DNA from: Aromatoleum anaerobium
Lineage (GTDB): Bacteria; Pseudomonadota; Gammaproteobacteria; Burkholderiales; Rhodocyclaceae
Assembly (NCBI RefSeq): GCF_012910705.2
Contig: NZ_WTVG02000039.1
Span: forward strand, 558,001-622,000
DNA: 64,000 bases
Direction: 5' to 3'
How positions within the stretch are numbered: the first letter of the stretch is position 1; the number at the start of each line of letters is the position of its first letter. The translations under genes and the position numbers were made by a program. Below, in pieces: positions 1 through 64,000 of this stretch. A model generated the notes under the pieces. It was not told the origin of the DNA. It searched no databases and was given only the letters and a program-made list of their open reading frames with translations.

Positions 1-630
1 CAGTGGGCCGTTCTCGCAAATCCGCTGGGCGTACGCCAGCGCCTCGTCCATCAGGCGTTCCGCGGGCACGACCTTGTTGATCAGACCGACCTCGTAGGCA
101 CGCTGTGCGTCGATGGTGTTTCCGGTCAGCAGCAGTTCCATCGCGATCGCCCACGGGATCTGCTGCGGCAGGCGGATGTGCGAGCCACCGGCCGGCACCA
201 CTGCCCAGCGCACTTCGGCGAGGCCGAATTTCGCGTGCGCGGCTGCGATGCGGATGTCAGTGCCGAGCAGGAATTCGAGCCCGCCGGCGACGCACATGCC
301 GTTCACGGCGGTGATGATCGGCTTGTACACGTTCTGGAACGGGCGCTTCGCCGGATCTTCATAGCCCAGCGCGTCGCCGTCGTTGAGCGCCGGCAGCGCG
401 ACCTTGAGGTCGAGGCCGGTGCAAAACGCGCGCTCGCCCGCGCCGGTGAAGATCGCGCAGCGTAGCTCCGGGTCGTTGTTGAAATCGTCGAACGCGGCCT
501 CGAGGCCGATCAGCATTTCCTTCGTCAGCGAGTTCATCGCGTCCGGGCGGTTCATCGTGATAACCGCGACGCGGCCGCGTTTTTCGTAGCTCAGGCTCTC
601 GGGCAGGTTCAGGCCCCTTGCGCTATTCAT
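1..630 (-). CDS. Enoyl-CoA hydratase/isomerase (crotonase family), 3' part cut by window edge
   Basis: The first 210 residues are visible; the C-terminus lies outside the window. The oxyanion-hole segment (KPIITAVNGMCVAGG, about residues 100-115) and both crotonase glutamates are present: one in KFGLAEVRW and one in AMELLLTG. It should therefore be a competent hydratase or isomerase acting on an enoyl-CoA in the cytoplasm. The start ATG at 630 gives the family-typical N-terminus, with about 25 residues before the first beta strand. It is the most distal visible gene of a leftward operon that also holds the DUF35 protein, the thiolase-like protein and the CoA-transferases. The exact substrate is unknown. 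Confidence 0.9.
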   Translation of the reverse strand, partial: MNSARGLNLPESLSYEKRGRVAVITMNRPDAMNSLTKEMLIGLEAAFDDFNNDPELRCAIFTGAGERAFCTGLDLKVALPALNDGDALGYEDPAKRPFQNVYKPIITAVNGMCVAGGLEFLLGTDIRIAAAHAKFGLAEVRWAVVPAGGSHIRLPQQIPWAIAMELLLTGNTIDAQRAYEVGLINKVVPAERLMDEALAYAQRICENGPL

Positions 631-701
631 TTGTACGATCCCCTTTCATGTCGTTTGCATTCAATTGTTCGTGCCAACCGTTCGTACTGACCGCATTTCC
701 A

Positions 702-1127
702 CTAACCCTGCGCACAGCGGAAGAAGGGCAGCGTCACGTCGTCGCTGACTGGAACGAATTCGACTTCCACCGGCATGCCGATCGCGAGTTCGTCCGGCGC
801 GCAGTCGATGACGCGGCTCAGCATGCGCACGCCCTCCTCCATTTCGACGACGACTGGCGCGTACGGCGTCGCGTCGGCGAAGGCGGGGTGGAGCGCGCGC
901 GCCACTTCGGTCCAGGTGTAGATCGTGCCGCGCCCGCTGGAGCGCACCCATTCCCATTCGATCGAACTGCAGTGCGCGCAGATCTCGCGCGGCACGTGGC
1001 GGAAGCGACCGCAGCCGCTGCAGCGCTGGAAGCGCAGCTCGCGGTCGCGGCACCACGCGTAGAACGCGCCGTGGAGGCCTTCGTGTGATGGAAGCGGCTT
1101 GTCGTAGGGCTTCCTCTGTTCGCTCAT
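702..1127 (-). CDS. DUF35 / Zn-ribbon OB-fold protein, partner of the thiolase-like protein
   Basis: The 141-residue protein has an N-terminal zinc ribbon with CSGC and CAHC knuckles about 12 residues apart (around residues 37-53), followed by an OB-fold. DUF35 proteins bind acyl-CoA and form obligate complexes with thiolase-like enzymes, as in the steroid aldolases Ltp2-ChsH2 and archaeal HMG-CoA synthase complexes. The neighbouring thiolase-like gene fits this role. GGAGACGTGCA stands just before the ATG at 1127. Before the IS630 insertion the start codon lay roughly 24 bp after the thiolase-like stop codon, so the two were cotranscribed. Partner identity is inference from context. Confidence 0.85.
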   Translation of the reverse strand: MSEQRKPYDKPLPSHEGLHGAFYAWCRDRELRFQRCSGCGRFRHVPREICAHCSSIEWEWVRSSGRGTIYTWTEVARALHPAFADATPYAPVVVEMEEGVRMLSRVIDCAPDELAIGMPVEVEFVPVSDDVTLPFFRCAQG

Positions 1128-1152
1128 TGCACGTCTCCAATCGTTGGTTCGC

Positions 1153-2293
1153 TAGTGTTTAATTGCGTTAATACAAGATAGTATTATGATGCCCACTTCG
1201 CTTGGCACAAGGGGGTCTCATGGCGCGAGTGGCGGTTGAGTTGTCGTGTCCGGCAGAAGTGATGTCGGAGCTTGAGCGTCTGTCTCGAAGTCGGAGCGGC
1301 GAGGTTCGCCTGGTCGAGCGTGCGCGCATCGTTCTGGCGTGCCTGCATGGCAAGCGCAATGACGAGGTTGCCAGCGAGCTCGGTGTTCGACCGAATACGG
1401 TTGGGTTGTGGCGCCGACGCTTTGCCGAGCAAGGTATCGCAGGGCTTCGCGACGCGCCCCGGCCCGGCAAGCCCGCCAAGTACGGTGTCGAGTTGCGCGA
1501 CCGAATCTTGGCGCAGCTCGAATTGCTGCCACCGGCCGGCATGGCGAGCTGGGACGGGGGCTCGCTGGCCAAGGCGCTGAGCGTGTCCGATCACGCGGTG
1601 TGGCGCATCCTGCGCAAGGAAGGCATCCAGTTGCAGCGCCACCGTTCGTGGTGCGTCAGCACGGACCCGGAGTTTGCCGCCAAAGCGGCCGACATAATCG
1701 GGCTGTACTTGAACCCACCTGAGAACGCCCTGGTGATCAGCGTCGACGAGAAGCCCTCGATTCAAGCACTCGAGCGGGCGCGCGGCTACGTGCAGACCAG
1801 CAGTGGCAAGGTCGTCCAGGAAATGAAGAGCACCTACAAGCGGCACGGCACCGTCAACTTGTTCGCCGCATTGGAGGTCGCCACCGGCGTCATCCGAGGC
1901 AAGACGACGCAGACTAAAAAGCGCGCCGACTTCCGGGCCTTCATGGACGAGGTCGTTGCCGACCAGCCCGCCGACCGGCAGATCCACGTCATCCTGGACA
2001 ACTTGAACACCCACAAGAAGAACGAGGACTGGCTCGCCGCACATCCGAACGTCACCTTTCACTTCACGCCTACCAGCGCGAGCTGGCTCAACCAAGTCGA
2101 AATCTGGTTCGGCATCTTCCAGCGAAAGACGCTGAACAACGCGAGCTTCCGAAGCGTCGAGCAACTCATTGAGGCCATCCATGCCTTCACTGCCGCCTAC
2201 AACGAAAACGCAGCGCCATTCATCTGGCGCAAACGAGAGGTTCGCGGGTCACAGCTTCGTAATACCATTGTTAACTTACGCAATTAAACACTA
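1153..2293. mobile_element. IS630-family insertion sequence with TA target duplication
   Basis: The element proper spans 1155-2291 (1137 bp). Its ends are near-perfect inverted repeats beginning GTGTTTAATTGCGT on each side. TA dinucleotides at 1153-1154 and 2292-2293 are the target duplication expected of IS630/Tc1-type transposition. It carries a single transposase gene. Removing the element and one TA restores a short, normal spacer between the thiolase-like gene and the DUF35 gene. The well-preserved ends and intact transposase suggest a recent insertion. Confidence 0.92.
1220..2287 (+). CDS. IS630-family DDE transposase
   Basis: The 355-residue protein has an N-terminal helix-turn-helix region for end recognition (NDEVASELGVRPNTVGLWRRR) and a C-terminal DDE catalytic core. 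The acidic triad is visible as Asp in VISVDEKPS (about residue 175), Asp in HVILDNLNTHKK and Glu in SWLNQVEIWFG. ATG at 1220 is chosen over an upstream in-frame TTG at 1202 because AAGGGGG stands 4-5 bases before it. The stop codon lies inside the right terminal repeat. No frameshift is visible, so the gene is probably active. Confidence 0.95.
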   Translation: MARVAVELSCPAEVMSELERLSRSRSGEVRLVERARIVLACLHGKRNDEVASELGVRPNTVGLWRRRFAEQGIAGLRDAPRPGKPAKYGVELRDRILAQLELLPPAGMASWDGGSLAKALSVSDHAVWRILRKEGIQLQRHRSWCVSTDPEFAAKAADIIGLYLNPPENALVISVDEKPSIQALERARGYVQTSSGKVVQEMKSTYKRHGTVNLFAALEVATGVIRGKTTQTKKRADFRAFMDEVVADQPADRQIHVILDNLNTHKKNEDWLAAHPNVTFHFTPTSASWLNQVEIWFGIFQRKTLNNASFRSVEQLIEAIHAFTAAYNENAAPFIWRKREVRGSQLRNTIVNLRN

Positions 2294-3454
2294 GCGCCGC
2301 AGGATCGCGATGCTGCCGTCGCCGAAATCGCCCCAGCCGGTGACGACGCCGATCTCGGCGTCCTGCACCTGGCGCGCCCCCGCGTCGCCGCGCAGCTGGC
2401 GCACCGCCTCGACGACGTGCGAAATGCCCAGCACGTGCGCCTGCGACAACAGCCCGCCGTGCGTATTCACCGGCAGGCGGCCGCCCAGTTCGATGCCGCC
2501 GTGCTCGACGAAGGCGCCCCCCTCGCCGCGCCGGCAGAAGCCGGCTTCTTCGAGCTGCTGGATGACTTCGAAGGTGAAGCAGTCGTAGATCTGCGCGAAA
2601 TCGGCGTCGGCCGGGCTCACGCCAGCGATGCGGAACGCTTCCGGCGCGGCATTCGTCAGGCCGGTGCGATGAAAGTCGGCGCGGTTGGTGATCTCGTCGG
2701 CCGGATACGGCTGGCCGGCCGCGGCGCCCATGATGTAGACGGGCTTCTGCCTGAGGTCGCGCGCGCGCTCGACGCTGGTGACGATGAAGGCCGCCGCGCC
2801 GTCGCTCTCGATGCAGCAGTCGAGCAGCCGGTAGGGCGAAGCGATCATCGGCGAGGCGAGATAGTCGGCCATCGTCAGCGGCTTGCCGTGCATCACCGCC
2901 GCCGGGTTCAGTTGCGCATGCTTGCGCATCGCCAGCGCGACCGCGCCGAGTTGCTCCGCCGTGGTGCCGTATTCGTGCATGTGGCGGCGCGCCATCAGCG
3001 CGTACCACTGCGGCGGCGCGGTCAGCCCGAAGGGGATATAGAAGTCGCGCGCGATCTCGCCGCCGGGAATCGAGCCGACGTCGTTCGCCGCGGTTTCGCG
3101 CACGCGCGCGCCGGAGTAGCCGTTCCACCCGGCGGGGACCAGCACGTAGTCAGCCGCGCCGGAACTCACGGCCAGCGCCGCCATGCGTAGCGATGCGACT
3201 GGCGCGGCGCCGCCTATGTGCAGTGTGGCGGCGAAGCGCAGGTTTTCGCAGCCGAGGCTCGCGGCAAAGGCTTCGGCCTTGCCGACGTTCGGAAACGGCA
3301 TGATGCCGTCGATGCGCGAGGCGTCGAGGCCGGCATCCTCCAGCGCGGCGAGCGCCGCCTTGAGCTGGATGCCCATCTCGGAGAGCCCGGAGCCCGGCTT
3401 GCGGCAGAACTGGGTTTCGCCGATGCCGACGATGCAGGCCTTGTCTTTGAACAT
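2291..3454 (-). CDS. Thiolase-like protein (SCP-x / Ltp2-like acyl-CoA aldolase or lyase)
   Basis: This 387-residue protein belongs to the nonclassical thiolase group that works with DUF35 partners. The usual thiolase nucleophilic cysteine is absent: the corresponding segment reads TLHIGGAAPVAS. The second-half block YDCFTFEVIQQLEEAGFC and the C-terminal LPVNTHGG motif are typical of SCP-x/Ltp2-like proteins. In actinobacterial steroid degradation, Ltp2 with ChsH2-DUF35 performs a retro-aldol cleavage of a side-chain acyl-CoA, so carbon-carbon cleavage is a plausible role here. The TAG stop overlaps the TA target of the IS630 copy and survives because the element begins with G. The BadI-like gene lies 10 bp upstream in the same operon. 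Confidence 0.85.
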   Translation of the reverse strand: MFKDKACIVGIGETQFCRKPGSGLSEMGIQLKAALAALEDAGLDASRIDGIMPFPNVGKAEAFAASLGCENLRFAATLHIGGAAPVASLRMAALAVSSGAADYVLVPAGWNGYSGARVRETAANDVGSIPGGEIARDFYIPFGLTAPPQWYALMARRHMHEYGTTAEQLGAVALAMRKHAQLNPAAVMHGKPLTMADYLASPMIASPYRLLDCCIESDGAAAFIVTSVERARDLRQKPVYIMGAAAGQPYPADEITNRADFHRTGLTNAAPEAFRIAGVSPADADFAQIYDCFTFEVIQQLEEAGFCRRGEGGAFVEHGGIELGGRLPVNTHGGLLSQAHVLGISHVVEAVRQLRGDAGARQVQDAEIGVVTGWGDFGDGSIAILRR

Positions 3455-3464
3455 GACCCTGCCC

Positions 3465-4394
3465 TCAGTCGCGCACCGGCGCCTGCTGCGCCTCGTAGTC
3501 TGCGAGCAGTTGCCGGCGGCTGTCGGCTTCGTCGCGGCGGATGTCCCAGAATTGCGCCTTGCGCTTCGCCAGAAACGCCGCCCCGCCCTCCTTGCCTTCC
3601 GGCATGTCGAACCAGTCGGGGTACATCGCCGCCGAGGTGACGCAGGACTCCTTGTAGCCGTCCATCTCCTGGTCGAACGCGGCCTTCAGTACTTCGAGAC
3701 AGCCGGGACTGACCGACAGCAGTTCCTCGCACCATTTGTCGACTTCGGCTTCGAGTTCGGCAAGCGGCACGACGGTGTTGATCAGACCCATCTGCAGCGC
3801 CTCGGGCGCCTTGTACTTGCGGCACAGCATCCACATCTCGCGCGCCTTCTTCGCGCCGACGACTTTCGTCAGGTAGGGCACGAAGAAGCCGTCTGCCGGC
3901 GAGGACACGCGCGGACCGGCCTGGCCGAAGATCGCGTTGTCGGCAGCGATCGTGAAGTCGCAGCAGTAGGCCATGTGGTTGTGGCCGGCAATGCAGTAGC
4001 CCTGCACCTGCGCGATGATCGGCTTGCGTGACAGCCGCATCAGGCGGTTGTGCGGATAGCGGTTATAGAAGGCTTCGCGCAGCCCCCAGCGCTCCCATTC
4101 GACGTCGCCGCCGGCGCCGAAATGCTTGCCCTTCGCAGCGACGACAATGACGCCGATGGCGGGGTCGTGGTTCGCGTCGTAGAAGGCCCGGAACATCTCA
4201 TCCACAGTCACGAGCGTCAGCGTGTTCATCTTGTCCGGCTTGTTCAGCGAGATCCGTGCGACACCGCCTCCGAGTTCCCGGTGGGCTTTCTTCTCGTAGA
4301 GGATCTCGACAAAGTCGTCGAGGCCATCGCCTGCAACGTTGCCCCAGTCGCTCCAGGCGGTGCCTGGCACTTGCTCGTTCATCATCGCGTTCAT
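3465..4394 (-). CDS. Crotonase-family protein resembling BadI/MenB (ring-opening hydrolase or hydratase)
   Basis: The protein has 309 residues from the ATG at 4394. A longer TTG start at 4433 would overlap the upstream stop codon and lacks a ribosome site. The core blocks NKPDKMNTLT, KPIIAQVQGYCIAG and FGQAGPRVSSPADG resemble 2-ketocyclohexanecarboxyl-CoA hydrolase (BadI) and naphthoate synthase more than beta-oxidation hydratases. The block VVGAKKAREMW is also BadI-like. BadI opens an alicyclic beta-keto-acyl-CoA ring hydrolytically, so an analogous ring-opening step is a reasonable inference. It sits 35 bp after a CoA-transferase gene and 10 bp before the thiolase-like gene. Confidence 0.8.
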   Translation of the reverse strand: MNAMMNEQVPGTAWSDWGNVAGDGLDDFVEILYEKKAHRELGGGVARISLNKPDKMNTLTLVTVDEMFRAFYDANHDPAIGVIVVAAKGKHFGAGGDVEWERWGLREAFYNRYPHNRLMRLSRKPIIAQVQGYCIAGHNHMAYCCDFTIAADNAIFGQAGPRVSSPADGFFVPYLTKVVGAKKAREMWMLCRKYKAPEALQMGLINTVVPLAELEAEVDKWCEELLSVSPGCLEVLKAAFDQEMDGYKESCVTSAAMYPDWFDMPEGKEGGAAFLAKRKAQFWDIRRDEADSRRQLLADYEAQQAPVRD

Positions 4395-4429
4395 TTTTCG
4401 ATTTCGTCTCCGGAAGCCGTACCGGCCGT

Positions 4430-5638
4430 TCAAGGAATCGCGCGCGCGGACTTCAGCGCCTCAATCTCGTCCCACTCATAGCCGAGCAAATCCATCAGCA
4501 GCAATTCGGTGTCTTGACCCAGTTGCGGGCCGAGGCTGTTGATTTCGCCGGGCGTCTTCGACAGCGTCACCGGAAGGCCGCGCACCTCGACTTCACGCTG
4601 CACTTCCTCGCAGTACGCCTTCATGAAGTACTTGTTCTGCCACGCCTGTTCGTCGCGGACGACGTCGGCGAGGTTGTTCACCGGGCTGGCAACGACACTC
4701 TCACTCACGAACGCTCCCATCAACGCGGCGTGGTCACGCTTCAGTGTGTGCGCTTCAATGACTTCGATCAGCGCCTCGTTGTGCTGCGCACGCAGCGCGG
4801 CGCTGGCGAAGCGGGGATCCGCATGCAGGGATGGCGCATCGAGCGCGCGGCACAGCGCGGTGAAACGCTCGTCCTCGTTCGGCTCGCACAGGAAGATCCA
4901 CTTGCCGGCGCTCGGATAGAGGTTCCACAAGGGGTTTTCGGCCCGCTTGCGAGAGTGCTGCAGCGCGGCGTCGCGATGGCCGCCGAGGAAGGATTGCAGC
5001 CAGGGCGCGGCGAGGAAGAGCTGCGCGCCGTACAGCGAGGCGTCGAGGTACTGGCCGCGCCCGGTGCGGCGGCGCTGGTATAGCGCGAGCACGATGCCCA
5101 GCGCGGACATGACGCCGCCATACGCATCGCCCGAGCCCATGCCGAGGTACACCGGCGGCTCGGAAGGTTCGCCAAGCCGCGCCATCGCGCCGGTCAGCGC
5201 CTGCACGGTCATGTCGAAGGCCGGCTTCGACGCGCCGCCGAAGCGGCCGTAGCCGGTGTTCGTCGCATACACGATCTGCGGGTTGATCGATGATAGCTTC
5301 TCGTAGGACAACCCCCAGCTTTCGAGCATCTCGGGCGCAAGGTTCGATAGAAAGACATCGGATTTCGCGACCATGCGATAAAGAATCTCGCGGCCGGCCT
5401 CGGTCTTGAGGTCGATCGCGATGCTTTTCTTGTTGCGGTTGATGACCAGGAAATACTGGTTCCAGTCGCCGACCGGCAGCGACTTGATCGAGCGCACACC
5501 GCGCCCCTGGTCGCCGCCCTGCGGCCGTTCGACCTTGATGACCTCGGCGCCGAAATCGGCGAGATATTGCGCCGACACCGGCCCTTGGAACCACACGGTC
5601 AGGTCGATGACCCGTATGCCTTCGAGTGCTTTCGCCAC
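4430..5638 (-). CDS. CaiB/BaiF CoA-transferase family III (first copy)
   Basis: The 402-residue protein moves CoA between carboxylic acids. The N-terminal block GIRVIDLTVWFQGPVSAQYL and the catalytic aspartate in GRGQYLDASL (about residue 182) are intact, so it should be active. Length matches the family (about 400 residues). It lies 35 bp downstream of a second CaiB-like gene; adjacent pairs sometimes form heteromers, as in succinyl-CoA:benzylsuccinate CoA-transferase. It probably activates the pathway substrate or an intermediate, but the acid is unknown. Confidence 0.92.
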   Translation of the reverse strand: MAKALEGIRVIDLTVWFQGPVSAQYLADFGAEVIKVERPQGGDQGRGVRSIKSLPVGDWNQYFLVINRNKKSIAIDLKTEAGREILYRMVAKSDVFLSNLAPEMLESWGLSYEKLSSINPQIVYATNTGYGRFGGASKPAFDMTVQALTGAMARLGEPSEPPVYLGMGSGDAYGGVMSALGIVLALYQRRRTGRGQYLDASLYGAQLFLAAPWLQSFLGGHRDAALQHSRKRAENPLWNLYPSAGKWIFLCEPNEDERFTALCRALDAPSLHADPRFASAALRAQHNEALIEVIEAHTLKRDHAALMGAFVSESVVASPVNNLADVVRDEQAWQNKYFMKAYCEEVQREVEVRGLPVTLSKTPGEINSLGPQLGQDTELLLMDLLGYEWDEIEALKSARAIP

Positions 5639-5673
5639 AATCGGACTCCCTTGCGCGCTGCTTATGTTCGTGT

Positions 5674-6855
5674 TCAGGCCACCACACCGCCAGCGCGGAG
5701 CTGGTGGATGGTTTGTTCCGGATAGCCCAGCAATTCATGCAGCACCTGCGGGCCGTGCTGGCCGACGCAAGGGGCAAGGCGCTCCAGACGGGCCGGGCTG
5801 TCGCTCATGAAGATCGGGAAGCCGAGGCTCTTGATCTTGCCGAAGCTCGGATGGTCAAGTTCGAGGATGTAGCGATTGGCGAGTACCTGCGGATCGTTCG
5901 CCGGGTAGTCGAACTGTTCGATGACGTCGGCGGACATCTGCTTTTCCTGGAACACCGTGCGCCAGTGGCTGCCGGGCTGTTTCTGGAAAGCCTGTTCCAG
6001 TTCGCGGATCAGTTCCAGCCGGTGAGTTTCAGTACGCTTGTCGTGAGTGTCGAAGCGCGGGTCGTCGACGGCGATGCCGACCGCCGCCGAGAACACCGGC
6101 CACCAGCGGTCGGTGTCGGGCATCGTCAGCGTGACCCAGCGGCCATCGGCGCTCGGATACAGCGAACCGGACATCGGGTTCGACACGTCGAGGCGCGAGA
6201 TCGGGTTGAGGAAGCGTTCGCCCTCGCCGATCGCGAGGAAGGCCTGGATGTCGAGCGCCGCGCCGTACATGTTGGCGCCGAACAGCGACACGTCGACCGC
6301 CTGCCCTTCCCCCGACACCTGTCTATGCATCAGCGCAGTGACGACGCCGAAGGCCAGCATCACCGTCGCGTGCATCGCGCCGGCGCCGGTATAGATCGGC
6401 GGCTGGCCGGGCTGTTGCAGGATCGGCATCATGCCGGTGCGCGCCGCCGCGAGTTCGTCGATGGCCGGCAGGTCGGCGTCCGCACCCACCGGGCCGAAGC
6501 CGGAGATGCGGCCGAACACGATGTCCGGGCGCAGCGCGGAGGCCCCGGCGTAGTCGATGCCGAGCGCCGCCAGTTCGTCGCGCTGCCAGTCCGTGAGGAT
6601 TACGTCGGCCTTCGCCACGAGTTCGTGCAGCAGCGCGCGGCCGCGTTCGCCGGACGGATCGAGCGCCAGGCTCTCCTTGTTGCGATGGATCAGGTCGGCT
6701 TCATGATTCCACTTGCCATCACTAGCCAGACGTGCGGGCGGCACATCCAGGCGGATGACCCGCGCACCGAAGTCAGCGAGAAACGCTGCCGACAGGGACG
6801 CACAGAACTGCTGCGTCAAATCAAGTACGACGACATCTTCGAGAGCGCGGCTCAT
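5674..6855 (-). CDS. CaiB/BaiF CoA-transferase family III (second copy)
   Basis: The 393-residue protein keeps the N-terminal ALEDVVVLDLTQQF block and the catalytic aspartate in GEGQAVDVSLFGA. It is the first gene of the leftward operon continuing through 4430-5638, the crotonase, the thiolase-like protein and the DUF35 protein. It is clearly divergent from its neighbour, so the pair is not a recent duplication. A 236-bp gap upstream (6856-7091) separates it from the flavoenzyme gene and may hold the operon promoter; no convincing -35/-10 pair was identified there. Confidence 0.92.
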   Translation of the reverse strand: MSRALEDVVVLDLTQQFCASLSAAFLADFGARVIRLDVPPARLASDGKWNHEADLIHRNKESLALDPSGERGRALLHELVAKADVILTDWQRDELAALGIDYAGASALRPDIVFGRISGFGPVGADADLPAIDELAAARTGMMPILQQPGQPPIYTGAGAMHATVMLAFGVVTALMHRQVSGEGQAVDVSLFGANMYGAALDIQAFLAIGEGERFLNPISRLDVSNPMSGSLYPSADGRWVTLTMPDTDRWWPVFSAAVGIAVDDPRFDTHDKRTETHRLELIRELEQAFQKQPGSHWRTVFQEKQMSADVIEQFDYPANDPQVLANRYILELDHPSFGKIKSLGFPIFMSDSPARLERLAPCVGQHGPQVLHELLGYPEQTIHQLRAGGVVA

Positions 6856-7091
6856 CGGGTGTCCTCATTCGGAATTGAAGAATCGAAATCTGTCTCCTGC
6901 TGTATCCAGTTTAATGGCCTGAATTTCGCAGTCATTAATGCAGGCGAGTCATTTCCGGACGATCGCGGAGCAAATGCGGACGCCGGCGAAAGGCAGGCTG
7001 CATAGGTCTTTCGCCGTTGCTTCATGGTCGGCCCTTGAACCGCCCATTCCCGGCAACCACCCACATCCTCAACAGATTTTCCAGAGATTCG

Positions 7092-9089
7092 TTAAATCAA
7101 CAGGCCGATATTGGCGCCATGCCGCGTAGCCTCTGCCAAACGGCGCGGCACCCACGCCGAGCCGGCCAGAAAGACCTGCGGAATGCAGCCGTCGGCCATG
7201 AGCTGGTGATACAGCTCAGGTTGCTGGACCGAGCCGTAGACCAGAACCACGCTATCAAATCCCTCTTCGCAATAGGTCTTGCCGCCCCACGAGGAAACAA
7301 ACTCGAGCCCGTCGGACTTGATTTCCTTCAGAATCAGGTTCGGATGGACTTTCACGCCGCACGTCTCCATGCGCTTCAGCACCATCCCGATCGAATACCT
7401 GGCAACTTCAGTCGCCAGATGGACGGACTTGTGGAAGATTTCGACTTTCTTGCCGCGCTCGGCGAGGTATTCGGCAACACAAGGCGTCTGGTAATAGTCT
7501 TCCTGCGAAATGATGGCCACTCGATCGCCGGTCGTGACCCTGCCCCGCAATACGTCCCAACCCTGCATCACATGCGGCAGGTCGATTCCCGCAACGTCAT
7601 CCGGCACACGCGGAATCGAACCCGTTGCAATGACTACAGAGTCAGGCGACAACGCCTTGATCGTCTCGATATCCGCGCCGCTCTCCAGCCGCACCTCCAC
7701 GCCTAGGCGAGCCAAGGCGTTTTCCTCGAAATAGACCTGGTCCTCAAAGGAATCACGCCCGGGCGCCCTGGCGGCGATCAGCAATTGGCCGCCCAGGCGT
7801 TTGCCCTGCTCAATCAGGATCACCTTGTGACCACGCATGGCTGCGACCCGCGCGGCCTCGCATCCGGCGACGCCGCCTCCCACCACCACCACGCGCTTCG
7901 GTGTGTCTGCCGACCGGTAATCGGCGTTCCAGCGCAGTTCATTGCCAATGACGGGATTGATCGAACAGGTGGGCGCATACGGCATGTTTACGGGTTCCGC
8001 AGCCTCGTCGATGCAGCGTGTGCAGCCGATGCAACGACGGATCTCGCCCAAACGCCCCTCGCGCGCCTTGTTTGCGAATTCGGGGTCGGCAATACCCGCT
8101 CGCACCATCCCCACCAAGTCGCAATAGCCGCCTTTGAGCAGTTCCTCGGCCAATACGGGATCGTTGATGCGTCCGGTGAAGAGGACAGCGATATCCGGAT
8201 TCAGGTCGGCCAGGTCGGCGCGGGCCGCCTTGCCGAATTCACGATACTCCGCGTGCGGATGGTAGGAGGACGGCACATAGGATGGAGCCCCCCAGCAATG
8301 ACCCACGTCGAGATCAACGAAATCAAGCAGGCCCGTTTCGCCGATATGGAAGAGCATCTCGCGCAATTCCATGTTGTCGTAGCCCCCCGCGCGGGACTCC
8401 TGCCCGTTGACCCGTATGCCCAGCGCCATCGAGTCGCCGACGCGTTCGCGGATGCGCTTCAGCGCTTCCACCACGAAACGGATACGCTCCGTCGGGCCAC
8501 CGCCCCACTTGTCGGTGCGCCGATTGGTGACGGGCGACAGGAAGCTGTAGCCGATGGTTTCGTGGGCGCAGTGAATCTCGAGGCCATCCGCGCCGCTGTC
8601 CCTGGCGACCTCTGCGGCATCGGCATAACCATTCAGCAGGAATTCGATTTCCTCTTCACCCAGTACATGGGGCGTGTAGTCCTGCGCGCCAATAACCGGT
8701 ATGGGCGAAGGTGCCCAGAGCGCATTGAGGTGAGTCAACTGAACGACCACCACCGCAGCGCTTTCGTGCACTTCATCGACGAATTTTTTCCAGCTTTCGA
8801 CAAAGGCGGGATTCTGATACGCGGCCTGATGACAGCCAAAACCGCCACGGAAAGAAATCTCATCCGGCGCGCCGGGAGGAAAGGGAACATTGAGGAGCCA
8901 GGTTTCGCTGCCGATCCAGCCCGTGCCGCCCTTGGCCTTGGCGCCGTGGTGCGCAATGAAGTGTTCGTCGATCAAACCCGGCGCCATCGACGAATTAATG
9001 GTGTTGGTGGTCTCGCAGATACGGTTCGGCACCCGCATGGGACCCACCTGCAATGGAGCGAAAAGGCGTTCGAACTGCACGTTAATCAT
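7092..9089 (-). CDS. 2,4-dienoyl-CoA-reductase-like NADH:flavin oxidoreductase (OYE + FeS + FAD/NAD domains)
   Basis: The 665-residue protein follows the FadH/BaiCD layout. An N-terminal old-yellow-enzyme TIM barrel (about 1-340) is followed by a [4Fe-4S] cysteine cluster CIGCTRC plus a later TCSINP cysteine (about 345-375). A C-terminal dinucleotide-binding domain starts at RVVVVGGGVAGCEAA (about 400). Members reduce conjugated enoyl-CoA or enone double bonds, passing electrons from NAD(P)H through FAD and FeS to FMN. ATG at 9089 is preferred over one 11 codons upstream because it starts at the conserved barrel N-terminus. Other family roles include trimethylamine dehydrogenase and bile-acid oxidoreductases. 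Confidence 0.9.
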   Translation of the reverse strand: MINVQFERLFAPLQVGPMRVPNRICETTNTINSSMAPGLIDEHFIAHHGAKAKGGTGWIGSETWLLNVPFPPGAPDEISFRGGFGCHQAAYQNPAFVESWKKFVDEVHESAAVVVVQLTHLNALWAPSPIPVIGAQDYTPHVLGEEEIEFLLNGYADAAEVARDSGADGLEIHCAHETIGYSFLSPVTNRRTDKWGGGPTERIRFVVEALKRIRERVGDSMALGIRVNGQESRAGGYDNMELREMLFHIGETGLLDFVDLDVGHCWGAPSYVPSSYHPHAEYREFGKAARADLADLNPDIAVLFTGRINDPVLAEELLKGGYCDLVGMVRAGIADPEFANKAREGRLGEIRRCIGCTRCIDEAAEPVNMPYAPTCSINPVIGNELRWNADYRSADTPKRVVVVGGGVAGCEAARVAAMRGHKVILIEQGKRLGGQLLIAARAPGRDSFEDQVYFEENALARLGVEVRLESGADIETIKALSPDSVVIATGSIPRVPDDVAGIDLPHVMQGWDVLRGRVTTGDRVAIISQEDYYQTPCVAEYLAERGKKVEIFHKSVHLATEVARYSIGMVLKRMETCGVKVHPNLILKEIKSDGLEFVSSWGGKTYCEEGFDSVVLVYGSVQQPELYHQLMADGCIPQVFLAGSAWVPRRLAEATRHGANIGLLI

Positions 9090-9215
9090 GACTTTATCCC
9101 CACAGTGTTTCCGCGATGGCATTAACGAGGCACGCGCAACACAGTCTAGAAATCATCCGTAAGCGGGATCGATGGCGTCTTCATATGTGGGAGGCCGATC
9201 GAACTCTTTTTTGGA

Positions 9216-9734
9216 TCAGGCCGGGCCGGTCGGAGAAATGATGACGATCGCGAACGGACGATCGGTTTGCTCCTGGAAGAAACCCCAGGGCGGGAACAAG
9301 GCCGTCAGCCTGGGCCACAGTTCCTTGCGCTCCTCATCGGTCGCGTCCCGGGCCATCGCGGCCATTTTGTTCCGATCCAGCTGCACCCAGCACTTGGGAT
9401 CGGCGCTGACATTGAGATACCAGGTGGGATGACTGTCATAACCGGCCAGCGACCCGACCACAACCATGTCGTCGCCGTTTTGCAGGAAGACGAGGGGCGT
9501 GGTGCGCTTCTCGCCCGATTTACGGCCAACCGCAGTCAACAACAGCGTGGGAAAACCGGACGGCGATCCCTTGCCCGTTGACCAGCCGTCCGGGTTGGCC
9601 AGATAGCGCTCGACATCCGCCTTGGCATCCCCCCGAATGCGCGCCAGCGATTCGGTCGCTTCCTTTATCGCCTGCCACTCGTCTTCGGACATATAGTCCG
9701 GCTTGACCATATTTTCGCGATTATGCGTCGACAT
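9216..9734 (-). CDS. Deazaflavin (F420)-dependent nitroreductase family protein (FDOR/Ddn-like)
   Basis: The 172-residue protein carries the split-barrel core of the Ddn/FDOR-A family: LLLTAVGRKSGEKRTTPL, then VVVGSLAGYDSHPTWYLNV and DPKCWVQ. Actinobacterial members use reduced F420 to reduce enones, quinones or nitro groups. F420 is rare in Proteobacteria, but the same window encodes F420 biosynthesis and an F420:NADP reductase, which strongly supports F420 as cofactor. About 50 residues precede the barrel. It lies between the dienoyl-CoA-reductase-like gene and an MFS transporter, all leftward. The substrate is unknown; an enone of the pathway is a natural guess. Confidence 0.88.
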   Translation of the reverse strand: MSTHNRENMVKPDYMSEDEWQAIKEATESLARIRGDAKADVERYLANPDGWSTGKGSPSGFPTLLLTAVGRKSGEKRTTPLVFLQNGDDMVVVGSLAGYDSHPTWYLNVSADPKCWVQLDRNKMAAMARDATDEERKELWPRLTALFPPWGFFQEQTDRPFAIVIISPTGPA

Positions 9735-9881
9735 ATTCAGTCTCCCACGTCATTTAAACTGCTTGCAGATTTACCGCTTCGGGATGGCCGCGCTTGCGTT
9801 GCCACCGAGGCCGTTGGTTTGAGCGAGGCCGATCCGCGCCTCGGGAACCTACGACTTGATTCGAGAGTGTATTGAACTCGA

Positions 9882-11399
9882 CTAAACCGCATTCCGCCCC
9901 GACGGCTCCAATACGGCCTTTGCCATTTCATTTGCGGACAGGACACCGGCGGGCGGCGAAACCTCGGGCAGCAGCGCGACGCGCGATCCCGGCGGGCGTA
10001 AATGACGACAAGGAAACCACTGCCATGGGCACGCTGACCACGGCCTTGATAGCGGATCAGGAAGCGGAATTCGCCGCCATCCCCGCCGCGTCATTTGATG
10101 GCGCGCCTGTAAGGCCCGGACCTTGAGCAGCGCCAGCGATGCGCCAAGAATTGTCAGGCAAGCACATAAAAGCGCGTAGCGCAGGGATTCCGCGCCATAC
10201 AGCGGACGCAGTGTGTCGCTGATCAGCCCGATCAGCAGCGGACCAACGCCGACCCCGAGCAGCGTCGTCATGATCGTCAGGAAAGCGAGCGCGACCGCAC
10301 GCCGGTTGGGGGCAACGAGATGGGTGATGTAACTATACGAAGGCGCTACCCACCATACCGAAAAGAAGCCGTTCAGCGCGCACCACAACATCGCGGTCGG
10401 CACCGGCACCGTTCCGACCCGGATCAGGGTGTCCACCGGCCACAACAGGTAGGCGGCGAGCGCAACGACGGCGATCGCATGGCCAATCAACGGAATCCGC
10501 AGGTGCCAGTGCTGTCCGTGGCGGGTCAGGTGATCGGTGAGCCAGCCGCTGAACAGCACGCCGAAACCGGCCGAGCTGCCGCCGATCAGGCCGGCGAGCA
10601 GGCCGGCATGCTGCAGCGGCAGGCCGTGCGAGCGCACCAGGAAGGTCGCGTTCCACATGCCGTAGGCGTTGGCGCCGAGCGTCGTCACTGCGCTGGCGAT
10701 GACGAGGTAGCGGAACGGCAGACAGGCCCACAGCCCGCTGACTGTCGACAGCAGCCCGAGCGATGCCGTCGCACCGGAAACGGCCAGGGTGTGGCCGCCG
10801 TCCCACACGCCGCGCGCCGGCTCTCGCACCGCGAACGCGAGCAGCGCTGCGACCGGCAGCACCGGCAGTGCGATGACGACAAAGGCGGTGCGCCAGCCAT
10901 AAGTGCCGACAAGCCATGCGCCAACACTCAGCGCGAGGATCGCGGCGAATGTCGGTGCGGCAGTGAAGCAGCTGATCGCGAACGAACGGCGCTGCGGCGG
11001 ATAGAGATCGGCAATGATCGACAGCGCAGCCGGCGTGGCCGGCGCCTCCGTCACTGCCACCGCCATGCGTGCGAGCACCAGCAGCACGAAGCTGCCGGAC
11101 AGTCCGCACAGCACGGTCGCCACACTCCAGAACAGGCACGAGACCGCAAGCAAGCGCACGCGCGACACACGATCCGCGATACGCCCCATCGGCAGGCCGA
11201 GCAGCGCATAAACGGCCGCGAAGGCGAGACCGGAGATCAGCCCCATCGCGGTGTCGCTCGCGCCGAACTCGGCCTTGATCGGCTCGATCATGACCGCCAT
11301 GATCTGCCGCCCGACGAAGTTGTCGGCGTACATCAGTGCGAGCAGCATCAGCAGAGCGTGGCTGCGCCAGCCGGGGGGCATTCTGTTCGCTGCGGACAT
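9882..11399 (-). CDS. MFS transporter with long C-terminal tail
   Basis: The inner-membrane transporter has 505 residues and about 12 predicted helices. The MFS loop motif GLPMGRIADRVSRVRLL follows helix 2, and WKSVATVL-like segments follow (here FWSVATVLCGLSG). The start at 11399 has AAGGAG 5 bases upstream. The membrane domain ends near residue 435 (LLKVRALQARHQ). The final 70 residues are rich in Pro, Arg and Trp and do not look like MFS sequence, which suggests loss of the original stop codon or a late frameshift. Its position beside the lower-pathway operon suggests uptake of the growth substrate or a related acid. Confidence 0.85.
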   Translation of the reverse strand: MSAANRMPPGWRSHALLMLLALMYADNFVGRQIMAVMIEPIKAEFGASDTAMGLISGLAFAAVYALLGLPMGRIADRVSRVRLLAVSCLFWSVATVLCGLSGSFVLLVLARMAVAVTEAPATPAALSIIADLYPPQRRSFAISCFTAAPTFAAILALSVGAWLVGTYGWRTAFVVIALPVLPVAALLAFAVREPARGVWDGGHTLAVSGATASLGLLSTVSGLWACLPFRYLVIASAVTTLGANAYGMWNATFLVRSHGLPLQHAGLLAGLIGGSSAGFGVLFSGWLTDHLTRHGQHWHLRIPLIGHAIAVVALAAYLLWPVDTLIRVGTVPVPTAMLWCALNGFFSVWWVAPSYSYITHLVAPNRRAVALAFLTIMTTLLGVGVGPLLIGLISDTLRPLYGAESLRYALLCACLTILGASLALLKVRALQARHQMTRRGWRRIPLPDPLSRPWSACPWQWFPCRHLRPPGSRVALLPEVSPPAGVLSANEMAKAVLEPSGRNAV

Positions 11400-11453
11400 C
11401 GGGGCTCCTTGGTCGGGAGGAGGCCGGCCGGCCCCGTCCCTGTGTGCCACCCG

Positions 11454-12482
11454 TCAGGCCGCGGCTCTGGCTTTCGCGAGCGTCATCGCGGTGTCCTCGA
11501 TCATGTCCTCCTGCCCGCCGACCATGCCGCGCCGGCCCATCTCGACGAGGATCTCGCGCGCCGGCACGCCGTACTTCTTCTCGGCGCGCTTGGCGAAGAG
11601 CAGGAACGAGCCGTACACGCCCGCATAGCCCAAGGTCAGCGCGTCGCGGTCGATGCGGATCGGAAAGTCCATGATCGGCACGACGAGGTCTTCGGCGACG
11701 TCCTGGATCTTGAACACGTCGACGCCGGTGTCGATGCCCATGCGCGCGCACACCGCGACCAGCACTTCCATCGGCGTGTTGCCGGCCCCGGCGCCCAGGC
11801 CCGCGGCGGCTGCGTCGATGCGGTTCGCGCCGGCCTCGATCGCGGCGATCGAGTTCGCGACGCCCATTGCGAGGTTGTGATGGCCATGGAAGCCGAGTTC
11901 AGTTTCCGGCTTCAGCGCTGCGCGCACGGCGCCGAGTTTATCCTTCACGTCGCCGGGCAGCATGTAGCCGGCCGAATCGGTGATGTAGATGCAGTTTGCA
12001 CCAAACCCTTCCATCAGCCTGGCCTGCGTTACGAGCCCCTCGGCGCTGTTCATGTGCGCCATCATCAGGAAGCCGACGGTGTCCAGGCCGAGCTTCCTGG
12101 CCATGCCGATGTGCTGCTCGGAGACATCCGCCTCGGTGCAGTGGGTCGCGACACGGATCGTGTTGACGCCCAGATCAAACGCCATCTTCAGGTGATCGAC
12201 GGTGCCGATGCCCGGCAGCAGCAGCGCCGATACTTTCGCCTGCTTCATCAAGGGGATCACTGCGCCGAGGTATTCCGCGTCGGTGTGCGCCGGGAAGCCG
12301 TAGTTCACCGACGAGCCGCCGAGCCCGTCGCCGTGCGTGACCTCGATCAGCGGGATGCCCGCTGCGTCGAGCCCGCAGGCGATGGTTTTCATCTGTTCGA
12401 GCGTCATCAGGTGACGCTTCGGGTGCATCCCGTCCCGCAGGGTCATGTCGTGGACGGTGATTTTCTTGCCGTGCAGATCCAT
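11454..12482 (-). CDS. 4-hydroxy-2-oxovalerate aldolase (MhpE/DmpG/BphI/HsaF type)
   Basis: The 342-residue class II pyruvate aldolase splits 4-hydroxy-2-oxoacids into pyruvate and an aldehyde. [14 protein letters not shown] near the N-terminus carries the Arg-Asp pair, and the metal-binding HGHHN motif is intact (about residue 200). It lies 10 bp after the acylating aldehyde dehydrogenase gene; in this family the two proteins form a complex that channels the volatile aldehyde. The start at 12482 has TGAGGAA just upstream. Homologues serve aromatic meta-cleavage and steroid A/B-ring pathways; which one applies cannot be told from sequence. Confidence 0.95.
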
Positions 12483-12492
12483 GGCGTATTCC

Positions 12493-13437
12493 TCAGGCGG
12501 TGACGGGGAGGGAAAGGGGCTGAGACTCGCGGGCAACCGGTTGCAGCACGAACTCGCCCTTGAGGATCTCCGCGGCGAACATTTCGGCGGTGCGCGCTGC
12601 GGCGGCGGTCATGATGTCGAGGTTGCCGGCGTACTTCGGCAGGTAGTCGCCCAAGCCTTCCACTTCCATGAACACCGACACCCGATTGCCCTCGAATACA
12701 GGGCCATTCACCAGCCGGTATCCCGGCACATATTTCTGTACTTCGGTGATCATCGCGTGGATCGAGGCAGTAATCGCGGCTTGGTCGGGTTCGGATTCGG
12801 TCAGGCAATGCACGGTGTCGCGCATGATCAGCGGCGGCTCGGCCGGGTTGATGACGATGATCGCCTTGCCCTGCTTCGCGCCGCCGACCTTCTCGACCGC
12901 GCCGGACGTCGTGCGGGTGAATTCGTCGATGTTCTTCCTCGTGCCGGGACCGACCGAGCGCGAGGAGACGGTGGCGACGATCTCGCCATAGGCGACCGGC
13001 TGCACGCGCGAGACCGCCGCGACCATCGGGATCGTCGCCTGGCCGCCGCAGGTGACCATGTTGACGTTCATCTCGGCCCGACCCAGATGATCGACGAGAT
13101 TCACCGGCGGCACGCAGAATGGCCCGATCGCCGCTGGCGTCAGGTCGATCATCAGCACGCCGAGTTCATTCAACTTGCGGCTGTTTTCCGCGTGCACATA
13201 AGCGCTGGTCGCATCGAAAGCAATCTGGATGTTGTCCGCCTGTACGTGCGGCAGCAGGCCGTCGACGCCGTCGGCGGTCGTCTTCAGGCCCATTTCGCGC
13301 GCACGCACGAGGCCGTCGGACACAGGATCGATGCCGACCATCCACACCGGCTCCAGCACCGGGCTGCGCTGCAGCTTGTAGAGCAAGTCAGTGCCGATGT
13401 TGCCCGGTCCGATCAGCGCACATCTGATTTTTTTCAT
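12493..13437 (-). CDS. Acetaldehyde/propanal dehydrogenase, acylating (MhpF/DmpF/BphJ/HsaG type)
   Basis: The 314-residue enzyme oxidises the aldehyde released by the aldolase to acetyl-CoA or propanoyl-CoA using NAD+ and CoA. The Rossmann motif [11 protein letters not shown] starts at residue 8, and the catalytic cysteine sits in [12 protein letters not shown] (about residue 130). Length matches the family. The start at 13437 has AAGGAA 6-7 bases upstream. It is placed between the hydratase and aldolase genes, the usual order of this three-step module. Confidence 0.95.
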
Positions 13438-13540
13438 GTCGTGTTCCTTGGGGTCTCTGTGGGGTGGATGCAGGCGACGCGGCGGAGAGGAGGAGCGCAC
13501 GTGCAGCGCGCCGCGTGCCTGCAACCGGAAAAACCATTTC

Positions 13541-14329
13541 TTAGTCGAAACCGATCGAGCAACCGCCCAGGCCGTCGATGCGCATTGTGAAACGGTCACC
13601 GGCGACCGCCGGCACTAATGGCGCGAGCGAACCGGACAGGATCAGCTCGCCCTTGCGGAACGGGATGCCGAATTCACCCAGCGTGTTCGCAAGCCAGGCA
13701 ACCGCTTCCGCCGGGTGCCCCTGCACTGCCGAACCGAGCCCGCTGCCGGCCGGTTCACCGTTACGGAACATCTCCATGCGCAGCGCCGCGAGGTCCAGCC
13801 CGCGCGGGTCCGTGTGCTCGCGACCAACGACGAACACGCCGCACGAGGCGTTGTCGGCGACGGTGTCCTGGATGCGGATCTTCCAGTCGTCGATGCGCGA
13901 ATCGACGATCTCGAAGCACGGCACGACCCATTCGGTCGCCGCCAGCACGTCCCCGCGCGTCACGCCGGGGCCTTGCAGGTCGGCATTGAGCATGAAAGCG
14001 ATCTCGCCTTCGGCGCGCGGCTGGATCAGCCTGGCGCCCTTCAGGCTGACCGTCGCGCCGTCCTCAAGCTGCATCGCATCGGTGAGGAAACCGAAATCCG
14101 GCTGATGCACGTCGAGCATGTCCTGCACCGGTTTACTGGTGACGCCGATCTTCTTGCCGATCACCTTCTCGCCCGCAGTTTCGCGCCGGCGCAGCATGTG
14201 CAGCGAGATACGGTACGCGTCGGCGATGGTGATGTCGGGGTGACGTCCGGTCAGCGGCGGCACGGTGCGCCGCTCGCGCAGCGCGGCGTGGAGTTCGTCG
14301 CCAAGGGCCTGGATAATCGATTCATTCAT
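13541..14329 (-). CDS. 2-keto-4-pentenoate hydratase (MhpD/DmpE/HsaE type)
   Basis: The 262-residue protein hydrates 2-hydroxypenta-2,4-dienoate-type intermediates to 4-hydroxy-2-oxoacids. The metal-binding Glu-x-Glu motif is visible in [10 protein letters not shown] (about residue 105), and the lysine block [14 protein letters not shown] is conserved. It is followed after 103 bp by the acylating dehydrogenase and then the aldolase, completing the conversion to pyruvate and an acyl-CoA. No ring-cleaving extradiol dioxygenase or meta-cleavage hydrolase is present in the window, so the upstream steps must be encoded elsewhere or be unusual. Confidence 0.95.
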
Positions 14330-14377
14330 TATTGTGTGTGCTGCGGCATCGTCGGGATTGGAGTATGGAAGCAGGGG

Positions 14378-15151
14378 TCAACCCGGCCAGACGCTGGATT
14401 CGGCGCCGCCATCGACCTCGATGATCTTGCCGGTCACCCAACGGGACGCGTCGGAGGCGAGATACAGAGCCGCGGCGGCGATGTCGTCGGTCTCGCCGAG
14501 GCTCTTCAGCGGCGTGCTGGCGATCATGCCGTCGCGCATGTGCGGAGGCAGCACACGGTTCAGTGCGTCGGTGAGGATCGGTCCCGGCGCGATCGCATTG
14601 ACACGCACGATCGGCGCGAAGTCCTGCGCCAGCAGGCGGGTGAGTTGGGTCAACGCCGCCTTCGCGGTGCCGTAGGCGCTGAATTGCGTCTGCGCGTAGC
14701 GCGCGGCGCCGGACGTGATATTGATGATGTTGCCGCCGCCCGCCTCGCGCATCAGCGGCACGCACAGCTGGCTCAGCGCATAGGCCGAGGTGACATTGAA
14801 GCGGAACACGTCCTCGAACTGCTCCGGCGTCATCATCAACGGATTATTCGGCCCCGCACCGCCGGCGTTATTGACCAGATGGGTCACACGGCCGAAGCTC
14901 TCGCGTGCCGCGGCAATCACCGCCTCGCGCTGCGCAGGGTTGTTGACGTCGCACGAGATCGCCAGCGCACGGCGCCCCATGGCACGAACCTCTTCCGCAA
15001 CCGCCTCCACGTCGGCCAGCGTGCGCGCAGCGCAGACGACATCGGCGCCGGTTTCAGCGAAGGCCAGCGCAATCGCGCGGCCGATGCCACGCCCGGCACC
15101 GGAGATGACGGCGACGCAGCCGTCGAGATTGAATCGGTCGAGAATGTTCAT
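14378..15151 (-). CDS. Short-chain dehydrogenase/reductase (SDR)
   Basis: The 257-residue classical SDR has a TGxxxGxG-type site SGAGRGIGRA near residue 18, an NNAG motif, and the Ser-Tyr-Lys triad in ITSGAARY...YGTAK. The start at 15151 has CAGGAG 4 bases upstream. It oxidises or reduces an alcohol/ketone with NAD(P). It stands between the flavin reductase gene and the hydratase gene in the leftward operon, and so probably belongs to the regulon marked by the 19-bp motif at 16241. The substrate is unknown. Confidence 0.9.
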   Translation of the reverse strand: MNILDRFNLDGCVAVISGAGRGIGRAIALAFAETGADVVCAARTLADVEAVAEEVRAMGRRALAISCDVNNPAQREAVIAAARESFGRVTHLVNNAGGAGPNNPLMMTPEQFEDVFRFNVTSAYALSQLCVPLMREAGGGNIINITSGAARYAQTQFSAYGTAKAALTQLTRLLAQDFAPIVRVNAIAPGPILTDALNRVLPPHMRDGMIASTPLKSLGETDDIAAAALYLASDASRWVTGKIIEVDGGAESSVWPG

Positions 15152-15203
15152 CGTGCTCCTGTTACGGTGGTTGTTGTTCAAAGCGTTGATCGGAAACGCG
15201 CAC

Positions 15204-16181
15204 TCAGCGCGGCGCCCACAAGTCCGGCAGACCGGGGTCGGTGCTCGCGACGAGACGCTTGAGCAGCAGTTTCAGCGCCATCGCGTCCCCCGCACCGAGC
15301 TTGTCGGCAATATCCTCCTCCAGCGCCTTCGCCAGCGCGATCTGGCGCAGCGAGGCTTCGCGCCCATGGGCTGTCAGCACGTAACGCGCCCCTTCCGATG
15401 CCATCTCGCAGGCGACGAAACACCGGTCCTCCAGCGCCTTCATCGCCAACTGCGTCGCTTCGATGCCGGTATAGCCGACGAATGCATTGATCTCGTCGAG
15501 CGTCAGGTTGTCGCGAATGCACAGCACCGACAGCAGGAAGAAGCTTGTCTCGTCGAGCGCATCGCCACCGAGCATGCCGCGTAATGCGTAGAGCGTCTGG
15601 TAATGCGCCCGCCCGAGCAGGTAGCCGAGCAGATCCTCGGTATAGCTGCACTCGGGCGGCGGCGGCGCAGCAAGCCGCACTTCGCTGCGCGGCTTGCGCG
15701 CCGCCAGCGCGTACTGTCCCCCCTGGTACACCAACGGAGGAAGATCGGTGCGATCGTACGCGCGCACTTCGCCGACGAAGATCACGTGATCCCCGCCTTC
15801 GTAGCTGAACGCGGTGCGGCACTGGAAGCGCGCGGTGCAATCCTGCAGCAGCGGAGCATCGCTGATGCCTTCGTCCAGCGCGACGCCGGCGAACTTGTCC
15901 CCGCCCTGCGACGCGAAGCGCCCTGACATCGATTCCTGCTCCGCCGACAGAACATGCACGTTCCAGTGCGGATTGCCCGAGAAGGCCGACAGGCTGCGTG
16001 CATTTTTCGCCAGGCTCCACAACACCAGCGGCGGATTGAGCGAGACTGAATTGAAACTGTTCGCGGTAATGCCGATCGGAGAGCCGTCCTCCGCACGGGT
16101 GGTGATGATCGTCACCCCCGTGGTGAAAGTTCCGAGTGCCGCGCGAAATGCCTGGGGGTCGAAGCTCGCTTGCGCCGTCAT
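15204..16181 (-). CDS. Flavin reductase with C-terminal MarR-like domain (C1-HpaH-like reductase component)
   Basis: In this 325-residue protein the N-terminal half (about 1-165) is a flavin-reductase split barrel with FRAALGTFTTGVTIIT and GITANSFNSVSLNPPLV. The C-terminal half (about 185-325) is helical and winged-helix-like (TLDEINAFVGYTGIEATQLAMKALEDR). This layout matches the reductase component C1 of Acinetobacter 4-hydroxyphenylacetate 3-hydroxylase, where a MarR-like tail senses the aromatic substrate. It should supply reduced flavin to a two-component monooxygenase. No oxygenase component lies nearby. It is the first gene of the leftward lower-pathway operon. Confidence 0.82.
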   Translation of the reverse strand: MTAQASFDPQAFRAALGTFTTGVTIITTRAEDGSPIGITANSFNSVSLNPPLVLWSLAKNARSLSAFSGNPHWNVHVLSAEQESMSGRFASQGGDKFAGVALDEGISDAPLLQDCTARFQCRTAFSYEGGDHVIFVGEVRAYDRTDLPPLVYQGGQYALAARKPRSEVRLAAPPPPECSYTEDLLGYLLGRAHYQTLYALRGMLGGDALDETSFFLLSVLCIRDNLTLDEINAFVGYTGIEATQLAMKALEDRCFVACEMASEGARYVLTAHGREASLRQIALAKALEEDIADKLGAGDAMALKLLLKRLVASTDPGLPDLWAPR

Positions 16182-16240
16182 TTGATGCCTCGCTGGGCCA
16201 TGGATCATGGAGCGAGTATCGAAGCGCAGGGCAGCGCGGG

Positions 16241-16259
16241 CATCGTCCCAACGGACTAA
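16241..16259 (-). promoter_or_regulatory. Putative operator, 19-bp motif copy A (flavin-reductase operon)
   Basis: Read on the minus strand this is TTAGTCCGTTGGGACGATG, 16 of 19 matches to the shared consensus. It ends 59 bp before the start codon at 16181 and has the same orientation relative to its gene as the other four copies. A regulator-binding or promoter role is inference. Confidence 0.6.
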
Positions 16260-16322
16260 CGCTTTTCCTGCTCCGCAGAACTTCCAGTCTCGCAGGCGAG
16301 GCAGCGACACCGTGCCGCGACC

Positions 16323-16341
16323 GTCGTCTAATCGGACGATG
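16323..16341 (+). promoter_or_regulatory. Putative operator, 19-bp motif copy B (chemoreceptor gene)
   Basis: The site reads GTCGTCTAATCGGACGATG, 15 of 19 matches to the consensus, with the 3' half ATCGGACGATG perfect. It ends exactly 59 bp before the chemoreceptor ATG at 16401, the same spacing as copy A on the divergent side. Confidence 0.55.
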
Positions 16342-16400
16342 TAGCGGTTCGCGCAAGCGATTAGGGTGCGCCTGGTTCCCTCCATCGGAATCGCGCGACC

Positions 16401-18053
16401 ATGATTAACCGGATTACCATTGCACAGCGCTTGTGGCTATGGGCCCTTCTCGCCACCAGCCTGTTCTTTGCAGCGGTAGGTCTCGGCTGGCACGGCCTGT
16501 ATGAGGCGCGCGAAAGCCTGCGCACGACGCACGAGGTGCGGTTCGCGACGCTGCAGCGCCTGGATGTGATCCAGAAGACGCTGCATGCGAACCGCAGACT
16601 GGTCCTGCTCGCATTCCAGCTCGATCCGGAGGGCAGTCTTGCGTCGGCCCACAGTCAGTCGCTGCAATACTATCTCGACGCGATCGACCGCAACACGGCG
16701 GAAACGGGCAGGCTTTGGGCCGAGTATTCGAACAGGATTGCCGACGCTGAGGAAAGAACGCTCGCTACCGCTTTCGATGAAAGCTACCGGGTGTGGCTCG
16801 AGGAACTTGATGCGGTAACCGCGACGCTGCGCATCGGGCGGTTCCATCTGAGCTACATGACCTCGTTCGTCGCCGCCGGCGAGTCTGCAGGCGAGGCCGC
16901 AAGCCGGGCGATCGAGGAGCTGTATGCGCATCAGGCGCGAGCGACCGCCGCGGACTACCGTGCGGCAGAAACCCGCTACCGGATGACGATCTCGGTCTAT
17001 CTCGCCCTCGCTGTCATCGGCGTACTGCTCGGTTCGCTGACCGCATTCTCGACGCTGCGGCGCCTGCGCAACGCGTTCCGTGTCGCTTCCAACACGACAA
17101 AATCGATCGCGGCTGGCGATCTGTCGCAAACGGTGCCGATTCTCGGCTGTGACGAATTGGGACAACTGCTTGCCGAGGTGTCCGTGATGCGGGACAACCT
17201 CCACCGACTCGTCGACGACCTGCGCAGGCAGGTCGAACAATTGGGTGCCAAAGCCAACGATCTTAATGCGGTGGCAGCAAACGCGTCGTCGGTCGCGAGC
17301 GAACAGGCCGAAGCAGTGCGCGGCATGTCGACGGCCGCAGCCGGCCTCACGCGTTCAATCGACCAGGTGGAATCCCACGTCAGCGCGTCGCTGCGCATCA
17401 CCGCCGAAGCCGCCGGGCACTCCGGCGAGAGCGCGGCATATATCCACAGTCTCGCCGAAGAATTTAGAAGCGTTGCGGAGATCGTGATGCACACTGCGGA
17501 ACGAGTGCGCGAGACGGAGGCTTTCTCGAAACAGATCGGCAGCATCGTGCACGTCATACGCGAGGTTGCCGAACAGACCAACCTGCTCGCGCTCAATGCG
17601 GCGATCGAGGCCGCCCGCGCTGGCGACCAGGGGCGCGGTTTCGCGGTCGTCGCGGATGAAGTGAGAAAGCTCGCAGAGCGCACGTCGAACGCGACCACCG
17701 AGATCACGACAACGATTGGCAACATCCAGGCCGGCAGCCGGGCGGCGTTCTCGGGCATGGAAGCCGCAGTCGCGCGCGTTCAGGACGGCGCTGTGCTGGC
17801 CGGCAAGGCGGGCGAATCGGTCGCTGGTATCCGTGCTGGCACCGAGCGGGTGATCCGCGCCGTGGGCGACATCGGCGGCGTGCTGAACGAGCAGGCTGCG
17901 GCGACACGTGAAATCGCGCGCCGCGTCGACGGCGTCTCCGAGGGAACCTCGGAACTGTCAGCGAGCGCCGCCCACTGCGCCGCATCGGCCGCCGGGCTGG
18001 ACGCGCTGGCCAAAACGCTCGACATGCTGTCGGCGCGGTTCCGGCTCGCATGA
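16401..18053 (+). CDS. Methyl-accepting chemotaxis protein with four-helix-bundle-type sensor
   Basis: The 550-residue inner-membrane receptor has a first transmembrane helix at about residues 8-30 and a helical periplasmic sensor at about 31-190. A second membrane helix spans about 195-217 and is followed by HAMP. The cytoplasmic signalling domain carries the invariant hairpin tip [20 protein letters not shown]. The divergent position beside the lower-pathway operon, with a motif copy in front of both, suggests chemotaxis towards the pathway substrate or an intermediate. The sensor ligand cannot be predicted. Confidence 0.93.
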
Positions 18054-18174
18054 GGATCGCTGCGGGAATGATCCAGCCTGACAAAAATGCTCCGATCGCC
18101 GCCAATGTCGCTGTTGCCTCGCGCCGTCGGCCCGCCGAACATCTTCAACACTAGCCTTTGGGATTCCGAAAATC

Positions 18175-19608
18175 ATGAATGATTCAGCCAGCAACTTTAC
18201 GCGCCTGTCGGAACTGCTGGACCGGCAGAAAGCCGCCTTCACCGCTGCGGGAGCAGTCAGTGCCGACGAGCGCCGGCGTCGCATCCAGACCGTGATCGAC
18301 CTGCTGGTGAAGTTCCACGATCCGCTCGCCGCAGCGATGGACGAGGACTTTGGCGGACGACCGAAAGGCTTCTCGCTGATGAACGACGTGCTCGGCTCGC
18401 TGGCCTCGCTGAAGCACGCACGCGACCACCTCGAAAAGTGGATGCAGGCGGAAACTCGCCACCCCTTCGCGCCCTACGACCAGCTCGGCGCGCAAGCGTG
18501 GGTCATGTATCAGCCGAAGGGTTCGGTCGGCATCATCGGCACCTGGAACGCACCCCTATTCACGCTGCTGAGTCCGCTGGCCTACGTGCTCGCAGCCGGC
18601 AACCGGGCGATCCTGAAACCGTCCGAGATCACGCCACGCACCGCCGCCGTCGTCGCCGAAGCCTTTGCCGGGATGTTCGATCCCACCGAAGTCGGCGTCG
18701 TCACCGGCGGCCCGGACATCGGGGAGGCCTTCAGCGCGCAGCCCTTCGATCACCTCGTATTCACCGGCAGCACCGCGGTCGGCAAAATGGTGATGCGCAA
18801 TGCCGCCGAGAACCTGGTGCCGGTGACGCTCGAACTGGGCGGCAAGTCACCGACGATCATCGCCCGCAGCGCCGATTTCGCCAGCGCCGCGTTCCGCATC
18901 GCCGCCGCCAAGGCCGCGAACGGCGGGCAGCTATGTGTGAACCCGGACGTGATCTACGTGCCGCGCGAGCGCAGCGAGGAATTCATCGGCAGCCTGAAAA
19001 TCGCCTTCGCCGGACTCTTTCCGACGGTCGCCGACAACCCTGACGTCGTCGCGGTTGTGAATGCCCGCCATCTCGCACGCGTCGAAGCCTACGTAGACGA
19101 AGCGGCGGCGGCCGGCACGCGCGTCGAAGCCTCCCCTGCCGCTTCAACGGCCGACCCGGATAACCGTCGCCGCCCGCTGCGCATCGTCATCGATCCGCCG
19201 CGCGACACGCACATCATGCACGAGGAAATCTTCGGCCCGGCGGTCGTAGTGCTGCCCTACGACAGCATCGACGGCGTCATCGCCGACATCAACAGTCGCC
19301 CGCGGCCGCTCGCACTCTACTACTTTGGCGAGGACGCCACCGAGCAGCAACAGGTGCTGGAACACACGCTGTCGGGCGGCGTCACGATCAACGAGGCCAT
19401 GTATCACGCCGCGATGCAGGACGCGCCCTTCGGCGGGGTCGGCGCATCCGGCATGGGCCACTATCACGGCCGCGAAGGTTTCATCGAATTCAGCCACGTG
19501 CGCACCGTATTCAAGGCGCCGGCCCACGACCCGCGCCGCGAATGGGGCCTGCTGCCGCCGTACCCGGAACACTTCCTTGCCGCGATGCAGTCGCAGGTCA
19601 CGCCCTGA
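18175..19608 (+). CDS. Aldehyde dehydrogenase (coniferyl-aldehyde-dehydrogenase / class 3-like)
   Basis: The 477-residue NAD(P)-dependent aldehyde dehydrogenase has its catalytic glutamate in LELGGKSP (about residue 220) and its nucleophilic cysteine in GGQLCVNPD (about residue 254). The N-terminal PKGSVGIIGTWNAPL block is typical of the CalB/class 3 group, which lacks the long N-terminus of class 1/2 enzymes. It would oxidise a hydrophobic aldehyde to the acid, ready for CoA activation. The LuxR-type regulator follows after 43 bp on the same strand. Confidence 0.92.
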   Translation: MNDSASNFTRLSELLDRQKAAFTAAGAVSADERRRRIQTVIDLLVKFHDPLAAAMDEDFGGRPKGFSLMNDVLGSLASLKHARDHLEKWMQAETRHPFAPYDQLGAQAWVMYQPKGSVGIIGTWNAPLFTLLSPLAYVLAAGNRAILKPSEITPRTAAVVAEAFAGMFDPTEVGVVTGGPDIGEAFSAQPFDHLVFTGSTAVGKMVMRNAAENLVPVTLELGGKSPTIIARSADFASAAFRIAAAKAANGGQLCVNPDVIYVPRERSEEFIGSLKIAFAGLFPTVADNPDVVAVVNARHLARVEAYVDEAAAAGTRVEASPAASTADPDNRRRPLRIVIDPPRDTHIMHEEIFGPAVVVLPYDSIDGVIADINSRPRPLALYYFGEDATEQQQVLEHTLSGGVTINEAMYHAAMQDAPFGGVGASGMGHYHGREGFIEFSHVRTVFKAPAHDPRREWGLLPPYPEHFLAAMQSQVTP

Positions 19609-19651
19609 GCGCACGCATCGAATCGAACGGAAATTCGCGAGGAGAAGCACA

Positions 19652-20815
19652 GTGACACCGGAGATTGACCTTAGCGGCATGTTCGAATCATCCGGGCTCA
19701 GCGTCCCCGAGTTCGACTCCCTGATCAGGCTGATCTACGAAGGCATCGAGGAGCCGGTCCCGTGGACGCGCCTGCTCGAATCGCTGCTGCGACGCCTGGG
19801 TGCGAACTACGTATCGCTGATCCTGCGCCCACCCGACCCGGACCTGCCATGGCGCGTGGTCTTTGCCGGCGAAGCCCAACCGGCGATCGCCGCGAGCTAC
19901 GAAACCTTCTTCTACGCGATGGACCCCTTCGTCAACTTGCCCGCCGACCGCATGACGATGGTCGACGAGATGATCAACGAGGCGGACTGGCTGAAAAGCG
20001 CGATCTACCAGGAATTTCTCAAACCGCTGAACATCCGCTACTACATGGGCGCCGACCTTGGCGGCAGCGAGGACCCGATCTGCCGCCTGCGCGTCAGCCG
20101 CCCGCTTGGCTCGACACCGTTCGGCGAGCGCGAGCGCACGATCTGTTCGCTGCTGCTCGCGCACCTCAAATGCGCAGTAGGTCTGCGCTCGCGCCAGGAC
20201 GTCGTCGAAGCCGAGCGCAGCGTCTATGCCGGCACGCTGGAACGGCTGTCGATCGGCGCGGTGATCCTCGACAAGAAAGGCCGGGTGCTGAAAACCAACC
20301 ACGCCGCCGATGAGATTCTGGCCGACAAGAATGGCGTCAGCCTCGTCCACGGCACGCTGCAGGCCTCGTACGGCAGCGAAAACCGCGAACTGCACCGGCT
20401 CATCAACCAGGCGATCGCCGGACACCGCAACAGCGGACCCGGCGTCGTATCCGCGATGTCGATCACCCGCTCGTCCGGACACGGCAACCTCGGCATCCTC
20501 GTCCGTACCGCCCCGCTCGCTGAGTGGTCGGAATCCGCAACGCGGCCCGCTGCAGTCGTCGTCATCCGCGATTCCGAATCGAGGGTGCAAGCCTCGCAGT
20601 CGCTGATGAAGCGCCTCTACGGCCTGACCCCGGCCGAATCGACGCTGACGCTGAAACTGCTCGACGGCCTGACCGTCGACGAAGCCGCCGAAGAGCTGTC
20701 GATCAGCCGCAACACCGCACGCTGTCAATTGCGCGCGATCTTCGCCAAAACCGGCGTGACGCGCCAGACCGAATTGTTGCGGATGCTGCTGAGCGGGGTG
20801 ATTCCGCTGGGGTGA
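19652..20815 (+). CDS. LuxR-family transcriptional regulator with PAS-like domain
   Basis: The 387-residue regulator starts at GTG 19652, with GAGGAG about 8 bases upstream. An N-terminal sensor region is followed by a PAS-like segment (AVILDKKGRVLKTNHAAD, about residues 207-225). The C-terminal LuxR helix-turn-helix is LTPAESTLTLKLLDGLTVDE then ISRNTARCQLRAIFAKTG. There is no receiver domain or AHL-binding signature. TeiR, the testosterone-responsive activator of Comamonas testosteroni, has a similar length and layout, but equivalence is not shown. It is a candidate regulator of the surrounding pathway. Confidence 0.88.
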   Translation: MTPEIDLSGMFESSGLSVPEFDSLIRLIYEGIEEPVPWTRLLESLLRRLGANYVSLILRPPDPDLPWRVVFAGEAQPAIAASYETFFYAMDPFVNLPADRMTMVDEMINEADWLKSAIYQEFLKPLNIRYYMGADLGGSEDPICRLRVSRPLGSTPFGERERTICSLLLAHLKCAVGLRSRQDVVEAERSVYAGTLERLSIGAVILDKKGRVLKTNHAADEILADKNGVSLVHGTLQASYGSENRELHRLINQAIAGHRNSGPGVVSAMSITRSSGHGNLGILVRTAPLAEWSESATRPAAVVVIRDSESRVQASQSLMKRLYGLTPAESTLTLKLLDGLTVDEAAEELSISRNTARCQLRAIFAKTGVTRQTELLRMLLSGVIPLG

Positions 20816-20867
20816 AACGGGATGCTGGCTTCCCGGCTCCGTGCGGATCAGTAATGAAATCCTTACG

Positions 20868-20906
20868 GCTGCCCGAGGGCATTTCCTGCTAACGCCATCG
20901 GGCAGC
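20868..20906. terminator. Hairpin between convergent genes, probable bidirectional terminator
   Basis: GCTGCCCGA at 20868-20876 pairs perfectly with TCGGGCAGC at 20898-20906 across a 21-base loop. It lies in the 107-bp gap between the convergent LuxR-type gene and etfB. There is no long T-run, so terminator function is an inference. Confidence 0.5.
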
Positions 20907-20922
20907 AGCCAGCTTGGGCACG

Positions 20923-21711
20923 TCAGGCTGCCCGTATCCTCTCGATCAACTGACGCGCAACGTCGGCCGGGGCACCGCTGAAAAATTCGCAGTTGCCCTG
21001 CACTTGGGGTACGAACTGCTTCAGCAGCACGACGACGGGTTGGAGGCCCTGTGCGGTGAGGCCGAGCGATGCGGCGGTGAGTTCGACCGGCGCCATCTTG
21101 CGCGCCGCCATCTTGGCTTTCGCGGTCGGGAAGCGCGGAGTGCCGAGTTCGTTGCTGACGGTGACGACTGCAGGCAGGCTGCCCTGCACCACTTCGTCGC
21201 CATCCGCGGTGGCGCGTACCACCTTCACGCTGTGGCCTTCGACTTCAACCGCGCGGGCGAGCGTGACAGCAGCGAGGCCGAGTTTTTCCGCGAGCAGCAG
21301 CGGCACGACGCCCTGATCGTCGTCAGAGGCTTGACGGCCACACAGGATGAGGTCAGCACCGCCGATGCTCTTCACGTACGCGCCGAGGATGTTGGCGACA
21401 ACCTGCCCGTCGATCGCGGCGCTGCCGGGGTCGATGGCGACGATTTCGTCGGCGCCGAGGGCGGCGCAGTGCTTGAGCAGGGTTTTCTGATCGGAGCCGA
21501 TCGAGACGGCGGTGATCGTGCAGTTGACACCCTGGTCACGGATGCGCATCGCAGCTTCCATCGCCTGTTCGTCGTAGCCGTTGATCAGGCGCGGGATCGC
21601 CGCGACGTCCGGCGTGCGGCCGTCGGCAGCGATCTTGAGGTTGCCGGCGAGCGCGTAATTATTGACCGCAGCCGGATCGAGTACTTCCTTCACACACACC
21701 ACAATACGCAT
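20923..21711 (-). CDS. etfB: Electron transfer flavoprotein beta subunit
   Basis: The 262-residue EtfB homologue begins MRIVVCVKEVLDP and carries the AMP-binding region ILCGRQASDDDQGVVP with the expected EtfB blocks. With EtfA it accepts electrons from acyl-CoA dehydrogenases and passes them to the quinone pool. Two acyl-CoA dehydrogenases are encoded at 31472-33826. No etfA gene is present in the window, which is unusual because etfB and etfA are normally adjacent. The last gene of its leftward operon, it follows a small unknown protein and a nitronate-monooxygenase-like gene. Confidence 0.92.
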   Translation of the reverse strand: MRIVVCVKEVLDPAAVNNYALAGNLKIAADGRTPDVAAIPRLINGYDEQAMEAAMRIRDQGVNCTITAVSIGSDQKTLLKHCAALGADEIVAIDPGSAAIDGQVVANILGAYVKSIGGADLILCGRQASDDDQGVVPLLLAEKLGLAAVTLARAVEVEGHSVKVVRATADGDEVVQGSLPAVVTVSNELGTPRFPTAKAKMAARKMAPVELTAASLGLTAQGLQPVVVLLKQFVPQVQGNCEFFSGAPADVARQLIERIRAA

Positions 21712-21737
21712 GGCGAATCACTCCAGGAGAGGAAATT

Positions 21738-22055
21738 TCAGGAATCGGCAGGTTTACCCGGGCCGATCAGTGTCAGGCTGTCGGCGTCGCACCACACCGC
21801 TTCATGCAGAAAGCCTTCCGGCTTGCGGATAAGATCGGCCATCAGGTACCAGCGCCACGGCCAGGGGCCGAAGTCGCGATAGGCGCCGGTGAGCGTGCCG
21901 GTGAATTCCTGCCGGCCGGCGAACTTGGTGCCGGCGACGTGGCTGCCGCCGTCGCACTCGGCGAGCCGGCGGCGCATGGCAGGATCGAAACCGGCACGGA
22001 AGCCGGGGTCGACCGGTGCCGGTTCACTCGGCTGCAAAGCGGTCGAAGACATCAA
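21738..22055 (-). CDS. Small conserved-looking protein of unknown function
   Basis: I do not recognise this 105-residue protein. It has no membrane helix or metal motif. The centre is rich in aromatic residues (YRDFGPWPWRWYLMADL), which suggests a compact globular fold. It overlaps the end of the nitronate-monooxygenase-like gene by 32 bp and precedes etfB by 26 bp, so it is translated from the same message. The strong overlap and sensible codon use support a real gene. It may bind the flavoenzyme upstream or EtfB, but that is only a guess from position. Confidence 0.6.
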   Translation of the reverse strand: MMSSTALQPSEPAPVDPGFRAGFDPAMRRRLAECDGGSHVAGTKFAGRQEFTGTLTGAYRDFGPWPWRWYLMADLIRKPEGFLHEAVWCDADSLTLIGPGKPADS

Positions 22056-23121
22056 GGGCCTCCTCGACGATGTCGGACAGGATCTGGCGGGCGGGCTTCA
22101 TTTCGGTAACGTAGTGGATGCCCTGCCCGGCAGCTTCGGTCATCAAGTCCTTGCGCTGGTAATCCAGCGAGCCCTGGATGTAGTTAGAAGACAGGATCAT
22201 CTGCAGCGGCGGCTTCAGCACCTCGGGCGCCTGCTCACCGAGCCATTCGTTGTGCCACGGGCAACGGGTGGTTCGCATGGTGTAACCGGAGATGCAGTTC
22301 GAATAGACCGTGTCGTCGGTCTCGGCTTCGATCAGGCGCTCCTTGAGGGGCAGGTTGACGTCGGACTCGCGCGACGCAAGCCACAGCGAGCCGGTCCACA
22401 CACCGTCGGCCCCAAGCGCCAGCGCGGCGGCGAGATGACGTCCTGTGGTCACGCCGCCAGCGGCGATCACCGGCACACCCGTGCCGCGCGCCGCGTCGAC
22501 GACCTGCGGCACGATCGAGAAGGTGCCGATGTTGCCGGTGTGACCGGCTGCATCGTAGCCTTGGGCAATGATCACGTCGGTGCCGGCGTCGAGTTGTTTC
22601 TTGGCCTGGCGCGGTTTGCCGACAAGACCCCATACCTGCATGCCGAGTTCGTGCGCGCGCTTGAGCAGGAAGGCAGGCGAGCCGAGGCCGGATGCGAACA
22701 CCGGCACGCGTTCATCGAAGATGACTTCGAGTTGGGCCATTGCGCGCTTCTGGTCGAGCCCGCCCCAGTGGTGGATGTCCGGCGCAATCTTGGGATCGGG
22801 CACGTCGTACTTGCGCTTGATCATCTGCTCGAACTCGCGCTGCTCCGGCGGAATCATCGCGAGCAGTTCGTCGACGGTCTTTTCCGCTGGCACCGACGAG
22901 GGCAGTACCAGATCGATGCCGAAGGGCTTGCCGTCAACACGCTCGCGAATCCATTTGATATCGGCGGCGATCTGGTCGGGCGTGTGCAGCGCCTCGCCCA
23001 TGACCGCAAAGCCGCCGGCGTTGATGACGGCGACGGCGACGTCTTTGCAATGGGTGAAGGCGACGACCGGATATTCGATGCCGAGCTTTTCACATAATTG
23101 GGTGTGCAATGGACTGCTCAT
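22024..23121 (-). CDS. Nitronate monooxygenase / 2-nitropropane dioxygenase family flavoprotein (IpdC-like?)
   Basis: The 365-residue FMN-dependent TIM-barrel protein carries the family blocks VIIAQGYDAAGHTG, PVIAAGGVTTGRHLAAALALGADGVWTGS and SNCISGYTMRTTR. The start at 23121 has AAGGAG about 5 bases upstream. Relatives include true nitronate monooxygenases, the enoyl-ACP reductase FabK and IpdC of the actinobacterial steroid C/D-ring pathway. Given CoA-dependent neighbours and EtfB in the same operon, an acyl-CoA oxidoreductase role like IpdC is more likely than nitronate oxidation, but this is inference. Confidence 0.85.
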   Translation of the reverse strand: MSSPLHTQLCEKLGIEYPVVAFTHCKDVAVAVINAGGFAVMGEALHTPDQIAADIKWIRERVDGKPFGIDLVLPSSVPAEKTVDELLAMIPPEQREFEQMIKRKYDVPDPKIAPDIHHWGGLDQKRAMAQLEVIFDERVPVFASGLGSPAFLLKRAHELGMQVWGLVGKPRQAKKQLDAGTDVIIAQGYDAAGHTGNIGTFSIVPQVVDAARGTGVPVIAAGGVTTGRHLAAALALGADGVWTGSLWLASRESDVNLPLKERLIEAETDDTVYSNCISGYTMRTTRCPWHNEWLGEQAPEVLKPPLQMILSSNYIQGSLDYQRKDLMTEAAGQGIHYVTEMKPARQILSDIVEEALDVFDRFAAE

Positions 23122-23279
23122 CGTGGCTCCTTGAGGAATCGGCACTGCGCGACCAATGAAAGCGCAGGTTTCGATTCTGATTTTATTGACCGGCGTTTAT
23201 TCCGCCAGGCTGGATTGGTATCGAAAACGGCCGGCCCGGTATCAGTAACTGACAAGTCGTGGAGGGAGTGAGGGCCGCA

Positions 23280-24512
23280 TCAGCCGAAGGCCCCTTCCTG
23301 CCGCAGCGCTTCGACAAGTGCCGGGTCGTAATGCAGGATGTCGCGCAGCACCTCCGCATGATGCTCGCCGACGGTCGGGGCCTTCGACGGCGCAATCGCT
23401 TCCTCGCCGACGAAACGCACCGGAAAGCCGAGCATGTCAGCACCGTGTTTTTCATGCGGCAGCACGTTGAAGCGCGCCTGGAACTGCGGATCATCGACGA
23501 TGTTCTGCGCGGTATTGACCGGCGCGATCGGTGTATTGGCCTCGACGCCGAACGCGAGCCATTCCTTCGTCGTGCGCGTCCTGAAAATGTCGCGCAAGAT
23601 CGCGTGCAATTCGCGATTGCCGCGGGCGTGGTCGGCGTATTTCGAGCCAGGCCACTTGTCGAACAGGTCCATGCGCCCGACCCCGAAGCAGAAGTTCTTC
23701 CAGAAAGCCTGTTCGGACGCCATGAAAAGCACATGTCCGTCGGCGGATTCGTACAGCTGGTAGCGCACGCCTTCCTTCATTCCGGCGGTGGCGACCGGGC
23801 GACGGACGTGGTTGTCGGACTTGTTCCCGGTCACGACGTCTTCCGGCCGTGCGTAGGCCATGTAGCTTTCGCTGCGGTACCAGTCGAAGGCCGCCGCGGC
23901 GTCGCTCTGCGCAAGGTCCATGAAGCAGCCCTCGCCGGTTTCGCGCGCGCGGATCACGCCGGCGAGCACCGCGAGGCCGCCGAACAGCGGCGCGGCGTTG
24001 ATGCCGATGCCGACGTGCTCGGGGATATAGCTGAAACCCTCCTCGTCGCAGGCTGGCTTCACCGCGCCGGACCAGGTGTCGTAGGCGATGCCGTGCGAAG
24101 GCATGTCCTTGTACGGCCCGGTCATGCCGTAGCCGGACACGGTGCAGAACACAATCTTCGGATTGATCTTGCGCAAGTCTTCGTAGCCAAGGCCGTACTT
24201 CGCCAGCGCGCCGGGTTTCGATGCCTCGATGACAACGTCGGCGTCGCGCACGAGGTCGCGGTAGATACGCCGCGCAGCCTCGGTTTTGAGGTCGAGTGCG
24301 ATGCTCTTCTTGCCGCGGTTCAGGTGGTAATGCATCAGCGAGACGCCCTCGATGATCGGCCAGGTCATCTCGCGGATGTAATCCCCCGCCGGCGTTTCGA
24401 CCTTGATGACTTCCGCGCCGAGATCGGCGAGCGCGGTGGTGATGGCGGCCGGTCCGAGAATCGAGCTCTCGACGACGCGCAGGCTGGCAAGCGGCGGAAC
24501 GGTTTTATTCAT
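23280..24512 (-). CDS. CaiB/BaiF CoA-transferase family III (third copy)
   Basis: The 410-residue family III CoA-transferase has the expected N-terminal LGPAAITTALADLGAEVIKVE block and a catalytic aspartate in GEGCFMDLAQ. It differs clearly from the two copies at 4430-6855. The ribosome site before ATG 24512 is weak. It is separated by 158 bp from the downstream nitronate-monooxygenase-like gene, so cotranscription is uncertain. It faces a divergent acyl-CoA synthetase operon, giving two alternative routes for CoA activation at one locus. Confidence 0.9.
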   Translation of the reverse strand: MNKTVPPLASLRVVESSILGPAAITTALADLGAEVIKVETPAGDYIREMTWPIIEGVSLMHYHLNRGKKSIALDLKTEAARRIYRDLVRDADVVIEASKPGALAKYGLGYEDLRKINPKIVFCTVSGYGMTGPYKDMPSHGIAYDTWSGAVKPACDEEGFSYIPEHVGIGINAAPLFGGLAVLAGVIRARETGEGCFMDLAQSDAAAAFDWYRSESYMAYARPEDVVTGNKSDNHVRRPVATAGMKEGVRYQLYESADGHVLFMASEQAFWKNFCFGVGRMDLFDKWPGSKYADHARGNRELHAILRDIFRTRTTKEWLAFGVEANTPIAPVNTAQNIVDDPQFQARFNVLPHEKHGADMLGFPVRFVGEEAIAPSKAPTVGEHHAEVLRDILHYDPALVEALRQEGAFG

Positions 24513-24864
24513 GATGGGCGGTCACCAATGGGTCCGGATCGGATATCCGGCACGGTTTCGACGGACGCCGAATTGCGCTCGGATACGTTGATCCGCAGAG
24601 CTGAATCGGCCTTCGTGAGCACGATAGGCGAGATGCTCCGGGCCGGGTTTCGCACTTGCGTTTCTGATCGGGCCATTGCGGGCGCAATTCAGGCCAGCCG
24701 ATTGTTTAGCCAATTTCGATCGACCAGAATCGGACAACATTCAACGCGCTGCGGCGGTTTTCATTGGCAAGCCGGAATCGCGCCGCGGCGAGAATCCGAT
24801 TACGGCAATTCCTGCGAGATTAACCAGGGGAATTGGCGCACGGGTAAAACCCAAAGGAGCATCG
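24513..24864. other. Divergent intergenic region, no gene seen
   Basis: This 352-bp gap separates the divergent CoA-transferase and small-protein/acyl-CoA-synthetase operons. It must hold both promoters. I found no convincing coding frame, no copy of the 19-bp motif and no long inverted repeat. Confidence 0.6.
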
Positions 24865-25173
24865 ATGAAAACCCTGAAAGCCGGAACGCGCCTCAAAAGC
24901 GCCATCTGCGATACCGAAGTCATGGTGATCCGAACTCGCCCTGCCGAAATGCTGTTGTGCTGCGGCGGCATTGAAATGATTGCGATGGATGGCGGGAAAT
25001 CGGCCGGCCAGCCTGACCCTGCGTTCGCGCAGGGAACGCTGGTCGGCAAACGCTACGTCGATGAGCAGGACACGACCGAGCTGCTGTGCACCAAGGGCGG
25101 CAAAGGCAGCCTGTCGCTCGACGGCCAGGTGCTGGCGGTGAAGCAGGCCAAGGCCCTGCCCTCTTCGGACTGA
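24865..25173 (+). CDS. Small protein of unknown function upstream of acyl-CoA synthetase
   Basis: The 102-residue protein starts at ATG 24865 with AAAGGAG 5 bases upstream. I do not recognise a named family with confidence. Residues 12-45 (KSAICDTEVMVIRTRPAEM then LLCCGG) look like a small beta-rich domain with a Cys-Cys pair near position 32, and a third cysteine (ELLCTKGGKG) lies near residue 75. It is 4 bp from the acyl-CoA synthetase gene, so the two are surely cotranscribed and may work together. The cysteines could bind metal, which is speculative. Confidence 0.7.
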   Translation: MKTLKAGTRLKSAICDTEVMVIRTRPAEMLLCCGGIEMIAMDGGKSAGQPDPAFAQGTLVGKRYVDEQDTTELLCTKGGKGSLSLDGQVLAVKQAKALPSSD

Positions 25174-25177
25174 CACC

Positions 25178-26692
25178 ATGAATATCGTCATGGCCCTGGA
25201 GATGGCGGCTGAATGCCATCCGGACCGCATCGCGGTAACTTCCGGCACGCAGCGCCTGAGCTATGCGGAATTGCTGCACGCAGCGCGCACGGCCGGCAAC
25301 CTGATTCGCGACAGCGGGTGTCGCTACGTCGGTCTGCTGGACATCAACAGCTGTGCTGCCCCGGTCGCGATCTTCGCTGCCGCGTATGCCGGTGTGCCCT
25401 ACGTGCCGATGAATTACCGGCTGACGAAACCGGAACTCGAAGAACTGCTCGCGCGCATCGCGCCGGCCTTCCTGATCACCGACCCGTGCTACGTCGAGCC
25501 GCTGTCGCTTCCAGTCGGCATCCGCGTGGCGGCGCGCGAGGATTTCCTTGCGCAGGTGCGCAGCGGCGACGCCCAGATGACGGAGGCGCCGGGCACGCCG
25601 TCGGCTGTCGCGGTGCAGCTATTTACCAGCGGCACGACTGGCGCGCCGAAGGCTGCGGTGCTGCGGCACGAGAACCTGATGAGCTACATCCTCGGCACCG
25701 TCGACTTCGCCGGCGCGGAGGAGTCGGACGCCACGCTGGTGTCGGTACCGCCGTACCATATCGCCGGCATTTCGGCCGTGCTCAGCTCAACCTACGCCTG
25801 CCGGCGCATGGTGCAGCTGCCGAACTTCGACGGCGCGGCGTGGCTGAAGCTGTGCCGCGACGAGTCCGTGAGCAACGCCTTTGTCGTGCCGACCATGTTG
25901 TCGCGCGTCATCGAACACCTCGCCGAATCGGGCGAATCCGGTGCATTGCCAGTGCTGAAGGCAATCGCCTATGGAGGCGGCAAGATGCCGCCGCAGGTGA
26001 TCGAGAAGACGATGAAGATCTGGCCCGGCGTCGATTTTACCAATGCCTACGGGCTCACTGAGACCAGCTCGACAATCTGCCTGCTCGACCCGGATGACCA
26101 TCGCACGGCCTTCGACAGCACCGATCCGGACATCCGCAAGCGACTCAACTCCGTTGGCAAGCCGCTCGGCACCGTCGAGATCGAAATCCGCGGCACCGAT
26201 GGCAAGCCAGTGGCGGCAAACGAGGTCGGCGACGTGTATGTGCGCGGCGGGCAGGTATCCGGCGAATATCTCGGCGTCGGCAGCCTGCTCGATGCCGAGG
26301 GCTGGTTCCCGACGCGCGACCGCGGCTATCTGGACCGCTTCGGCTTCCTGTACCTCGACGGCCGCGCCGATGACGTGATCGTGCGCGGCGGAGAGAACAT
26401 CTCGCCGGGCGAGATCGAGGACGTGTTGCGCGAGCATCCGGCGGTGTCCGACGTCGCGGTGGTCGCAGTCGCCGACGAGCAATGGGGCGAATCGGTCGCG
26501 GCAGTCGTCGTGCTGCGCGATCAGGCGCGCGCCTCGGTGTCCGAACTGCAGGACTGGGTGAAGCAGCGGCTGCGCTCGTCGCGCGTGCCGACGTCGATCC
26601 ATTTTCGCGCGGAACTGCCCTACAACGAGATGGGCAAGGTGCTGCGGCGCGTGCTGAAGGACGATTTCCGCAGCGCGGTGCGTGCATCATGA
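25178..26692 (+). CDS. Acyl-CoA synthetase (AMP-forming, class I adenylate-forming enzyme)
   Basis: This 504-residue enzyme converts a carboxylic acid, ATP and CoA to acyl-CoA via an acyl-adenylate. The P-loop-like motif LFTSGTTGAPKA (about residue 150), the AYGLTETSS motif and the hinge region YLDGRADDVIVRGGENISPGE are intact. The C-terminal catalytic lysine is present in NEMGKVLRR. It likely supplies the CoA thioester that feeds the pathway. Specificity cannot be read from sequence; the length fits medium-chain or cyclic acid ligases. An unusual CaiB-like gene follows after 45 bp. Confidence 0.93.
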   Translation: MNIVMALEMAAECHPDRIAVTSGTQRLSYAELLHAARTAGNLIRDSGCRYVGLLDINSCAAPVAIFAAAYAGVPYVPMNYRLTKPELEELLARIAPAFLITDPCYVEPLSLPVGIRVAAREDFLAQVRSGDAQMTEAPGTPSAVAVQLFTSGTTGAPKAAVLRHENLMSYILGTVDFAGAEESDATLVSVPPYHIAGISAVLSSTYACRRMVQLPNFDGAAWLKLCRDESVSNAFVVPTMLSRVIEHLAESGESGALPVLKAIAYGGGKMPPQVIEKTMKIWPGVDFTNAYGLTETSSTICLLDPDDHRTAFDSTDPDIRKRLNSVGKPLGTVEIEIRGTDGKPVAANEVGDVYVRGGQVSGEYLGVGSLLDAEGWFPTRDRGYLDRFGFLYLDGRADDVIVRGGENISPGEIEDVLREHPAVSDVAVVAVADEQWGESVAAVVVLRDQARASVSELQDWVKQRLRSSRVPTSIHFRAELPYNEMGKVLRRVLKDDFRSAVRAS

Positions 26693-26737
26693 ACGCCGCC
26701 CCGGACCGCTGTTGCGCAGCGGTGCCGGCCGCGCGGC

Positions 26738-28165
26738 ATGGCTGATCCGGTGATGGCCGCCGCCTCCGCAGCCCCGCTCGCCGGTTTCCGCGTTGGACTC
26801 GACGGCCGCGGCGTCGCCAGCGATTACGCGCGGGTGTTGCTCGCCTCACTCGGCGCAGACGCTTCACCGCGGCGCCACGGCATGCCCGACGAGCATCCGG
26901 CACTCGCGTGGTGCCGCAGCGGCCTGATGGCGCTGACCGGCCAGCGTGACGGTGCACCGCAGATGTGTCCGCTGCCGCTGGCGTCCTGCGCCGACGGCGT
27001 CGTCACCGCGCTCGCGGGGATCGGTGACGGCATCGCTGCCGGTGCGGGAAGCGGCTCGCGGCTGCTCGGCGTGCGCGCGAATATCGCCGGTCTGCGGCGC
27101 AACGGCGCGATTTCTCCCGGTGGCAGCTGCCGCCTGCTGCCCACTGCCGACCGCCTGCTCGCAGTCAATCTCGCGCGCGACGACGACTGGCGCTCAGTGC
27201 CGGCCTGGCTGGAAACGGAGCGGCAAGCGGACTGGGCGCTCGTCGAAGAACGGGTCGCCGGCGCACCGAGTGCGGCGCTGCTGGAACGCGCGCGCCTGCT
27301 CGGCCTCGCGGTCGCCGCGGCGAACCCGCCGGAGCACAGCGCGGCCCCCTGGTATCACATCACCGCGACCGGCACGCCGCGCCCTCCCCGCCCCCGTCAC
27401 CTTCGCGGGGACGTGCCGCTCGTCGTCGATCTCTCGTCACTGTGGGCCGGACCGCTGTGCGGACAGTTGCTGCACCGGCTCGGCGCGCGCGTTGTCAAGG
27501 TCGAATCGGAACGCCGGCTCGATGGCGCACGCTCGGGACCGGCGGCGTTCTACGATCTGCTGAATGCCGGCAAAGCAAGCGTCCGCCTCGACTTCACGAG
27601 CATTCGCGGGCGCGAGCGCCTGCGCTGCCTGATCGAACGCGCCGATATCGTCATCGAGGCGTCGCGGCCGCGCGCGCTGCGCCAGATGGGCATCGACGCC
27701 GAGAACATCATGCGCACACGGCCCGGACTCACGTGGATCAGCATCACCGGCCACGGCCGCGAGGAACCCCAGGCGGGCTGGATCGCATTCGGCGACGATG
27801 CCGGCGTCGGCGCGGGCCTGTCCGCCCTGATGCGCGACGTGACCGGCGAGCGGCTGATCTGCGGCGATGCGATCGGCGATCCGCTGACCGGCCTGCATGC
27901 GGCGCTGGCCGCGTGGAGCAGTTACCGCAGCGGCGGCGGCCGGCTCCTTGCGCTGTCGCTCGACGAGGTCCTGAAACATTGCGTCCGCTTCGCACTGCCG
28001 GATTCGGCCGACGCGCTGTGCGATCGTCACGACCGCTGGCACCGGCTCGCACTGGAAAGCGGCGCCGCCAAGCTCGCCCCGCCAAAGGTGCGCGCGCGCG
28101 CCAAGGCCCGGCCTTCCGGCGCCGACACCGAAACGGTATTCGCCAGACTCGGCCACCGATGCTGA
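26738..28165 (+). CDS. Divergent CaiB/BaiF-like protein with degenerate N-terminal half and lost catalytic Asp
   Basis: This is a 475-residue protein. The C-terminal half, from about residue 225 (PLVVDLSSLWAGPLCGQLLHRLGARVVKVE), is clearly CoA-transferase family III. The N-terminal 210 residues look like a worn copy of the same fold (LAGFRVGLDGRGVASDYARVLLASLGA). Where active members have Asp (GQYLDASL in the copy at 4430), this protein reads GRLLALSL, so the nucleophile is replaced by Ala. It may be a non-catalytic partner, a CoA-binding protein or a racemase-like variant. It overlaps the amidohydrolase start by 7 bp. Confidence 0.75.
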   Translation: MADPVMAAASAAPLAGFRVGLDGRGVASDYARVLLASLGADASPRRHGMPDEHPALAWCRSGLMALTGQRDGAPQMCPLPLASCADGVVTALAGIGDGIAAGAGSGSRLLGVRANIAGLRRNGAISPGGSCRLLPTADRLLAVNLARDDDWRSVPAWLETERQADWALVEERVAGAPSAALLERARLLGLAVAAANPPEHSAAPWYHITATGTPRPPRPRHLRGDVPLVVDLSSLWAGPLCGQLLHRLGARVVKVESERRLDGARSGPAAFYDLLNAGKASVRLDFTSIRGRERLRCLIERADIVIEASRPRALRQMGIDAENIMRTRPGLTWISITGHGREEPQAGWIAFGDDAGVGAGLSALMRDVTGERLICGDAIGDPLTGLHAALAAWSSYRSGGGRLLALSLDEVLKHCVRFALPDSADALCDRHDRWHRLALESGAAKLAPPKVRARAKARPSGADTETVFARLGHRC

Positions 28166-29568
28166 TCCGCGACGCCGAACTTCCGTCGGGTGCGCGAGCC
28201 GATGTGCGGATCGCCGGCTCAAGGATCGCGGAAGTCGGCGCACGCCTCGCCCCGCTGCCCGGCGCAGCAGTGCTCGACGCCGGAGGCCGTGCGCTATCTG
28301 TCGGCCTGCACGACCACCATTTTCATCTGATGGCGTACACCGCGGCACTCGAATCGGTCCCCTGCGGGCCGCCACAGGTCGATTCCGCGGCGGCGCTCGC
28401 ACAAGCGCTGCGGGACGCGGAGCGTCGCCGCATGTCTCCGGGCGATGGCGGCTGGCTGCGCGGCATCGGCTATCACGAATCGGCCGCCGGCGACATCGAC
28501 CGCGACTGGCTCGACCGCATAGCGCCGGACCTGCCGCTCAGAATCCAGCACCGCAGCGGGCGGATGTGGATCTTCAATTCCTGCGGTTTGCGCAAGCTCG
28601 GCGTGACGGAAGCGAGCGACCACGATCCGCTGGAACGCATCGCCGGCCGAATGACGGGAAGATTGTATGACAGCGACGAATGGCTACGGGTGCGGCTGAC
28701 CGGCGACATGCCGTCGCTCGCCCGCGCCAGCGCCAAACTCGCGCGCTTCGGCGTGACCGGCCTCACCGACGCCGGCCTGCGCAACGGCCTGCGCGAATTC
28801 CACCACTTCGTCGGTGAACGCGAACGCGGAAAGCTGTCGCAGGACGTGCTGATGATGGGCGGGCCGGAACTCGATACGGCGCCGGACGTCGCTGGCATCC
28901 GGCGCGGCCCGACAAAGCTTTATCTGCGCGAATCCACCCTGCCTGCCTTCGACGCCTTCTGCAATGAAATCCAGCGCAGCCGGCAAGCGGGCCGGGCGGT
29001 GGCGATCCATTGCGTCACGCTCGCGGAGCTGGTGTTCGCAACGGCGGCGCTGCAGCATTGCGGTATCCATGCCGGCGACCGCATCGAGCATGCGTCGGTC
29101 GCCCCGCCGGACGCGCTCGAGCTGCTCGCCGCGCAGGGCTTGACCGTCGTCACGCAACCGAACTTCGTTTTTGAGCGCGGCGACGCGTATCTCGCCGAAG
29201 TCGCCGGAGAAGACCGGCCCTGGCTCTACCGCGGGCGCGCTTTCATCGATGCGGGCATCGCGCTGGGCGCCGGCACCGACGCGCCGTATGGCGACGCGAA
29301 TCCGTGGGCCGCGATGGCTGCCGCCGTGAATCGCCGCACGTGCGGCGGTCGCGCGCTGGGGCCCGACGAGGCACTGTCGCCGGACGAGGCCCTGGCGCTG
29401 TTTTCGACCGATCCGCTGGCTCCCGGCGGGGTGTCGCGCCGCATCACGGCCGGTGCCGCAGCCGACCTGTGCCTGCTGGACCGGAACTGGAAACAGGCTT
29501 ACGAGGAACTTGCCACGGTGCGCGTCGATGTGACGATCAAGGATGGCAGGCTGATCTGGCAGCGTTAA
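28159..29568 (+). CDS. Amidohydrolase family protein (YtcJ-like)
   Basis: The 469-residue metal-dependent hydrolase has its N-terminal metal motif HDHHFHL near residue 54, further histidines in VAIHCVTLAEL and DRIEHASV, and a late aspartate in GAGTDAPYGD. The layout matches the amidohydrolase_3/YtcJ group, whose substrates are mostly unknown (amides, lactams, enol esters). ATG 28159 overlaps the previous stop, showing translational coupling with the CaiB-like protein. Its stop codon overlaps by two bases the stop of the convergent crotonase gene. It may open a lactone or cyclic ketone-derived ring, but this is speculative. Confidence 0.87.
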   Translation: MLIRDAELPSGARADVRIAGSRIAEVGARLAPLPGAAVLDAGGRALSVGLHDHHFHLMAYTAALESVPCGPPQVDSAAALAQALRDAERRRMSPGDGGWLRGIGYHESAAGDIDRDWLDRIAPDLPLRIQHRSGRMWIFNSCGLRKLGVTEASDHDPLERIAGRMTGRLYDSDEWLRVRLTGDMPSLARASAKLARFGVTGLTDAGLRNGLREFHHFVGERERGKLSQDVLMMGGPELDTAPDVAGIRRGPTKLYLRESTLPAFDAFCNEIQRSRQAGRAVAIHCVTLAELVFATAALQHCGIHAGDRIEHASVAPPDALELLAAQGLTVVTQPNFVFERGDAYLAEVAGEDRPWLYRGRAFIDAGIALGAGTDAPYGDANPWAAMAAAVNRRTCGGRALGPDEALSPDEALALFSTDPLAPGGVSRRITAGAAADLCLLDRNWKQAYEELATVRVDVTIKDGRLIWQR

Positions 29569-30575
29569 TCGACGATCTCATCGACAAGCCCCCATTCAAG
29601 CGCAGTCGCCGCATTGATTCGGCGCGCCGACAGCGCGAGATACGCCGTGCGTTGTCGGCCGATGCGCTGCGGCAGACTGACGCAGCCACCGGCGCCGGGG
29701 ATCAGGCCAAAGCGGATTTCAGGCAACTGGAGGAACGCGTTGCGCGCCGCCGTGATCCGCACGGCAAAGGCCGGCAGTTCGATGCCGGCGCCGATACAGG
29801 CGCTATGCAGATGGAACGCCACGCGGTCTGCGCAACGAATCAGCACCGCGGCCGGCAAACGCAGGCTGCGTACCGCGTGCGCACTTGCCGGGTCGGGCGC
29901 GGTGCCGAATTCGCGTAGTTCGCCGCCGGAGCTGAAACAGGCGCCGACGCCGGAAACTCTCGCGCCGCGGATCGTTTCGTCGGCGACGACGAGTTGCAGG
30001 GCTTCGACGAGCGCGTCACGCATCTCGACTGACATCGGATTGCGGTTGCGCGGGCGGTTAAGTCTGATGTCCAAGTGCTCGCCAGCGCGCGCGATCAGCA
30101 CCGGCGGGCCGTCCTCGGCGGCGACTCCGTGCGGGGCCGGCGGGTTAGCGCGCGACCATGCGGCAAACTCGGGCCCGCCCTGCAGCGTTGAGTACGCGAG
30201 GGATTCGACGACCAGCGCCTGCGCGAGCGGCATGCCGGCGGTGACCCGCAGCACTTGTACCAGCGTCATCGCGGCGAGCGGTGCGCGCCTGATGTTCGCG
30301 GCGATGGCGTCGAGCTCGGCAAAACTGTCGAGCACGAGATCACAGGCTGTGAGCACCGCCGGATCGCTCCCTTCACCGGCGATGCCGATCACCGGACAGG
30401 GCTGGGTGCGCAGCCAGGCGGCGAGTTTGTCCGCGTCCGCCTGATCGCCGCTGACGGCTTGCACGACGAGATACGGATGCGTGTCGAACGGCGACGCGGC
30501 TGTCCCACCGGCCGAGGCGAACATCAGCTCGCGCAACCGGTCGAGGTTCAGCACCGGGACGTCGCCGGAGCCCAT
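29565..30575 (-). CDS. Crotonase-like protein with extra N-terminal half and one catalytic Glu missing
   Basis: In this 336-residue protein, residues from about 155 form a crotonase domain with oxyanion-hole block SACIGAGIELPAFA and the first catalytic glutamate in LPEIRFGLIPGAGG. The second glutamate position (AMELLLTG in the copy at 1-630) reads AYLALSARR, so it is lost. The first 150 residues resemble a degenerate crotonase half (CPVIGIAGEGSDP). One remaining glutamate is compatible with isomerase, hydrolase or lyase chemistry. It is the last gene of the leftward acyl-CoA-dehydrogenase/oxidoreductase operon, 3 bp after the F420-type oxidoreductase gene. Confidence 0.8.
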   Translation of the reverse strand: MGSGDVPVLNLDRLRELMFASAGGTAASPFDTHPYLVVQAVSGDQADADKLAAWLRTQPCPVIGIAGEGSDPAVLTACDLVLDSFAELDAIAANIRRAPLAAMTLVQVLRVTAGMPLAQALVVESLAYSTLQGGPEFAAWSRANPPAPHGVAAEDGPPVLIARAGEHLDIRLNRPRNRNPMSVEMRDALVEALQLVVADETIRGARVSGVGACFSSGGELREFGTAPDPASAHAVRSLRLPAAVLIRCADRVAFHLHSACIGAGIELPAFAVRITAARNAFLQLPEIRFGLIPGAGGCVSLPQRIGRQRTAYLALSARRINAATALEWGLVDEIVD

Positions 30576-30578
30576 CGC

Positions 30579-31448
30579 TCAACTCATCTTTGCGATGACC
30601 TCGTCGCCGAAGCGGCGGATCGCGTCGAGTTGCGCTGTCAGGTTGGCCGGGTCGCCCTTGATGTCCCACGGCACGACGCCCGCGTGTGTGACACCGACTT
30701 CGGCGAGACGATGGAAGTCGTCGATCTTGTGCGCGCTAAAGTCGATGCCGTGGATCTCGAAGTCGCGATCCCTCGTGCCGAATTCGGCGCGATAGCCATT
30801 GAGTTCGGCGATCAGGCCCTTCAGCGTCGGCACGTCGGTATTCGCGGATACCCAACCGTCGCCGACCCGCGCAGCACGCCGCAGCGCCGGCTTGCTGTGG
30901 CCGCCGATGAAAATCGGCACCGGCTGCTCCGGCACCGGGCGCATGCGCAGCGGACCGAAATCATAATGCTTGCCATGGTGCTCGAAGAACTCCTCGCCCA
31001 TCACGCCGCGGAGGATCGCGATGCATTCGTCCATCAGCTCGCCGCGCTTGTCGAAATCGACGCCGTTGTAGAGGAAGTCCTCCTTCCACGGGCTCAGGCC
31101 GGCGCCGAGCGCGACACGGCCGTTCGACATCACCGCGAGCGAGGTCAGCAGCTTGGCGAGGATCAATGGCTGGCGCACCGGCACCTTGAGCACGCCGGGG
31201 TAGAACTTGATGCGGCTGGTCAGCGCGGCCATCGTCGACATCGCGACGAAGGGCTCGATGAAGGCCGAATGTTCAAGGTATTGCCGGATCGCGCTGGTCT
31301 CGGCATACGGGTAATCCGATTCGGTGAGCTGCGGAAAAAACAGGCTGTCGGGCATCGACAGCCAAGTCCAGCCGGCCGCCTCCGCCGCCTGTGCGATCGC
31401 CGGATAGTTGCGGAAGTTGCTGAAGCCGAGTTGCAGAACGAAGCGCAT
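30579..31448 (-). CDS. Luciferase-like (LLM-class) oxidoreductase, probably F420-dependent
   Basis: The 289-residue TIM-barrel protein of the bacterial-luciferase superfamily contains GWTWLSMPDSLFFPQ, the mid-barrel block SNGRVALGAGLSPWKEDF and PVPIFIGGHSKPALRRAA. These are typical of the F420-dependent LLM group (TIGR03619-like) of Actinobacteria. An FMN-dependent enzyme cannot be excluded, but F420 biosynthesis genes begin 2.6 kb away on the opposite strand. The start at 31448 has CAGGGGA just upstream. It is cotranscribed with two acyl-CoA dehydrogenases and a crotonase, which points to hydride transfer to or from a pathway acyl-CoA or ketone. Confidence 0.85.
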   Translation of the reverse strand: MRFVLQLGFSNFRNYPAIAQAAEAAGWTWLSMPDSLFFPQLTESDYPYAETSAIRQYLEHSAFIEPFVAMSTMAALTSRIKFYPGVLKVPVRQPLILAKLLTSLAVMSNGRVALGAGLSPWKEDFLYNGVDFDKRGELMDECIAILRGVMGEEFFEHHGKHYDFGPLRMRPVPEQPVPIFIGGHSKPALRRAARVGDGWVSANTDVPTLKGLIAELNGYRAEFGTRDRDFEIHGIDFSAHKIDDFHRLAEVGVTHAGVVPWDIKGDPANLTAQLDAIRRFGDEVIAKMS

Positions 31449-31471
31449 GAAAGTCCCCTGTTTGCGATGCG

Positions 31472-32626
31472 TCAGCGCGGCATCGCCAGCGCGCGCTCGG
31501 CGATGATGTTGAGCTGGATTTCGTTGGTGCCCGCGTAGATCGTGTCGGCGCGCGAGAAAAAGAACACTTGCTGCAGACGCCGCACCGCGTCGTCGTCGGA
31601 GCACACGTCGGCGCCGGTGCCGAGCACGTCCATCGCGAGCTGGCCGAGGTCACGGTGCCAGTTCGACCAGGCGTACTTGTAGATCAGCGATTCGGGCCGC
31701 ACGCTGCCGATGTCGCCGGCGAGCATGCGCAGCGCGTTGTGGCGCAGCGCGCGCAGGCCGATCCATGCGTCGGCGATACGTTCGCGGATCGCCGCGTCGC
31801 GGAAGGCGCCAGTCGCCAGCGCCGCATCGACGACAAGTTGCATCTCATGCACGAAATGCATCTGCTGGCCCAGCGTCGAGGCACCCCGCTCGAAACCGAG
31901 CAGCGCCATTGCCACGCGCCAGCCCTCACCCGGCTTGCCAACGACGCAGCCGGCGTCGGTCTCAGCGCCGTCGAAGAACACTGCGTTGAATTCCGATTCG
32001 CCCGTCATCTGGCGGATGGGCTGGATCTCGACACCCGGCTGGTCCAGCGGCATCAGCAGGAAAGTCAGGCCGTCGCGCCCGACCGAGCCCGGCGTGCTGC
32101 GCGCGATGACGAAAATCCAGTCGGATTCGTGCGCGAGCGAGGTCCACACTTTTTGCCCCTGCGCGCGCCACACGTCGCCGTCCTGCCAGCAGCGCGTCGT
32201 GATCGCCGCGAGGTCGGAGCCTGCCCCCGGTTCCGAATAGCCTTGGCACCAGAACTCGCGCCCCTCGCGAATACCGGGCAGGAAGCGGCGTTGCTGCTCC
32301 GGCGTGCCCAGTGATATCAGCGTCGGCGCGAGCAGAGTTTCGCCGATGTGGCCCATGCGACCGGGACCGCCGGCGCGCACGTATTCTTCGTGGAAGGCGA
32401 GTTGCAGATCCAGCGGCAGTCCGCGCCCGCCGTGTTCCTGCGGCCAGGAGAGGCCGACCCAGCCACCGTCGGCAAGTTTGCGTTCCCAGGCCTTGCGCAG
32501 CGCGGGAAAGGCTTCCTCATCACCGGGGCCGCCACGGTGGCGCAGGCAGGCGAACTCGCCCTTCAGCTCGCGCGCGAGCCAGCCGGCCACTTCCGCGCGA
32601 AAATGCGTTTCGGTCATCGAATCCAT
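31472..32626 (-). CDS. Acyl-CoA dehydrogenase, subunit 1 of a probable heteromer
   Basis: The 384-residue protein contains the FAD/substrate block WCQGYSEPGAGSDLA and the C-terminal TIYAGTNEIQLNII. At the position of the medium-chain enzyme base Glu376 it has Ala (YAGT), so the base must come from elsewhere. It lies 81 bp after a second, very different acyl-CoA dehydrogenase gene. Such adjacent pairs form alpha2-beta2 complexes in actinobacterial steroid degradation (ChsE4-ChsE5 type) that act on bulky substrates. Start 32626 is chosen because GGGAG precedes it; an upstream start would run into the GC-rich hairpin element. Confidence 0.9.
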   Translation of the reverse strand: MDSMTETHFRAEVAGWLARELKGEFACLRHRGGPGDEEAFPALRKAWERKLADGGWVGLSWPQEHGGRGLPLDLQLAFHEEYVRAGGPGRMGHIGETLLAPTLISLGTPEQQRRFLPGIREGREFWCQGYSEPGAGSDLAAITTRCWQDGDVWRAQGQKVWTSLAHESDWIFVIARSTPGSVGRDGLTFLLMPLDQPGVEIQPIRQMTGESEFNAVFFDGAETDAGCVVGKPGEGWRVAMALLGFERGASTLGQQMHFVHEMQLVVDAALATGAFRDAAIRERIADAWIGLRALRHNALRMLAGDIGSVRPESLIYKYAWSNWHRDLGQLAMDVLGTGADVCSDDDAVRRLQQVFFFSRADTIYAGTNEIQLNIIAERALAMPR

Positions 32627-32650
32627 GGTCTCCCGCCGGGCCGTCCCAAG

Positions 32651-32674
32651 GGGGGCCTGCGCCCCCTCGGGGGC
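32651..32674. repeat. Short GC-rich element with two competing hairpins
   Basis: GGGGGC (32651-32656) can pair with GCCCCC (32661-32666), and the same GCCCCC can pair with GGGGGC (32669-32674). The element lies between the two acyl-CoA dehydrogenase genes. A closely similar core, CGCCCCTCGGGGGC, occurs at 45827-45840 between the old-yellow-enzyme and MFS genes. Confidence 0.45.
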
Positions 32675-32707
32675 AGCGAACACAGTGAGCGTGGGGGTTG
32701 TTTCATT

Positions 32708-33826
32708 TCAGGCGAAATCCAGAAGATGGGTGGCGACGCGCTCACGCCAGTGGCTCGCGGCACCAAACCACTGGCTGCCCCATTGCGCGCGTTTGAAATG
32801 TAATTGGGGGTCGTATTCCCAGGTGAAGCCGACGCCGCCGTGCAGTTGCACTGCCTCCTGCGCGCAGAAGCGGTAGGCCTCGGCGGCGAGTACACGAGCG
32901 ACGGCGACTTCGCGCGCCAGCGCATCGGCGTCCTGCAGGCTGGCGACGGTTGCGGCGACGCCGCGCACCGCCGAACGCGCCGTTTCGATGCGCACCATCA
33001 TTTCGGCGCAGCGGTGCTTGATCGCCTGGAAACTCGCGACCGGTTTGCCGAACTGCACGCGCTCCTTTGTATACGCGACGGTCATTTCGAGGCACGCGGC
33101 CGCGCCGCCGACCTGCTCGGCCGCGAGTTGCAGCGCCGCGAGCGCAACCGTGCGAGTCATTCCTGCATCGATCGCCCCGGGCACGTCGATGCGTGCGTCG
33201 TCGGGCAGGCGGACATCGCGGAACGTCCATGCGGCTTGCGGTCGGGTCAGATCCCAGACGTCGAGCGGCGTACGTTCGAGTCCTACGACATCAGCCGGTA
33301 CGTGGAACAGGCCAACACCCCCGCCCTCCAGCCTCGCGGCGACGAAAGCCATCGCGGCGGAACCATCGTCGAGCACCTGCGCGGCCTCGCCCGTCATCCG
33401 CCAGCCGTCGCCATCGCGCCGGCAGTCGACGGTCAGCGTGTCCGGCGCCCACACGAGGCCGGGCGCAAGGATCAGCGTCGCGGTCGCCTCGCCGCTTGCG
33501 AGCGACGGCAACCAGCGCGCCTGCGCCGACGCGTCGGCGGCTTCGATCAGCGCGGTCTGCGCAAGCACGACGCTGGCGAAGAACGGCGAGCGGATCAGCC
33601 GGCGCCCCATTTCTTCCATCAGCAACGCGAGTTCCACCGCGCCCATGCCGAGCCCGTCGAACGCCTCGGGCACCTGGACCGCAGCCCAGCCCAGCTCGGC
33701 GATGCGGCGCCACAGCGCGGCGTCGTCCTCCCGCGGCTTGCGGGCATTGGCGAACTCGGCGAGAAACGCGGCGGCAGTGTCCTGCAGCGCGAGTTGCTCA
33801 TCGGAAAGCAGCAGCACGTTTTCCAT
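32708..33826 (-). CDS. Acyl-CoA dehydrogenase, subunit 2 of a probable heteromer
   Basis: The 372-residue protein starts at 33826 (MENVLLLSDEQ), with GGGA about 7 bases upstream. It shows the acyl-CoA dehydrogenase C-domain block YTKERVQFGKPVASFQAIKH and the helix QEAVQLHGGVGFTWEYD. It lacks the terminal YxGT block of its neighbour. The N-terminal domain is divergent. Two complementary, degenerate subunits fit the alpha2-beta2 architecture known from cholesterol side-chain enzymes. It is the first gene of the operon with the second dehydrogenase, the F420-type oxidoreductase and the crotonase, and has a 19-bp motif copy 66 bp upstream. Confidence 0.9.
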   Translation of the reverse strand: MENVLLLSDEQLALQDTAAAFLAEFANARKPREDDAALWRRIAELGWAAVQVPEAFDGLGMGAVELALLMEEMGRRLIRSPFFASVVLAQTALIEAADASAQARWLPSLASGEATATLILAPGLVWAPDTLTVDCRRDGDGWRMTGEAAQVLDDGSAAMAFVAARLEGGGVGLFHVPADVVGLERTPLDVWDLTRPQAAWTFRDVRLPDDARIDVPGAIDAGMTRTVALAALQLAAEQVGGAAACLEMTVAYTKERVQFGKPVASFQAIKHRCAEMMVRIETARSAVRGVAATVASLQDADALAREVAVARVLAAEAYRFCAQEAVQLHGGVGFTWEYDPQLHFKRAQWGSQWFGAASHWRERVATHLLDFA

Positions 33827-33892
33827 TGGCAGTCCCGTGATTCCCCGTGGGATTTTGGTCAGGCCCATTCTGACAACCGGGCAACTGCCTCA

Positions 33893-33911
33893 CATCATCC
33901 AATGGGACTAA
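33893..33911 (-). promoter_or_regulatory. Putative operator, 19-bp motif copy C (acyl-CoA dehydrogenase operon)
   Basis: Read on the minus strand this is TTAGTCCCATTGGATGATG, 17 of 19 matches to the consensus. It ends 66 bp before the start codon at 33826 in the same orientation relative to the gene as the other copies. Confidence 0.6.
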
Positions 33912-34019
33912 GACCGCCCCTGCCCAACCTGCCAGGCAGCCCGTGGCCAGAAATGCACCCCTCCCCGCGGCACCGATAGTACAAAAGAACGATGTGCGGC
34001 CGGATCGGCGCTGATAGCT

Positions 34020-34045
34020 TTTGCCCCACATCGAACAGGGGCAAA
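34020..34045 (+). promoter_or_regulatory. Hairpin covering the ribosome site of the F420:NADP reductase gene
   Basis: TTTGCCCC (34020-34027) pairs perfectly with GGGGCAAA (34038-34045) over a 10-base loop, and the ATG follows at 34050. The only plausible Shine-Dalgarno bases (AGGGG) lie in the right arm, so folding would hide them. A translational control role is inference. Confidence 0.45.
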
Positions 34046-34049
34046 GAGC

Positions 34050-34727
34050 ATGACGATAGAGGCAGGGAAAGTGATTGGTGTCGTCGGTGGCACCGGCCAT
34101 CTCGGCGCGGCGCTGGCGCGGCGCTGGGCGAAGGCCGGCTACGGGATCGTCATCGGGTCGCGCGATGCGGACAAGGCCCGCGTCGCGGCCGACGCGCTCG
34201 GCGCCGAACAGGGGCGGAGCATCGCGTCCGGCACAAACAAGGCTGCCGCGGAACGGGCTGACATCGTCGTCGTGACCGTTCCCTTCGCGTCGCAGGCAGC
34301 GGTGCTCGACGAGATCCGCCCCGTCGTCGCCGGCAAGATCGTTGTCGACACCACGGTACCGCTGGTGCCGCCGAAGGTGATGCGCGTGCAGCTGCCGGCC
34401 GAAGGCTGCGCTGCGGCGCGTGCGCAGGCGCTGCTCGGAGCCGACGTGCGCGTCGTGTCGGCCTTCCACAACGTCGCCGCGCACAAGCTCGCGACCGACG
34501 AGCTCGTCGAATGCGACGTGCTGGTGTTCGGCGACGACAAGGCTGCACGCGCCGAAGTCGTCGCATTGGCCGACGCCGCCGGTCTGCGCGGCCTGCATGC
34601 CGGTGCGCTGGCGAACTCAGCCGCGGCCGAGGCGCTGACCTCGATCCTGATCTTCATGAACCGCAACTACGCGGTCGACGGTGCCGGCATCCGCATCACC
34701 GGCGAACTCAACGCAATCGCGGACTAG
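34050..34727 (+). CDS. npdG: F420H2:NADP+ oxidoreductase (NADPH-dependent F420 reductase)
   Basis: This 225-residue Fno/NpdG-family protein reversibly transfers hydride between NADPH and coenzyme F420. The N-terminal Rossmann motif VIGVVGGTGHLGAALARRWA and the NADP-phosphate-binding IGSRDADKAR are clear. The F420-side block VVSAFHNVAAHKL and the C-terminal NAVDGAGIRITG-like segment (here YAVDGAGIRITG) match the family. It is the first gene of the F420 cluster, with cofE starting 4 bp after its stop. It would supply F420H2 to the F420-dependent reductases at 9216 and 30579. Confidence 0.95.
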   Translation: MTIEAGKVIGVVGGTGHLGAALARRWAKAGYGIVIGSRDADKARVAADALGAEQGRSIASGTNKAAAERADIVVVTVPFASQAAVLDEIRPVVAGKIVVDTTVPLVPPKVMRVQLPAEGCAAARAQALLGADVRVVSAFHNVAAHKLATDELVECDVLVFGDDKAARAEVVALADAAGLRGLHAGALANSAAAEALTSILIFMNRNYAVDGAGIRITGELNAIAD

Positions 34728-34731
34728 CGAC

Positions 34732-35499
34732 ATGGCCGCGCCGCTCTCCTTCACAGCCATTACGGGAATCCCGGCGATAGCCGCGGGCGACGATCTCGCG
34801 CCGATCATCGCGAACGCCATCGAGGCCGCTGGCCTGGCCGTGAATGAGGGCGACGTACTCGTCGTCGCGCAGAAAATCGTCTCCAAGGCCGAAGACCGCT
34901 TCGCCGACCTGCGTGAAGTCGTGCCTTCCGCCCGCGCGCGGGAACTCTCACAGATCACCGGCAAGGACGCGCGCGTCGTCGAACTGGTGTTGTCCGAATC
35001 GACCGTGGTGCTGCGCGCGGTGCCGAACGTGCTGATCGTGCGCCACCGCCTCGGCTACGTGATGGCCAACGCCGGCATCGATCGCTCGAATGTCGCGAGC
35101 GCCGATGGCGAGGAGCGCGTGCTGCTGTTGCCGCTGGACCCGGATGTCTCGGCGGAGCGGCTGCGCACCGGGCTGCATACATTGACCGGCATCGCCCCCG
35201 GCGTAATCGTCAGCGACAGTTTCGGCCGGCCGTGGCGCACGGGCGTCGTCAATGTCGCGCTCGGTACGGCTGGGGTGCCCTCGCTGATCGACCGCCGTGG
35301 CGAGACCGATCTCTACGGGCGCAAACTCGAAATCACCCAGGTCGCGTTCGCCGATGCACTAACGGCCGGCGCCGCGCTGGTGATGGGCGAAGGCGCCGAA
35401 GGCACGCCGGCGGTGCTGGTGCGCGGCGCCCAACATGACGCACCGCTGGCAAACGCCCAGGCGCTGATCCGCCCGTTCGCCGAGGACCTGTTCCAATGA
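34732..35499 (+). CDS. cofE: Coenzyme F420-0:L-glutamate ligase
   Basis: The 255-residue CofE adds glutamate residues to F420-0 using GTP. The conserved DVLVVAQKIVSKAEDR block near residue 43, IVRHRLGYVMANAGID and VSDSFGRPWRTGVVNVALG are all present. It is a stand-alone CofE without the extra C-terminal nitroreductase domain of mycobacterial FbiB. It overlaps the start of the cofD-like gene by 4 bp (ATGA), so translation is coupled. The sequence appears complete and functional. Confidence 0.95.
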   Translation: MAAPLSFTAITGIPAIAAGDDLAPIIANAIEAAGLAVNEGDVLVVAQKIVSKAEDRFADLREVVPSARARELSQITGKDARVVELVLSESTVVLRAVPNVLIVRHRLGYVMANAGIDRSNVASADGEERVLLLPLDPDVSAERLRTGLHTLTGIAPGVIVSDSFGRPWRTGVVNVALGTAGVPSLIDRRGETDLYGRKLEITQVAFADALTAGAALVMGEGAEGTPAVLVRGAQHDAPLANAQALIRPFAEDLFQ

Positions 35500-36089
35500 G
35501 CCCCCCGATCGCGGCACTTTCCGGCGGCGTCGGCGGTGCCAAGCTCGCCGACGGCCTGATGCGCGTGCTGCCGCCCGACACACTCACCGTCATCGTCAAC
35601 ACCGGCGACGACTTCCGCCATCTCGGCCTGCACGTTTCGCCCGACGTCGACACCGCGCTGTACACGCTCGCCGGCCTCGCCAATCCGGAAACCGGCTGGG
35701 GCCGGCGCGACGAGACCTGGAATTTCATGCGCGCGCTCGAAGCGCTGGGCGGCGAAACCTGGTTCCGCCTCGGCGACGGCGATCTCGCGATGCACGTCGA
35801 ACGCACGCGACGCCTCGCGGACGGCGACACGCTCAGCCGCATCACCGCCGATACCGCACGCCGTCTCGGCATTCCGGCGCAGATCTTGCCGATGAGCGAC
35901 GACCCGGTGCATACCCGCGTCGCGACCGCTGACGGCCTGCTCGACTTCCAGGACTACTTTGTGCGCCTGCAGTGCCGGCCGGCAGTTAGCGCATTGCACT
36001 TCGACAGTGCCGAGCATGCACGACCGGCCCCGCAAGCGCTCGCCGCGCTCGCCTTCGCCGCGACGCTGCGCGAAGGAGCGACGGTATGA
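35496..36089 (+). CDS. cofD: CofD-like 2-phospho-L-lactate transferase, shortened
   Basis: The N-terminal part is a clear CofD/FbiA: ALSGGVGGAKLADGL, VNTGDDFRHLGLHVSPD and GWGRRDETWNFM. CofD transfers the phospho-lactyl (or 3-phosphoglyceryl) group onto Fo to make F420-0. The family is about 310-330 residues long; this one has 197. The region after ARPAPQALAALAFA, which should contain the APSNPxxSIxxIL motif and the remaining C-terminal domain, is missing. The stop codon overlaps the cofC start (ATGA), the normal operon junction, so an internal in-frame deletion of roughly 110-125 codons is more likely than a premature stop. Confidence 0.88.
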   Translation: MSPPIAALSGGVGGAKLADGLMRVLPPDTLTVIVNTGDDFRHLGLHVSPDVDTALYTLAGLANPETGWGRRDETWNFMRALEALGGETWFRLGDGDLAMHVERTRRLADGDTLSRITADTARRLGIPAQILPMSDDPVHTRVATADGLLDFQDYFVRLQCRPAVSALHFDSAEHARPAPQALAALAFAATLREGATV

Positions 36090-36802
36090 GTTGCTGGGCG
36101 CTGATCCCGATCAAGACCCTGTCGCTCGGCAAGGGACGCCTGGCCGGCGCGCTGTCGCCGGCCGAACGCCAGCGGCTGATCCGCAAGATGCTCGACCGTG
36201 TGCTGGCCGCGCTTACCGCATCACGCCTCGTCGAGGGTATCGCGATCGTCACGCCCGAATGCCGCGCTCTGGCGGGCAAGGCCACGCTGCTGCCCGACCG
36301 CGGCGCAGGCCTCAACGGCTCGATCGCGGATGCGGCACAGAGCCTCGCCGCATTTGGTGCAACCGAACTGCTGGTGCTGCACGGCGATCTGCCGCTGGTG
36401 AACCGGGTCGAAATCGACCGGATCATCACACTCGGCCGCAGCACCGGCCTCGCGCTCGCGCCGGACCGGCGCCGCCAGGGCACCAACGCGATCTACCTGC
36501 AGCCCGACAGCGGTTTCGAATTCCGCTTCGGCACGCACAGTTTCGCCAGCCATCAGGCGGAGGCCGCGCGCTGCGGCCTCCGACCGACGGTGGTCGACCT
36601 GCCCGGTCTCGCGTTCGATGTCGACGAAGCGCCCGACCTTGACCTGCTGGGCGACCTGCTCGTCGACCTGCGCGAGGGTGCAAAAATGAGCCCACAAGTC
36701 AGCACGCAAATGCGCACGCAAGACTTCCCGATCAATTCCCGGAGCGTCCCGATATGGCAACCAGTGCAACCCGAATACTCGCTGATGCACGCGCGGGACT
36801 GA
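36086..36802 (+). CDS. cofC: 2-phospho-L-lactate (or 3-phosphoglycerate) guanylyltransferase
   Basis: The 238-residue CofC/FbiD homologue makes the GDP-activated side-chain precursor of F420. The nucleotidyltransferase signature IPIKTLSLGKGRLAG at the N-terminus, the LLVLHGDLPLV metal-binding block and RRRQGTNAIYLQP are clear. In Paraburkholderia the homologue prefers 3-phosphoglycerate, giving 3PG-F420; which substrate applies here is unknown. GAAGGAG precedes the ATG at 36086. The last 30 residues are atypical and run 49 bp into the fbiC gene. Confidence 0.93.
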   Translation: MSCWALIPIKTLSLGKGRLAGALSPAERQRLIRKMLDRVLAALTASRLVEGIAIVTPECRALAGKATLLPDRGAGLNGSIADAAQSLAAFGATELLVLHGDLPLVNRVEIDRIITLGRSTGLALAPDRRRQGTNAIYLQPDSGFEFRFGTHSFASHQAEAARCGLRPTVVDLPGLAFDVDEAPDLDLLGDLLVDLREGAKMSPQVSTQMRTQDFPINSRSVPIWQPVQPEYSLMHARD

Positions 36803-39138
36803 GGCTCACCGCCACGCAAGCCGGCATACTGGCGGCTGAGCGCGATCCGGGCCCGCTGCTTGAAACCGCCGAAGCGTTGACGCTCACCGGCCACGGTCGC
36901 GTGGTCAGTTGGTCGCGCAAGGTCTTCATCCCGCTCACGCGCCTATGCCGCAATGCTTGCGGCTACTGCACATTTGCCGAATCGCCGAATCAAATGGAAA
37001 GCGCCTTCCTGACGCCCGACGAAGTGCTGGCGATCGCGAGGGCCGGCGCCGAAGCCGGTTGCCGCGAGGCACTGCTGACGCTCGGCGAGAAACCCGAACT
37101 GCGCCACGCCATGGCCCGCGACGCGCTCGCCACGCTCGGCTTCACCACGACGATCGAGTATGTGGCGGCGATCGCGCGCCGGATCTTTGAAGAAACCGGC
37201 CTGCTGCCGCATATCAATCCGGGCAACATGTCGCCTGCGGATCTCGCCCTGCTGCGGCCGGTCTCCGCCTCGATGGGCATCATGCTCGAATCCGCGTCAG
37301 CGAGGCTGTGCGAGCGCGGCGGCCCGCACTGGAAATGCCCGGACAAGCACCCCGAAGTCCGGCTCGCGACGATCCGCCATGCCGGCGAGCAGTCGGTCGC
37401 ACTGACCAGCGGCATTCTGATCGGCATCGGCGAAACGCGGCTGGAACGTGTCCAAGCCCTGCTCGCGCTGCGCGAACTCAACGACATACACGGCCACCTG
37501 CAGGAAATCATCATCCAGAATTTCCGCGCGAAGCCGGGCACCGCGATGGCCGCCGCATCGGAACCGGACCTCGCCGAACACCAGTGGACGATCGCTATCG
37601 CCAGGCTGATCTTCGGACCATCGATGTCGATCCAGGCGCCACCGAACCTGCGCCCCAGCGAGCTCGCGCCGCTGATCCGCGCCGGTATCAACGACTGGGG
37701 CGGGGTGTCGCCGGTTACCCCGGACCACGTCAACCCGGAAGCCTGCTGGCCGCACATTGCCACGCTGCGCAGCGAAACCGAAGCCGCCGGCCGGCATCTC
37801 GTCGAACGCCTCGCGCTGGTGCCGAACTTCGCACAACACGCTGGCCGCTGGACGGATCTGGCGATGTGCAAGGCGGTGCTGCGCCACACCGACGCACAAG
37901 GCTTTGCCCGTAACGACGACTGGCACGCCGGCGCCGGGACGCCGCCGCCTCCGCTCGCGCTCGTCCGCGGGGCAACGCCGAACGGCCGGCCCGATGCCGG
38001 CATCGCGCGCCTGATCGATCAGGCGTGCGCCGGCCACACGCTCGGCGAAGACGCCATCGCGACGCTGTTCACCGCACGCGGCGCGGATTTCGACGCTGTC
38101 GTCGCCGCCGCCGACCGCCTGCGCGCGGCGACCGTCGGCGACGCGGTGTCCTGGGTGACGAACTGCAACATCAATTACACCAACATCTGCCTGCATCGTT
38201 GCGGTTTCTGCGCATTCGCCAAGGGCCGCAGCGCCGAATCACTGCGCGGACCGGCCTACCGGCTCGACCCGGACGCCGTGGCGCAGCGCGCCCTTGAGGC
38301 CCACGCACGCGGCGCCACCGAAGTGTGCCTGCAGGGCGGCATCCACCCGGACTACACCGGCGAGTCGTACCTCGACATCGTCGCCGCGGTAAAGCATGCG
38401 GTGCCGGACATGCACATCCACGCGTTCTCGCCGCTGGAAATCCGCCACGGTGCAACGACGCTGGGCCTGTCCGCCGGCGATTTCCTGCGCCGCCTGCGCG
38501 CGGCCGGTCTCGGCACCCTGCCCGGCACCGCTGCCGAAGTGCTCGACGACGAGGTGCGCGCGCTGCTGTGCCCGGACAAGCTCAACACCGAAGAATGGCT
38601 CGACATCGTGCGCACCGCACACGAGGCGGGCGTGCGCACGACCTCGACGATCATGTTCGGCCACGTCGACACGCCGCATCACTGGGCACGCCACCTGCTG
38701 CGGCTGCGCGCGCTGCAGCAGCAAACCGGCGGCATCACCGAATTCGTGCCGCTGCCCTTCGTGCATATGGAATCGCCGCTGTGGCACAAGGGCCGCAGCC
38801 GCTCGGGTCCGACGTTGCGCGAAGCGCTGCTGATGCACGCGATCGGCCGGCTCGCGCTGCACCCGCTGATCCCGAACATCCAGACCTCGTGGGTCAAAAT
38901 GGGGCCCGCCGGCGCCGCGCTGTGCCTGCAGGCCGGCGCCAACGATCTTGGCGGCACGCTGATGTACGAATCGATCACGCGCGCGGCCGGCGGCGCTAAC
39001 GGCCAGGAAATGGACGCGGCAGGCATGAACGGCATTGCCACTAGCATCGGCCGCCCGCTGTGGCGCCGCACGACGCTGTACGAAGACGTTGTCGCAACGC
39101 CCGCGCCCCGCTGCGCGCAAGAAACCTGCATGAACTGA
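36754..39138 (+). CDS. fbiC: Fused 7,8-didemethyl-8-hydroxy-5-deazariboflavin (Fo) synthase, CofG-CofH fusion
   Basis: This 794-residue protein joins both radical-SAM halves of Fo synthase in one chain. The CofG half has its FeS motif CRNACGYC at residues 65-72. The CofH half has CLHRCGFC at about residues 479-486. Together they build the deazaflavin ring from tyrosine and a ribityl-uracil intermediate. The fused form is characteristic of Actinobacteria and some eukaryotes, whereas many bacteria and archaea use separate cofG and cofH, so acquisition from an actinobacterial line is possible. The order npdG-cofE-cofD-cofC-fbiC makes this a self-contained F420 operon apart from the shortened cofD. 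Confidence 0.97.
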   Translation: MATSATRILADARAGLRLTATQAGILAAERDPGPLLETAEALTLTGHGRVVSWSRKVFIPLTRLCRNACGYCTFAESPNQMESAFLTPDEVLAIARAGAEAGCREALLTLGEKPELRHAMARDALATLGFTTTIEYVAAIARRIFEETGLLPHINPGNMSPADLALLRPVSASMGIMLESASARLCERGGPHWKCPDKHPEVRLATIRHAGEQSVALTSGILIGIGETRLERVQALLALRELNDIHGHLQEIIIQNFRAKPGTAMAAASEPDLAEHQWTIAIARLIFGPSMSIQAPPNLRPSELAPLIRAGINDWGGVSPVTPDHVNPEACWPHIATLRSETEAAGRHLVERLALVPNFAQHAGRWTDLAMCKAVLRHTDAQGFARNDDWHAGAGTPPPPLALVRGATPNGRPDAGIARLIDQACAGHTLGEDAIATLFTARGADFDAVVAAADRLRAATVGDAVSWVTNCNINYTNICLHRCGFCAFAKGRSAESLRGPAYRLDPDAVAQRALEAHARGATEVCLQGGIHPDYTGESYLDIVAAVKHAVPDMHIHAFSPLEIRHGATTLGLSAGDFLRRLRAAGLGTLPGTAAEVLDDEVRALLCPDKLNTEEWLDIVRTAHEAGVRTTSTIMFGHVDTPHHWARHLLRLRALQQQTGGITEFVPLPFVHMESPLWHKGRSRSGPTLREALLMHAIGRLALHPLIPNIQTSWVKMGPAGAALCLQAGANDLGGTLMYESITRAAGGANGQEMDAAGMNGIATSIGRPLWRRTTLYEDVVATPAPRCAQETCMN

Positions 39139-39161
39139 ATAACCCGGAACAAGGAAGAAAC

Positions 39162-39782
39162 ATGGCACTGCAAATCCAGGAAAACTTCCAGGTGGCGGCC
39201 CCCATCGATGCGGTGTGGGAATTCCTGCTCAATCCGGAAAACGTCGTCGCCTGCATGCCCGGCGCGTCGCTGAACCAGATCGTTGACGACAAGAGCTTCA
39301 TCGGCTCGGTGAAACTCAAGATCGGCGCCGTCAGCGCGCAATACCAGGGGACGATCACCTATCTCGACAAGGACAAGGCCAGTCACACGGTGAAAATGCT
39401 CGCCTCCGGCAACGAACGCGGTGGAGGCACGGTCAGCGGCACGATCATCACTCGCCTCGCCGCCTCACCGGACAGCCGCAGCACCGAAGTCAGCTGCGAG
39501 TCGAGCGTCGATCTCACCGGGCGTATCGTCCAGGTCGGCCGCGGCATGATTGAAGGCGTGTCGGCGCAGATCATCAAGAAATACGTGAATAACGTGCGGG
39601 CGCTGCTCGAAGTCCCGCGCGATGCGCCGCCCGCCGCAGCCGGCGAAACGGCCGCCGCATCAGGTTCCGAACCTCGCCCGGTGCCGCAGAAGGAAGACTC
39701 GATCAATATCGTCGCGGTGGTATTCAAGGTCATCTTCGAGCGCATCGCCGGCTTCTTCCGCCGCATGCTCGGCCGCGCCTGA
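39162..39782 (+). CDS. CoxG/SRPBCC-family protein with C-terminal hydrophobic tail
   Basis: The 206-residue protein has an N-terminal SRPBCC domain (QIQENFQVAAPIDAVWEFLLNPENVVACMPGA) of the CO-dehydrogenase subunit G family. After a Pro/Ala linker comes a C-terminal amphipathic, arginine-rich stretch (VVFKVIFERIAGFFRRMLG) that could bind the membrane. CoxG anchors or matures molybdenum hydroxylases. AAGGAAG stands before the ATG at 39162, 23 bp after fbiC, so it probably belongs to the F420 operon. No molybdenum hydroxylase structural gene is present nearby. Confidence 0.88.
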   Translation: MALQIQENFQVAAPIDAVWEFLLNPENVVACMPGASLNQIVDDKSFIGSVKLKIGAVSAQYQGTITYLDKDKASHTVKMLASGNERGGGTVSGTIITRLAASPDSRSTEVSCESSVDLTGRIVQVGRGMIEGVSAQIIKKYVNNVRALLEVPRDAPPAAAGETAAASGSEPRPVPQKEDSINIVAVVFKVIFERIAGFFRRMLGRA

Positions 39783-39797
39783 CGCGGCTGAAGAATA

Positions 39798-39864
39798 TCG
39801 TCCTTCCCGCGCAAGCGGGAGCCCAGTTTTGACAACGGGGTTTCCCCCTGCGCGGGAAGGACGA
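39798..39864. terminator. Long inverted repeat between convergent genes, terminator or intergenic repeat
   Basis: TCGTCCTTCCCGCGCA at 39798-39813 is repeated as its exact complement TGCGCGGGAAGGACGA at 39849-39864. It lies between the convergent CoxG- and XdhC-like genes and is followed by a TTTTT run, so it can terminate transcription. The sequence style (TTCCCGCGC) is like dispersed palindromic repeats of Betaproteobacteria; only one copy was noticed here. Confidence 0.55.
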
Positions 39865-39881
39865 AGCCCGTGTTTTTAATC

Positions 39882-41075
39882 TCAGGCGGGCGTCAAGCCG
39901 CACAGGATCTCGCCGTGCGGCAAGCCGGCGACGATTACCGGCTTCGCGCTGCCGCAGGGCTCGTGCAACGGCCCGTGGCGGTGCTTCGCAAATCCGCCGC
40001 TGCGTCCGGCAACGGCCGCCCGGATCTCGGCGACGATCGCGAGCGCGATTTCCTCTGGCGTGTCGGCGCCGATGTCCAGCCCGGCCGGGCCATACAGCCA
40101 TGACGCCGCATCGCCGCGCACCGCGAAGCCTTCGGCTTCGAGTTCGTCGAGCAGTCGCGCGGTGCGCCGCTTCGGCCCGAGGATCGCGACATAGCGCGGC
40201 CGTCGCGGCAGCAACGCGCGCAGCGCGCGCAGATCCTCGAAATAGTTGTGGCTCATCGTCACCGCGATAATGCCCCCCTCGTCCGGCAAACTGTCCAGCG
40301 CTGGTCCGGCATCCGACATCAGCACCTGGTCCGCGGCGGCGAAGCGCCTGTGCATCGCGTGCCCGGCGTTGCGTGAAACCACGCCGACATGCCATCCCAG
40401 TGCCTTCGCGAACTGCACCAGCGGCACGGCATCGTGTCCCGCGCCGAAGACCGCCAGCGACAGCGACGGCTTTACCAGCTCGAAAAACACCTCGACACGC
40501 CCACCCGGCGTATCAATCACCGACTGCAGCGGGCGTCCAGCCGACAGCACGCGTCGGGCTTCGTCGACGAGTTGCGCACACAGCGAAGTTGCGCCGATTC
40601 CATTTGAGTCGATAGGCTGGCCTTCTGTCAGCATCAGCCGTGCACCGACCCGCGCACCGGGGTCACCGCTCACCGCAAACACCGTCGCGAGCACGCCGGT
40701 CCGACGCCGGTTCAAGCAATCGGCGAGAAAATCGATCGGCCCCGCAGCCTCCGGTGATAGCGGTTCGACCAGCACGACAACAATGCCCTTGCAACCGAGC
40801 GAATAACCCTCAGCGATATCGTCATCGGTCGAATCGTAGACCGCGACCACCGGCTCGCCACTGTGCAGCACCCGCGCCGCCTGCCGGAAAACGTCGCGTT
40901 CCAGGCAGCCGCCACTGATCGAACCGACCGCCTCGCCGTCGCCGCTGACGAGCATTCGCGCACCCGGCCGCCGGTACGTCGAACCCCCGACGGCAACCAC
41001 CGTTGCGAGCGCCGCCGATTCGCCGCGTGCGCGAAGCCGCGCGAACGCCTGAATGATCCGCTGCAGTTCATTCAT
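39882..41075 (-). CDS. XdhC/CoxF-family molybdenum cofactor maturation protein
   Basis: This 397-residue protein combines an N-terminal XdhC_CoxI domain (AALATVVAVGGSTYRRPGARML, then SISGGCLE) with a C-terminal Rossmann domain (LAVFGAGHDAVPLVQFAKALGW). XdhC family members bind and sulfurate molybdenum cofactor for xanthine-dehydrogenase and CO-dehydrogenase-type enzymes. GGAGG precedes the ATG at 41075. It is convergent to the CoxG-like gene and divergent from the AraC-type regulator. With CoxG it implies a molybdenum hydroxylase working in this pathway, but its structural subunits are not in the window. Confidence 0.9.
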   Translation of the reverse strand: MNELQRIIQAFARLRARGESAALATVVAVGGSTYRRPGARMLVSGDGEAVGSISGGCLERDVFRQAARVLHSGEPVVAVYDSTDDDIAEGYSLGCKGIVVVLVEPLSPEAAGPIDFLADCLNRRRTGVLATVFAVSGDPGARVGARLMLTEGQPIDSNGIGATSLCAQLVDEARRVLSAGRPLQSVIDTPGGRVEVFFELVKPSLSLAVFGAGHDAVPLVQFAKALGWHVGVVSRNAGHAMHRRFAAADQVLMSDAGPALDSLPDEGGIIAVTMSHNYFEDLRALRALLPRRPRYVAILGPKRRTARLLDELEAEGFAVRGDAASWLYGPAGLDIGADTPEEIALAIVAEIRAAVAGRSGGFAKHRHGPLHEPCGSAKPVIVAGLPHGEILCGLTPA

Positions 41076-41196
41076 GCCCGACCTCCGTCCGTGTATCGCA
41101 TCATCGAGCCCGACTCTCGCACCCGACACGCAAACCCGCATCATTCCTTTGAATTACGGTTTCGGGGCGGGCGACAACCATGGCGAAGCACGGGTT

Positions 41197-41215
41197 TTAA
41201 TTCGATCGGACGATG
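41197..41215 (+). promoter_or_regulatory. Putative operator, 19-bp motif copy E (AraC-type gene)
   Basis: The site reads TTAATTCGATCGGACGATG, 16 of 19 matches to the consensus, with the 3' half ATCGGACGATG perfect. It lies in the divergent XdhC/AraC gap, 118 bp before the AraC-type ATG at 41334 and in the same orientation. This longer spacing differs from the other copies. Confidence 0.5.
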
Positions 41216-41333
41216 CGCCCTGTCCCTCCGTTCGGCGACGATCCTTGCACCGTAGCAACAGATCGTGATCGGTCGCGCGCTTTCACCGAGTAGCACGGGG
41301 TTCGATGCTTACGGACTACGGACGAGGACGGCA

Positions 41334-42374
41334 ATGAAAGATCTGAAGCCGACAGGCAAACTGAATTTCTATCTTGCCCGCATGGCCAGCCGGGGCTTCG
41401 GCGCCGAGCAGGTGCTCGCCGGAACGGGACTGCGCGCCGAAAGCCTGGACGACAGCCAGTCGCGTCCCCATCCGCTGCAGTACCGCAAGATCATCCTCAA
41501 CATGATCGAGCTGACGCGCGATCCCTTCCTCGGCATCACGCTGGGCGCAGAATTCAAGATCAGCGATCTCGGCATCCTCGGCTACGCGGCACTGAGCGCG
41601 TCGACGCTGAAGGAATCCCGCGAACTCTACGACCGTTACCGCGGACTCAACGAACACATCTTCGCCTCCACCAATTACATCAAACACGGACGCTGGTTCT
41701 CGGAGATCCAGGACGTCTACCGGCTCGGCGACGTGATGCGCTTCGCAGTGGAGGAATTCGTCAGCCAGACCATCGAACTCGCCGCGACGATGACGAACAA
41801 GCCCTTCCCGATCCTCGAACTGCACGTCACCTACCCGCAACCGCCCGATGTGTCGCCCTACATCCGGCGCTTCAACTGCCCGATCTACTTCAACCAGGCG
41901 CGCAACATCGTCGTGTTCGACATCAACCGCCTGCAGGACCCGATCAGCCTCGCGAACGAGGAAGTGTTCAAGCTGTGCGCGCGCCACTGCGAAATGCTCG
42001 CATCGAAACGCAACAGCGACGCGCAACTGTCCGACCTGATCCGCAACTACCTCGTCAATAACCCCGGCGAATTCCCGACGCTGGAAGAAATGGCCGGCCA
42101 TCTGAACATCGGCTCGCGCACGCTGCGGCGGCGGCTCGTCAGCGAGGACCTCAGCTACCAGAAGATCCTCGACGACACGCGCAAGGATCTCGCGATCCAG
42201 TACCTGCAACACACCGCCCTGACCCCGAAGGAAATCGGTTACCTGCTCGGTTACAGCAGCGTCAGCAATTTCCGCCGCGCCTTCAAGGGCTGGACCAACC
42301 ACACGCTTTCGGACGTCCGCCTGGGCGCGCATGAACCCGGTGCGCCGGCCACATCGCTGCACGCACGCTTGTAG
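41334..42374 (+). CDS. AraC-family transcriptional regulator (arabinose_bd/OruR-type sensor)
   Basis: In this 346-residue regulator, the N-terminal domain of about 200 residues (PLQYRKIILNMIELTRDPFLGITLG) is the PF12625-like sensor. The C-terminal AraC helix-turn-helix pair (TLEEMAGHLNIGSRTLRRRL, then IGYLLGYSSVSNFRRAFKGW) binds DNA. ATG 41334 has GAGGACGG upstream; an earlier GTG at 41265 is possible. A copy of the 19-bp motif lies upstream, and another overlaps its own stop codon in front of the next operon. It is therefore the best local candidate to bind the motif and may be autoregulated. Confidence 0.92.
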   Translation: MKDLKPTGKLNFYLARMASRGFGAEQVLAGTGLRAESLDDSQSRPHPLQYRKIILNMIELTRDPFLGITLGAEFKISDLGILGYAALSASTLKESRELYDRYRGLNEHIFASTNYIKHGRWFSEIQDVYRLGDVMRFAVEEFVSQTIELAATMTNKPFPILELHVTYPQPPDVSPYIRRFNCPIYFNQARNIVVFDINRLQDPISLANEEVFKLCARHCEMLASKRNSDAQLSDLIRNYLVNNPGEFPTLEEMAGHLNIGSRTLRRRLVSEDLSYQKILDDTRKDLAIQYLQHTALTPKEIGYLLGYSSVSNFRRAFKGWTNHTLSDVRLGAHEPGAPATSLHARL

Positions 42375-42389
42375 TCCCATCGGACGATG
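42371..42389 (+). promoter_or_regulatory. Putative operator, 19-bp motif copy D (SDR operon)
   Basis: GTAGTCCCATCGGACGATG matches the consensus at 18 of 19 positions. It overlaps the TAG stop of the AraC-type gene and ends 63 bp before the SDR start at 42453. Inside it, CCATCG-GA-CGATGG and GTCC-CATC-GGAC form overlapping inverted repeats. Confidence 0.6.
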
Positions 42390-42452
42390 GCATGCGCGGG
42401 CCGGGCCCCTACGCTCGACGGGTAGAAACCAAATCTTCAAAGGAGAGACAGC

Positions 42453-43289
42453 ATGAGATTTGCGGGAAAAGTGGTCGTCGTCACCGGCGCCGGTCAAGGC
42501 ATGGGGCGCGCGATCGCGCAGCGTTTCGTGCAGGAAGGCGCCACGGTTGTCGCGGCGGACATTAACGAAGCCGCTGCACGCGAGACGCTCGAACTCGCAG
42601 GTCGCAGCGACGACACGAAGGCCGGCATCGCCCGCACCTGCAACATCGCCGACAGCGGCGCGGTGAAGGCCCTGTTCGAGGAAGTCGACGGGCTCTATCG
42701 CCGTGTCGACGTGCTGGTGAATAACGCCGGCATCGGCAGCGCGAAGAACGACGGCTTCGACAAGCTGCTCGCGCGCATGGGCGAACGCGGCGCGCAGATG
42801 GCCCGCGGCGAGACGCCGACCGTGTTCCCCGACCTGATTTGCGACATGGCCGACGAAGGCTGGCACGGCGTGATGAAGGTGAACCTCGACGGCACCTTCT
42901 TCTGCACCCGCGAAGCGGTCCGCATGATGATCAAGCACGGCATCAAGGGCTCGATCATCAACATTTCCAGCACTGCCGCAATCTCGGGTGAAGGTGCGCT
43001 GCATTACGCCGCGTCGAAGGCCGCACTGGTCGGCATGACGCGCAGCCTCGCCCGCGAGATCGCTCCGCGCGGCATCCGCGTCAACAACGTCATGCCCGGG
43101 CCGGTCAATACCCCGATCATGCAGAACGTATCGCAGGACTGGATCAATTCGATGGTTGCCGGCATTCCGCTCGGCCGCATGGCGGAGCCTTCCGACATCG
43201 CCGGCGTGGTCGCCTTCCTCGCTTCGGACGACGCGGCAATGGTCACCGGTTCGGATGTCGTCGCCAACGGCGGCTCGTACTTCAAGTAA
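42453..43289 (+). CDS. Short-chain dehydrogenase/reductase (SDR)
   Basis: The 278-residue classical SDR has TGAGQGMGRA near residue 12, NNAG, and the Ser-Tyr-Lys triad INISS...YAASK. A roughly 25-residue insertion after NNAG (residues about 95-120) is longer than in the neighbouring SDRs and may shape a larger substrate pocket. AGGAGAGAC precedes the ATG. It is the first gene of a rightward operon with another SDR, a SnoaL-like protein and an old-yellow-enzyme homologue. Confidence 0.93.
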   Translation: MRFAGKVVVVTGAGQGMGRAIAQRFVQEGATVVAADINEAAARETLELAGRSDDTKAGIARTCNIADSGAVKALFEEVDGLYRRVDVLVNNAGIGSAKNDGFDKLLARMGERGAQMARGETPTVFPDLICDMADEGWHGVMKVNLDGTFFCTREAVRMMIKHGIKGSIINISSTAAISGEGALHYAASKAALVGMTRSLAREIAPRGIRVNNVMPGPVNTPIMQNVSQDWINSMVAGIPLGRMAEPSDIAGVVAFLASDDAAMVTGSDVVANGGSYFK

Positions 43290-43298
43290 GGGGGCGAC

Positions 43299-44069
43299 AT
43301 GTCAGGAAAACTGCACGGAAAAGTGGCTTTCATCACCGGTGGCGGCTCGGGCATCGGCGCCGCGACCGCCCAACGGTTCGCTGCGGAAGGCGCGACGGTG
43401 GTGATCTGCGGGCGCCGCCGCGAACCGCTCGATGAAGTCGTCGCCGCGATCGTCGCGAAGGACGGCAAGGCCGAAGCGGTGGTCGTCGACGTCGGCAACG
43501 AGGCGCAGTTCATCGCCGCGCTCGAAGACGCGGCGAAGCGCCACGGCGGCCTCGACATCCTCGTTAACAATGCGATGGCCTACACCTGGGGCGCGATCGA
43601 AGGCACCTCGACCGAAGACTGGCGCGCGAACTTCACGACCTCGGTCGATGGCACGTTCTGGGGTACGCGCACCGCGATGAAGCTGATGAAGGGTCGCGGC
43701 GGTGCGATCGTCAATCTGTCGTCGATCTGCGGCACGCTCGGCACGCCGTGGATGGCCGGCTACTCGGCGGCGAAAGCAGCGATCATCAACTTCTCGCGTG
43801 CCGCCGCGGCCGAAGGCGCCGCTGACGGCATCCGCGTAAACGTCGTGATCCCGGCCGTCGTCGAAACCCCTGCAACCGCCGGCATGCTTGCCGACGAGAA
43901 ATCGCGCCGCACGACCGAAAAGCTGATCCCGATGGGACGCGTCGGCCAGCCGGACGAACTCGCCGCGGCGATCCTGTTCCTCGCCGGCCCCGATGCGTCC
44001 TACATCACCGGCGTCGCACTGCCCGTCGATGGCGGCCGCTCTGCGGTACTCGTCACCGCGCTTGAATAA
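43299..44069 (+). CDS. Short-chain dehydrogenase/reductase (SDR)
   Basis: The 256-residue SDR has TGGGSGIGAA near residue 15, an NNAM variant of the NNAG motif, and the triad VNLSS...YSAAK. It begins 9 bp after the preceding SDR. The two SDRs are only distantly alike, so they probably act on different alcohol or ketone intermediates. The SnoaL-like gene starts 10 bp after its stop codon. Confidence 0.93.
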   Translation: MSGKLHGKVAFITGGGSGIGAATAQRFAAEGATVVICGRRREPLDEVVAAIVAKDGKAEAVVVDVGNEAQFIAALEDAAKRHGGLDILVNNAMAYTWGAIEGTSTEDWRANFTTSVDGTFWGTRTAMKLMKGRGGAIVNLSSICGTLGTPWMAGYSAAKAAIINFSRAAAAEGAADGIRVNVVIPAVVETPATAGMLADEKSRRTTEKLIPMGRVGQPDELAAAILFLAGPDASYITGVALPVDGGRSAVLVTALE

Positions 44070-44079
44070 GGCCTGCCCG

Positions 44080-44730
44080 ATGAGCATACCGACACCGACG
44101 CTCGAAGAGCGCCTCGACCGGCTCGAATCGATCGAGGAAATCCGCCAGCTGGTGGCGAAATACTCGCTGTCGCTTGACATGCGCGACATGGATGCGCACG
44201 TCAACCTGTTCGCGCCCGACATCCGCGTCGGTCGCGAGCGCGTCGGTCGCGAGCGCGTCGGTCGCGCGCACTTCAAGGCGTGGCAGGACGACACGCTGCG
44301 CGACCAGTTCACCGGCACCTCGCACCACCTCGGCCAGCACCTCATCGAGTTCATCGATCGCGACCACGCTACCGGCGTTGTCTACTCGAAGAACGAGCAT
44401 GAATGCGGCGCCGAGTGGGTGATCATGCAGATGCTGTACTGGGACGACTACGAGCGCATCGACGGGCGCTGGCATTTTCGCCGCCGCCTGCCGTGCTACT
44501 GGTACGCGACCGACCTCAACAAGCCGCCGATCGGCGACATGAAGATGCGCTGGCCGGGGCGCCAGCCCTACGAAGGCACTTTCCACGACCTGTTCCCGTC
44601 GTGGAAGGAGTTCTGGGCCAACCGTCCCGACAAGGACTCGCTGCCCGAAGTGGCGCCGCCGGCGCCGCTGGAGAAGTTCCTCGAAACCATGCGGCGCGGC
44701 ACTCCCGCGCCGAAGATCCGTGTCCGCTGA
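44080..44730 (+). CDS. SnoaL/NTF2-like family protein
   Basis: The 216-residue protein's N-terminal 150 residues match the SnoaL_4/NTF2-like cone fold (IEEIRQLVAKYSLSLDMRDMD, with a later HHLGQHLIEF block). Family members include scytalone dehydratase, bile-acid 7-alpha-dehydratase and ketosteroid-isomerase relatives, so a dehydratase or isomerase role is plausible. The Asp-His pair typical of dehydratases may be represented by Asp 35-38 and HHLGQH. A tandem 15-bp repeat lies inside the coding sequence near residue 50. It is cotranscribed with two SDRs and an old-yellow-enzyme homologue. Confidence 0.82.
   Translation: MSIPTPTLEERLDRLESIEEIRQLVAKYSLSLDMRDMDAHVNLFAPDIRVGRERVGRERVGRAHFKAWQDDTLRDQFTGTSHHLGQHLIEFIDRDHATGVVYSKNEHECGAEWVIMQMLYWDDYERIDGRWHFRRRLPCYWYATDLNKPPIGDMKMRWPGRQPYEGTFHDLFPSWKEFWANRPDKDSLPEVAPPAPLEKFLETMRRGTPAPKIRVR
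44225..44269 (+). repeat. In-frame 15-bp tandem repeat within SnoaL-like gene
   Basis: The unit CGCGTCGGTCGCGAG is present twice exactly (44225-44239, 44240-44254) and a third time with two changed end bases. Each unit adds the five residues Arg-Val-Gly-Arg-Glu. Replication slippage here would change protein length in steps of five residues without shifting frame. Confidence 0.85.
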
Positions 44731-44743
44731 ACGAGGAGCGACG

Positions 44744-45808
44744 ATGAAAGACCTTTTTGACCCGGTCACGCTCGGTGACCTGAAGCTCGCCAACCGTATC
44801 GTCATGGCACCGATGACGCGCAGCCGCGCCGGTGACGGCGACGTGCCGACCGAGCTGATGGTCGAGTACTACCGCCAGCGCGCCAGCGCCGGCTTGATCG
44901 TCGCCGAAGGCACGCAGCCCAGCGCCAATGGCAAGGGTTACTGCCGCACCCCGGGCATCCACAGCGCGGAACAGATCGCCGGCTGGCGCAAGGTCACCGA
45001 TGCGGTGCATCGCGAAGGCGGCTGCATCACGCTGCAGATCATGCACGTCGGGCGCATCGCGAGCCAACTCAACAAGGCCCCCGGTACCGAAACCGTCGCA
45101 CCGTCGGCGATCCAGGCGGCCGGCAGGATCTTCACCGACGCCGCCGGCATGGTGCCGCACGACGTGCCGCGCGCGCTCCGCACCGACGAGATTCCCGGCA
45201 TCCTCAGGGAATACTGGCGGGCCACGGAGAACGCGCTCGCCGCCGGCTTCGACGGCGTCGAACTGCACTGCACCAGCGGCTACCTGCCGATGCAGTTCCT
45301 CGCCGCCAACACCAACCGGCGCGACGATGCCTACGGCGGCTCCCCGACAAAGCGGCTGCGCTTCGTCGTCGAAGCGCTCGAAGCGATGGTCGCCGCGGGC
45401 GGGGCCGGTCGAGTTGGCCTGCGCATCTGCCCCGCGAACCCGTTCAACGACGTCCAGGACGATGACCCGGTGACGACCTACACCGGGCTGCTGCAGGCAA
45501 TCGACCCCCTGGGAATTGCCTATCTGCACGTGATGCGTTCGCCGCTACGCGAACTCGACGCGCTGGCGCTGGCGAAGCGCAATTTCCGCGGTCCGATCAT
45601 CGCCAACGACAGCTTCAAGCTCGCCAGCGCGCAACGCGTGGTCGCTGAAGGCCTTGGTGACGCCGTGTCGTTCGGACGCTACTTTATCGGCAACCCCGAT
45701 CTCGTCAGTCGCTTCCGCGAAGGCGCGCCGCTCGCGGAGTTCGACCAGAACACGCTGTACACACCCGGTCCGCGCGGCTACACGGATTACCCCGCGTTCG
45801 CCGCCTGA
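44744..45808 (+). CDS. Old-yellow-enzyme family NADH:flavin oxidoreductase (NemA/OPR-like)
   Basis: The 354-residue FMN-dependent ene-reductase has DLKLANRIVMAPMTRSRA at the N-terminus, LQIMHVGRIA, the catalytic-tyrosine region ELHCTSGYLPMQFL and DAVSFGRYFIGNPD near the C-terminus. It is a single TIM barrel without FeS or FAD domains. It reduces activated double bonds such as alpha,beta-unsaturated ketones. The usual His-x-x-His/Asn pair that binds the carbonyl reads HCTSGY, a variation from the classical HxxN/HxxH. GAGGAG lies 6 bases before ATG 44744. It is the last gene of the SDR operon; a GC-rich hairpin separates it from the MFS gene. Confidence 0.92.
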   Translation: MKDLFDPVTLGDLKLANRIVMAPMTRSRAGDGDVPTELMVEYYRQRASAGLIVAEGTQPSANGKGYCRTPGIHSAEQIAGWRKVTDAVHREGGCITLQIMHVGRIASQLNKAPGTETVAPSAIQAAGRIFTDAAGMVPHDVPRALRTDEIPGILREYWRATENALAAGFDGVELHCTSGYLPMQFLAANTNRRDDAYGGSPTKRLRFVVEALEAMVAAGGAGRVGLRICPANPFNDVQDDDPVTTYTGLLQAIDPLGIAYLHVMRSPLRELDALALAKRNFRGPIIANDSFKLASAQRVVAEGLGDAVSFGRYFIGNPDLVSRFREGAPLAEFDQNTLYTPGPRGYTDYPAFAA

Positions 45809-45896
45809 ACGGCGCGCCGATACGGCCGCCCCTCGGGGGCGCCGCACTCCCTGCCGCATTCCCTTTTCCGCATTCCATACATTGCCGGGAGACTCC

Positions 45897-47339
45897 ATGG
45901 ACTCACGTACGGCGTGGAAGATTTATCTCGCCCTGCTGTTCGGCACTTTCGTCACGATCGAAGCCGCAGCCTTCCAGGCCCCGGCGTTGCCGAGCCTGAC
46001 GAAGCATTTTGGCATCCCGATCAATCTCGCGGCGCTGATCCTGCTGATGTATTCGCTCGGGGTCACGGTGTTCGCGCCAATCATGGGCCGCCTCGGCGAC
46101 CAGATCGGGCGCAAGCGCGTGCTCCTCGTCGGCCTGCTCGGCTTCGCGCTGTCGGAAATCGCTGCCGCAAGCGCCGCGAACTTCCCCATCTTCCTCGCCG
46201 CGCGTTTCCTGCAGGGGCTCAGCGTCGCCTGCATCCTGCCGGGCGTGTTCGCCTACATCGGCCACCTGTTTCCCGAACAGCGGCGCGGCATGGCACTCGG
46301 CATCTTCGCGATGACGATGACGCTCGGCGCGGCCAGCGGCGGTCTGCTCGGGGGTCTGCTGATCGACCGTTTCGGCTGGCCCAGCGTCTACTGGATCAGC
46401 GGCGCGCTCGCCTTCGTCGGCATCCTGCCGGTGATGATGCTGGTGCCCGATCTGCGCAGCACCCAGTCCCCGGCCCGCTTCGACCTGAAAGGCGCGCTGT
46501 GCCTGTTCGCGACGATCGGCGCGCTGCTGTCGCTACCGACCTGGGTCGGCAACTTCGGCGCCAGCTCGCCCTACACCGCCGTCATCGCCGCGACCGGCAT
46601 CCTCGGCCTCGCGATGCTGTGGCGCACCGGTCAGCGTGCCGCCGCGCCGGTCGTGGACATCGCCATCCTGCGCCACCGCGCGTTCGCGCTCCCCAGTGCA
46701 ATCTACTGGCTGCACCTGGTGTCCTTCAGCGGCATTGTTTATGCGCTGGCCTTCTTCATCAACGGCCGACCCGGCGGCAGCGCCTCGCAGTTCGGCTTCG
46801 TCGCGCTGTTCCTGTACGGCAGCAGCATGCTCAGCGCCCCGCTCGCCGGCCGCCTGATCGACCGCCTCGCACCGCGCACGGTAACGATTTTCTCGCTCAC
46901 CGGCACCCTGCTCGGGCTCGCGCTGCTGCTCGGCATCCGCGTTGACACCCCGCTCTGGTTCATCGTCGCGACCGTCTGCCTGCTCGGACTGATGATGGGC
47001 AGCAACTCGCCGGCGGTGATGAAGCTCGCGATCGGGGCCGTGCCGTGCGACAAGATGGGTGCCGGCACCGGACTGTTCAGCATGCTGCGCGACCTCGGCG
47101 CGCCGACCGGATCATCCCTGTCGCTTGCTGTGTTCAGCACCTCGCTGGCCATCCACACCCGGCAGGGGAACCCCGACGCGCTGGCCGCCGCGCTGTCGAA
47201 TGTCGGCTACCTGCTCGGCGGCCTGATCAGCGTCGCGCTGCTGCTGAGCCTGCGCCTCGAAAGGGGGCCGGCCCGCAGCAGCGCCGAATCCGTCAGCGCC
47301 CCGCCGCGCGACGCCCTGCCATCCGACCAAAGAACGTAG
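45897..47339 (+). CDS. MFS transporter (DHA2-like, about 14 helices)
   Basis: This 480-residue inner-membrane transporter starts at 45897 with GGGAGAC upstream. The MFS loop motif GRLGDQIGRKRVLL follows helix 2, and the motif-C-like GAASGGLLGGLLIDRFGW lies in helix 5. Number and spacing of hydrophobic segments fit 14 helices, as in drug:H+ antiporters of the DHA2 group. It could export a toxic intermediate or take up substrate. Its last 47 bases overlap the end of the convergent ketosteroid-dehydrogenase-like gene. Confidence 0.9.
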   Translation: MDSRTAWKIYLALLFGTFVTIEAAAFQAPALPSLTKHFGIPINLAALILLMYSLGVTVFAPIMGRLGDQIGRKRVLLVGLLGFALSEIAAASAANFPIFLAARFLQGLSVACILPGVFAYIGHLFPEQRRGMALGIFAMTMTLGAASGGLLGGLLIDRFGWPSVYWISGALAFVGILPVMMLVPDLRSTQSPARFDLKGALCLFATIGALLSLPTWVGNFGASSPYTAVIAATGILGLAMLWRTGQRAAAPVVDIAILRHRAFALPSAIYWLHLVSFSGIVYALAFFINGRPGGSASQFGFVALFLYGSSMLSAPLAGRLIDRLAPRTVTIFSLTGTLLGLALLLGIRVDTPLWFIVATVCLLGLMMGSNSPAVMKLAIGAVPCDKMGAGTGLFSMLRDLGAPTGSSLSLAVFSTSLAIHTRQGNPDALAAALSNVGYLLGGLISVALLLSLRLERGPARSSAESVSAPPRDALPSDQRT

Positions 47340-48762
47340 AGTCGCCGAGGGACATGCCGGAACTGTAACCCTCACCCCAGCGCGGCAGGCCGCAGGCGCA
47401 ACGGCCCGCCGCATACAGCCCCGGAATGACCTCGCCATCGGCATTCAGCACTTCGCCCTCGGTCCGGGTCGCGAGTCCGCCCAGCGTGAAGGCATGCGAC
47501 GGCAGATCGCCCTTGCAGTAACTTAACGCGGCAAACGGCGGCTTGGTTAGCGGGCGCAGCCAGTCGGCCGATTTGTGGAAATACGGATCGCGCCCTTCCA
47601 GGGCCAGGCGATTGAACTCCTCGACCGTATGCACCAGCGCCCCTTCGGGCATCCCCAATTCCTGTTCCACCTCGTCCCAGCTCTCGCCGACGGCTGCGAT
47701 TGTCATGTCGCGGTGGATCATCGGGCGTCCGAAGATGCCCTCGTCGACCAGCAGCCAGGCATGCCCGCCGGGCTGGCGCAGCACGTAATGGGCGATGCGG
47801 CCGTGGTAGGCATCCTCGTTGATGAAACGGCTGCCGGATTGGTTGACGAAAATCCCCTTCACCAGCGATTCGGGCGGGAAATACGGCACGGTCGCAAAGA
47901 ACTGGTCCATGTGGATCGCCGCCCCGCCGACGCTGATGCCCATGCGGATGCCCGAACCGTCGTCGTTGCCGGCCGACACCTGGGTGTCGCAGGTGAGCGC
48001 GCCCGGCGCGTAGCGCGCGACCATGTCGCGGTTGGCGATGAAGCCACCGGCCGCGAGCACCACGCCGCGCCGGGCGCGCACGTAGCGTGGCTCGCCGTCG
48101 ATGCGCACGACCAGGCCAACGACCTCGTTGCCCTTGCCGACGATCAGCGTCAGCGCCCGGCTGCTGTAATGCACCGCCGCCCCGAGCGCCTCGGCCCGCC
48201 CGCACAGCTTCTCCATCAGCACCTTCCCCGCACTCCAGCCGTCGTGCTGTGCGGTGTGGCCGCGCGGCGCGGGCTTCGCCGCGGCGGAAAACGGCCATGC
48301 CTGCTCGGAGCCGGACCACACCAGCGTGTCGTCGGTCAGCGGTTCCAGCCACTTGCCCGGCAGATAGCTGCCCTTGTACGGCACCCCCTGCTCCTGCAGC
48401 CAGCGGAAATGCGCCTCCGCATTCTCGGCATAGACGCGCACCCGCGCCTCGTCGGCACCGGGTCCGCCGGCCATCATCAGGTACTTGAACAGATCCTCGG
48501 TCGAATCCTCGAAGCCCGCGGCACGCTGCGCCGAGGTACCGCCGCTGCCGCCCACGTAGACTTCACCGCCCGACAGCGCGGCACTGCCGCCGGCCGCCGC
48601 GGCGACCTCGAAAATCGTCACCTCCGCGCCCGCCCGTCGCGCCTCGATCGCGGCGCAGCTGCCTGCCGCGCCGAAGCCGACGATCACGACATCGGTCTCG
48701 CTATCCCAGTGAGGCACGTCCTCGACGCGGCACGGCCGCGACGGCGAAAACTGTTTCTGCAT
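47293..48762 (-). CDS. FAD-dependent oxidoreductase of the fumarate-reductase / 3-ketosteroid dehydrogenase family
   Basis: The 489-residue protein has an N-terminal FAD motif DVVIVGFGAAGSCAAIEARRAGAEV (about residues 22-46) and a C-terminal FAD block GLYAAGRCACGLP then GEGYSSGMSLGDSTFFGR. The latter is typical of the FAD_binding_2 group that contains ketosteroid delta1- and delta4-(5alpha)-dehydrogenases. Such enzymes introduce a double bond next to a ring ketone. A steroid substrate is not proven; any cyclic ketone would fit. It follows an old-yellow-enzyme homologue by 50 bp in the leftward DUF1302 operon. Confidence 0.88.
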   Translation of the reverse strand: MQKQFSPSRPCRVEDVPHWDSETDVVIVGFGAAGSCAAIEARRAGAEVTIFEVAAAAGGSAALSGGEVYVGGSGGTSAQRAAGFEDSTEDLFKYLMMAGGPGADEARVRVYAENAEAHFRWLQEQGVPYKGSYLPGKWLEPLTDDTLVWSGSEQAWPFSAAAKPAPRGHTAQHDGWSAGKVLMEKLCGRAEALGAAVHYSSRALTLIVGKGNEVVGLVVRIDGEPRYVRARRGVVLAAGGFIANRDMVARYAPGALTCDTQVSAGNDDGSGIRMGISVGGAAIHMDQFFATVPYFPPESLVKGIFVNQSGSRFINEDAYHGRIAHYVLRQPGGHAWLLVDEGIFGRPMIHRDMTIAAVGESWDEVEQELGMPEGALVHTVEEFNRLALEGRDPYFHKSADWLRPLTKPPFAALSYCKGDLPSHAFTLGGLATRTEGEVLNADGEVIPGLYAAGRCACGLPRWGEGYSSGMSLGDSTFFGRMAGRRAAGR

Positions 48763-48812
48763 AGTGGAACTCCTGTTGGGGTGATTGCGGACCGGTGTTG
48801 CACGGCAGGAAT

Positions 48813-50039
48813 TCAGCCGGCCGCCCGGACTTTGTTGGGTTGTGGGTCATTCGGCGGATTCATCACGCACCAGGTGCCCGCCGGGTGATAAATATAGGGC
48901 ACGCAGCGGTTGCAGCTGGTACAACCGGACTGCGTCGCGCTGCCGTCGCGGAACTTGTTGACCAGCGCCGGATCGTGGATCAGCGCGCGCGCCATGACGA
49001 CCGCCTCGAAGCCTTCGCGCACCGCCGCCTCGGCGTTCGCGAGCGACTTCGCACCACCGAGGTAGCCGAGCGGCACCGTCACCGCCGCGCGGATGCGGCG
49101 CGAATACTCCAGGAAATACATCTCGCGGAACGTGACCTTCGGCGCATTGAGCTGCGACAGCTTCAGCATCAGGTTCGTGACCCAGCTCCCGGCGAGCACC
49201 TTCTTCATCTCGTCCAGGTTGTGGTTGCTGCCGAACATGAACCACCCGGACTCGACGTTGCGCCCGCCCGACAACACCAGCAGGTCGGCGCCCGCCGCCT
49301 GCAGCGCGCGGGCCGTGACGATCGCGTCCTCGACGGTCGCGCCGCCCTTGACGCCATCGGCAACATTGATCTTCGCAAGCACTGCCATGTCCTTGCCGAC
49401 CGCAGCCTTGACTCGCGCAAGCAGCGCTGCAGGAAAACGCACGCGGTTCTCGGCGCTGCCGCCGAACGCGTCGCGCCGCCGGTTCGACAGCGGTGAAATG
49501 AACTGGTTGAGCAGATAGCCGTGGCCCATGTGGAGCTCGACCGCATCGAAGCCGGCCTGCCGGCACAGTCGCGCGGCGTCGACGAATTGCTGCGTGACGA
49601 GCTCCATGTCGGCCGCCGTCATCGCGCGCTGGAACACATTCCCACGCAGCATCCCGGCCTTGTTGAAGCCGGAGGAAGCGCTCATCGTCGGCCCGTCGAC
49701 CTTGACCGAAGTAACGAAAGACCCGCCGTGCGTGATCTGGTAGCAGACCGCCGCACCTTCCGCATGGACGGCGTCGGCCAGCGCCTTCAGGTCCGGCAGG
49801 ATCTGCGGCCGCAGCCAGACCTGGTTCGGCAGCGTGCGGCCGACTTCGCTGACCGCGCCATAGGCCACGATCGTCATACCGATGCCGCCAGCGGCCATGT
49901 CGCGGTGATGTTTCACGAGCGCCTTGCTCGGCGCCCCATCGACGACCATGCCTTCGTTGGCACCGGAACGGATAAAACGGTTGCGGAGCCGAAGCGGCCC
50001 CAGCGTCAGTGGATCGAATGGAGATGCCGCAACTATCAT
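48813..50039 (-). CDS. Old-yellow-enzyme-like NADH:flavin oxidoreductase with FeS cysteines, lacking the FAD/NAD domain
   Basis: The 408-residue protein starts at 50039 (MIVAASPFDPL). It is a TIM barrel like the N-terminal part of 2,4-dienoyl-CoA reductase (LRLRNRFIRSGANEG, HMGHGYLLNQFISPLSNRR). A C-terminal CTSCNRC plus a fourth Cys 12 residues later is a complete set for a [4Fe-4S] cluster. Unlike the 665-residue protein at 7092, it ends there and has no dinucleotide-binding domain, so it must receive electrons from a partner protein. It is transcribed with the ketosteroid-dehydrogenase-like gene. Confidence 0.88.
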   Translation of the reverse strand: MIVAASPFDPLTLGPLRLRNRFIRSGANEGMVVDGAPSKALVKHHRDMAAGGIGMTIVAYGAVSEVGRTLPNQVWLRPQILPDLKALADAVHAEGAAVCYQITHGGSFVTSVKVDGPTMSASSGFNKAGMLRGNVFQRAMTAADMELVTQQFVDAARLCRQAGFDAVELHMGHGYLLNQFISPLSNRRRDAFGGSAENRVRFPAALLARVKAAVGKDMAVLAKINVADGVKGGATVEDAIVTARALQAAGADLLVLSGGRNVESGWFMFGSNHNLDEMKKVLAGSWVTNLMLKLSQLNAPKVTFREMYFLEYSRRIRAAVTVPLGYLGGAKSLANAEAAVREGFEAVVMARALIHDPALVNKFRDGSATQSGCTSCNRCVPYIYHPAGTWCVMNPPNDPQPNKVRAAG

Positions 50040-50155
50040 GGGCTGATCCTTATCGTCGCTGCGGCAGGCAGCCTGCCGCAAAAATAACGCAGCGCCGCCC
50101 GCGGGTGGAACCGGGGTGCTTCATTCCCGATGCCGCCCGCGGAGGGTTTGCGGCA

Positions 50156-51532
50156 TCAAAGACCCATACGCCGCGCGGCTTCCGGCCCGAACATCTGCGG
50201 CGTCACCTTGCCCTCGTTGAGCTTGTAGGCAGACGGTTGCTCGTTGATCAGGTTGAACGCGAGATAGCTGCCGGCATTGAGGTCATGGTAGAAGCCCGCG
50301 CCCGCCTGCAAGCTCTCCATCTCGTACGCGTAGAAGTGATTCACCATCGACGTGCGCCACAGCCCGCCGCGCGCGTCATAGTTGTCCGCCATGATCGCGA
50401 ACAGCGAGTCCTCGTCGATGAAGAAGACGCGCTTGCCATACAGGTGGCGGAAGCCCTCCTTCAGCTTGCCCTCGAGCACCCACACGCGGTGCAGCTCGTA
50501 GCGCATAAAGTCGGGATTCGCGTGGCCCGGCTTGACGAGATCCGCGTACTTAACATTGGGCGAATGAACGCGGTAGGTGTTGTACGGGATGTACACCTCC
50601 TGCTTGCCGACGATGCTCCAGTTGTAGCGCTCGGGCGAACCGTTAAACACGCGCACCTCGTCGACGGTGATCGAGCCGCCGGTGCCGGGGAAGGACATGT
50701 CGTAGCCGTAGCCCGGCGACTGCCGTACGCGCCGCGTGCCCGGGTCGAAACGCCAGCTCTGGCGCGGATTCTGCGCGTAGTTGAAAAACTCGAAGCCGGT
50801 GTTGATCTCGCCCTTGTCACGCTCGGGCAGCAGCGTCTCGTTCAGGTAATACGTCGACTGCCCTTCGGTCTTGCGCCGTACGCCCGGTTCGCACGCCGCG
50901 CACATGTTGCGCGACCTCACGCGCCCCCAGTTGATCGCGCCGTCGGCAAGCACATACGCGTTGTCCGACACGAGCTCCTCGGTGAACGCGCGGTACGGCA
51001 TGATCGCGTTCCACAGCAGCTCGAGCCCGTTCTTCGGGAACGGGAATAACGGGCCGCCAGTGACGCCCGTCACGCCCTCGCCGTTGTCGACGAGCTCGGC
51101 GCTCGCGGCGTTCTCCTTCGCGGCTTGGCACACGGAGTCCGGCAAACGGAAGTCGCGGTGCGACGGATAGACCGGCATGCGGAAGGTCTGCGGATACTTC
51201 TTGAACAGCGCTTTCTGGCCGTCGGTCAGGCGCGCGGCGTACTGCTCCATGTTCGCCGCCGTGATCACGAACAGCGGCTTCTCGTCCGGATACGCATCGA
51301 CCGGATGGTTGCCGGTCCCTTTGAACGCCACGTGGGGCGGCGCGCCCAGCCACTTGCCGCTGTATTCGGGAATGCTTCCGTCCTTGTTACCGGCCTTCTC
51401 GGCGCCGACACAGGTCAGATCCTTGCCCAAACGGGCGACTTCATCGGCGGCGCCCTTGGCATGCGCGACCACGGGGAACATCTGGATTCCGGCCGCCACG
51501 GAGAGCAGCAGCCCGCAAAATTTCATCTTCAT
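50156..51532 (-). CDS. DUF1329 family outer-membrane-associated lipoprotein-like protein
   Basis: The 458-residue protein has an N-terminal signal peptide (MKMKFCGLLLSVAAG..AHA, cleavage near residue 25). The body matches the DUF1329 layout, a LolB/LolA-like fold, with repeated aromatic strands such as GGLWRTSMVNHFYAYEME. DUF1329 genes nearly always sit beside DUF1302 genes in clusters for uptake and degradation of hydrophobic compounds such as steroids, alkanes and terpenoids. It starts 28 bp after the DUF1302 gene. A periplasmic substrate carrier role is inference. The usual RND-type partner is absent here. Confidence 0.9.
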   Translation of the reverse strand: MKMKFCGLLLSVAAGIQMFPVVAHAKGAADEVARLGKDLTCVGAEKAGNKDGSIPEYSGKWLGAPPHVAFKGTGNHPVDAYPDEKPLFVITAANMEQYAARLTDGQKALFKKYPQTFRMPVYPSHRDFRLPDSVCQAAKENAASAELVDNGEGVTGVTGGPLFPFPKNGLELLWNAIMPYRAFTEELVSDNAYVLADGAINWGRVRSRNMCAACEPGVRRKTEGQSTYYLNETLLPERDKGEINTGFEFFNYAQNPRQSWRFDPGTRRVRQSPGYGYDMSFPGTGGSITVDEVRVFNGSPERYNWSIVGKQEVYIPYNTYRVHSPNVKYADLVKPGHANPDFMRYELHRVWVLEGKLKEGFRHLYGKRVFFIDEDSLFAIMADNYDARGGLWRTSMVNHFYAYEMESLQAGAGFYHDLNAGSYLAFNLINEQPSAYKLNEGKVTPQMFGPEAARRMGL

Positions 51533-51560
51533 GAGAATTCCTCTTTGAGGGGGAACAGAA

Positions 51561-53228
51561 TCAGAACGTGTGCTTGACGTTGAGCGAGACGTAATCCCGA
51601 TCCGTCAGCGTCCGGCCGTTCTTGATATCCGGCGAGCCCAGGAAAGCGACGTAGGTCAGGCCGACCGTGAAATTACCGAGACGCTTGAAATCCGCGCCGA
51701 GCGTAAGGCGCCGGTCATCCTTGCCCATGCCCGACATCGAACTGCCATCGACGTTCTGGGTCCAGATGGCCTTCGTTGCCAGATCCCAGCCGTCGAAGAC
51801 GTTCGGATAGTCGAACAGCGCGCCGATACCGAGCAGCGTCGAGCCCTTCGTCTGAGTGTCATACGTGAAGTCGTCGAAGGTGCCGTTCTGTCCGGGCAGG
51901 CCGCCGGTTATCGTCAGCTTGTCGACACCTTCGATCCGCTGATGCACGACTTCACCCATCAGCGTGGTCTGATGCGCGAGCTTCGACGGTCCGAGGATGT
52001 ACAGGAAATTCAGGTTGCCTTGGGTCAATTGGCCGCGCGTCGGCGCGCCGTTATCGAGATAAACCGGTGCGCCGTCGCGATAACTCAGATCGGCACCGAT
52101 CTGCACCGCGTCACCGATCTTCGTACTCAAAGTGAGTCCGGTCAGTTCGACGTCGTCGAAATAGGCGAGCTTGTAATACGGCGCGCTGCCGGGCGACGCC
52201 TTGCGACCGAAACGCCTGAACGACGAATACTGCGTCGTGCCCGTAAAGTCGAAAAAGATTGCGCCGACTCGTTCGTGATAACGGTAATGGTAAAGGCCGA
52301 ATTCCGTCGTGTCGCTCAGCTGAAAGCGCGCGCCCAAGCCCCATTGCCCCTCATCCTTCGGCTTGATCTCGCCGGCGAAGTTGGCGACGCGGAACGTGTG
52401 ATCGGGCAGCGAACTGATCACCCCCGGTGCCAGCCTGAAAAACTGAGCCCCCGGGCCGAAGTAGTCGCTGCCGAAATAGTCGCCGACCGGGTTGAGCTCG
52501 GTCTTCTCCCACTTGTATTGGTAATAGCCGGCCAGCGTCAGCCAGGGATTCAGCGTCAGCGACGTGGACAACTGCCCGACCGGCAGATAGCCCTCCTTCG
52601 CCTCGGTGCCCGGAACGTTGAATTTCGTCGCATCCAGCGGCGACTGCCCCTGACTGATATTCGGCCAGAACAGGCTCTCACCCCAAGCCAGCACATGGCG
52701 CCCCGCTTTGACCGAAAGGTATTTTTCGTCGCTCAGCGCCCAGTTCCCGTATGCGAACGCATCGAGGATGCGCGAGTTGTTACCACTGAGCTTGCGGGTC
52801 CGGCTGGTGAATTCGTCGTGCCGACCGATCTTGTTCACCGTGTCAGGGGAATTGTTGTCGTTGCTCGACCGGTAGGCCCAGTCGTAAAAAGTGCTGGCGC
52901 GCAGCAAGGCGCCGACGTTGTCATGTTTGAAACGCACTTCACCCAATGCATTGGCACGATTGGTAATCAACGCCCCGCGCTTGAAATTTCTGGTGCCGTC
53001 GTCATTGTTCAGATCATCCAGGAATTCCCGCGCAGCCTTTTCCGTCCGCGACGATGCGGTATACGAAAGCGTCAGCGAATAATCGAGCGTCGTATCGGGG
53101 CCGAGATTGACCGTGGGTGCCGCAGCAGCCGACGCCGCGATCATTGCCAGCACCAATGGCGACAGGCCAAGGGCACCTGGAAGGTCCTTTCGACTCCCGG
53201 GAACTCCAAGCTTCATTTTTCCAGACAT
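51561..53228 (-). CDS. DUF1302 family outer-membrane beta-barrel protein
   Basis: This 555-residue protein has a signal peptide ending near ASAAAA (residue about 37). Alternating aromatic/polar strands run throughout, and the C-terminal VSLNVKHTF ends in phenylalanine, as expected for BAM-assembled barrels. The segment AGRHVLAWGESLFWPN is typical of DUF1302. It probably admits the hydrophobic growth substrate through the outer membrane. It is the first gene of the leftward operon DUF1302-DUF1329-OYE-ketosteroid-dehydrogenase-like. The upstream gap holds a 20-bp perfect palindrome. Confidence 0.92.
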   Translation of the reverse strand: MSGKMKLGVPGSRKDLPGALGLSPLVLAMIAASAAAAPTVNLGPDTTLDYSLTLSYTASSRTEKAAREFLDDLNNDDGTRNFKRGALITNRANALGEVRFKHDNVGALLRASTFYDWAYRSSNDNNSPDTVNKIGRHDEFTSRTRKLSGNNSRILDAFAYGNWALSDEKYLSVKAGRHVLAWGESLFWPNISQGQSPLDATKFNVPGTEAKEGYLPVGQLSTSLTLNPWLTLAGYYQYKWEKTELNPVGDYFGSDYFGPGAQFFRLAPGVISSLPDHTFRVANFAGEIKPKDEGQWGLGARFQLSDTTEFGLYHYRYHERVGAIFFDFTGTTQYSSFRRFGRKASPGSAPYYKLAYFDDVELTGLTLSTKIGDAVQIGADLSYRDGAPVYLDNGAPTRGQLTQGNLNFLYILGPSKLAHQTTLMGEVVHQRIEGVDKLTITGGLPGQNGTFDDFTYDTQTKGSTLLGIGALFDYPNVFDGWDLATKAIWTQNVDGSSMSGMGKDDRRLTLGADFKRLGNFTVGLTYVAFLGSPDIKNGRTLTDRDYVSLNVKHTF

Positions 53229-53676
53229 TTTTTCCCCATCACGTTGAATCGGCCAACACCCTTACAGGACCGCCCTCCGCTCCGGCACGAGGCCGCTTGG
53301 ACAAGCAGTCAGAAGGCATCGAGTGTGGTCGGCGCCGGCTGTCAGGCGGTGATACAGAAACCCGGGCCACATGGCGCAACCCTGGGATACCGCCGCCTAC
53401 CCTCCCTGGAAACTTCCGGCATTCGTTTTTTTAGATCGTTGATAATCTTTCCGGGAATCCGCGGACGATTAAGGAACGCGATTCCGGCCGTGATTGCCAT
53501 TGTTCGAACAATGGCTGGCGATCTCCTCAGAAGGCTAGTGGGTGCATGCTTGCACTTTCGCTTTTGAGTCGCATCACTAAAATGAACTACATGACGAGCC
53601 GTTGCAGCGCAGCAAAGGGACTCTATGGTGGATTGTGCGGTTAGCGGTCAAGACGCGTTCGACACGACACCAAAGG
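53229..53676. other. Intergenic region between catabolic cluster and mobile DNA
   Basis: The 448-bp gap has no convincing gene. It contains the promoter region of the DUF1302 operon, a 20-bp palindrome at 53496-53515, and on the right the unclear junction with the ICE-derived segment. No copy of the 19-bp motif was found. Confidence 0.6.
53496..53515. promoter_or_regulatory. Perfect 20-bp palindrome, putative operator
   Basis: GCCATTGTTCGAACAATGGC is identical to its own reverse complement. Such length and symmetry fit a site for a dimeric repressor (TetR, MarR or LuxR type). It lies 268 bp upstream of the DUF1302 start codon. Confidence 0.5.
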
Positions 53677-54090
53677 TCAAAAACGGTAGTGTCCTGAAGT
53701 GTGTGATTCCGCGAGCTCGCGCTTGGGCTTGTACTCGACCCCCGCGACCCGGCCGAGGCACAGCGTGACGTCGTCGGCAGTGACCTGGAAGCCAGGCACC
53801 TTGTCGGAAGCGCCGTCGGGCAAGTACAGGAACTGCTTGAGGACACCTTCGACCTGTACCCGCGCGCCCCGACGCAGCAAGCGTGCAGCGTCCTCGCCGC
53901 GCTGACCCCAGAGCGACACGCTCATCCAGAAGCCACCGACCTGCTGGTACTCGTCATTGGCCTGGTCGTAGGCGTAGTCGTCGAAAAACACGCGCATCTC
54001 GGCAACCACCTCGTCCGCGCCGTTGACTGCGACGTGCTTGAGAATGGGCGTATCGGCGAGATTTCCCTTCCCGCGAAATACATTCGGCAT
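53677..54090 (-). CDS. ssb: Single-strand DNA-binding protein (internal start of the joined frame)
   Basis: The 137-residue OB-fold protein starts at ATG 54090 (MPNVFRGKGNLAD), with AAGGAG 6 bases upstream. It has the SSB strands PILKHV and GGFWMSVSLWGQRGEDAARLL. Plasmid- and ICE-borne SSBs protect single-stranded DNA during conjugation. The C-terminus lacks the acidic DDIPF-type tail used by chromosomal SSBs to recruit partners; the last residues (AESHTSGHYRF) read into unrelated sequence and may not be native. It can be made alone or as part of the longer fused frame. Confidence 0.75.
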   Translation of the reverse strand: MPNVFRGKGNLADTPILKHVAVNGADEVVAEMRVFFDDYAYDQANDEYQQVGGFWMSVSLWGQRGEDAARLLRRGARVQVEGVLKQFLYLPDGASDKVPGFQVTADDVTLCLGRVAGVEYKPKRELAESHTSGHYRF

Positions 54091-54966
54091 GATGCTCTCC
54101 TTGGACGTCAGGGATACACGGCAGCGGGTGACGCCGGCACCACCACGCTCCGACTCAATGGCCGCGATGTCTGCGGCTACGCGCTCGAGCATGGCCTTCT
54201 CGGTATCCGAAATCGAGATGCGGCGCTGAGAGTGGCGTGAGATCTGGTGGCCTGCGTAGATGCCGGCTGGCACAGCACCGAAAATACCGGTGACGGCTGC
54301 GGCGCGCTTCTGCGCATTGGCGTCCGCGCCGGGCAGGAAGTCGGCGCGGCTGAGGGCCAACAGATCCGGCAAGGCCTTGCGCCCGAGAGTCTTGACTACC
54401 CGGACGTAGTAGTCGAATTCCACGATCAGCTCGGCGATGACATAGCCGTAAGGGCTGCGGAAGCCGAGCTCCAGAACCTTCGGCTCGCGCGACTTGAGGA
54501 TGCCGAAACTGAGTCCCTTGTCAGCGCGCTTCTTGAGCTCAGCGCTGAACAGCTGTGCCTGGCGGTCGAGCGCGCGCCTGAGCTCCGGGATGCGGTGATC
54601 GGCGCGAAGGAGCGCCCAGTCCGCGTATGGGTTGTTGTTACGTGTGAGCGCCCACAGCGCTTTCAGGCTCGAGGCCACCCGCTTGCCGCCGGGAATCGCG
54701 TCGTTGTAGTGCCCGGCCGGGTCGCGTCGGCGGCCCATGAACATCCGAAAGCCCTCTTTGGTATGCAGCGTCATGGTGTCGACGCCGTCGTCGACCAGCG
54801 AGCCGAGATCGCGCAGCTGGGTCGCGACCGCGGGTTCGACCGTGGCGTCAGCCCCCGCCGTGACTCGGTACTCCGCCTTGAATGCTGCCATCAGGCCGGG
54901 ATTAAACTGAAGTTCCTCCCCCGCAACCCCGCACTTTCCCTGTAACGACACGGGCTTCAGCGTCAT
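53677..54966 (-). CDS. Integrating conjugative element protein (PFL_4669/TIGR03761-like) in frame with single-strand DNA-binding protein
   Basis: One open frame of 429 residues. Residues 1-290 (MTLKPVSLQG..., SSLKALWALTRNNNPYADW, GYVIAELIVEFDYYVRVV) match the PFL_4669-type protein of ICEs of the ICEclc/PFGI family, whose function is unknown. Residues 293-429 are a single-strand DNA-binding OB-fold protein. In related ICEs these are adjacent separate genes. Here no stop codon separates them, although an AAGGAG and ATG for the second protein are still in place at about 54090. An IS1634-type transposase ends 20 bp upstream of the start, so the native promoter is lost. Confidence 0.8.
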   Translation of the reverse strand: MTLKPVSLQGKCGVAGEELQFNPGLMAAFKAEYRVTAGADATVEPAVATQLRDLGSLVDDGVDTMTLHTKEGFRMFMGRRRDPAGHYNDAIPGGKRVASSLKALWALTRNNNPYADWALLRADHRIPELRRALDRQAQLFSAELKKRADKGLSFGILKSREPKVLELGFRSPYGYVIAELIVEFDYYVRVVKTLGRKALPDLLALSRADFLPGADANAQKRAAAVTGIFGAVPAGIYAGHQISRHSQRRISISDTEKAMLERVAADIAAIESERGGAGVTRCRVSLTSKESIMPNVFRGKGNLADTPILKHVAVNGADEVVAEMRVFFDDYAYDQANDEYQQVGGFWMSVSLWGQRGEDAARLLRRGARVQVEGVLKQFLYLPDGASDKVPGFQVTADDVTLCLGRVAGVEYKPKRELAESHTSGHYRF

Positions 54967-54985
54967 GGCGGGGTTGAGGTTCTGT

Positions 54986-56719
54986 CTACGGCGAGAGCGC
55001 TTCGACAAGCTCCATGGCGCGGCGCTGGGTGGGGGAGGCGAGCGTAGTAAGCTCGAAGGCGGGCCGCTCGGCGGCGCCGACGGTGCGGCAGGTGTTGCGC
55101 ACCTGGGTCGCCAGCTCGTCGAGGAGCGTGCGCAGGCTATGCACCGGTGTGCCGTCCTCGAGCGTGCGGCGACGCACCTTGTGCTCGGCGGCCGGCGAAC
55201 GGCGGGCCGGCGCGACCGGATCGCGCGCGAGTTTGGCGGCCTGATCCTCGTCGGCAAAGAGCAGTTCGCGCCAGGCCTCGCGCAGGTGCCACTCGACATA
55301 GTAGGCGAGCATGCACAGCAGGATGTGGGCGCGCACCCGGGTTTCGAGCCGGTGGTGGATCGGGCGGATCTTCAGGTCCACCGTCTTCAGCGAACGGAAT
55401 GCCCGTTCGACTTCGGCCAGCCCCTTGTAGTGGCGCACGACCTGGGGCGCCGCCATCGTCTCGGCGGGGACCGCGGTGCGGATCACGTACAGGCCGTCGA
55501 GCGCCGCTTCCGCCTCGATCGCGGCCGCGTTGCGCTGCCAGGTGAAGTGCGCGTCCTCGATCGCCAGCACGAAGTGCTTGGCCACCTTGTACTTGTTGAG
55601 CACGCGCCCGATGCGCACGCCGATCTTCGCCGCGCCGGCGAGGCGGCCGTGCTCGACCATCGCCTGCACCTTGGCCAGCTCGGCTTCGGTGGCCGCGAGG
55701 AGGGCTGCGCGCTTGTGCGCGCGCAGTTCGGCCAGCGCCGGATTGCGGCAGGCGATGAGGCGTTCGCCCGGGTAGTCGGGGTGAGTGAGTTCGAACAGGT
55801 TGCGCTCGTCGAAGAGATCCAGTTGCAGCGCCTCAGGGCTCACCAGGCTGCGGATCTGCCCGCTCTTGAGCGCGGTGATCCAGCTCAAGCCCGCCGTCTC
55901 GCGCAAGGTGTCGATGTGGGCCTGCCCGATCATGCCCCGATCGCCGACCAGCACCACCTCGTCGAGGCCAAACTCCGTCCTGAGCTTCATGACCTGCGGC
56001 ATGAGCGTCTTCGCGTCGCCCACGTTGCCCGGATACACCGAGACCGCCACCGGGCAGCCGCGCCGATCGGTGAGCAGCCCGTAATTGACCTGCGGCTTGT
56101 TGCGCTTGCCGTCGCGGCTGTAGCCGATCTTGGCCAGCGGACAGTGGCTGCCCTCGAAATAGCTCGAGGACAGGTCGTACAAGGCCAGCGCCCCGTGCTC
56201 GAGGTGACGGGCGGCGAGCTTCTTCTCGATCGCCCCCTGGCGCGCGAGCAGCCAGTCCATCGCCGCGTACAGTTCGTCCTCGGTCGCGTCCGCCACCCCC
56301 AGGTCCGCGGCCAGCGTGCGCGTTTGCCACCACCGCGTCGTCGCCAGCTTCGTGTGCGGCGCGAGCACCCGCGCGGCGATCATGCCGATCACCAGGTCGG
56401 CCTCGCGGCTGCGCCGCGCGCCGAACAACTCGCGCAGCCCCAACCGCCGGATCGCCGCCAGCACCGCCGCCGCATCGCCATGCGCGCGCGAGGCGACGAT
56501 CTCGAACCCGTCGGCCGGATTGACCAGCGCCTCACCGCGCAGCGCCCGCCGGATCAGCTCGATCACCGGCTCGGGCAGGTGCGACAGGTTGCCCACCGTC
56601 TCGTTCTTCACCTTGCCGTCCTCGCGGTAGGTGCGGCGCAGCAGATGGGTGCAGTAGGTCTTGCCGCGGTAGGTGCGGCGGGTGGTGGCTACATGGACGG
56701 GGCCTTGGCGCGTGCTCAT
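54986..56719 (-). CDS. IS1634-family transposase
   Basis: The 577-residue DDE transposase of the IS4 superfamily starts at 56719, with AAGAGGAC just upstream. Catalytic-core landmarks are LYDLSSSYFEGSHC, VVLVGDRGMIG and the late YKGLAEVERAFRSLKT, which contains the YREK-like glutamate region. The gene is full length and without frameshift. I could not define its terminal inverted repeats, so no element boundaries are given. It lies between the ICE-derived gene and a transposase remnant. Confidence 0.9.
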   Translation of the reverse strand: MSTRQGPVHVATTRRTYRGKTYCTHLLRRTYREDGKVKNETVGNLSHLPEPVIELIRRALRGEALVNPADGFEIVASRAHGDAAAVLAAIRRLGLRELFGARRSREADLVIGMIAARVLAPHTKLATTRWWQTRTLAADLGVADATEDELYAAMDWLLARQGAIEKKLAARHLEHGALALYDLSSSYFEGSHCPLAKIGYSRDGKRNKPQVNYGLLTDRRGCPVAVSVYPGNVGDAKTLMPQVMKLRTEFGLDEVVLVGDRGMIGQAHIDTLRETAGLSWITALKSGQIRSLVSPEALQLDLFDERNLFELTHPDYPGERLIACRNPALAELRAHKRAALLAATEAELAKVQAMVEHGRLAGAAKIGVRIGRVLNKYKVAKHFVLAIEDAHFTWQRNAAAIEAEAALDGLYVIRTAVPAETMAAPQVVRHYKGLAEVERAFRSLKTVDLKIRPIHHRLETRVRAHILLCMLAYYVEWHLREAWRELLFADEDQAAKLARDPVAPARRSPAAEHKVRRRTLEDGTPVHSLRTLLDELATQVRNTCRTVGAAERPAFELTTLASPTQRRAMELVEALSP

Positions 56720-56826
56720 GTCCTCTTTATAGGCCATGAACACACCAAGTCAATAATTTTTAGTGACTACATTTCGAGGCGCGATAGCGCCAATAAATAG
56801 CCCTGTCGCTATGAAAAAACAAGCGC

Positions 56827-57174
56827 TTGCAGCGGGGAAAATGTAAGTGGAATAAGGAACTTCAGATTAAAGCGCTGATCGCAGTCGGACGCGACGAACA
56901 CCATCCGGATTGGCGCAGCCGCTTCGAAGAACCCGTGCCGCTTGACGGGCCGGCGAGCCACGTCGAGCAGATGCGCCACGCCCTCAAGACCAAGGCGGGT
57001 CGCGCGGCTTACGCGCTCAGGAAACAGACCGTGGAACCGGTGTTCGGCATCATCAAATCGGTGATGGGATTTCGCCAGTTCCTGCTGCGCGGGCTCGACA
57101 ATGTACGCAACGAATGGACCTTGGTGTGCCTCGCGTGGAACTTGAAGCGCATGGCCGTACTGCGTCCGCAGTAA
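56827..57174 (+). pseudogene. C-terminal remnant of an IS5/IS1182-type DDE transposase
   Basis: About 100 codons match the end of a DDE transposase: KTKAGRAAYALRKQTVEPVFGIIKSVMGF-like sequence and LRGLDNVRNEWTLVCLAWNLKRM. The conserved Glu of the DDE triad lies in QTVEPVFG. The N-terminal two thirds, with both catalytic aspartates, is missing, probably lost when the IS1634-type element inserted at its left. It cannot be active. Confidence 0.8.
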
Positions 57175-57288
57175 GGAAATAGGACGGGAGCATTGCGGTT
57201 TCGGGCAGAAACGCGCCGAATTCGGCCCGAAACGCTCACCGTTTCCCGTATTGTGAAATCAGCCCCGCGGATACAGCGTCAGCGGGAC

Positions 57289-57492
57289 TCAAGTCCGACA
57301 GGCTGCTAGGGACATTCCTTCAGGCCCATAGCGCCCAAGGGTCAAGGTCTCGCGGCGACCGTTGATGCGGTAGTCGAGCCGAAAGGCGATACCTCCGGTC
57401 GGCGCTACCACGACGTACATGGCGTCGCGGTCGGCCACTTTGTACGCCTTCTCAGCTGGCTTCAGGCTCTTCAGCTTGACGTCTGTGAGCAT
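57289..57492 (-). pseudogene. N-terminal remnant of a P4-type tyrosine integrase
   Basis: The first 60 residues (MLTDVKLKSLKPAEKAYKVAD, then GGIAFRLDYRINGRRETLTLGRY) are the DUF4102 arm-binding domain of P4-family integrases. The core-binding and catalytic domains are gone: the frame breaks at the right edge of the IS1182-type remnant near 57300. It is oriented away from the guaA-like attachment sequence, as expected for an integrase gene at the end of its island. It marks the edge of an integrative element that can no longer excise by itself. Confidence 0.85.
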
Positions 57493-57510
57493 TGCCGGCC
57501 ACCTCTGATC

Positions 57511-57593
57511 GGTTTACCGTCAAGTGGGCACCCATCCAAAGATAGACGGTAAACCAGCTCCACGACAGGCATTCAACCGCAGTTTACCGTCAG
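57511..57593. repeat. Inverted/direct TTTACCGTC repeats upstream of the integrase remnant (left part)
   Basis: GGTTTACCGTC (57511-57521) is the exact inverse of GACGGTAAACC (57545-57555), and GTTTACCGTCAG recurs at 57582-57593. These are probably arm-type integrase or excisionase sites. The series continues to the right of the IS66 element, which split it. Confidence 0.7.
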
Positions 57594-57684
57594 AGGGCCG
57601 TAAGCGGTAACTGCCCGGCGTTGTTCCCGGCCACATGATCGGCGTGGACAATCGCCTCCAGGTTTAACAACGGAGGCGGTGTTC

Positions 57685-57990
57685 ATGGCAGGAGCAATCA
57701 AGCGCAAGTGGCGCCGGCGCAGCCGAGAGGAGTGGCGGGAGGTGTTCGCCCGGCACGGTTCGAGTGGGCTGAGCGTCACGACATTCTGCGCGCGCGAGTC
57801 GATCAGCGTCTCGAGCTTTCAGCGCTGGCGGGCACTCGTCGCGCCGGTGAGCGGTGCAGCAGACGCTCGAACGCCGGCGCGGCAAGCGGCGTTCGTCGAT
57901 CTGGGGGTGCTCGGTTCGGGCAGCGCCTCGCGCCTCGAGCTCAAACTCGATCTGGGGGGCGGCGTGGTGCTGCACCTGGTGCGCGGCTGA
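57685..57990 (+). CDS. tnpA: IS66 TnpA
   Basis: The 101-residue IS66 TnpA-type protein carries a helix-turn-helix region (SREEWREVFARHGSSGLSVTTFCARESISVSSFQRW). It is required for IS66 transposition and thought to bind DNA. The stop codon overlaps the tnpB start (TGATG), so the two are translationally coupled. ATG 57685 is preferred over a GTG two codons upstream. Confidence 0.88.
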   Translation: MAGAIKRKWRRRSREEWREVFARHGSSGLSVTTFCARESISVSSFQRWRALVAPVSGAADARTPARQAAFVDLGVLGSGSASRLELKLDLGGGVVLHLVRG

Positions 57991-58334
57991 TGTTCTTTCC
58001 CGAAGGCGCGGTGCGGGTGCATCTGTACGGTCGCCCGGTCGATATGCGCAAGTCCTTCGACGGGTTGTATGCGCTCGCCCGCCACGGCGTGGGCCAGGAT
58101 CCGCTGTCGGGGCATCTGTTCGTGTTCATCAACCGGCGGGCGACGCAGATGAAGGTCCTGTACTGGGATCGCAGCGGCTTTTGCATCTGGGCCAAGCGGC
58201 TCGAGTCGGGTCGTTTCGTGTCGGATTGGTCGCGGGTGGCCACCCGCGAGATGGACTGGACGGGGCTGAAGCTGCTGCTCGAAGGCATCGAGCCGGCGCG
58301 CGTCAGAAAGCGCTTCGCGCTGCCGGCGAAATGA
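57990..58334 (+). CDS. tnpB: IS66 Orf2 / TnpB
   Basis: The 114-residue protein shows the signature of the IS66 Orf2 family: VDMRKSFDGLYALAR near residue 18 and LFVFINRRATQMKVLYWDRSGF in the middle. It is needed for transposition, with unclear biochemical role. Length and sequence are complete. Confidence 0.93.
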   Translation: MFFPEGAVRVHLYGRPVDMRKSFDGLYALARHGVGQDPLSGHLFVFINRRATQMKVLYWDRSGFCIWAKRLESGRFVSDWSRVATREMDWTGLKLLLEGIEPARVRKRFALPAK

Positions 58335-58378
58335 GCGCAAACCCGCATGGATACTGGCTTTCTTGCTAGAATGACGGC

Positions 58379-59995
58379 ATGCCCGCGACGCCCCTGACGC
58401 ACCTGCCGACCCGAGAAGAAGCCGCCCGCTGGACGGCCGAGCAGGTCGTCGATCTGGCGCGCGAACGCCTGGCGTTGGGGTGCCGGTTCGATGCGATGAA
58501 GCTCGAAGTCGAGGCGATGAAACACCAGCTCGACTGGTTCCGGCGGCAGCTCTTCGGCCAGAAGAGCGAGAAGCGCCTCGTGGACGCCCACCCGCATCAG
58601 ATGAACCTGGGCGAGCTGCCGGTGCCCGACTCCTCGCCGCCGCCGCCTCCCGCCCAGGACATTGCCGCCCACACCCGCCGGGCCCGCACCACCGATTATG
58701 CCGCGGGCGACGAATCGGCGCCGTTCTTCGACGAGGCGCGGGTGCCGGTCGAGACGATTGCGGTGCCCAACCCGGACGCCGAGGGGCTCACCGCCGACCA
58801 GTACGAAGTGATCGGCGAGAAGACGAGTTTCCGCCTCGCGCAGCGCCCGGGCAGCTACGTGATCCTCAAATACGTGCGCCCGGTGATCAAGCGCCGCGAC
58901 ACCCAGGTCATTTCCTGCCCGGCCGCGCCCCGCGGTGTCATCGAGGGCAGTCGCGCTGACGTGAGCTTCATCGCCGGCATGCTGATCGACAAGTTTGCCT
59001 ACCACCTGCCGTTCTACCGCCAGCACCAGCGCCTGGGCGACACCGGCATCACCGTCAGCCGGCCGTGGCTGACGCAGCTCGGCCAACACGCGATTGCCCT
59101 GATCGAACCGATCTTTGAGGCCCAGTTCGGCTCGATTCGCGCCTCACGCGTCAAGGCGATGGACGAGACGCCGATCAAGGCCGGGCGCGCCGGGCCGGGC
59201 AAGCTCAAGGCCGCCTACTTCTGGCCGGTCTATGGCGAGCTGGACGAAGTCTGCTTCCCGTTCTTCGAGAGTCGCCGGATCGAACATGTCGAGCAGGCGC
59301 TCGGCCTGACGCCGGTCGAGCGCGGCGTGCTGCTCAGCGACGGGTACACCGCCTATGAGCACTACACGAAGAAGACCGGACTAACCCACGCGCAATGCTG
59401 GGCGCACACGCGGCGCCACCTGTTCGAGGCGAAGGACGCCGCGCCGCAAGTCGCGGCGCAGGCACTGGAGTTCATCGGTGGCCTCTACGCGGTCGAAGCG
59501 CACATCCGCGAAAAGAAGCTCAGTGCCGCGAAAAAGCTCGACTATCGATTGATGCATGCCAAGCCGATCGTCGAACGGTTCTTCGCCTGGGTGAGCCAGC
59601 AATTCGAGGCACAGGGCCTGTTGCCGAGCAATCCCATGACAAAGGCGCTCGCCTACGCGCGCGAGCGGCGATTCGGACTCGAGGTCTACCTCACCGACCC
59701 GGACGTCCCGATCGACACGAACCCTCTGGAACGTGCGCTGCGGGCCATTCCGATGGGGCGCCGCAACTGGTTGTTCTGCTGGACCGAACTCGGCGCCCGG
59801 CAGGTCGGCATCATGCAGAGCCTGATCGTCACCTGCCGACTCCACGACATCGACCCCTATGACTATCTGGTCGATGTGCTGCAGCGCGTCAGCCAGCATC
59901 CGGCCAGCCGCGTCCACGAACTCACGCCGCGACTGTGGAAGCAACTCTTCGCCGGCAATCCGCTGCGATCGCCCTTGCATAGCCCTCGGCCGTAG
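58379..59995 (+). CDS. tnpC: IS66 transposase TnpC
   Basis: The 538-residue DDE transposase of the IS66 family has an N-terminal leucine-rich coiled region (about 20-65), a zinc-finger-like segment, then the catalytic core with Asp in VKAMDETPIK, Asp in LLSDGYTAYEHY and Glu in the TNPLERALRAIPMGRRNW block. No frameshift or stop is seen, so the element should be active. Confidence 0.95.
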   Translation: MPATPLTHLPTREEAARWTAEQVVDLARERLALGCRFDAMKLEVEAMKHQLDWFRRQLFGQKSEKRLVDAHPHQMNLGELPVPDSSPPPPPAQDIAAHTRRARTTDYAAGDESAPFFDEARVPVETIAVPNPDAEGLTADQYEVIGEKTSFRLAQRPGSYVILKYVRPVIKRRDTQVISCPAAPRGVIEGSRADVSFIAGMLIDKFAYHLPFYRQHQRLGDTGITVSRPWLTQLGQHAIALIEPIFEAQFGSIRASRVKAMDETPIKAGRAGPGKLKAAYFWPVYGELDEVCFPFFESRRIEHVEQALGLTPVERGVLLSDGYTAYEHYTKKTGLTHAQCWAHTRRHLFEAKDAAPQVAAQALEFIGGLYAVEAHIREKKLSAAKKLDYRLMHAKPIVERFFAWVSQQFEAQGLLPSNPMTKALAYARERRFGLEVYLTDPDVPIDTNPLERALRAIPMGRRNWLFCWTELGARQVGIMQSLIVTCRLHDIDPYDYLVDVLQRVSQHPASRVHELTPRLWKQLFAGNPLRSPLHSPRP

Positions 59996-60039
59996 GCAAG
60001 AACGCTGCGCAGTTACCGGTTACAGAGGGCCGATTACCG

Positions 60040-60103
60040 CTGACGGTAAACGCGGCCCTCGCTCGCGGCCCTTTCCAACTATACCGTCAAAAATACCGTC
60101 AAA
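60040..60103. repeat. TACCGTC repeats of the integrase/att region (right part)
   Basis: CTGACGGTAAAC (60040-60051) is the exact inverse of the repeat at 57582-57593; without the IS66 element they would form a 12-bp-stem hairpin around AGAGGGCCGATTACCG. TACCGTCAAA then occurs twice at 12-bp spacing (60082-60091 and 60094-60103). Confidence 0.7.
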
Positions 60104-60216
60104 TTGAGTCGGCTGTCACTGATTGCCATCGATAGCAGTTAAGGGTAAAACCCTCTTAAATCAATGGGATTTTGGCTTTTTGCGATAGTCCTCGATAGCA
60201 GGTGGAGGATGCAGAA

Positions 60217-60234
60217 TCACTCCCACTCGATTGT
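60217..60234 (-). other. guaA 3'-end-like sequence, probable attachment site
   Basis: On the minus strand this reads ACAATCGAGTGGGAGTGA, encoding Thr-Ile-Glu-Trp-Glu-stop, the conserved end of GMP synthase. The 3' end of guaA is a known integration site for islands with P4-type integrases. The reading frame does not continue into a guaA gene on the right (a stop lies about 30 bp upstream in frame), so this is a short att copy and not guaA itself. Distance to the integrase remnant, ignoring the IS66 copy, is about 290 bp. Confidence 0.6.
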
Positions 60235-60877
60235 CAATAGCAGCCTCGATCCTTAGTGTTTACGCCACTTTCCGCGGGGCCAATCTGCTTGATACCGTTG
60301 CCGATACCGTCGATTTCCCTCGCCTTGAACGCGCTGCCTACAGACAAGTCCCAGGAGGCTCCACTCCGTCCCAGGCGCTCCCACTGACAGGGGTGCTCGG
60401 CCGTGCCGACAAGGCGATCCGCTGACCCCAGAGAGTCACGACGTTTACCTCAGCCGCTAGGAGATGACGCGGAACACACCCTGGAAAGCCATCACTGCGA
60501 CGGATTGCAGGGCTGTCGATAGGAACAACCCGACATAGACCGGAACGCATGCCTGACAAGGTCAAATTTTACGCCAGTATTGCGTTTCGGCGAGCTACCA
60601 AATCCATGACTTGTTCAACGGAGAGCGGATCCACTTGGCGACATTGGCGACACCTCCGCCCTCGACCTGTGTCGACAAGCACAAAGGCTTGGTTAGTCAG
60701 CCGAAACCCATATGGCGGGTAAATCAAACGGAATACGCATTCCAAACATCTTGGGCAAAGCTGCCGTCGCAGAACCATTCACTAGGCCATTGCCTATCAG
60801 TCGCTGTCCTCCATTTCTTCAACCGGGCCGCCTCGCACTCTTCTCAGATCCGATGGATGGCGTGTGATGCCGATCCC
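60235..60877. other. Intergenic region between att-like site and AbiE genes
   Basis: These 643 bp show no gene I can support. Further TACCGTTGCC/ATACCGTCG sequences near 60295-60312 echo the att repeats. A 69-codon minus-strand frame at 60569-60778 with two CxxC pairs (LCPRCLEC, CRQCRQ) is too short and unfamiliar to call. Confidence 0.5.
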
Positions 60878-61822
60878 TCACATGGCGTCGATGTATTGGT
60901 GAATCCGGGCCATCAACGCACCGAAATCCGGCTGCCCCTGGTAGTACAACGCCTCTGTCTTGCGGTATTCATGCGCGAAGCGTTCGCGTTCCACTGGGTC
61001 GGCGAGGATGAAGGCAGGGTTCTTAGCAATCACCAGTTCATCTCCGCTGCGAAAGCGCTGCACTTTGCGGTCCTGATAGGCCGGGTCCCGCATGAACGCT
61101 TGCACTTCCTCCAAGCTGAGGAGGCAGTACACGTCGTAGTAGTGGCGCAGGAAATTGGCTGGGAATTCCTGGGCCTCGCCGAGCCGGCGATACTTGGTGG
61201 AAATGGTCTGTAGCTTCTCGACGAAGGTGTGCGTCGGCGCGTAGCACGGGATCGCCACTGCGCGGTTGTCGAACACCTCGACGCCTCGGTCGCTGGCGAC
61301 GCCCAAGGCCCATGAAGAGATGGTGACTGGTCGGTTGGGCGCCGTGTCATCGAATCCCAACTCCAGCAGGATGCCGTCCTTGACTCCCGACAGGGCGGCC
61401 GCGCGCGGGGTGTAGATAAGGCGAATGCCTGCGCTGCGCATCTTGTCGTCATCGAACCGGGTGTCCCGCTCGACGCGGTCGATGCCGGGAATGCGGATGC
61501 GTGCGGCGAGTTCATCGTAGTAAGCACACCGTGATGCGACATGGGCCGGCTTGTCCTGGTTGCGGCCGACCTTCACATCCATGCCGTCGGGCGGTTCGAT
61601 GCGGATATCGATGTCCTCGGAGAAGCGATGGATGACGCCGAAGCCTTTAGACAACGACGTGCCGCCCTTCAACTCGTACTGGAAGCCTTGGGCCTGCAGG
61701 CCCCACAGACAATGCATGATCCAGTAGTCCTTCTCGACCAACATAGGATCGAGTCCGCACTCGTCGGCGACCAACGCGAGCAATTGGTCGAAGTCACGCC
61801 GCTCGTGCAGGAAGTCAGCCAC
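60878..61822 (-). CDS. AbiEii-type nucleotidyltransferase toxin
   Basis: The 314-residue protein starts at GTG 61822. The nucleotidyltransferase signature KGGTSLSKGFGVIHRFSEDIDIRI (about residues 50-73) has the GS/GT motif and the paired acidic residues DIDI needed for catalysis. AbiEii toxins of type IV AbiE systems transfer nucleotides, for example to tRNA acceptor ends, and stop growth in phage infection. GGAG lies 7-8 bases upstream, and the start overlaps the antitoxin stop by 8 bp, so toxin translation depends on the antitoxin gene. Confidence 0.9.
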   Translation of the reverse strand: MADFLHERRDFDQLLALVADECGLDPMLVEKDYWIMHCLWGLQAQGFQYELKGGTSLSKGFGVIHRFSEDIDIRIEPPDGMDVKVGRNQDKPAHVASRCAYYDELAARIRIPGIDRVERDTRFDDDKMRSAGIRLIYTPRAAALSGVKDGILLELGFDDTAPNRPVTISSWALGVASDRGVEVFDNRAVAIPCYAPTHTFVEKLQTISTKYRRLGEAQEFPANFLRHYYDVYCLLSLEEVQAFMRDPAYQDRKVQRFRSGDELVIAKNPAFILADPVERERFAHEYRKTEALYYQGQPDFGALMARIHQYIDAM

Positions 61823-62429
61823 CAGCCCACTCCCGGAGCCGTTTGCGCGTCGCCACACTGCCAAAGCTGTCGGCCGCGCGTTGCAGACGGGCTGGATCGA
61901 ACGAAGACAACCTGTTGCGCGCCTGGCGCAATACCGCATCACGGTCCTCGGCCAGTTCATCGAGATTGTTCAGCAGGTCGACGTAAAGGAACTCAGGCGT
62001 CAGCTTCTTGGGGAAGCGTGGCTTCATACGGAAATCGAACTGCCGGTTGCCGAGCCGGAAGACGCCGTGGCGCTTGTGGTTGTAGACCAGTGTTTTGTTG
62101 TAGAGCTGGGTCGTCCCCAGTCCCACGGAGTTGTAGGCCGAGGGGGAGAACACCAGGAAGTCTTTGTCGCGCAGGAAGCTTCCCACCACTTGCTCATCCG
62201 CCGGCGGCAGCGGACCGAAGCTTGACTGCTTCGGCGCGTGGTACAGCCCTTGAGCAAGCTTTTTCAGCTTTCCCGTGGACACCAGTTCACGCAGGTGCCG
62301 GTCCACGGCGGTGGACAGACGTACGAGATCCTCCCGCCGATAGACGCGGCCAGCTTGCAGTTCATCCGCAAGGTGAGCAGCAGCACCGTGCAGGGACAGA
62401 GTCGAACGTGAAGCGGTAGAAGCAGGCAT
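61815..62429 (-). CDS. AbiEi-like antitoxin (DUF6088/winged-helix)
   Basis: This 204-residue protein has an N-terminal winged-helix-like region (GRVYRREDLVRLSTAVDRHLRELVSTGKLKKLAQGLYH) and a C-terminal domain rich in charged residues. The pattern fits AbiEi/DUF6088 antitoxins, which repress the operon through DNA binding and counteract the nucleotidyltransferase. It is placed directly before, and overlaps, the AbiEii-type gene. GAGAAG stands before ATG 62429. Confidence 0.85.
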   Translation of the reverse strand: MPASTASRSTLSLHGAAAHLADELQAGRVYRREDLVRLSTAVDRHLRELVSTGKLKKLAQGLYHAPKQSSFGPLPPADEQVVGSFLRDKDFLVFSPSAYNSVGLGTTQLYNKTLVYNHKRHGVFRLGNRQFDFRMKPRFPKKLTPEFLYVDLLNNLDELAEDRDAVLRQARNRLSSFDPARLQRAADSFGSVATRKRLREWAGG

Positions 62430-62668
62430 GACTAACTTCTCATTGAGATTTCATGCATTCTACCTCTTCCAGACAGGTATGTCGCGCGTCCGAGGATGAA
62501 CGGTCCGAGTCCGGCTGGCCTGACCCAACCTGCGCCAGGGTCCTTGATCGATAGACCCATGGTCGCCGACCCGCACGTCCGCCGTCGCCTGGATAGTTAA
62601 GGCGGTGATGGACTCCATCGTCATCGCGGTGATGCGGGGGCTGCGACTCCACGAAGGGGTACCTGGGC

Positions 62669-63415
62669 TCAGCCAGAAATCGACAACGTCGGCGTGATCG
62701 CTTTGAAGTTGGAGAGTAGTTGAGCGCGTACGTGGTCTAGGCTCGTTCCCCAGAGATCACACATGGTCTGCGTAACTCGGTCAGTTTCCCACGGAAACCA
62801 CGGCGTTCCGTCTGCTTTGGTTGCGAATGGTCCATCTGTCTCCAGCAGCACCTTCGTAGCAGGCATCTCTGCCACAAGTTGTCGCCCTTTCTCGCTCGCG
62901 ACCATGGATGGCCCGACGCTGAACCATGCCCCCTGATCAACCGCACGGCGTAGCTGTTTCTTTGTGCCGGAGAACCAATGAAGCACGGGCGTACCTGCCT
63001 TCGGCTGTGCCTCGAGTGCATCCAGCACCTGGTCGACCGCACCACGAGAATGCAGACTCATGGTTCGTCCGCCGACACGCTCGCACTCGGCGAGGACCGC
63101 GTCCAGAATCCTTCGCTGCAGCGCCATCGACTGCTTGAAGCGAGGTGATCCATCCAGACCAATCTCGCCGATGAACTCGGCTTGGCCGACGAGACTGACC
63201 AAGAGATCCTGTTCCGACGCCTTAACAACAGCTATCTCAGGGTGGAGCCCAAGCGCCACCTTGATGTTGGGATAACCCGCAAAAACCCTTGATGTTGCCA
63301 GCCAGGCCCTTGGGCTTGTGGAGACGACCAGCGTAAAGACGTTCTGCCGCGCGACTTGTGGAAGCAAATCTAGGGCATTCGGGTAGAGATCAAGGTGACA
63401 GTGGAAATCGATCAA
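62669..63415 (-). CDS. qatD: TatD-family hydrolase, QatD of a Qat anti-phage system
   Basis: The 248-residue metal-dependent nuclease-like protein has an N-terminal DFHCHLDLYP with the HxH pair, FIGEIGLDGS with the conserved Glu, and histidines in MSLHSRGA and VLHWFSG. The start is TTG at 63415 and overlaps the stop of the upstream gene (TTGA), which carries the QueC-like protein. TatD plus QueC-like in this order is the qatC-qatD end of the four-gene Qat defence operon (QatA ATPase, QatB, QatC, QatD). The other genes lie beyond the window edge. Confidence 0.88.
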   Translation of the reverse strand: MIDFHCHLDLYPNALDLLPQVARQNVFTLVVSTSPRAWLATSRVFAGYPNIKVALGLHPEIAVVKASEQDLLVSLVGQAEFIGEIGLDGSPRFKQSMALQRRILDAVLAECERVGGRTMSLHSRGAVDQVLDALEAQPKAGTPVLHWFSGTKKQLRRAVDQGAWFSVGPSMVASEKGRQLVAEMPATKVLLETDGPFATKADGTPWFPWETDRVTQTMCDLWGTSLDHVRAQLLSNFKAITPTLSISG

Positions 63416-64000
63416 ATGATGCCCTCGTGTTCGAGATAGCTCCCCAACTCGCTGATGCCGGCCTCTACGACGCGTTGAAAGTCAGCGCGCTCATCAGGAG
63501 CGGCAAACGTCAATGCGCCGGCAGCCAAGGGGCGAATACCGTCTGAAAGATACCTGAGGTAGGCGATCGCCACAGCGTGCGTGTCATTCGCATTACCAGA
63601 GGGCGCCGCTTCCCCAAGGTTGCCGTATCGGTAGCTTGGTGTTGGATCGGGCATGCCGGCCTTGAAGAATGCAGCTCTCCTCACAAGACATGGCAAGCAT
63701 CGTCCGCAATGCTCGTTCAGTCGGCCGTACTTTCCGCAACTCGTCGTCCGAGACATTAGCTGGTGCATCAATGGTATGTCTTGGCATCCCAAGAGAACCT
63801 CGCCTTTGGTCAGGTGCTTGTAGGGCGAGCAGAACTTCGCCCCAATACCCAGCCCATCCCAGAGATGCTGCAGGCGATGGAGAAAAACAGGATGTGTAGT
63901 CTTCGTGCTGAGCGACCCCATGCGGCCAGGGTTTAACGGAATATTGAGGCTGATGAAACCGTTCTCAGGCACGTAGACGTGCAGAGGGTCGATGTTCGGC
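63412..64000 (-). CDS. qatC: QueC-like protein QatC of the Qat anti-phage system, partial
   Basis: The C-terminal 195 residues are visible; the frame is open to the window edge and continues beyond it. The zinc-binding region SCGKYGRLNEHCGRCLPCLVRR (four cysteines) is that of QueC, the 7-cyano-7-deazaguanine synthase, and its homologues. The upstream segment HLTKGEVLLGCQDIP also fits QueC-like proteins. The QatC group is longer and divergent from housekeeping QueC. Pairing with the TatD-like gene makes Qat much more likely than queuosine biosynthesis. Confidence 0.85.
   Translation of the reverse strand, partial: PNIDPLHVYVPENGFISLNIPLNPGRMGSLSTKTTHPVFLHRLQHLWDGLGIGAKFCSPYKHLTKGEVLLGCQDIPLMHQLMSRTTSCGKYGRLNEHCGRCLPCLVRRAAFFKAGMPDPTPSYRYGNLGEAAPSGNANDTHAVAIAYLRYLSDGIRPLAAGALTFAAPDERADFQRVVEAGISELGSYLEHEGII

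What the first reader, a model, noticed from the sequence alone, without database searches (positions are those of the whole stretch)
30579..39138. Self-contained F420 module wired into an acyl-CoA catabolic cluster of a proteobacterium
The window joins F420 biosynthesis (cofE, cofD-like, cofC, fused cofG-cofH), the F420:NADP reductase npdG, an LLM-type oxidoreductase (30579) and a Ddn/FDOR-type reductase (9216) with CoA-transferases, acyl-CoA dehydrogenases and ring-cleavage-like crotonases. F420-dependent catabolism is known mainly from Actinobacteria (picrate reduction, for example). Here the F420-type oxidoreductase shares an operon with two acyl-CoA dehydrogenases, so F420H2 may perform a committed step on a pathway thioester or ketone. 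This could be a new F420-dependent degradation pathway.
Basis: partly seen in the sequence, partly recalled or inferred. Interest (0 to 1): 0.88.

Follow-up and report, generated by a model that had tools for sequence, protein, structure and literature searches.

The report
F420 in anaerobic androgen breakdown genes
A denitrifying soil bacterium keeps genes for making and using the unusual cofactor F420 inside its gene island for degrading male steroid hormones without oxygen, which points to an unrecognised F420-dependent step in that pathway.

Summary
The genes are real: npdG, cofE, cofC, fused cofGH, an LLM beside two acyl-CoA dehydrogenases, and a Ddn-type reductase. Not self-contained: CofD lacks about 120 internal residues; a full-length CofD operon lies 100 kb away. 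Genus Aromatoleum. Published atcA primers, marker of oxygen-independent androgen degradation, match this contig with 1 and 0 mismatches, 1173 bp apart, 20 kb before the window. In 17 genus genomes LLM, Ddn and AtcA share the same 8. In 50 genomes Ddn occurs in 25 of 25 with AtcA, 0 of 25 without, though 18 of these carry CofD. CofD: 29 of 29 further LLM genomes, 15 of 369 of the class. Best reading: F420H2 serves androgen catabolism; Ddn, paired with a BaiCD-like enzyme, may be the C4-C5 reductase making the AtcABC substrate; the LLM step is undefined. Against: one genome keeps LLM and Ddn without CofD/CofE; LLM could be FMN-dependent. No activity tested. F420 genes already appear, uncommented, in a steroid-cluster legend; no listed paper proposed the link.

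The parts
34050..34727 (+). npdG, F420:NADP oxidoreductase (225 aa)
   Evidence: TIGR01915 182.1 bits over cut-off 149.8
34732..35499 (+). cofE, F420-0:L-glutamate ligase (255 aa)
   Evidence: TIGR01916 262 bits over cut-off 180.65, scored on the longer ORF 34681-35499; start by codon score
35496..36089 (+). cofD remnant (197 aa) with an internal in-frame deletion of about 120 residues; the original tail and the stop overlapping the cofC start are kept
   Evidence: TIGR01819 187 bits, below cut-off 257, positions 3-187/301; alignment to 14 full-length CofD; tail compared with G013; lengths
36086..36802 (+). cofC (238 aa), glycine at the 3-PG diagnostic position
   Evidence: TIGR03552 148 bits over cut-off 105
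36754..39138 (+). cofGH (FbiC-type fused FO synthase, 794 aa), overlapping cofC by 49 bases
   Evidence: NF006687 1082.8 bits over cut-off 1018; the CofG match begins at residue 52 of the ORF from 36754, which argues against the later codon-score start 36994
39162..39782 (+). CoxG-like protein following cofGH
   Evidence: PF06240 9.4e-20 on the ORF 39060-39782; follows cofGH in L032, L035-L038
30579..31448 (-). LLM-class oxidoreductase (289 aa), predicted F420-dependent
   Evidence: TIGR03619 185.5 bits over cut-off 166.9; 29 of 29 further LLM-bearing genomes encode CofH and CofD
31472..32626 (-). acyl-CoA dehydrogenase 1 (PimC-like, below the curated cut-off)
   Evidence: PF00441/PF02770/PF02771; 90-93% identical in the Aromatoleum LLM loci
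32708..33826 (-). acyl-CoA dehydrogenase 2 (PimD/IpdE2-like, below those curated cut-offs)
   Evidence: NF050027 174 bits, cut-off 450; best PDB sequence match 6wy8
29565..30575 (-). crotonase-like protein, 3 bases after LLM on the same strand
   Evidence: PF00378 over residues 169-335 only; gap
9216..9734 (-). Ddn-type FDOR-A reductase with a SLAGYD motif invariant in 26 aligned orthologue rows
   Evidence: PF04075 1.5e-30; Foldseek ranks 1-16 are Ddn and related reductases; orthologue in 25 of 25 AtcA genomes, 0 of 25 others; motif
7092..9089 (-). BaiCD-like OYE/FAD reductase paired with Ddn
   Evidence: PF00724 and Pyr_redox_2; NF041087 325 bits, cut-off 825; next to Ddn in relatives
22024..23121 (-). 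NMO-family flavoprotein, possible IpdC counterpart
   Evidence: PF03060; 94-96% identical where complete in the Aromatoleum LLM loci; that IpdC is of this family is recalled
47293..48762 (-). KstD-like FAD-binding dehydrogenase, adjacent to LLM in some relatives
   Evidence: NF005510 745 bits over cut-off 481; beside LLM in L061, L066, L067
702..1127 (-). ChsH2-like OB-fold protein, partner type of Ltp aldolases (partner role recalled)
   Evidence: PF01796 4.3e-23, PF12172
2291..3454 (-). Ltp-like lipid-transfer/thiolase-fold protein
   Evidence: PF22691; best PDB match 6ok1, lipid-transfer protein

Best explanation
The window is part of an Aromatoleum island for oxygen-independent androgen degradation (2,3-seco pathway). 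F420 is made from two partly redundant operons; the window copy now depends on the CofD of the copy about 100 kb away. NpdG reduces F420 with NADPH. F420H2 then serves steroid-ring redox steps through the Ddn-type FDOR-A and the LLM. Shown here: the genes, their order, their co-occurrence, and atcA on the same contig. Inferred: F420 binding and all chemistry. My preferred step for Ddn, together with or instead of the adjacent BaiCD-like enzyme, is reduction of the C4-C5 bond of the 1,4-dien-3-one, giving the 1-en-3-one on which AtcABC acts. The LLM step is unassigned: probably a ketone/alcohol or enone interconversion on a steroid intermediate.
For: atcA primers from PMC5554518 match L088 with 1 and 0 mismatches, 1173 bp apart (expected by chance 0.01 and 0.00), inside an 804-aa molybdopterin hydroxylase with FAD and Fe-S partners. 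LLM, Ddn and AtcA occur in the same 8 of 17 genus genomes. Ddn orthologue in 25 of 25 AtcA genomes and 0 of 25 others; on the same contig in 17 of 25, within 5 kb in 7 and within 30 kb in 15. CofD in 29 of 29 further LLM genomes against 15 of 369 of the class. F420 genes lie within about 20 kb of LLM in several lineages. The Ddn model's first 16 structural hits are Ddn and related reductases. A mycobacterial FDOR-A reduces 2-cyclohexen-1-one (PMC5449967 passages). T. terpenica 58Eu, reported to degrade testosterone anaerobically (PMC9980454 section 6), has LLM, CofD, CofH, AtcA and Ddn.
Against: G002 (single contig, 100% complete) keeps LLM, Ddn, AtcA, cofC and cofGH but has no CofD (E up to 1e-10) or CofE, and its npdG is frameshifted: the pathway is decaying there, or F420 is dispensable, or the assembly is wrong. 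13 of the 29 further LLM-bearing genomes lack an AtcA orthologue, so LLM is not tied to the anaerobic A-ring route. The LLM fold does not separate F420 from FMN; its best sequence and structure matches are the FMN enzyme SfnG. In Caenibius tardaugens another LLM, described without F420, is a Baeyer-Villiger monooxygenase of progesterone (PMC12239570 passages). The OYE tracks AtcA as tightly as Ddn. A metatranscriptome paper annotated 16 transcripts as 3-ketosteroid delta4-reductase, family not stated in what I saw (PMC6208644), so a different gene may already carry that name. P values ignore shared ancestry. No expression or activity data.
Confidence: 0.75

Rival explanations
1. The BaiCD-like OYE (7092-9089) alone reduces the C4-C5 bond with NAD(P)H; Ddn does something else, such as quinone reduction, and F420 is accessory.
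For: BaiCD-type enzymes act on 3-oxo-delta4 steroids (recalled; NCBIfam names the best-matching models after mycofactocin OYE and bile-acid BaiCD, below cut-off). The OYE was found in 24 of the 25 AtcA genomes, and in the 25th, G119, it is present but cut by the contig end (L100).
Against: Does not explain why an F420-type reductase is retained with AtcA in 25 of 25 genomes, nor the F420 genes beside LLM and Ddn. G016 has a 63% OYE homologue without AtcA.
Confidence: 0.35
2. LLM and/or Ddn use FMN or FAD; the LLM may be a flavin-dependent monooxygenase such as a type II Baeyer-Villiger enzyme, and the F420 operon is a neighbour for other reasons.
For: LLM fold and best PDB matches include FMN enzymes. 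A Caenibius LLM oxidises progesterone, with no mention of F420 in that paper (PMC12239570); I had no sequence of it to compare. G002 keeps LLM and Ddn without CofD/CofE.
Against: 37 of 38 distinct LLM-bearing genomes have CofD, a trait of 15 of 369 class genomes. LLM passes the F420-type TIGR03619 cut-off. Ddn's first 16 structural hits are Ddn and related reductases. An oxygenase would not serve an anaerobic route.
Confidence: 0.15
3. The window cluster serves another cyclic isoprenoid (monoterpene, sterol or bile-acid side chain), not androgens.
For: Thauera terpenica was isolated on monoterpenes (reference title in PMC4097962). Ltp/ChsH2 and CoA-transferases suggest side-chain chemistry. 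13 of 29 further LLM genomes lack AtcA.
Against: atcA on the same contig; LLM, Ddn and AtcA in 8 of 8 against 0 of 9 genomes of the genus; atcABC is reported for T. terpenica and T. butanivorans, and for Azoarcus/Aromatoleum in general (PMC9980454), and atcA for Azoarcus toluclasticus (PMC5554518).
Confidence: 0.15
4. The 197-aa CofD still works, so the window operon is self-sufficient.
For: 57 of 58 retained invariant residues are intact and the reading frame and stop overlap are kept.
Against: 32 of 90 invariant residues are missing, including the CPSNP and SP..G..KGP segments; a full CofD exists elsewhere; G002, G004, G006 and G012 lack cofE and cofD at this locus.
Confidence: 0.06

Closest known systems
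Anaerobic 2,3-seco androgen/cholesterol pathway (Steroidobacter and Sterolibacterium denitrificans, Thauera terpenica; AtcABC)
   Same: atcA with FAD and Fe-S partners on the same contig; Ltp/thiolase, CoA-transferase, ACAD and IpdC-type genes of the kinds listed for Sterolibacterium (PMC6678751 figure 11 legend)
   Different: F420 synthesis, an LLM and a Ddn-type reductase belong to the conserved set; the review section assigns them no role. The legend lists cofC, cofD and cofE genes without comment
Actinobacterial Ddn/FDOR-A reductases
   Same: PF04075; same fold, 44% identity to Ddn 3r5r over 108 columns
   Different: Invariant SLAGYD where the Ddn chain reads SKGGAE; proteobacterial steroid island
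Actinobacterial picrate/nitrophenol F420 system (NpdG plus LLM hydride transferases; recalled)
   Same: NpdG and an LLM within a catabolic cluster
   Different: Steroid context; LLM subfamily TIGR03619; biosynthesis genes in the same cluster
Mycetohabitans 3PG-F420 (PMC8764529)
   Same: Betaproteobacterial F420 genes; CofC's closest solved structure is 7p97, the 3-PG enzyme
   Different: Glycine instead of serine/threonine at the diagnostic CofC position; npdG, LLM and Ddn present
Caenibius tardaugens progesterone LLM (PMC12239570, passages)
   Same: LLM-family enzyme used in steroid degradation
   Different: Oxygen-dependent Baeyer-Villiger reaction, no F420 mentioned; sequences not compared

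Membership tests
F420 biosynthesis operon | CofE, CofC and fused CofGH over curated cut-offs | tested here: met
F420 biosynthesis operon | Intact CofD in the same operon | tested here: not met
   197 aa, internal deletion, below cut-off; full copy elsewhere in the genome
TIGR03619 F420-type LLM | Score over curated cut-off | tested here: met
   185.5 against 166.9 bits
TIGR03619 F420-type LLM | Binds and uses F420 | not testable with these tools
   Fold ambiguous between F420 and FMN; co-occurrence supports F420
FDOR-A (Ddn) reductase | PF04075 domain and FDOR-A fold | tested here: met
FDOR-A (Ddn) reductase | F420H2-dependent reduction | not testable with these tools
   needs an enzyme assay
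Anaerobic 2,3-seco androgen pathway | atcABC in the genome | tested here: met
   Published primers match, 1173 bp apart; subunit domains; 83% identity to the T. terpenica 58Eu protein
Anaerobic 2,3-seco androgen pathway | Growth on androgens without oxygen | not testable with these tools
   strain not named; no culture data
3PG-F420 producer | Ser/Thr at CofC position 162 (Mycetohabitans numbering) | tested here: not met
   Gly in the window copy, the second copy and 12 of 12 relatives printed, read by eye because the script's pattern found none

The most novel reading that the evidence does not exclude
Ddn (9216-9734) is the 3-ketosteroid delta4-reductase of oxygen-independent androgen catabolism, a step with no gene named in the review section I read: F420H2 donates a hydride to C5 of the steroid 1,4-dien-3-one and makes the AtcABC substrate, so F420 is required for anaerobic steroid breakdown in denitrifying Proteobacteria.
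Probability: 0.33. Interest if true: 0.87.

Novelty: new variant of a known kind. Interest (0 to 1): 0.72.

Why it matters
A 2021 F420 review says of bacteria outside the Actinobacteria that no F420H2-dependent reductases had been investigated experimentally there (PMC8498797 passages). In the 2,3-seco pathway, a 2019 review names the delta4-reductase only as an activity and calls the testosterone ring-A hydrolase and the ring-B cleavage unidentified (PMC6678751 section 13). A strict genomic tie between an F420-type reductase and AtcABC gives a named gene and named strains (T. terpenica 58Eu, T. butanivorans, A. toluclasticum) in which to test both. It would also give F420 a growth-linked catabolic role in denitrifiers that remove steroid hormones.

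Tried and rejected
Tried without gain: structure prediction of the LLM (pLDDT 94) and Foldseek did not decide F420 or FMN. The NCBIfam models IpdE2 and HsaB score far below their cut-offs, so I do not name the acyl-CoA dehydrogenases IpdE or the flavin reductase HsaB. L006, downstream of the window, was searched with 14 window proteins without a hit and scanned for ORFs, but not annotated. Several competing-frame ORFs gave no domain. The codon-score start of cofGH (36994) was rejected for 36754 because the CofG domain begins upstream of it; the tree used the shorter form of the window protein.

Rejected: an acyl-CoA substrate for LLM; 3PG-F420; LLM as a marker of the anaerobic route (13 of 29 further LLM genomes lack AtcA). 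Dropped before the 25-of-25 count: weak AtcA-like matches (33-39% identity) and two weak Ddn-like matches (G109 43%, G122 40%). G108, with a 60% full-length and a 74% partial AtcA match, was counted as positive. In some searches, genomes of 29 of the 35 loci were given: five others were already held as G001, G003, G004, G006 and G013, and L061 shares a genome with L060. In some searches, L060 was left out because contig lengths show it is G038.

Literature searches for a prior link: 11 of 11 listed; 5 of 5; 15 of 21; 20 of 79; 15 of 521; 15 of 837; 10 of 152. Of the papers listed, only PMC6678751 held both subjects on point, as a gene list in a legend. The likely primary source (a 2017 genome paper, recalled) is not held, so a remark there cannot be excluded.

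Full report
What is there. The F420 genes in the window are npdG-cofE-cofD-cofC-cofGH-coxG on the + strand: a 4-base gap, two 4-base overlaps, a 49-base overlap if cofGH starts at 36754, and a 23-base gap. Divergent from them is ACAD2-ACAD1-LLM-crotonase, with gaps of 81, 23 and 3 bases. CofE, CofC, CofGH, NpdG and the LLM pass curated NCBIfam cut-offs. The Ddn-like protein at 9216 passes PF04075 and TIGR00026.

CofD is broken here. The window CofD has 197 residues, against 316 in A. diolicum (G013) and in the second copy. Against 14 full-length homologues, 32 of 90 invariant residues are missing and 57 of the remaining 58 are unchanged. Compared with G013, both the start and the native tail, including the stop that overlaps cofC, are kept, so the loss is an internal in-frame deletion, probably recent. 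The same genome has a second operon with cofE, a 316-aa CofD, cofC and cofGH at C13:490-495 kb. In relatives the LLM-linked operon is complete in G013, while G002, G004, G006 and G012 lack cofE and cofD there. G012 and G006 carry a separate cofE-cofD pair about 100 and 130 kb from LLM on the same contig. G012 has one CofH and one CofD in all, in different places. CofGH of the LLM-linked loci forms its own clade (support 99/99), apart from the second operon.

Where it comes from. Genome-search runs G001-G016 the same genus. So the genus is Aromatoleum; the strain itself is unnamed.

What the island does. A molybdopterin hydroxylase at C13:535102-537513 carries both published atcA primer sites, with 1 and 0 mismatches and 1173 bp between their outer ends; the paper gives about 1100 and about 1200 bp (PMC5554518 passages). 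Its neighbours are the FAD and Fe-S subunits, a second luciferase-family protein, a crotonase, a SnoaL-like protein and a CoA-transferase. It is 83% identical to the protein of T. terpenica 58Eu, which is reported to degrade testosterone anaerobically (PMC9980454 section 6). That paper states that T. butanivorans and T. terpenica carry atcABC and reports such genes in Azoarcus and Aromatoleum (passages).

Co-occurrence. Among 17 genomes of the genus, LLM, AtcA and Ddn are each present in G000, G001, G002, G003, G004, G006, G012 and G013 and absent from the other nine; Fisher P 4e-5, ancestry ignored. CofD is in seven of those eight and in two genomes without LLM. Outside the genus, 29 of 29 LLM-bearing genomes have CofH (28 over the cut-off) and 29 of 29 have CofD over the cut-off. 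A class-wide sample has CofD in 15 of 369. Counting distinct genomes, 37 of 38 LLM-bearing genomes have CofD; the exception is G002. The Ddn orthologue (60% identity or more) is in 25 of 25 genomes with an AtcA orthologue (59% or more) and in 0 of 25 without. Of those 25 without, 18 carry CofD, so Ddn follows AtcA and not F420 in general. These 50 genomes were chosen by genus, by LLM or (three) by CofD, not at random. Ddn and AtcA are on one contig in 17 of 25 genomes, within 5 kb in 7 and within 30 kb in 15; in G043 they are 565 kb apart. Ddn is next to the BaiCD-like OYE in the window and in 25 of 25 other regions read, from 24 genomes.

Mechanism. The review says the 1,4-dien-3-one is reduced to the 1-en-3-one before AtcABC, names the activity a delta4-dehydrogenase/reductase, and leaves the testosterone ring-A hydrolase and the ring-B cleavage unidentified (PMC6678751 section 13). 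A metatranscriptome paper annotated 16 transcripts as 3-ketosteroid delta4-reductase; the passages I saw do not give the enzyme family (PMC6208644). FDOR enzymes reduce electrophilic alkenes by hydride transfer from F420H2, and the FDOR-A MSMEG_2027 reduces 2-cyclohexen-1-one (PMC5449967 passages). Ring A of the substrate is such an enone. The Ddn model (pLDDT 91.5) has Ddn and related actinobacterial reductases at Foldseek ranks 1-16. From this I infer Ddn, alone or with the OYE, as the C4-C5 reductase. This is inference; the OYE alone is a serious rival. For the LLM I infer F420 dependence from co-occurrence and the TIGR03619 score; its substrate is open.

Results against. G002 keeps LLM, Ddn and AtcA while lacking CofD and CofE, with a frameshifted npdG. 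13 of 29 further LLM-bearing genomes lack AtcA. The LLM's best structural match is an FMN enzyme. An LLM of Caenibius tardaugens is a progesterone Baeyer-Villiger monooxygenase, with F420 not mentioned (PMC12239570 passages). The OYE tracks AtcA as closely as Ddn does.

Novelty. In the papers listed by searches (partial listings where the hits were many) I saw none that proposes F420 in bacterial steroid degradation. One review legend lists CofC, CofD and CofE genes of Sterolibacterium denitrificans among its steroid clusters without comment. The genome G043 has cofC-cofD-cofE followed by an acyl-CoA synthetase-like gene in the same order. The main text of the F420 review has no occurrence of steroid or cholesterol. 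So the parts are known, the neighbourhood was in print as annotation, and the functional link is new as far as these searches reach.

Noticed in passing
window 1541-2287: A DDE_3 transposase gene lies between the ChsH2-like OB gene (702-1127) and the Ltp gene (2291-3454), which are direct neighbours in the related loci L089-L094: an insertion has separated a presumed aldolase pair.
   Followed up: partly
L088:960-1883 (C13:530960-531883): A second luciferase-family protein (PF00296) sits upstream of atcB-atcC-atcA; another LLM, 40-41% identical to the window LLM, is next to OYE-Ddn in L096 and L098, from the genomes of Seongchinamella sediminis and Pseudohalioglobus lutimaris.
   Followed up: no
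L036:6468-7150 (G002): npdG is split by a frameshift in a single-contig genome that also lacks cofD and cofE: a decaying F420 pathway or a sequencing error.
   Followed up: partly
window 26738-28165: CoA-transferase family III protein in which only residues 229-410 match the Pfam domain; homologues in relatives align over nearly its full length.
   Followed up: no
window 53677-63415: Mobile-element end of the window: AcaB-like regulator, IS66 transposase, AbiEii-like gene, TatD-like gene.
   Followed up: no
L005:1889-10141 (C13:539889-548141): PAPS reductase, APS kinase, two SnoaL-like and one sulfotransferase gene between atcABC and the window; possible steroid sulfate metabolism.
   Followed up: no
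G006 and G012, LLM-linked versus distant F420 loci: Two F420 operons in Aromatoleum look as if they were losing complementary genes: cofC-cofGH kept at the LLM locus, cofE-cofD kept at the distant one.
   Followed up: partly
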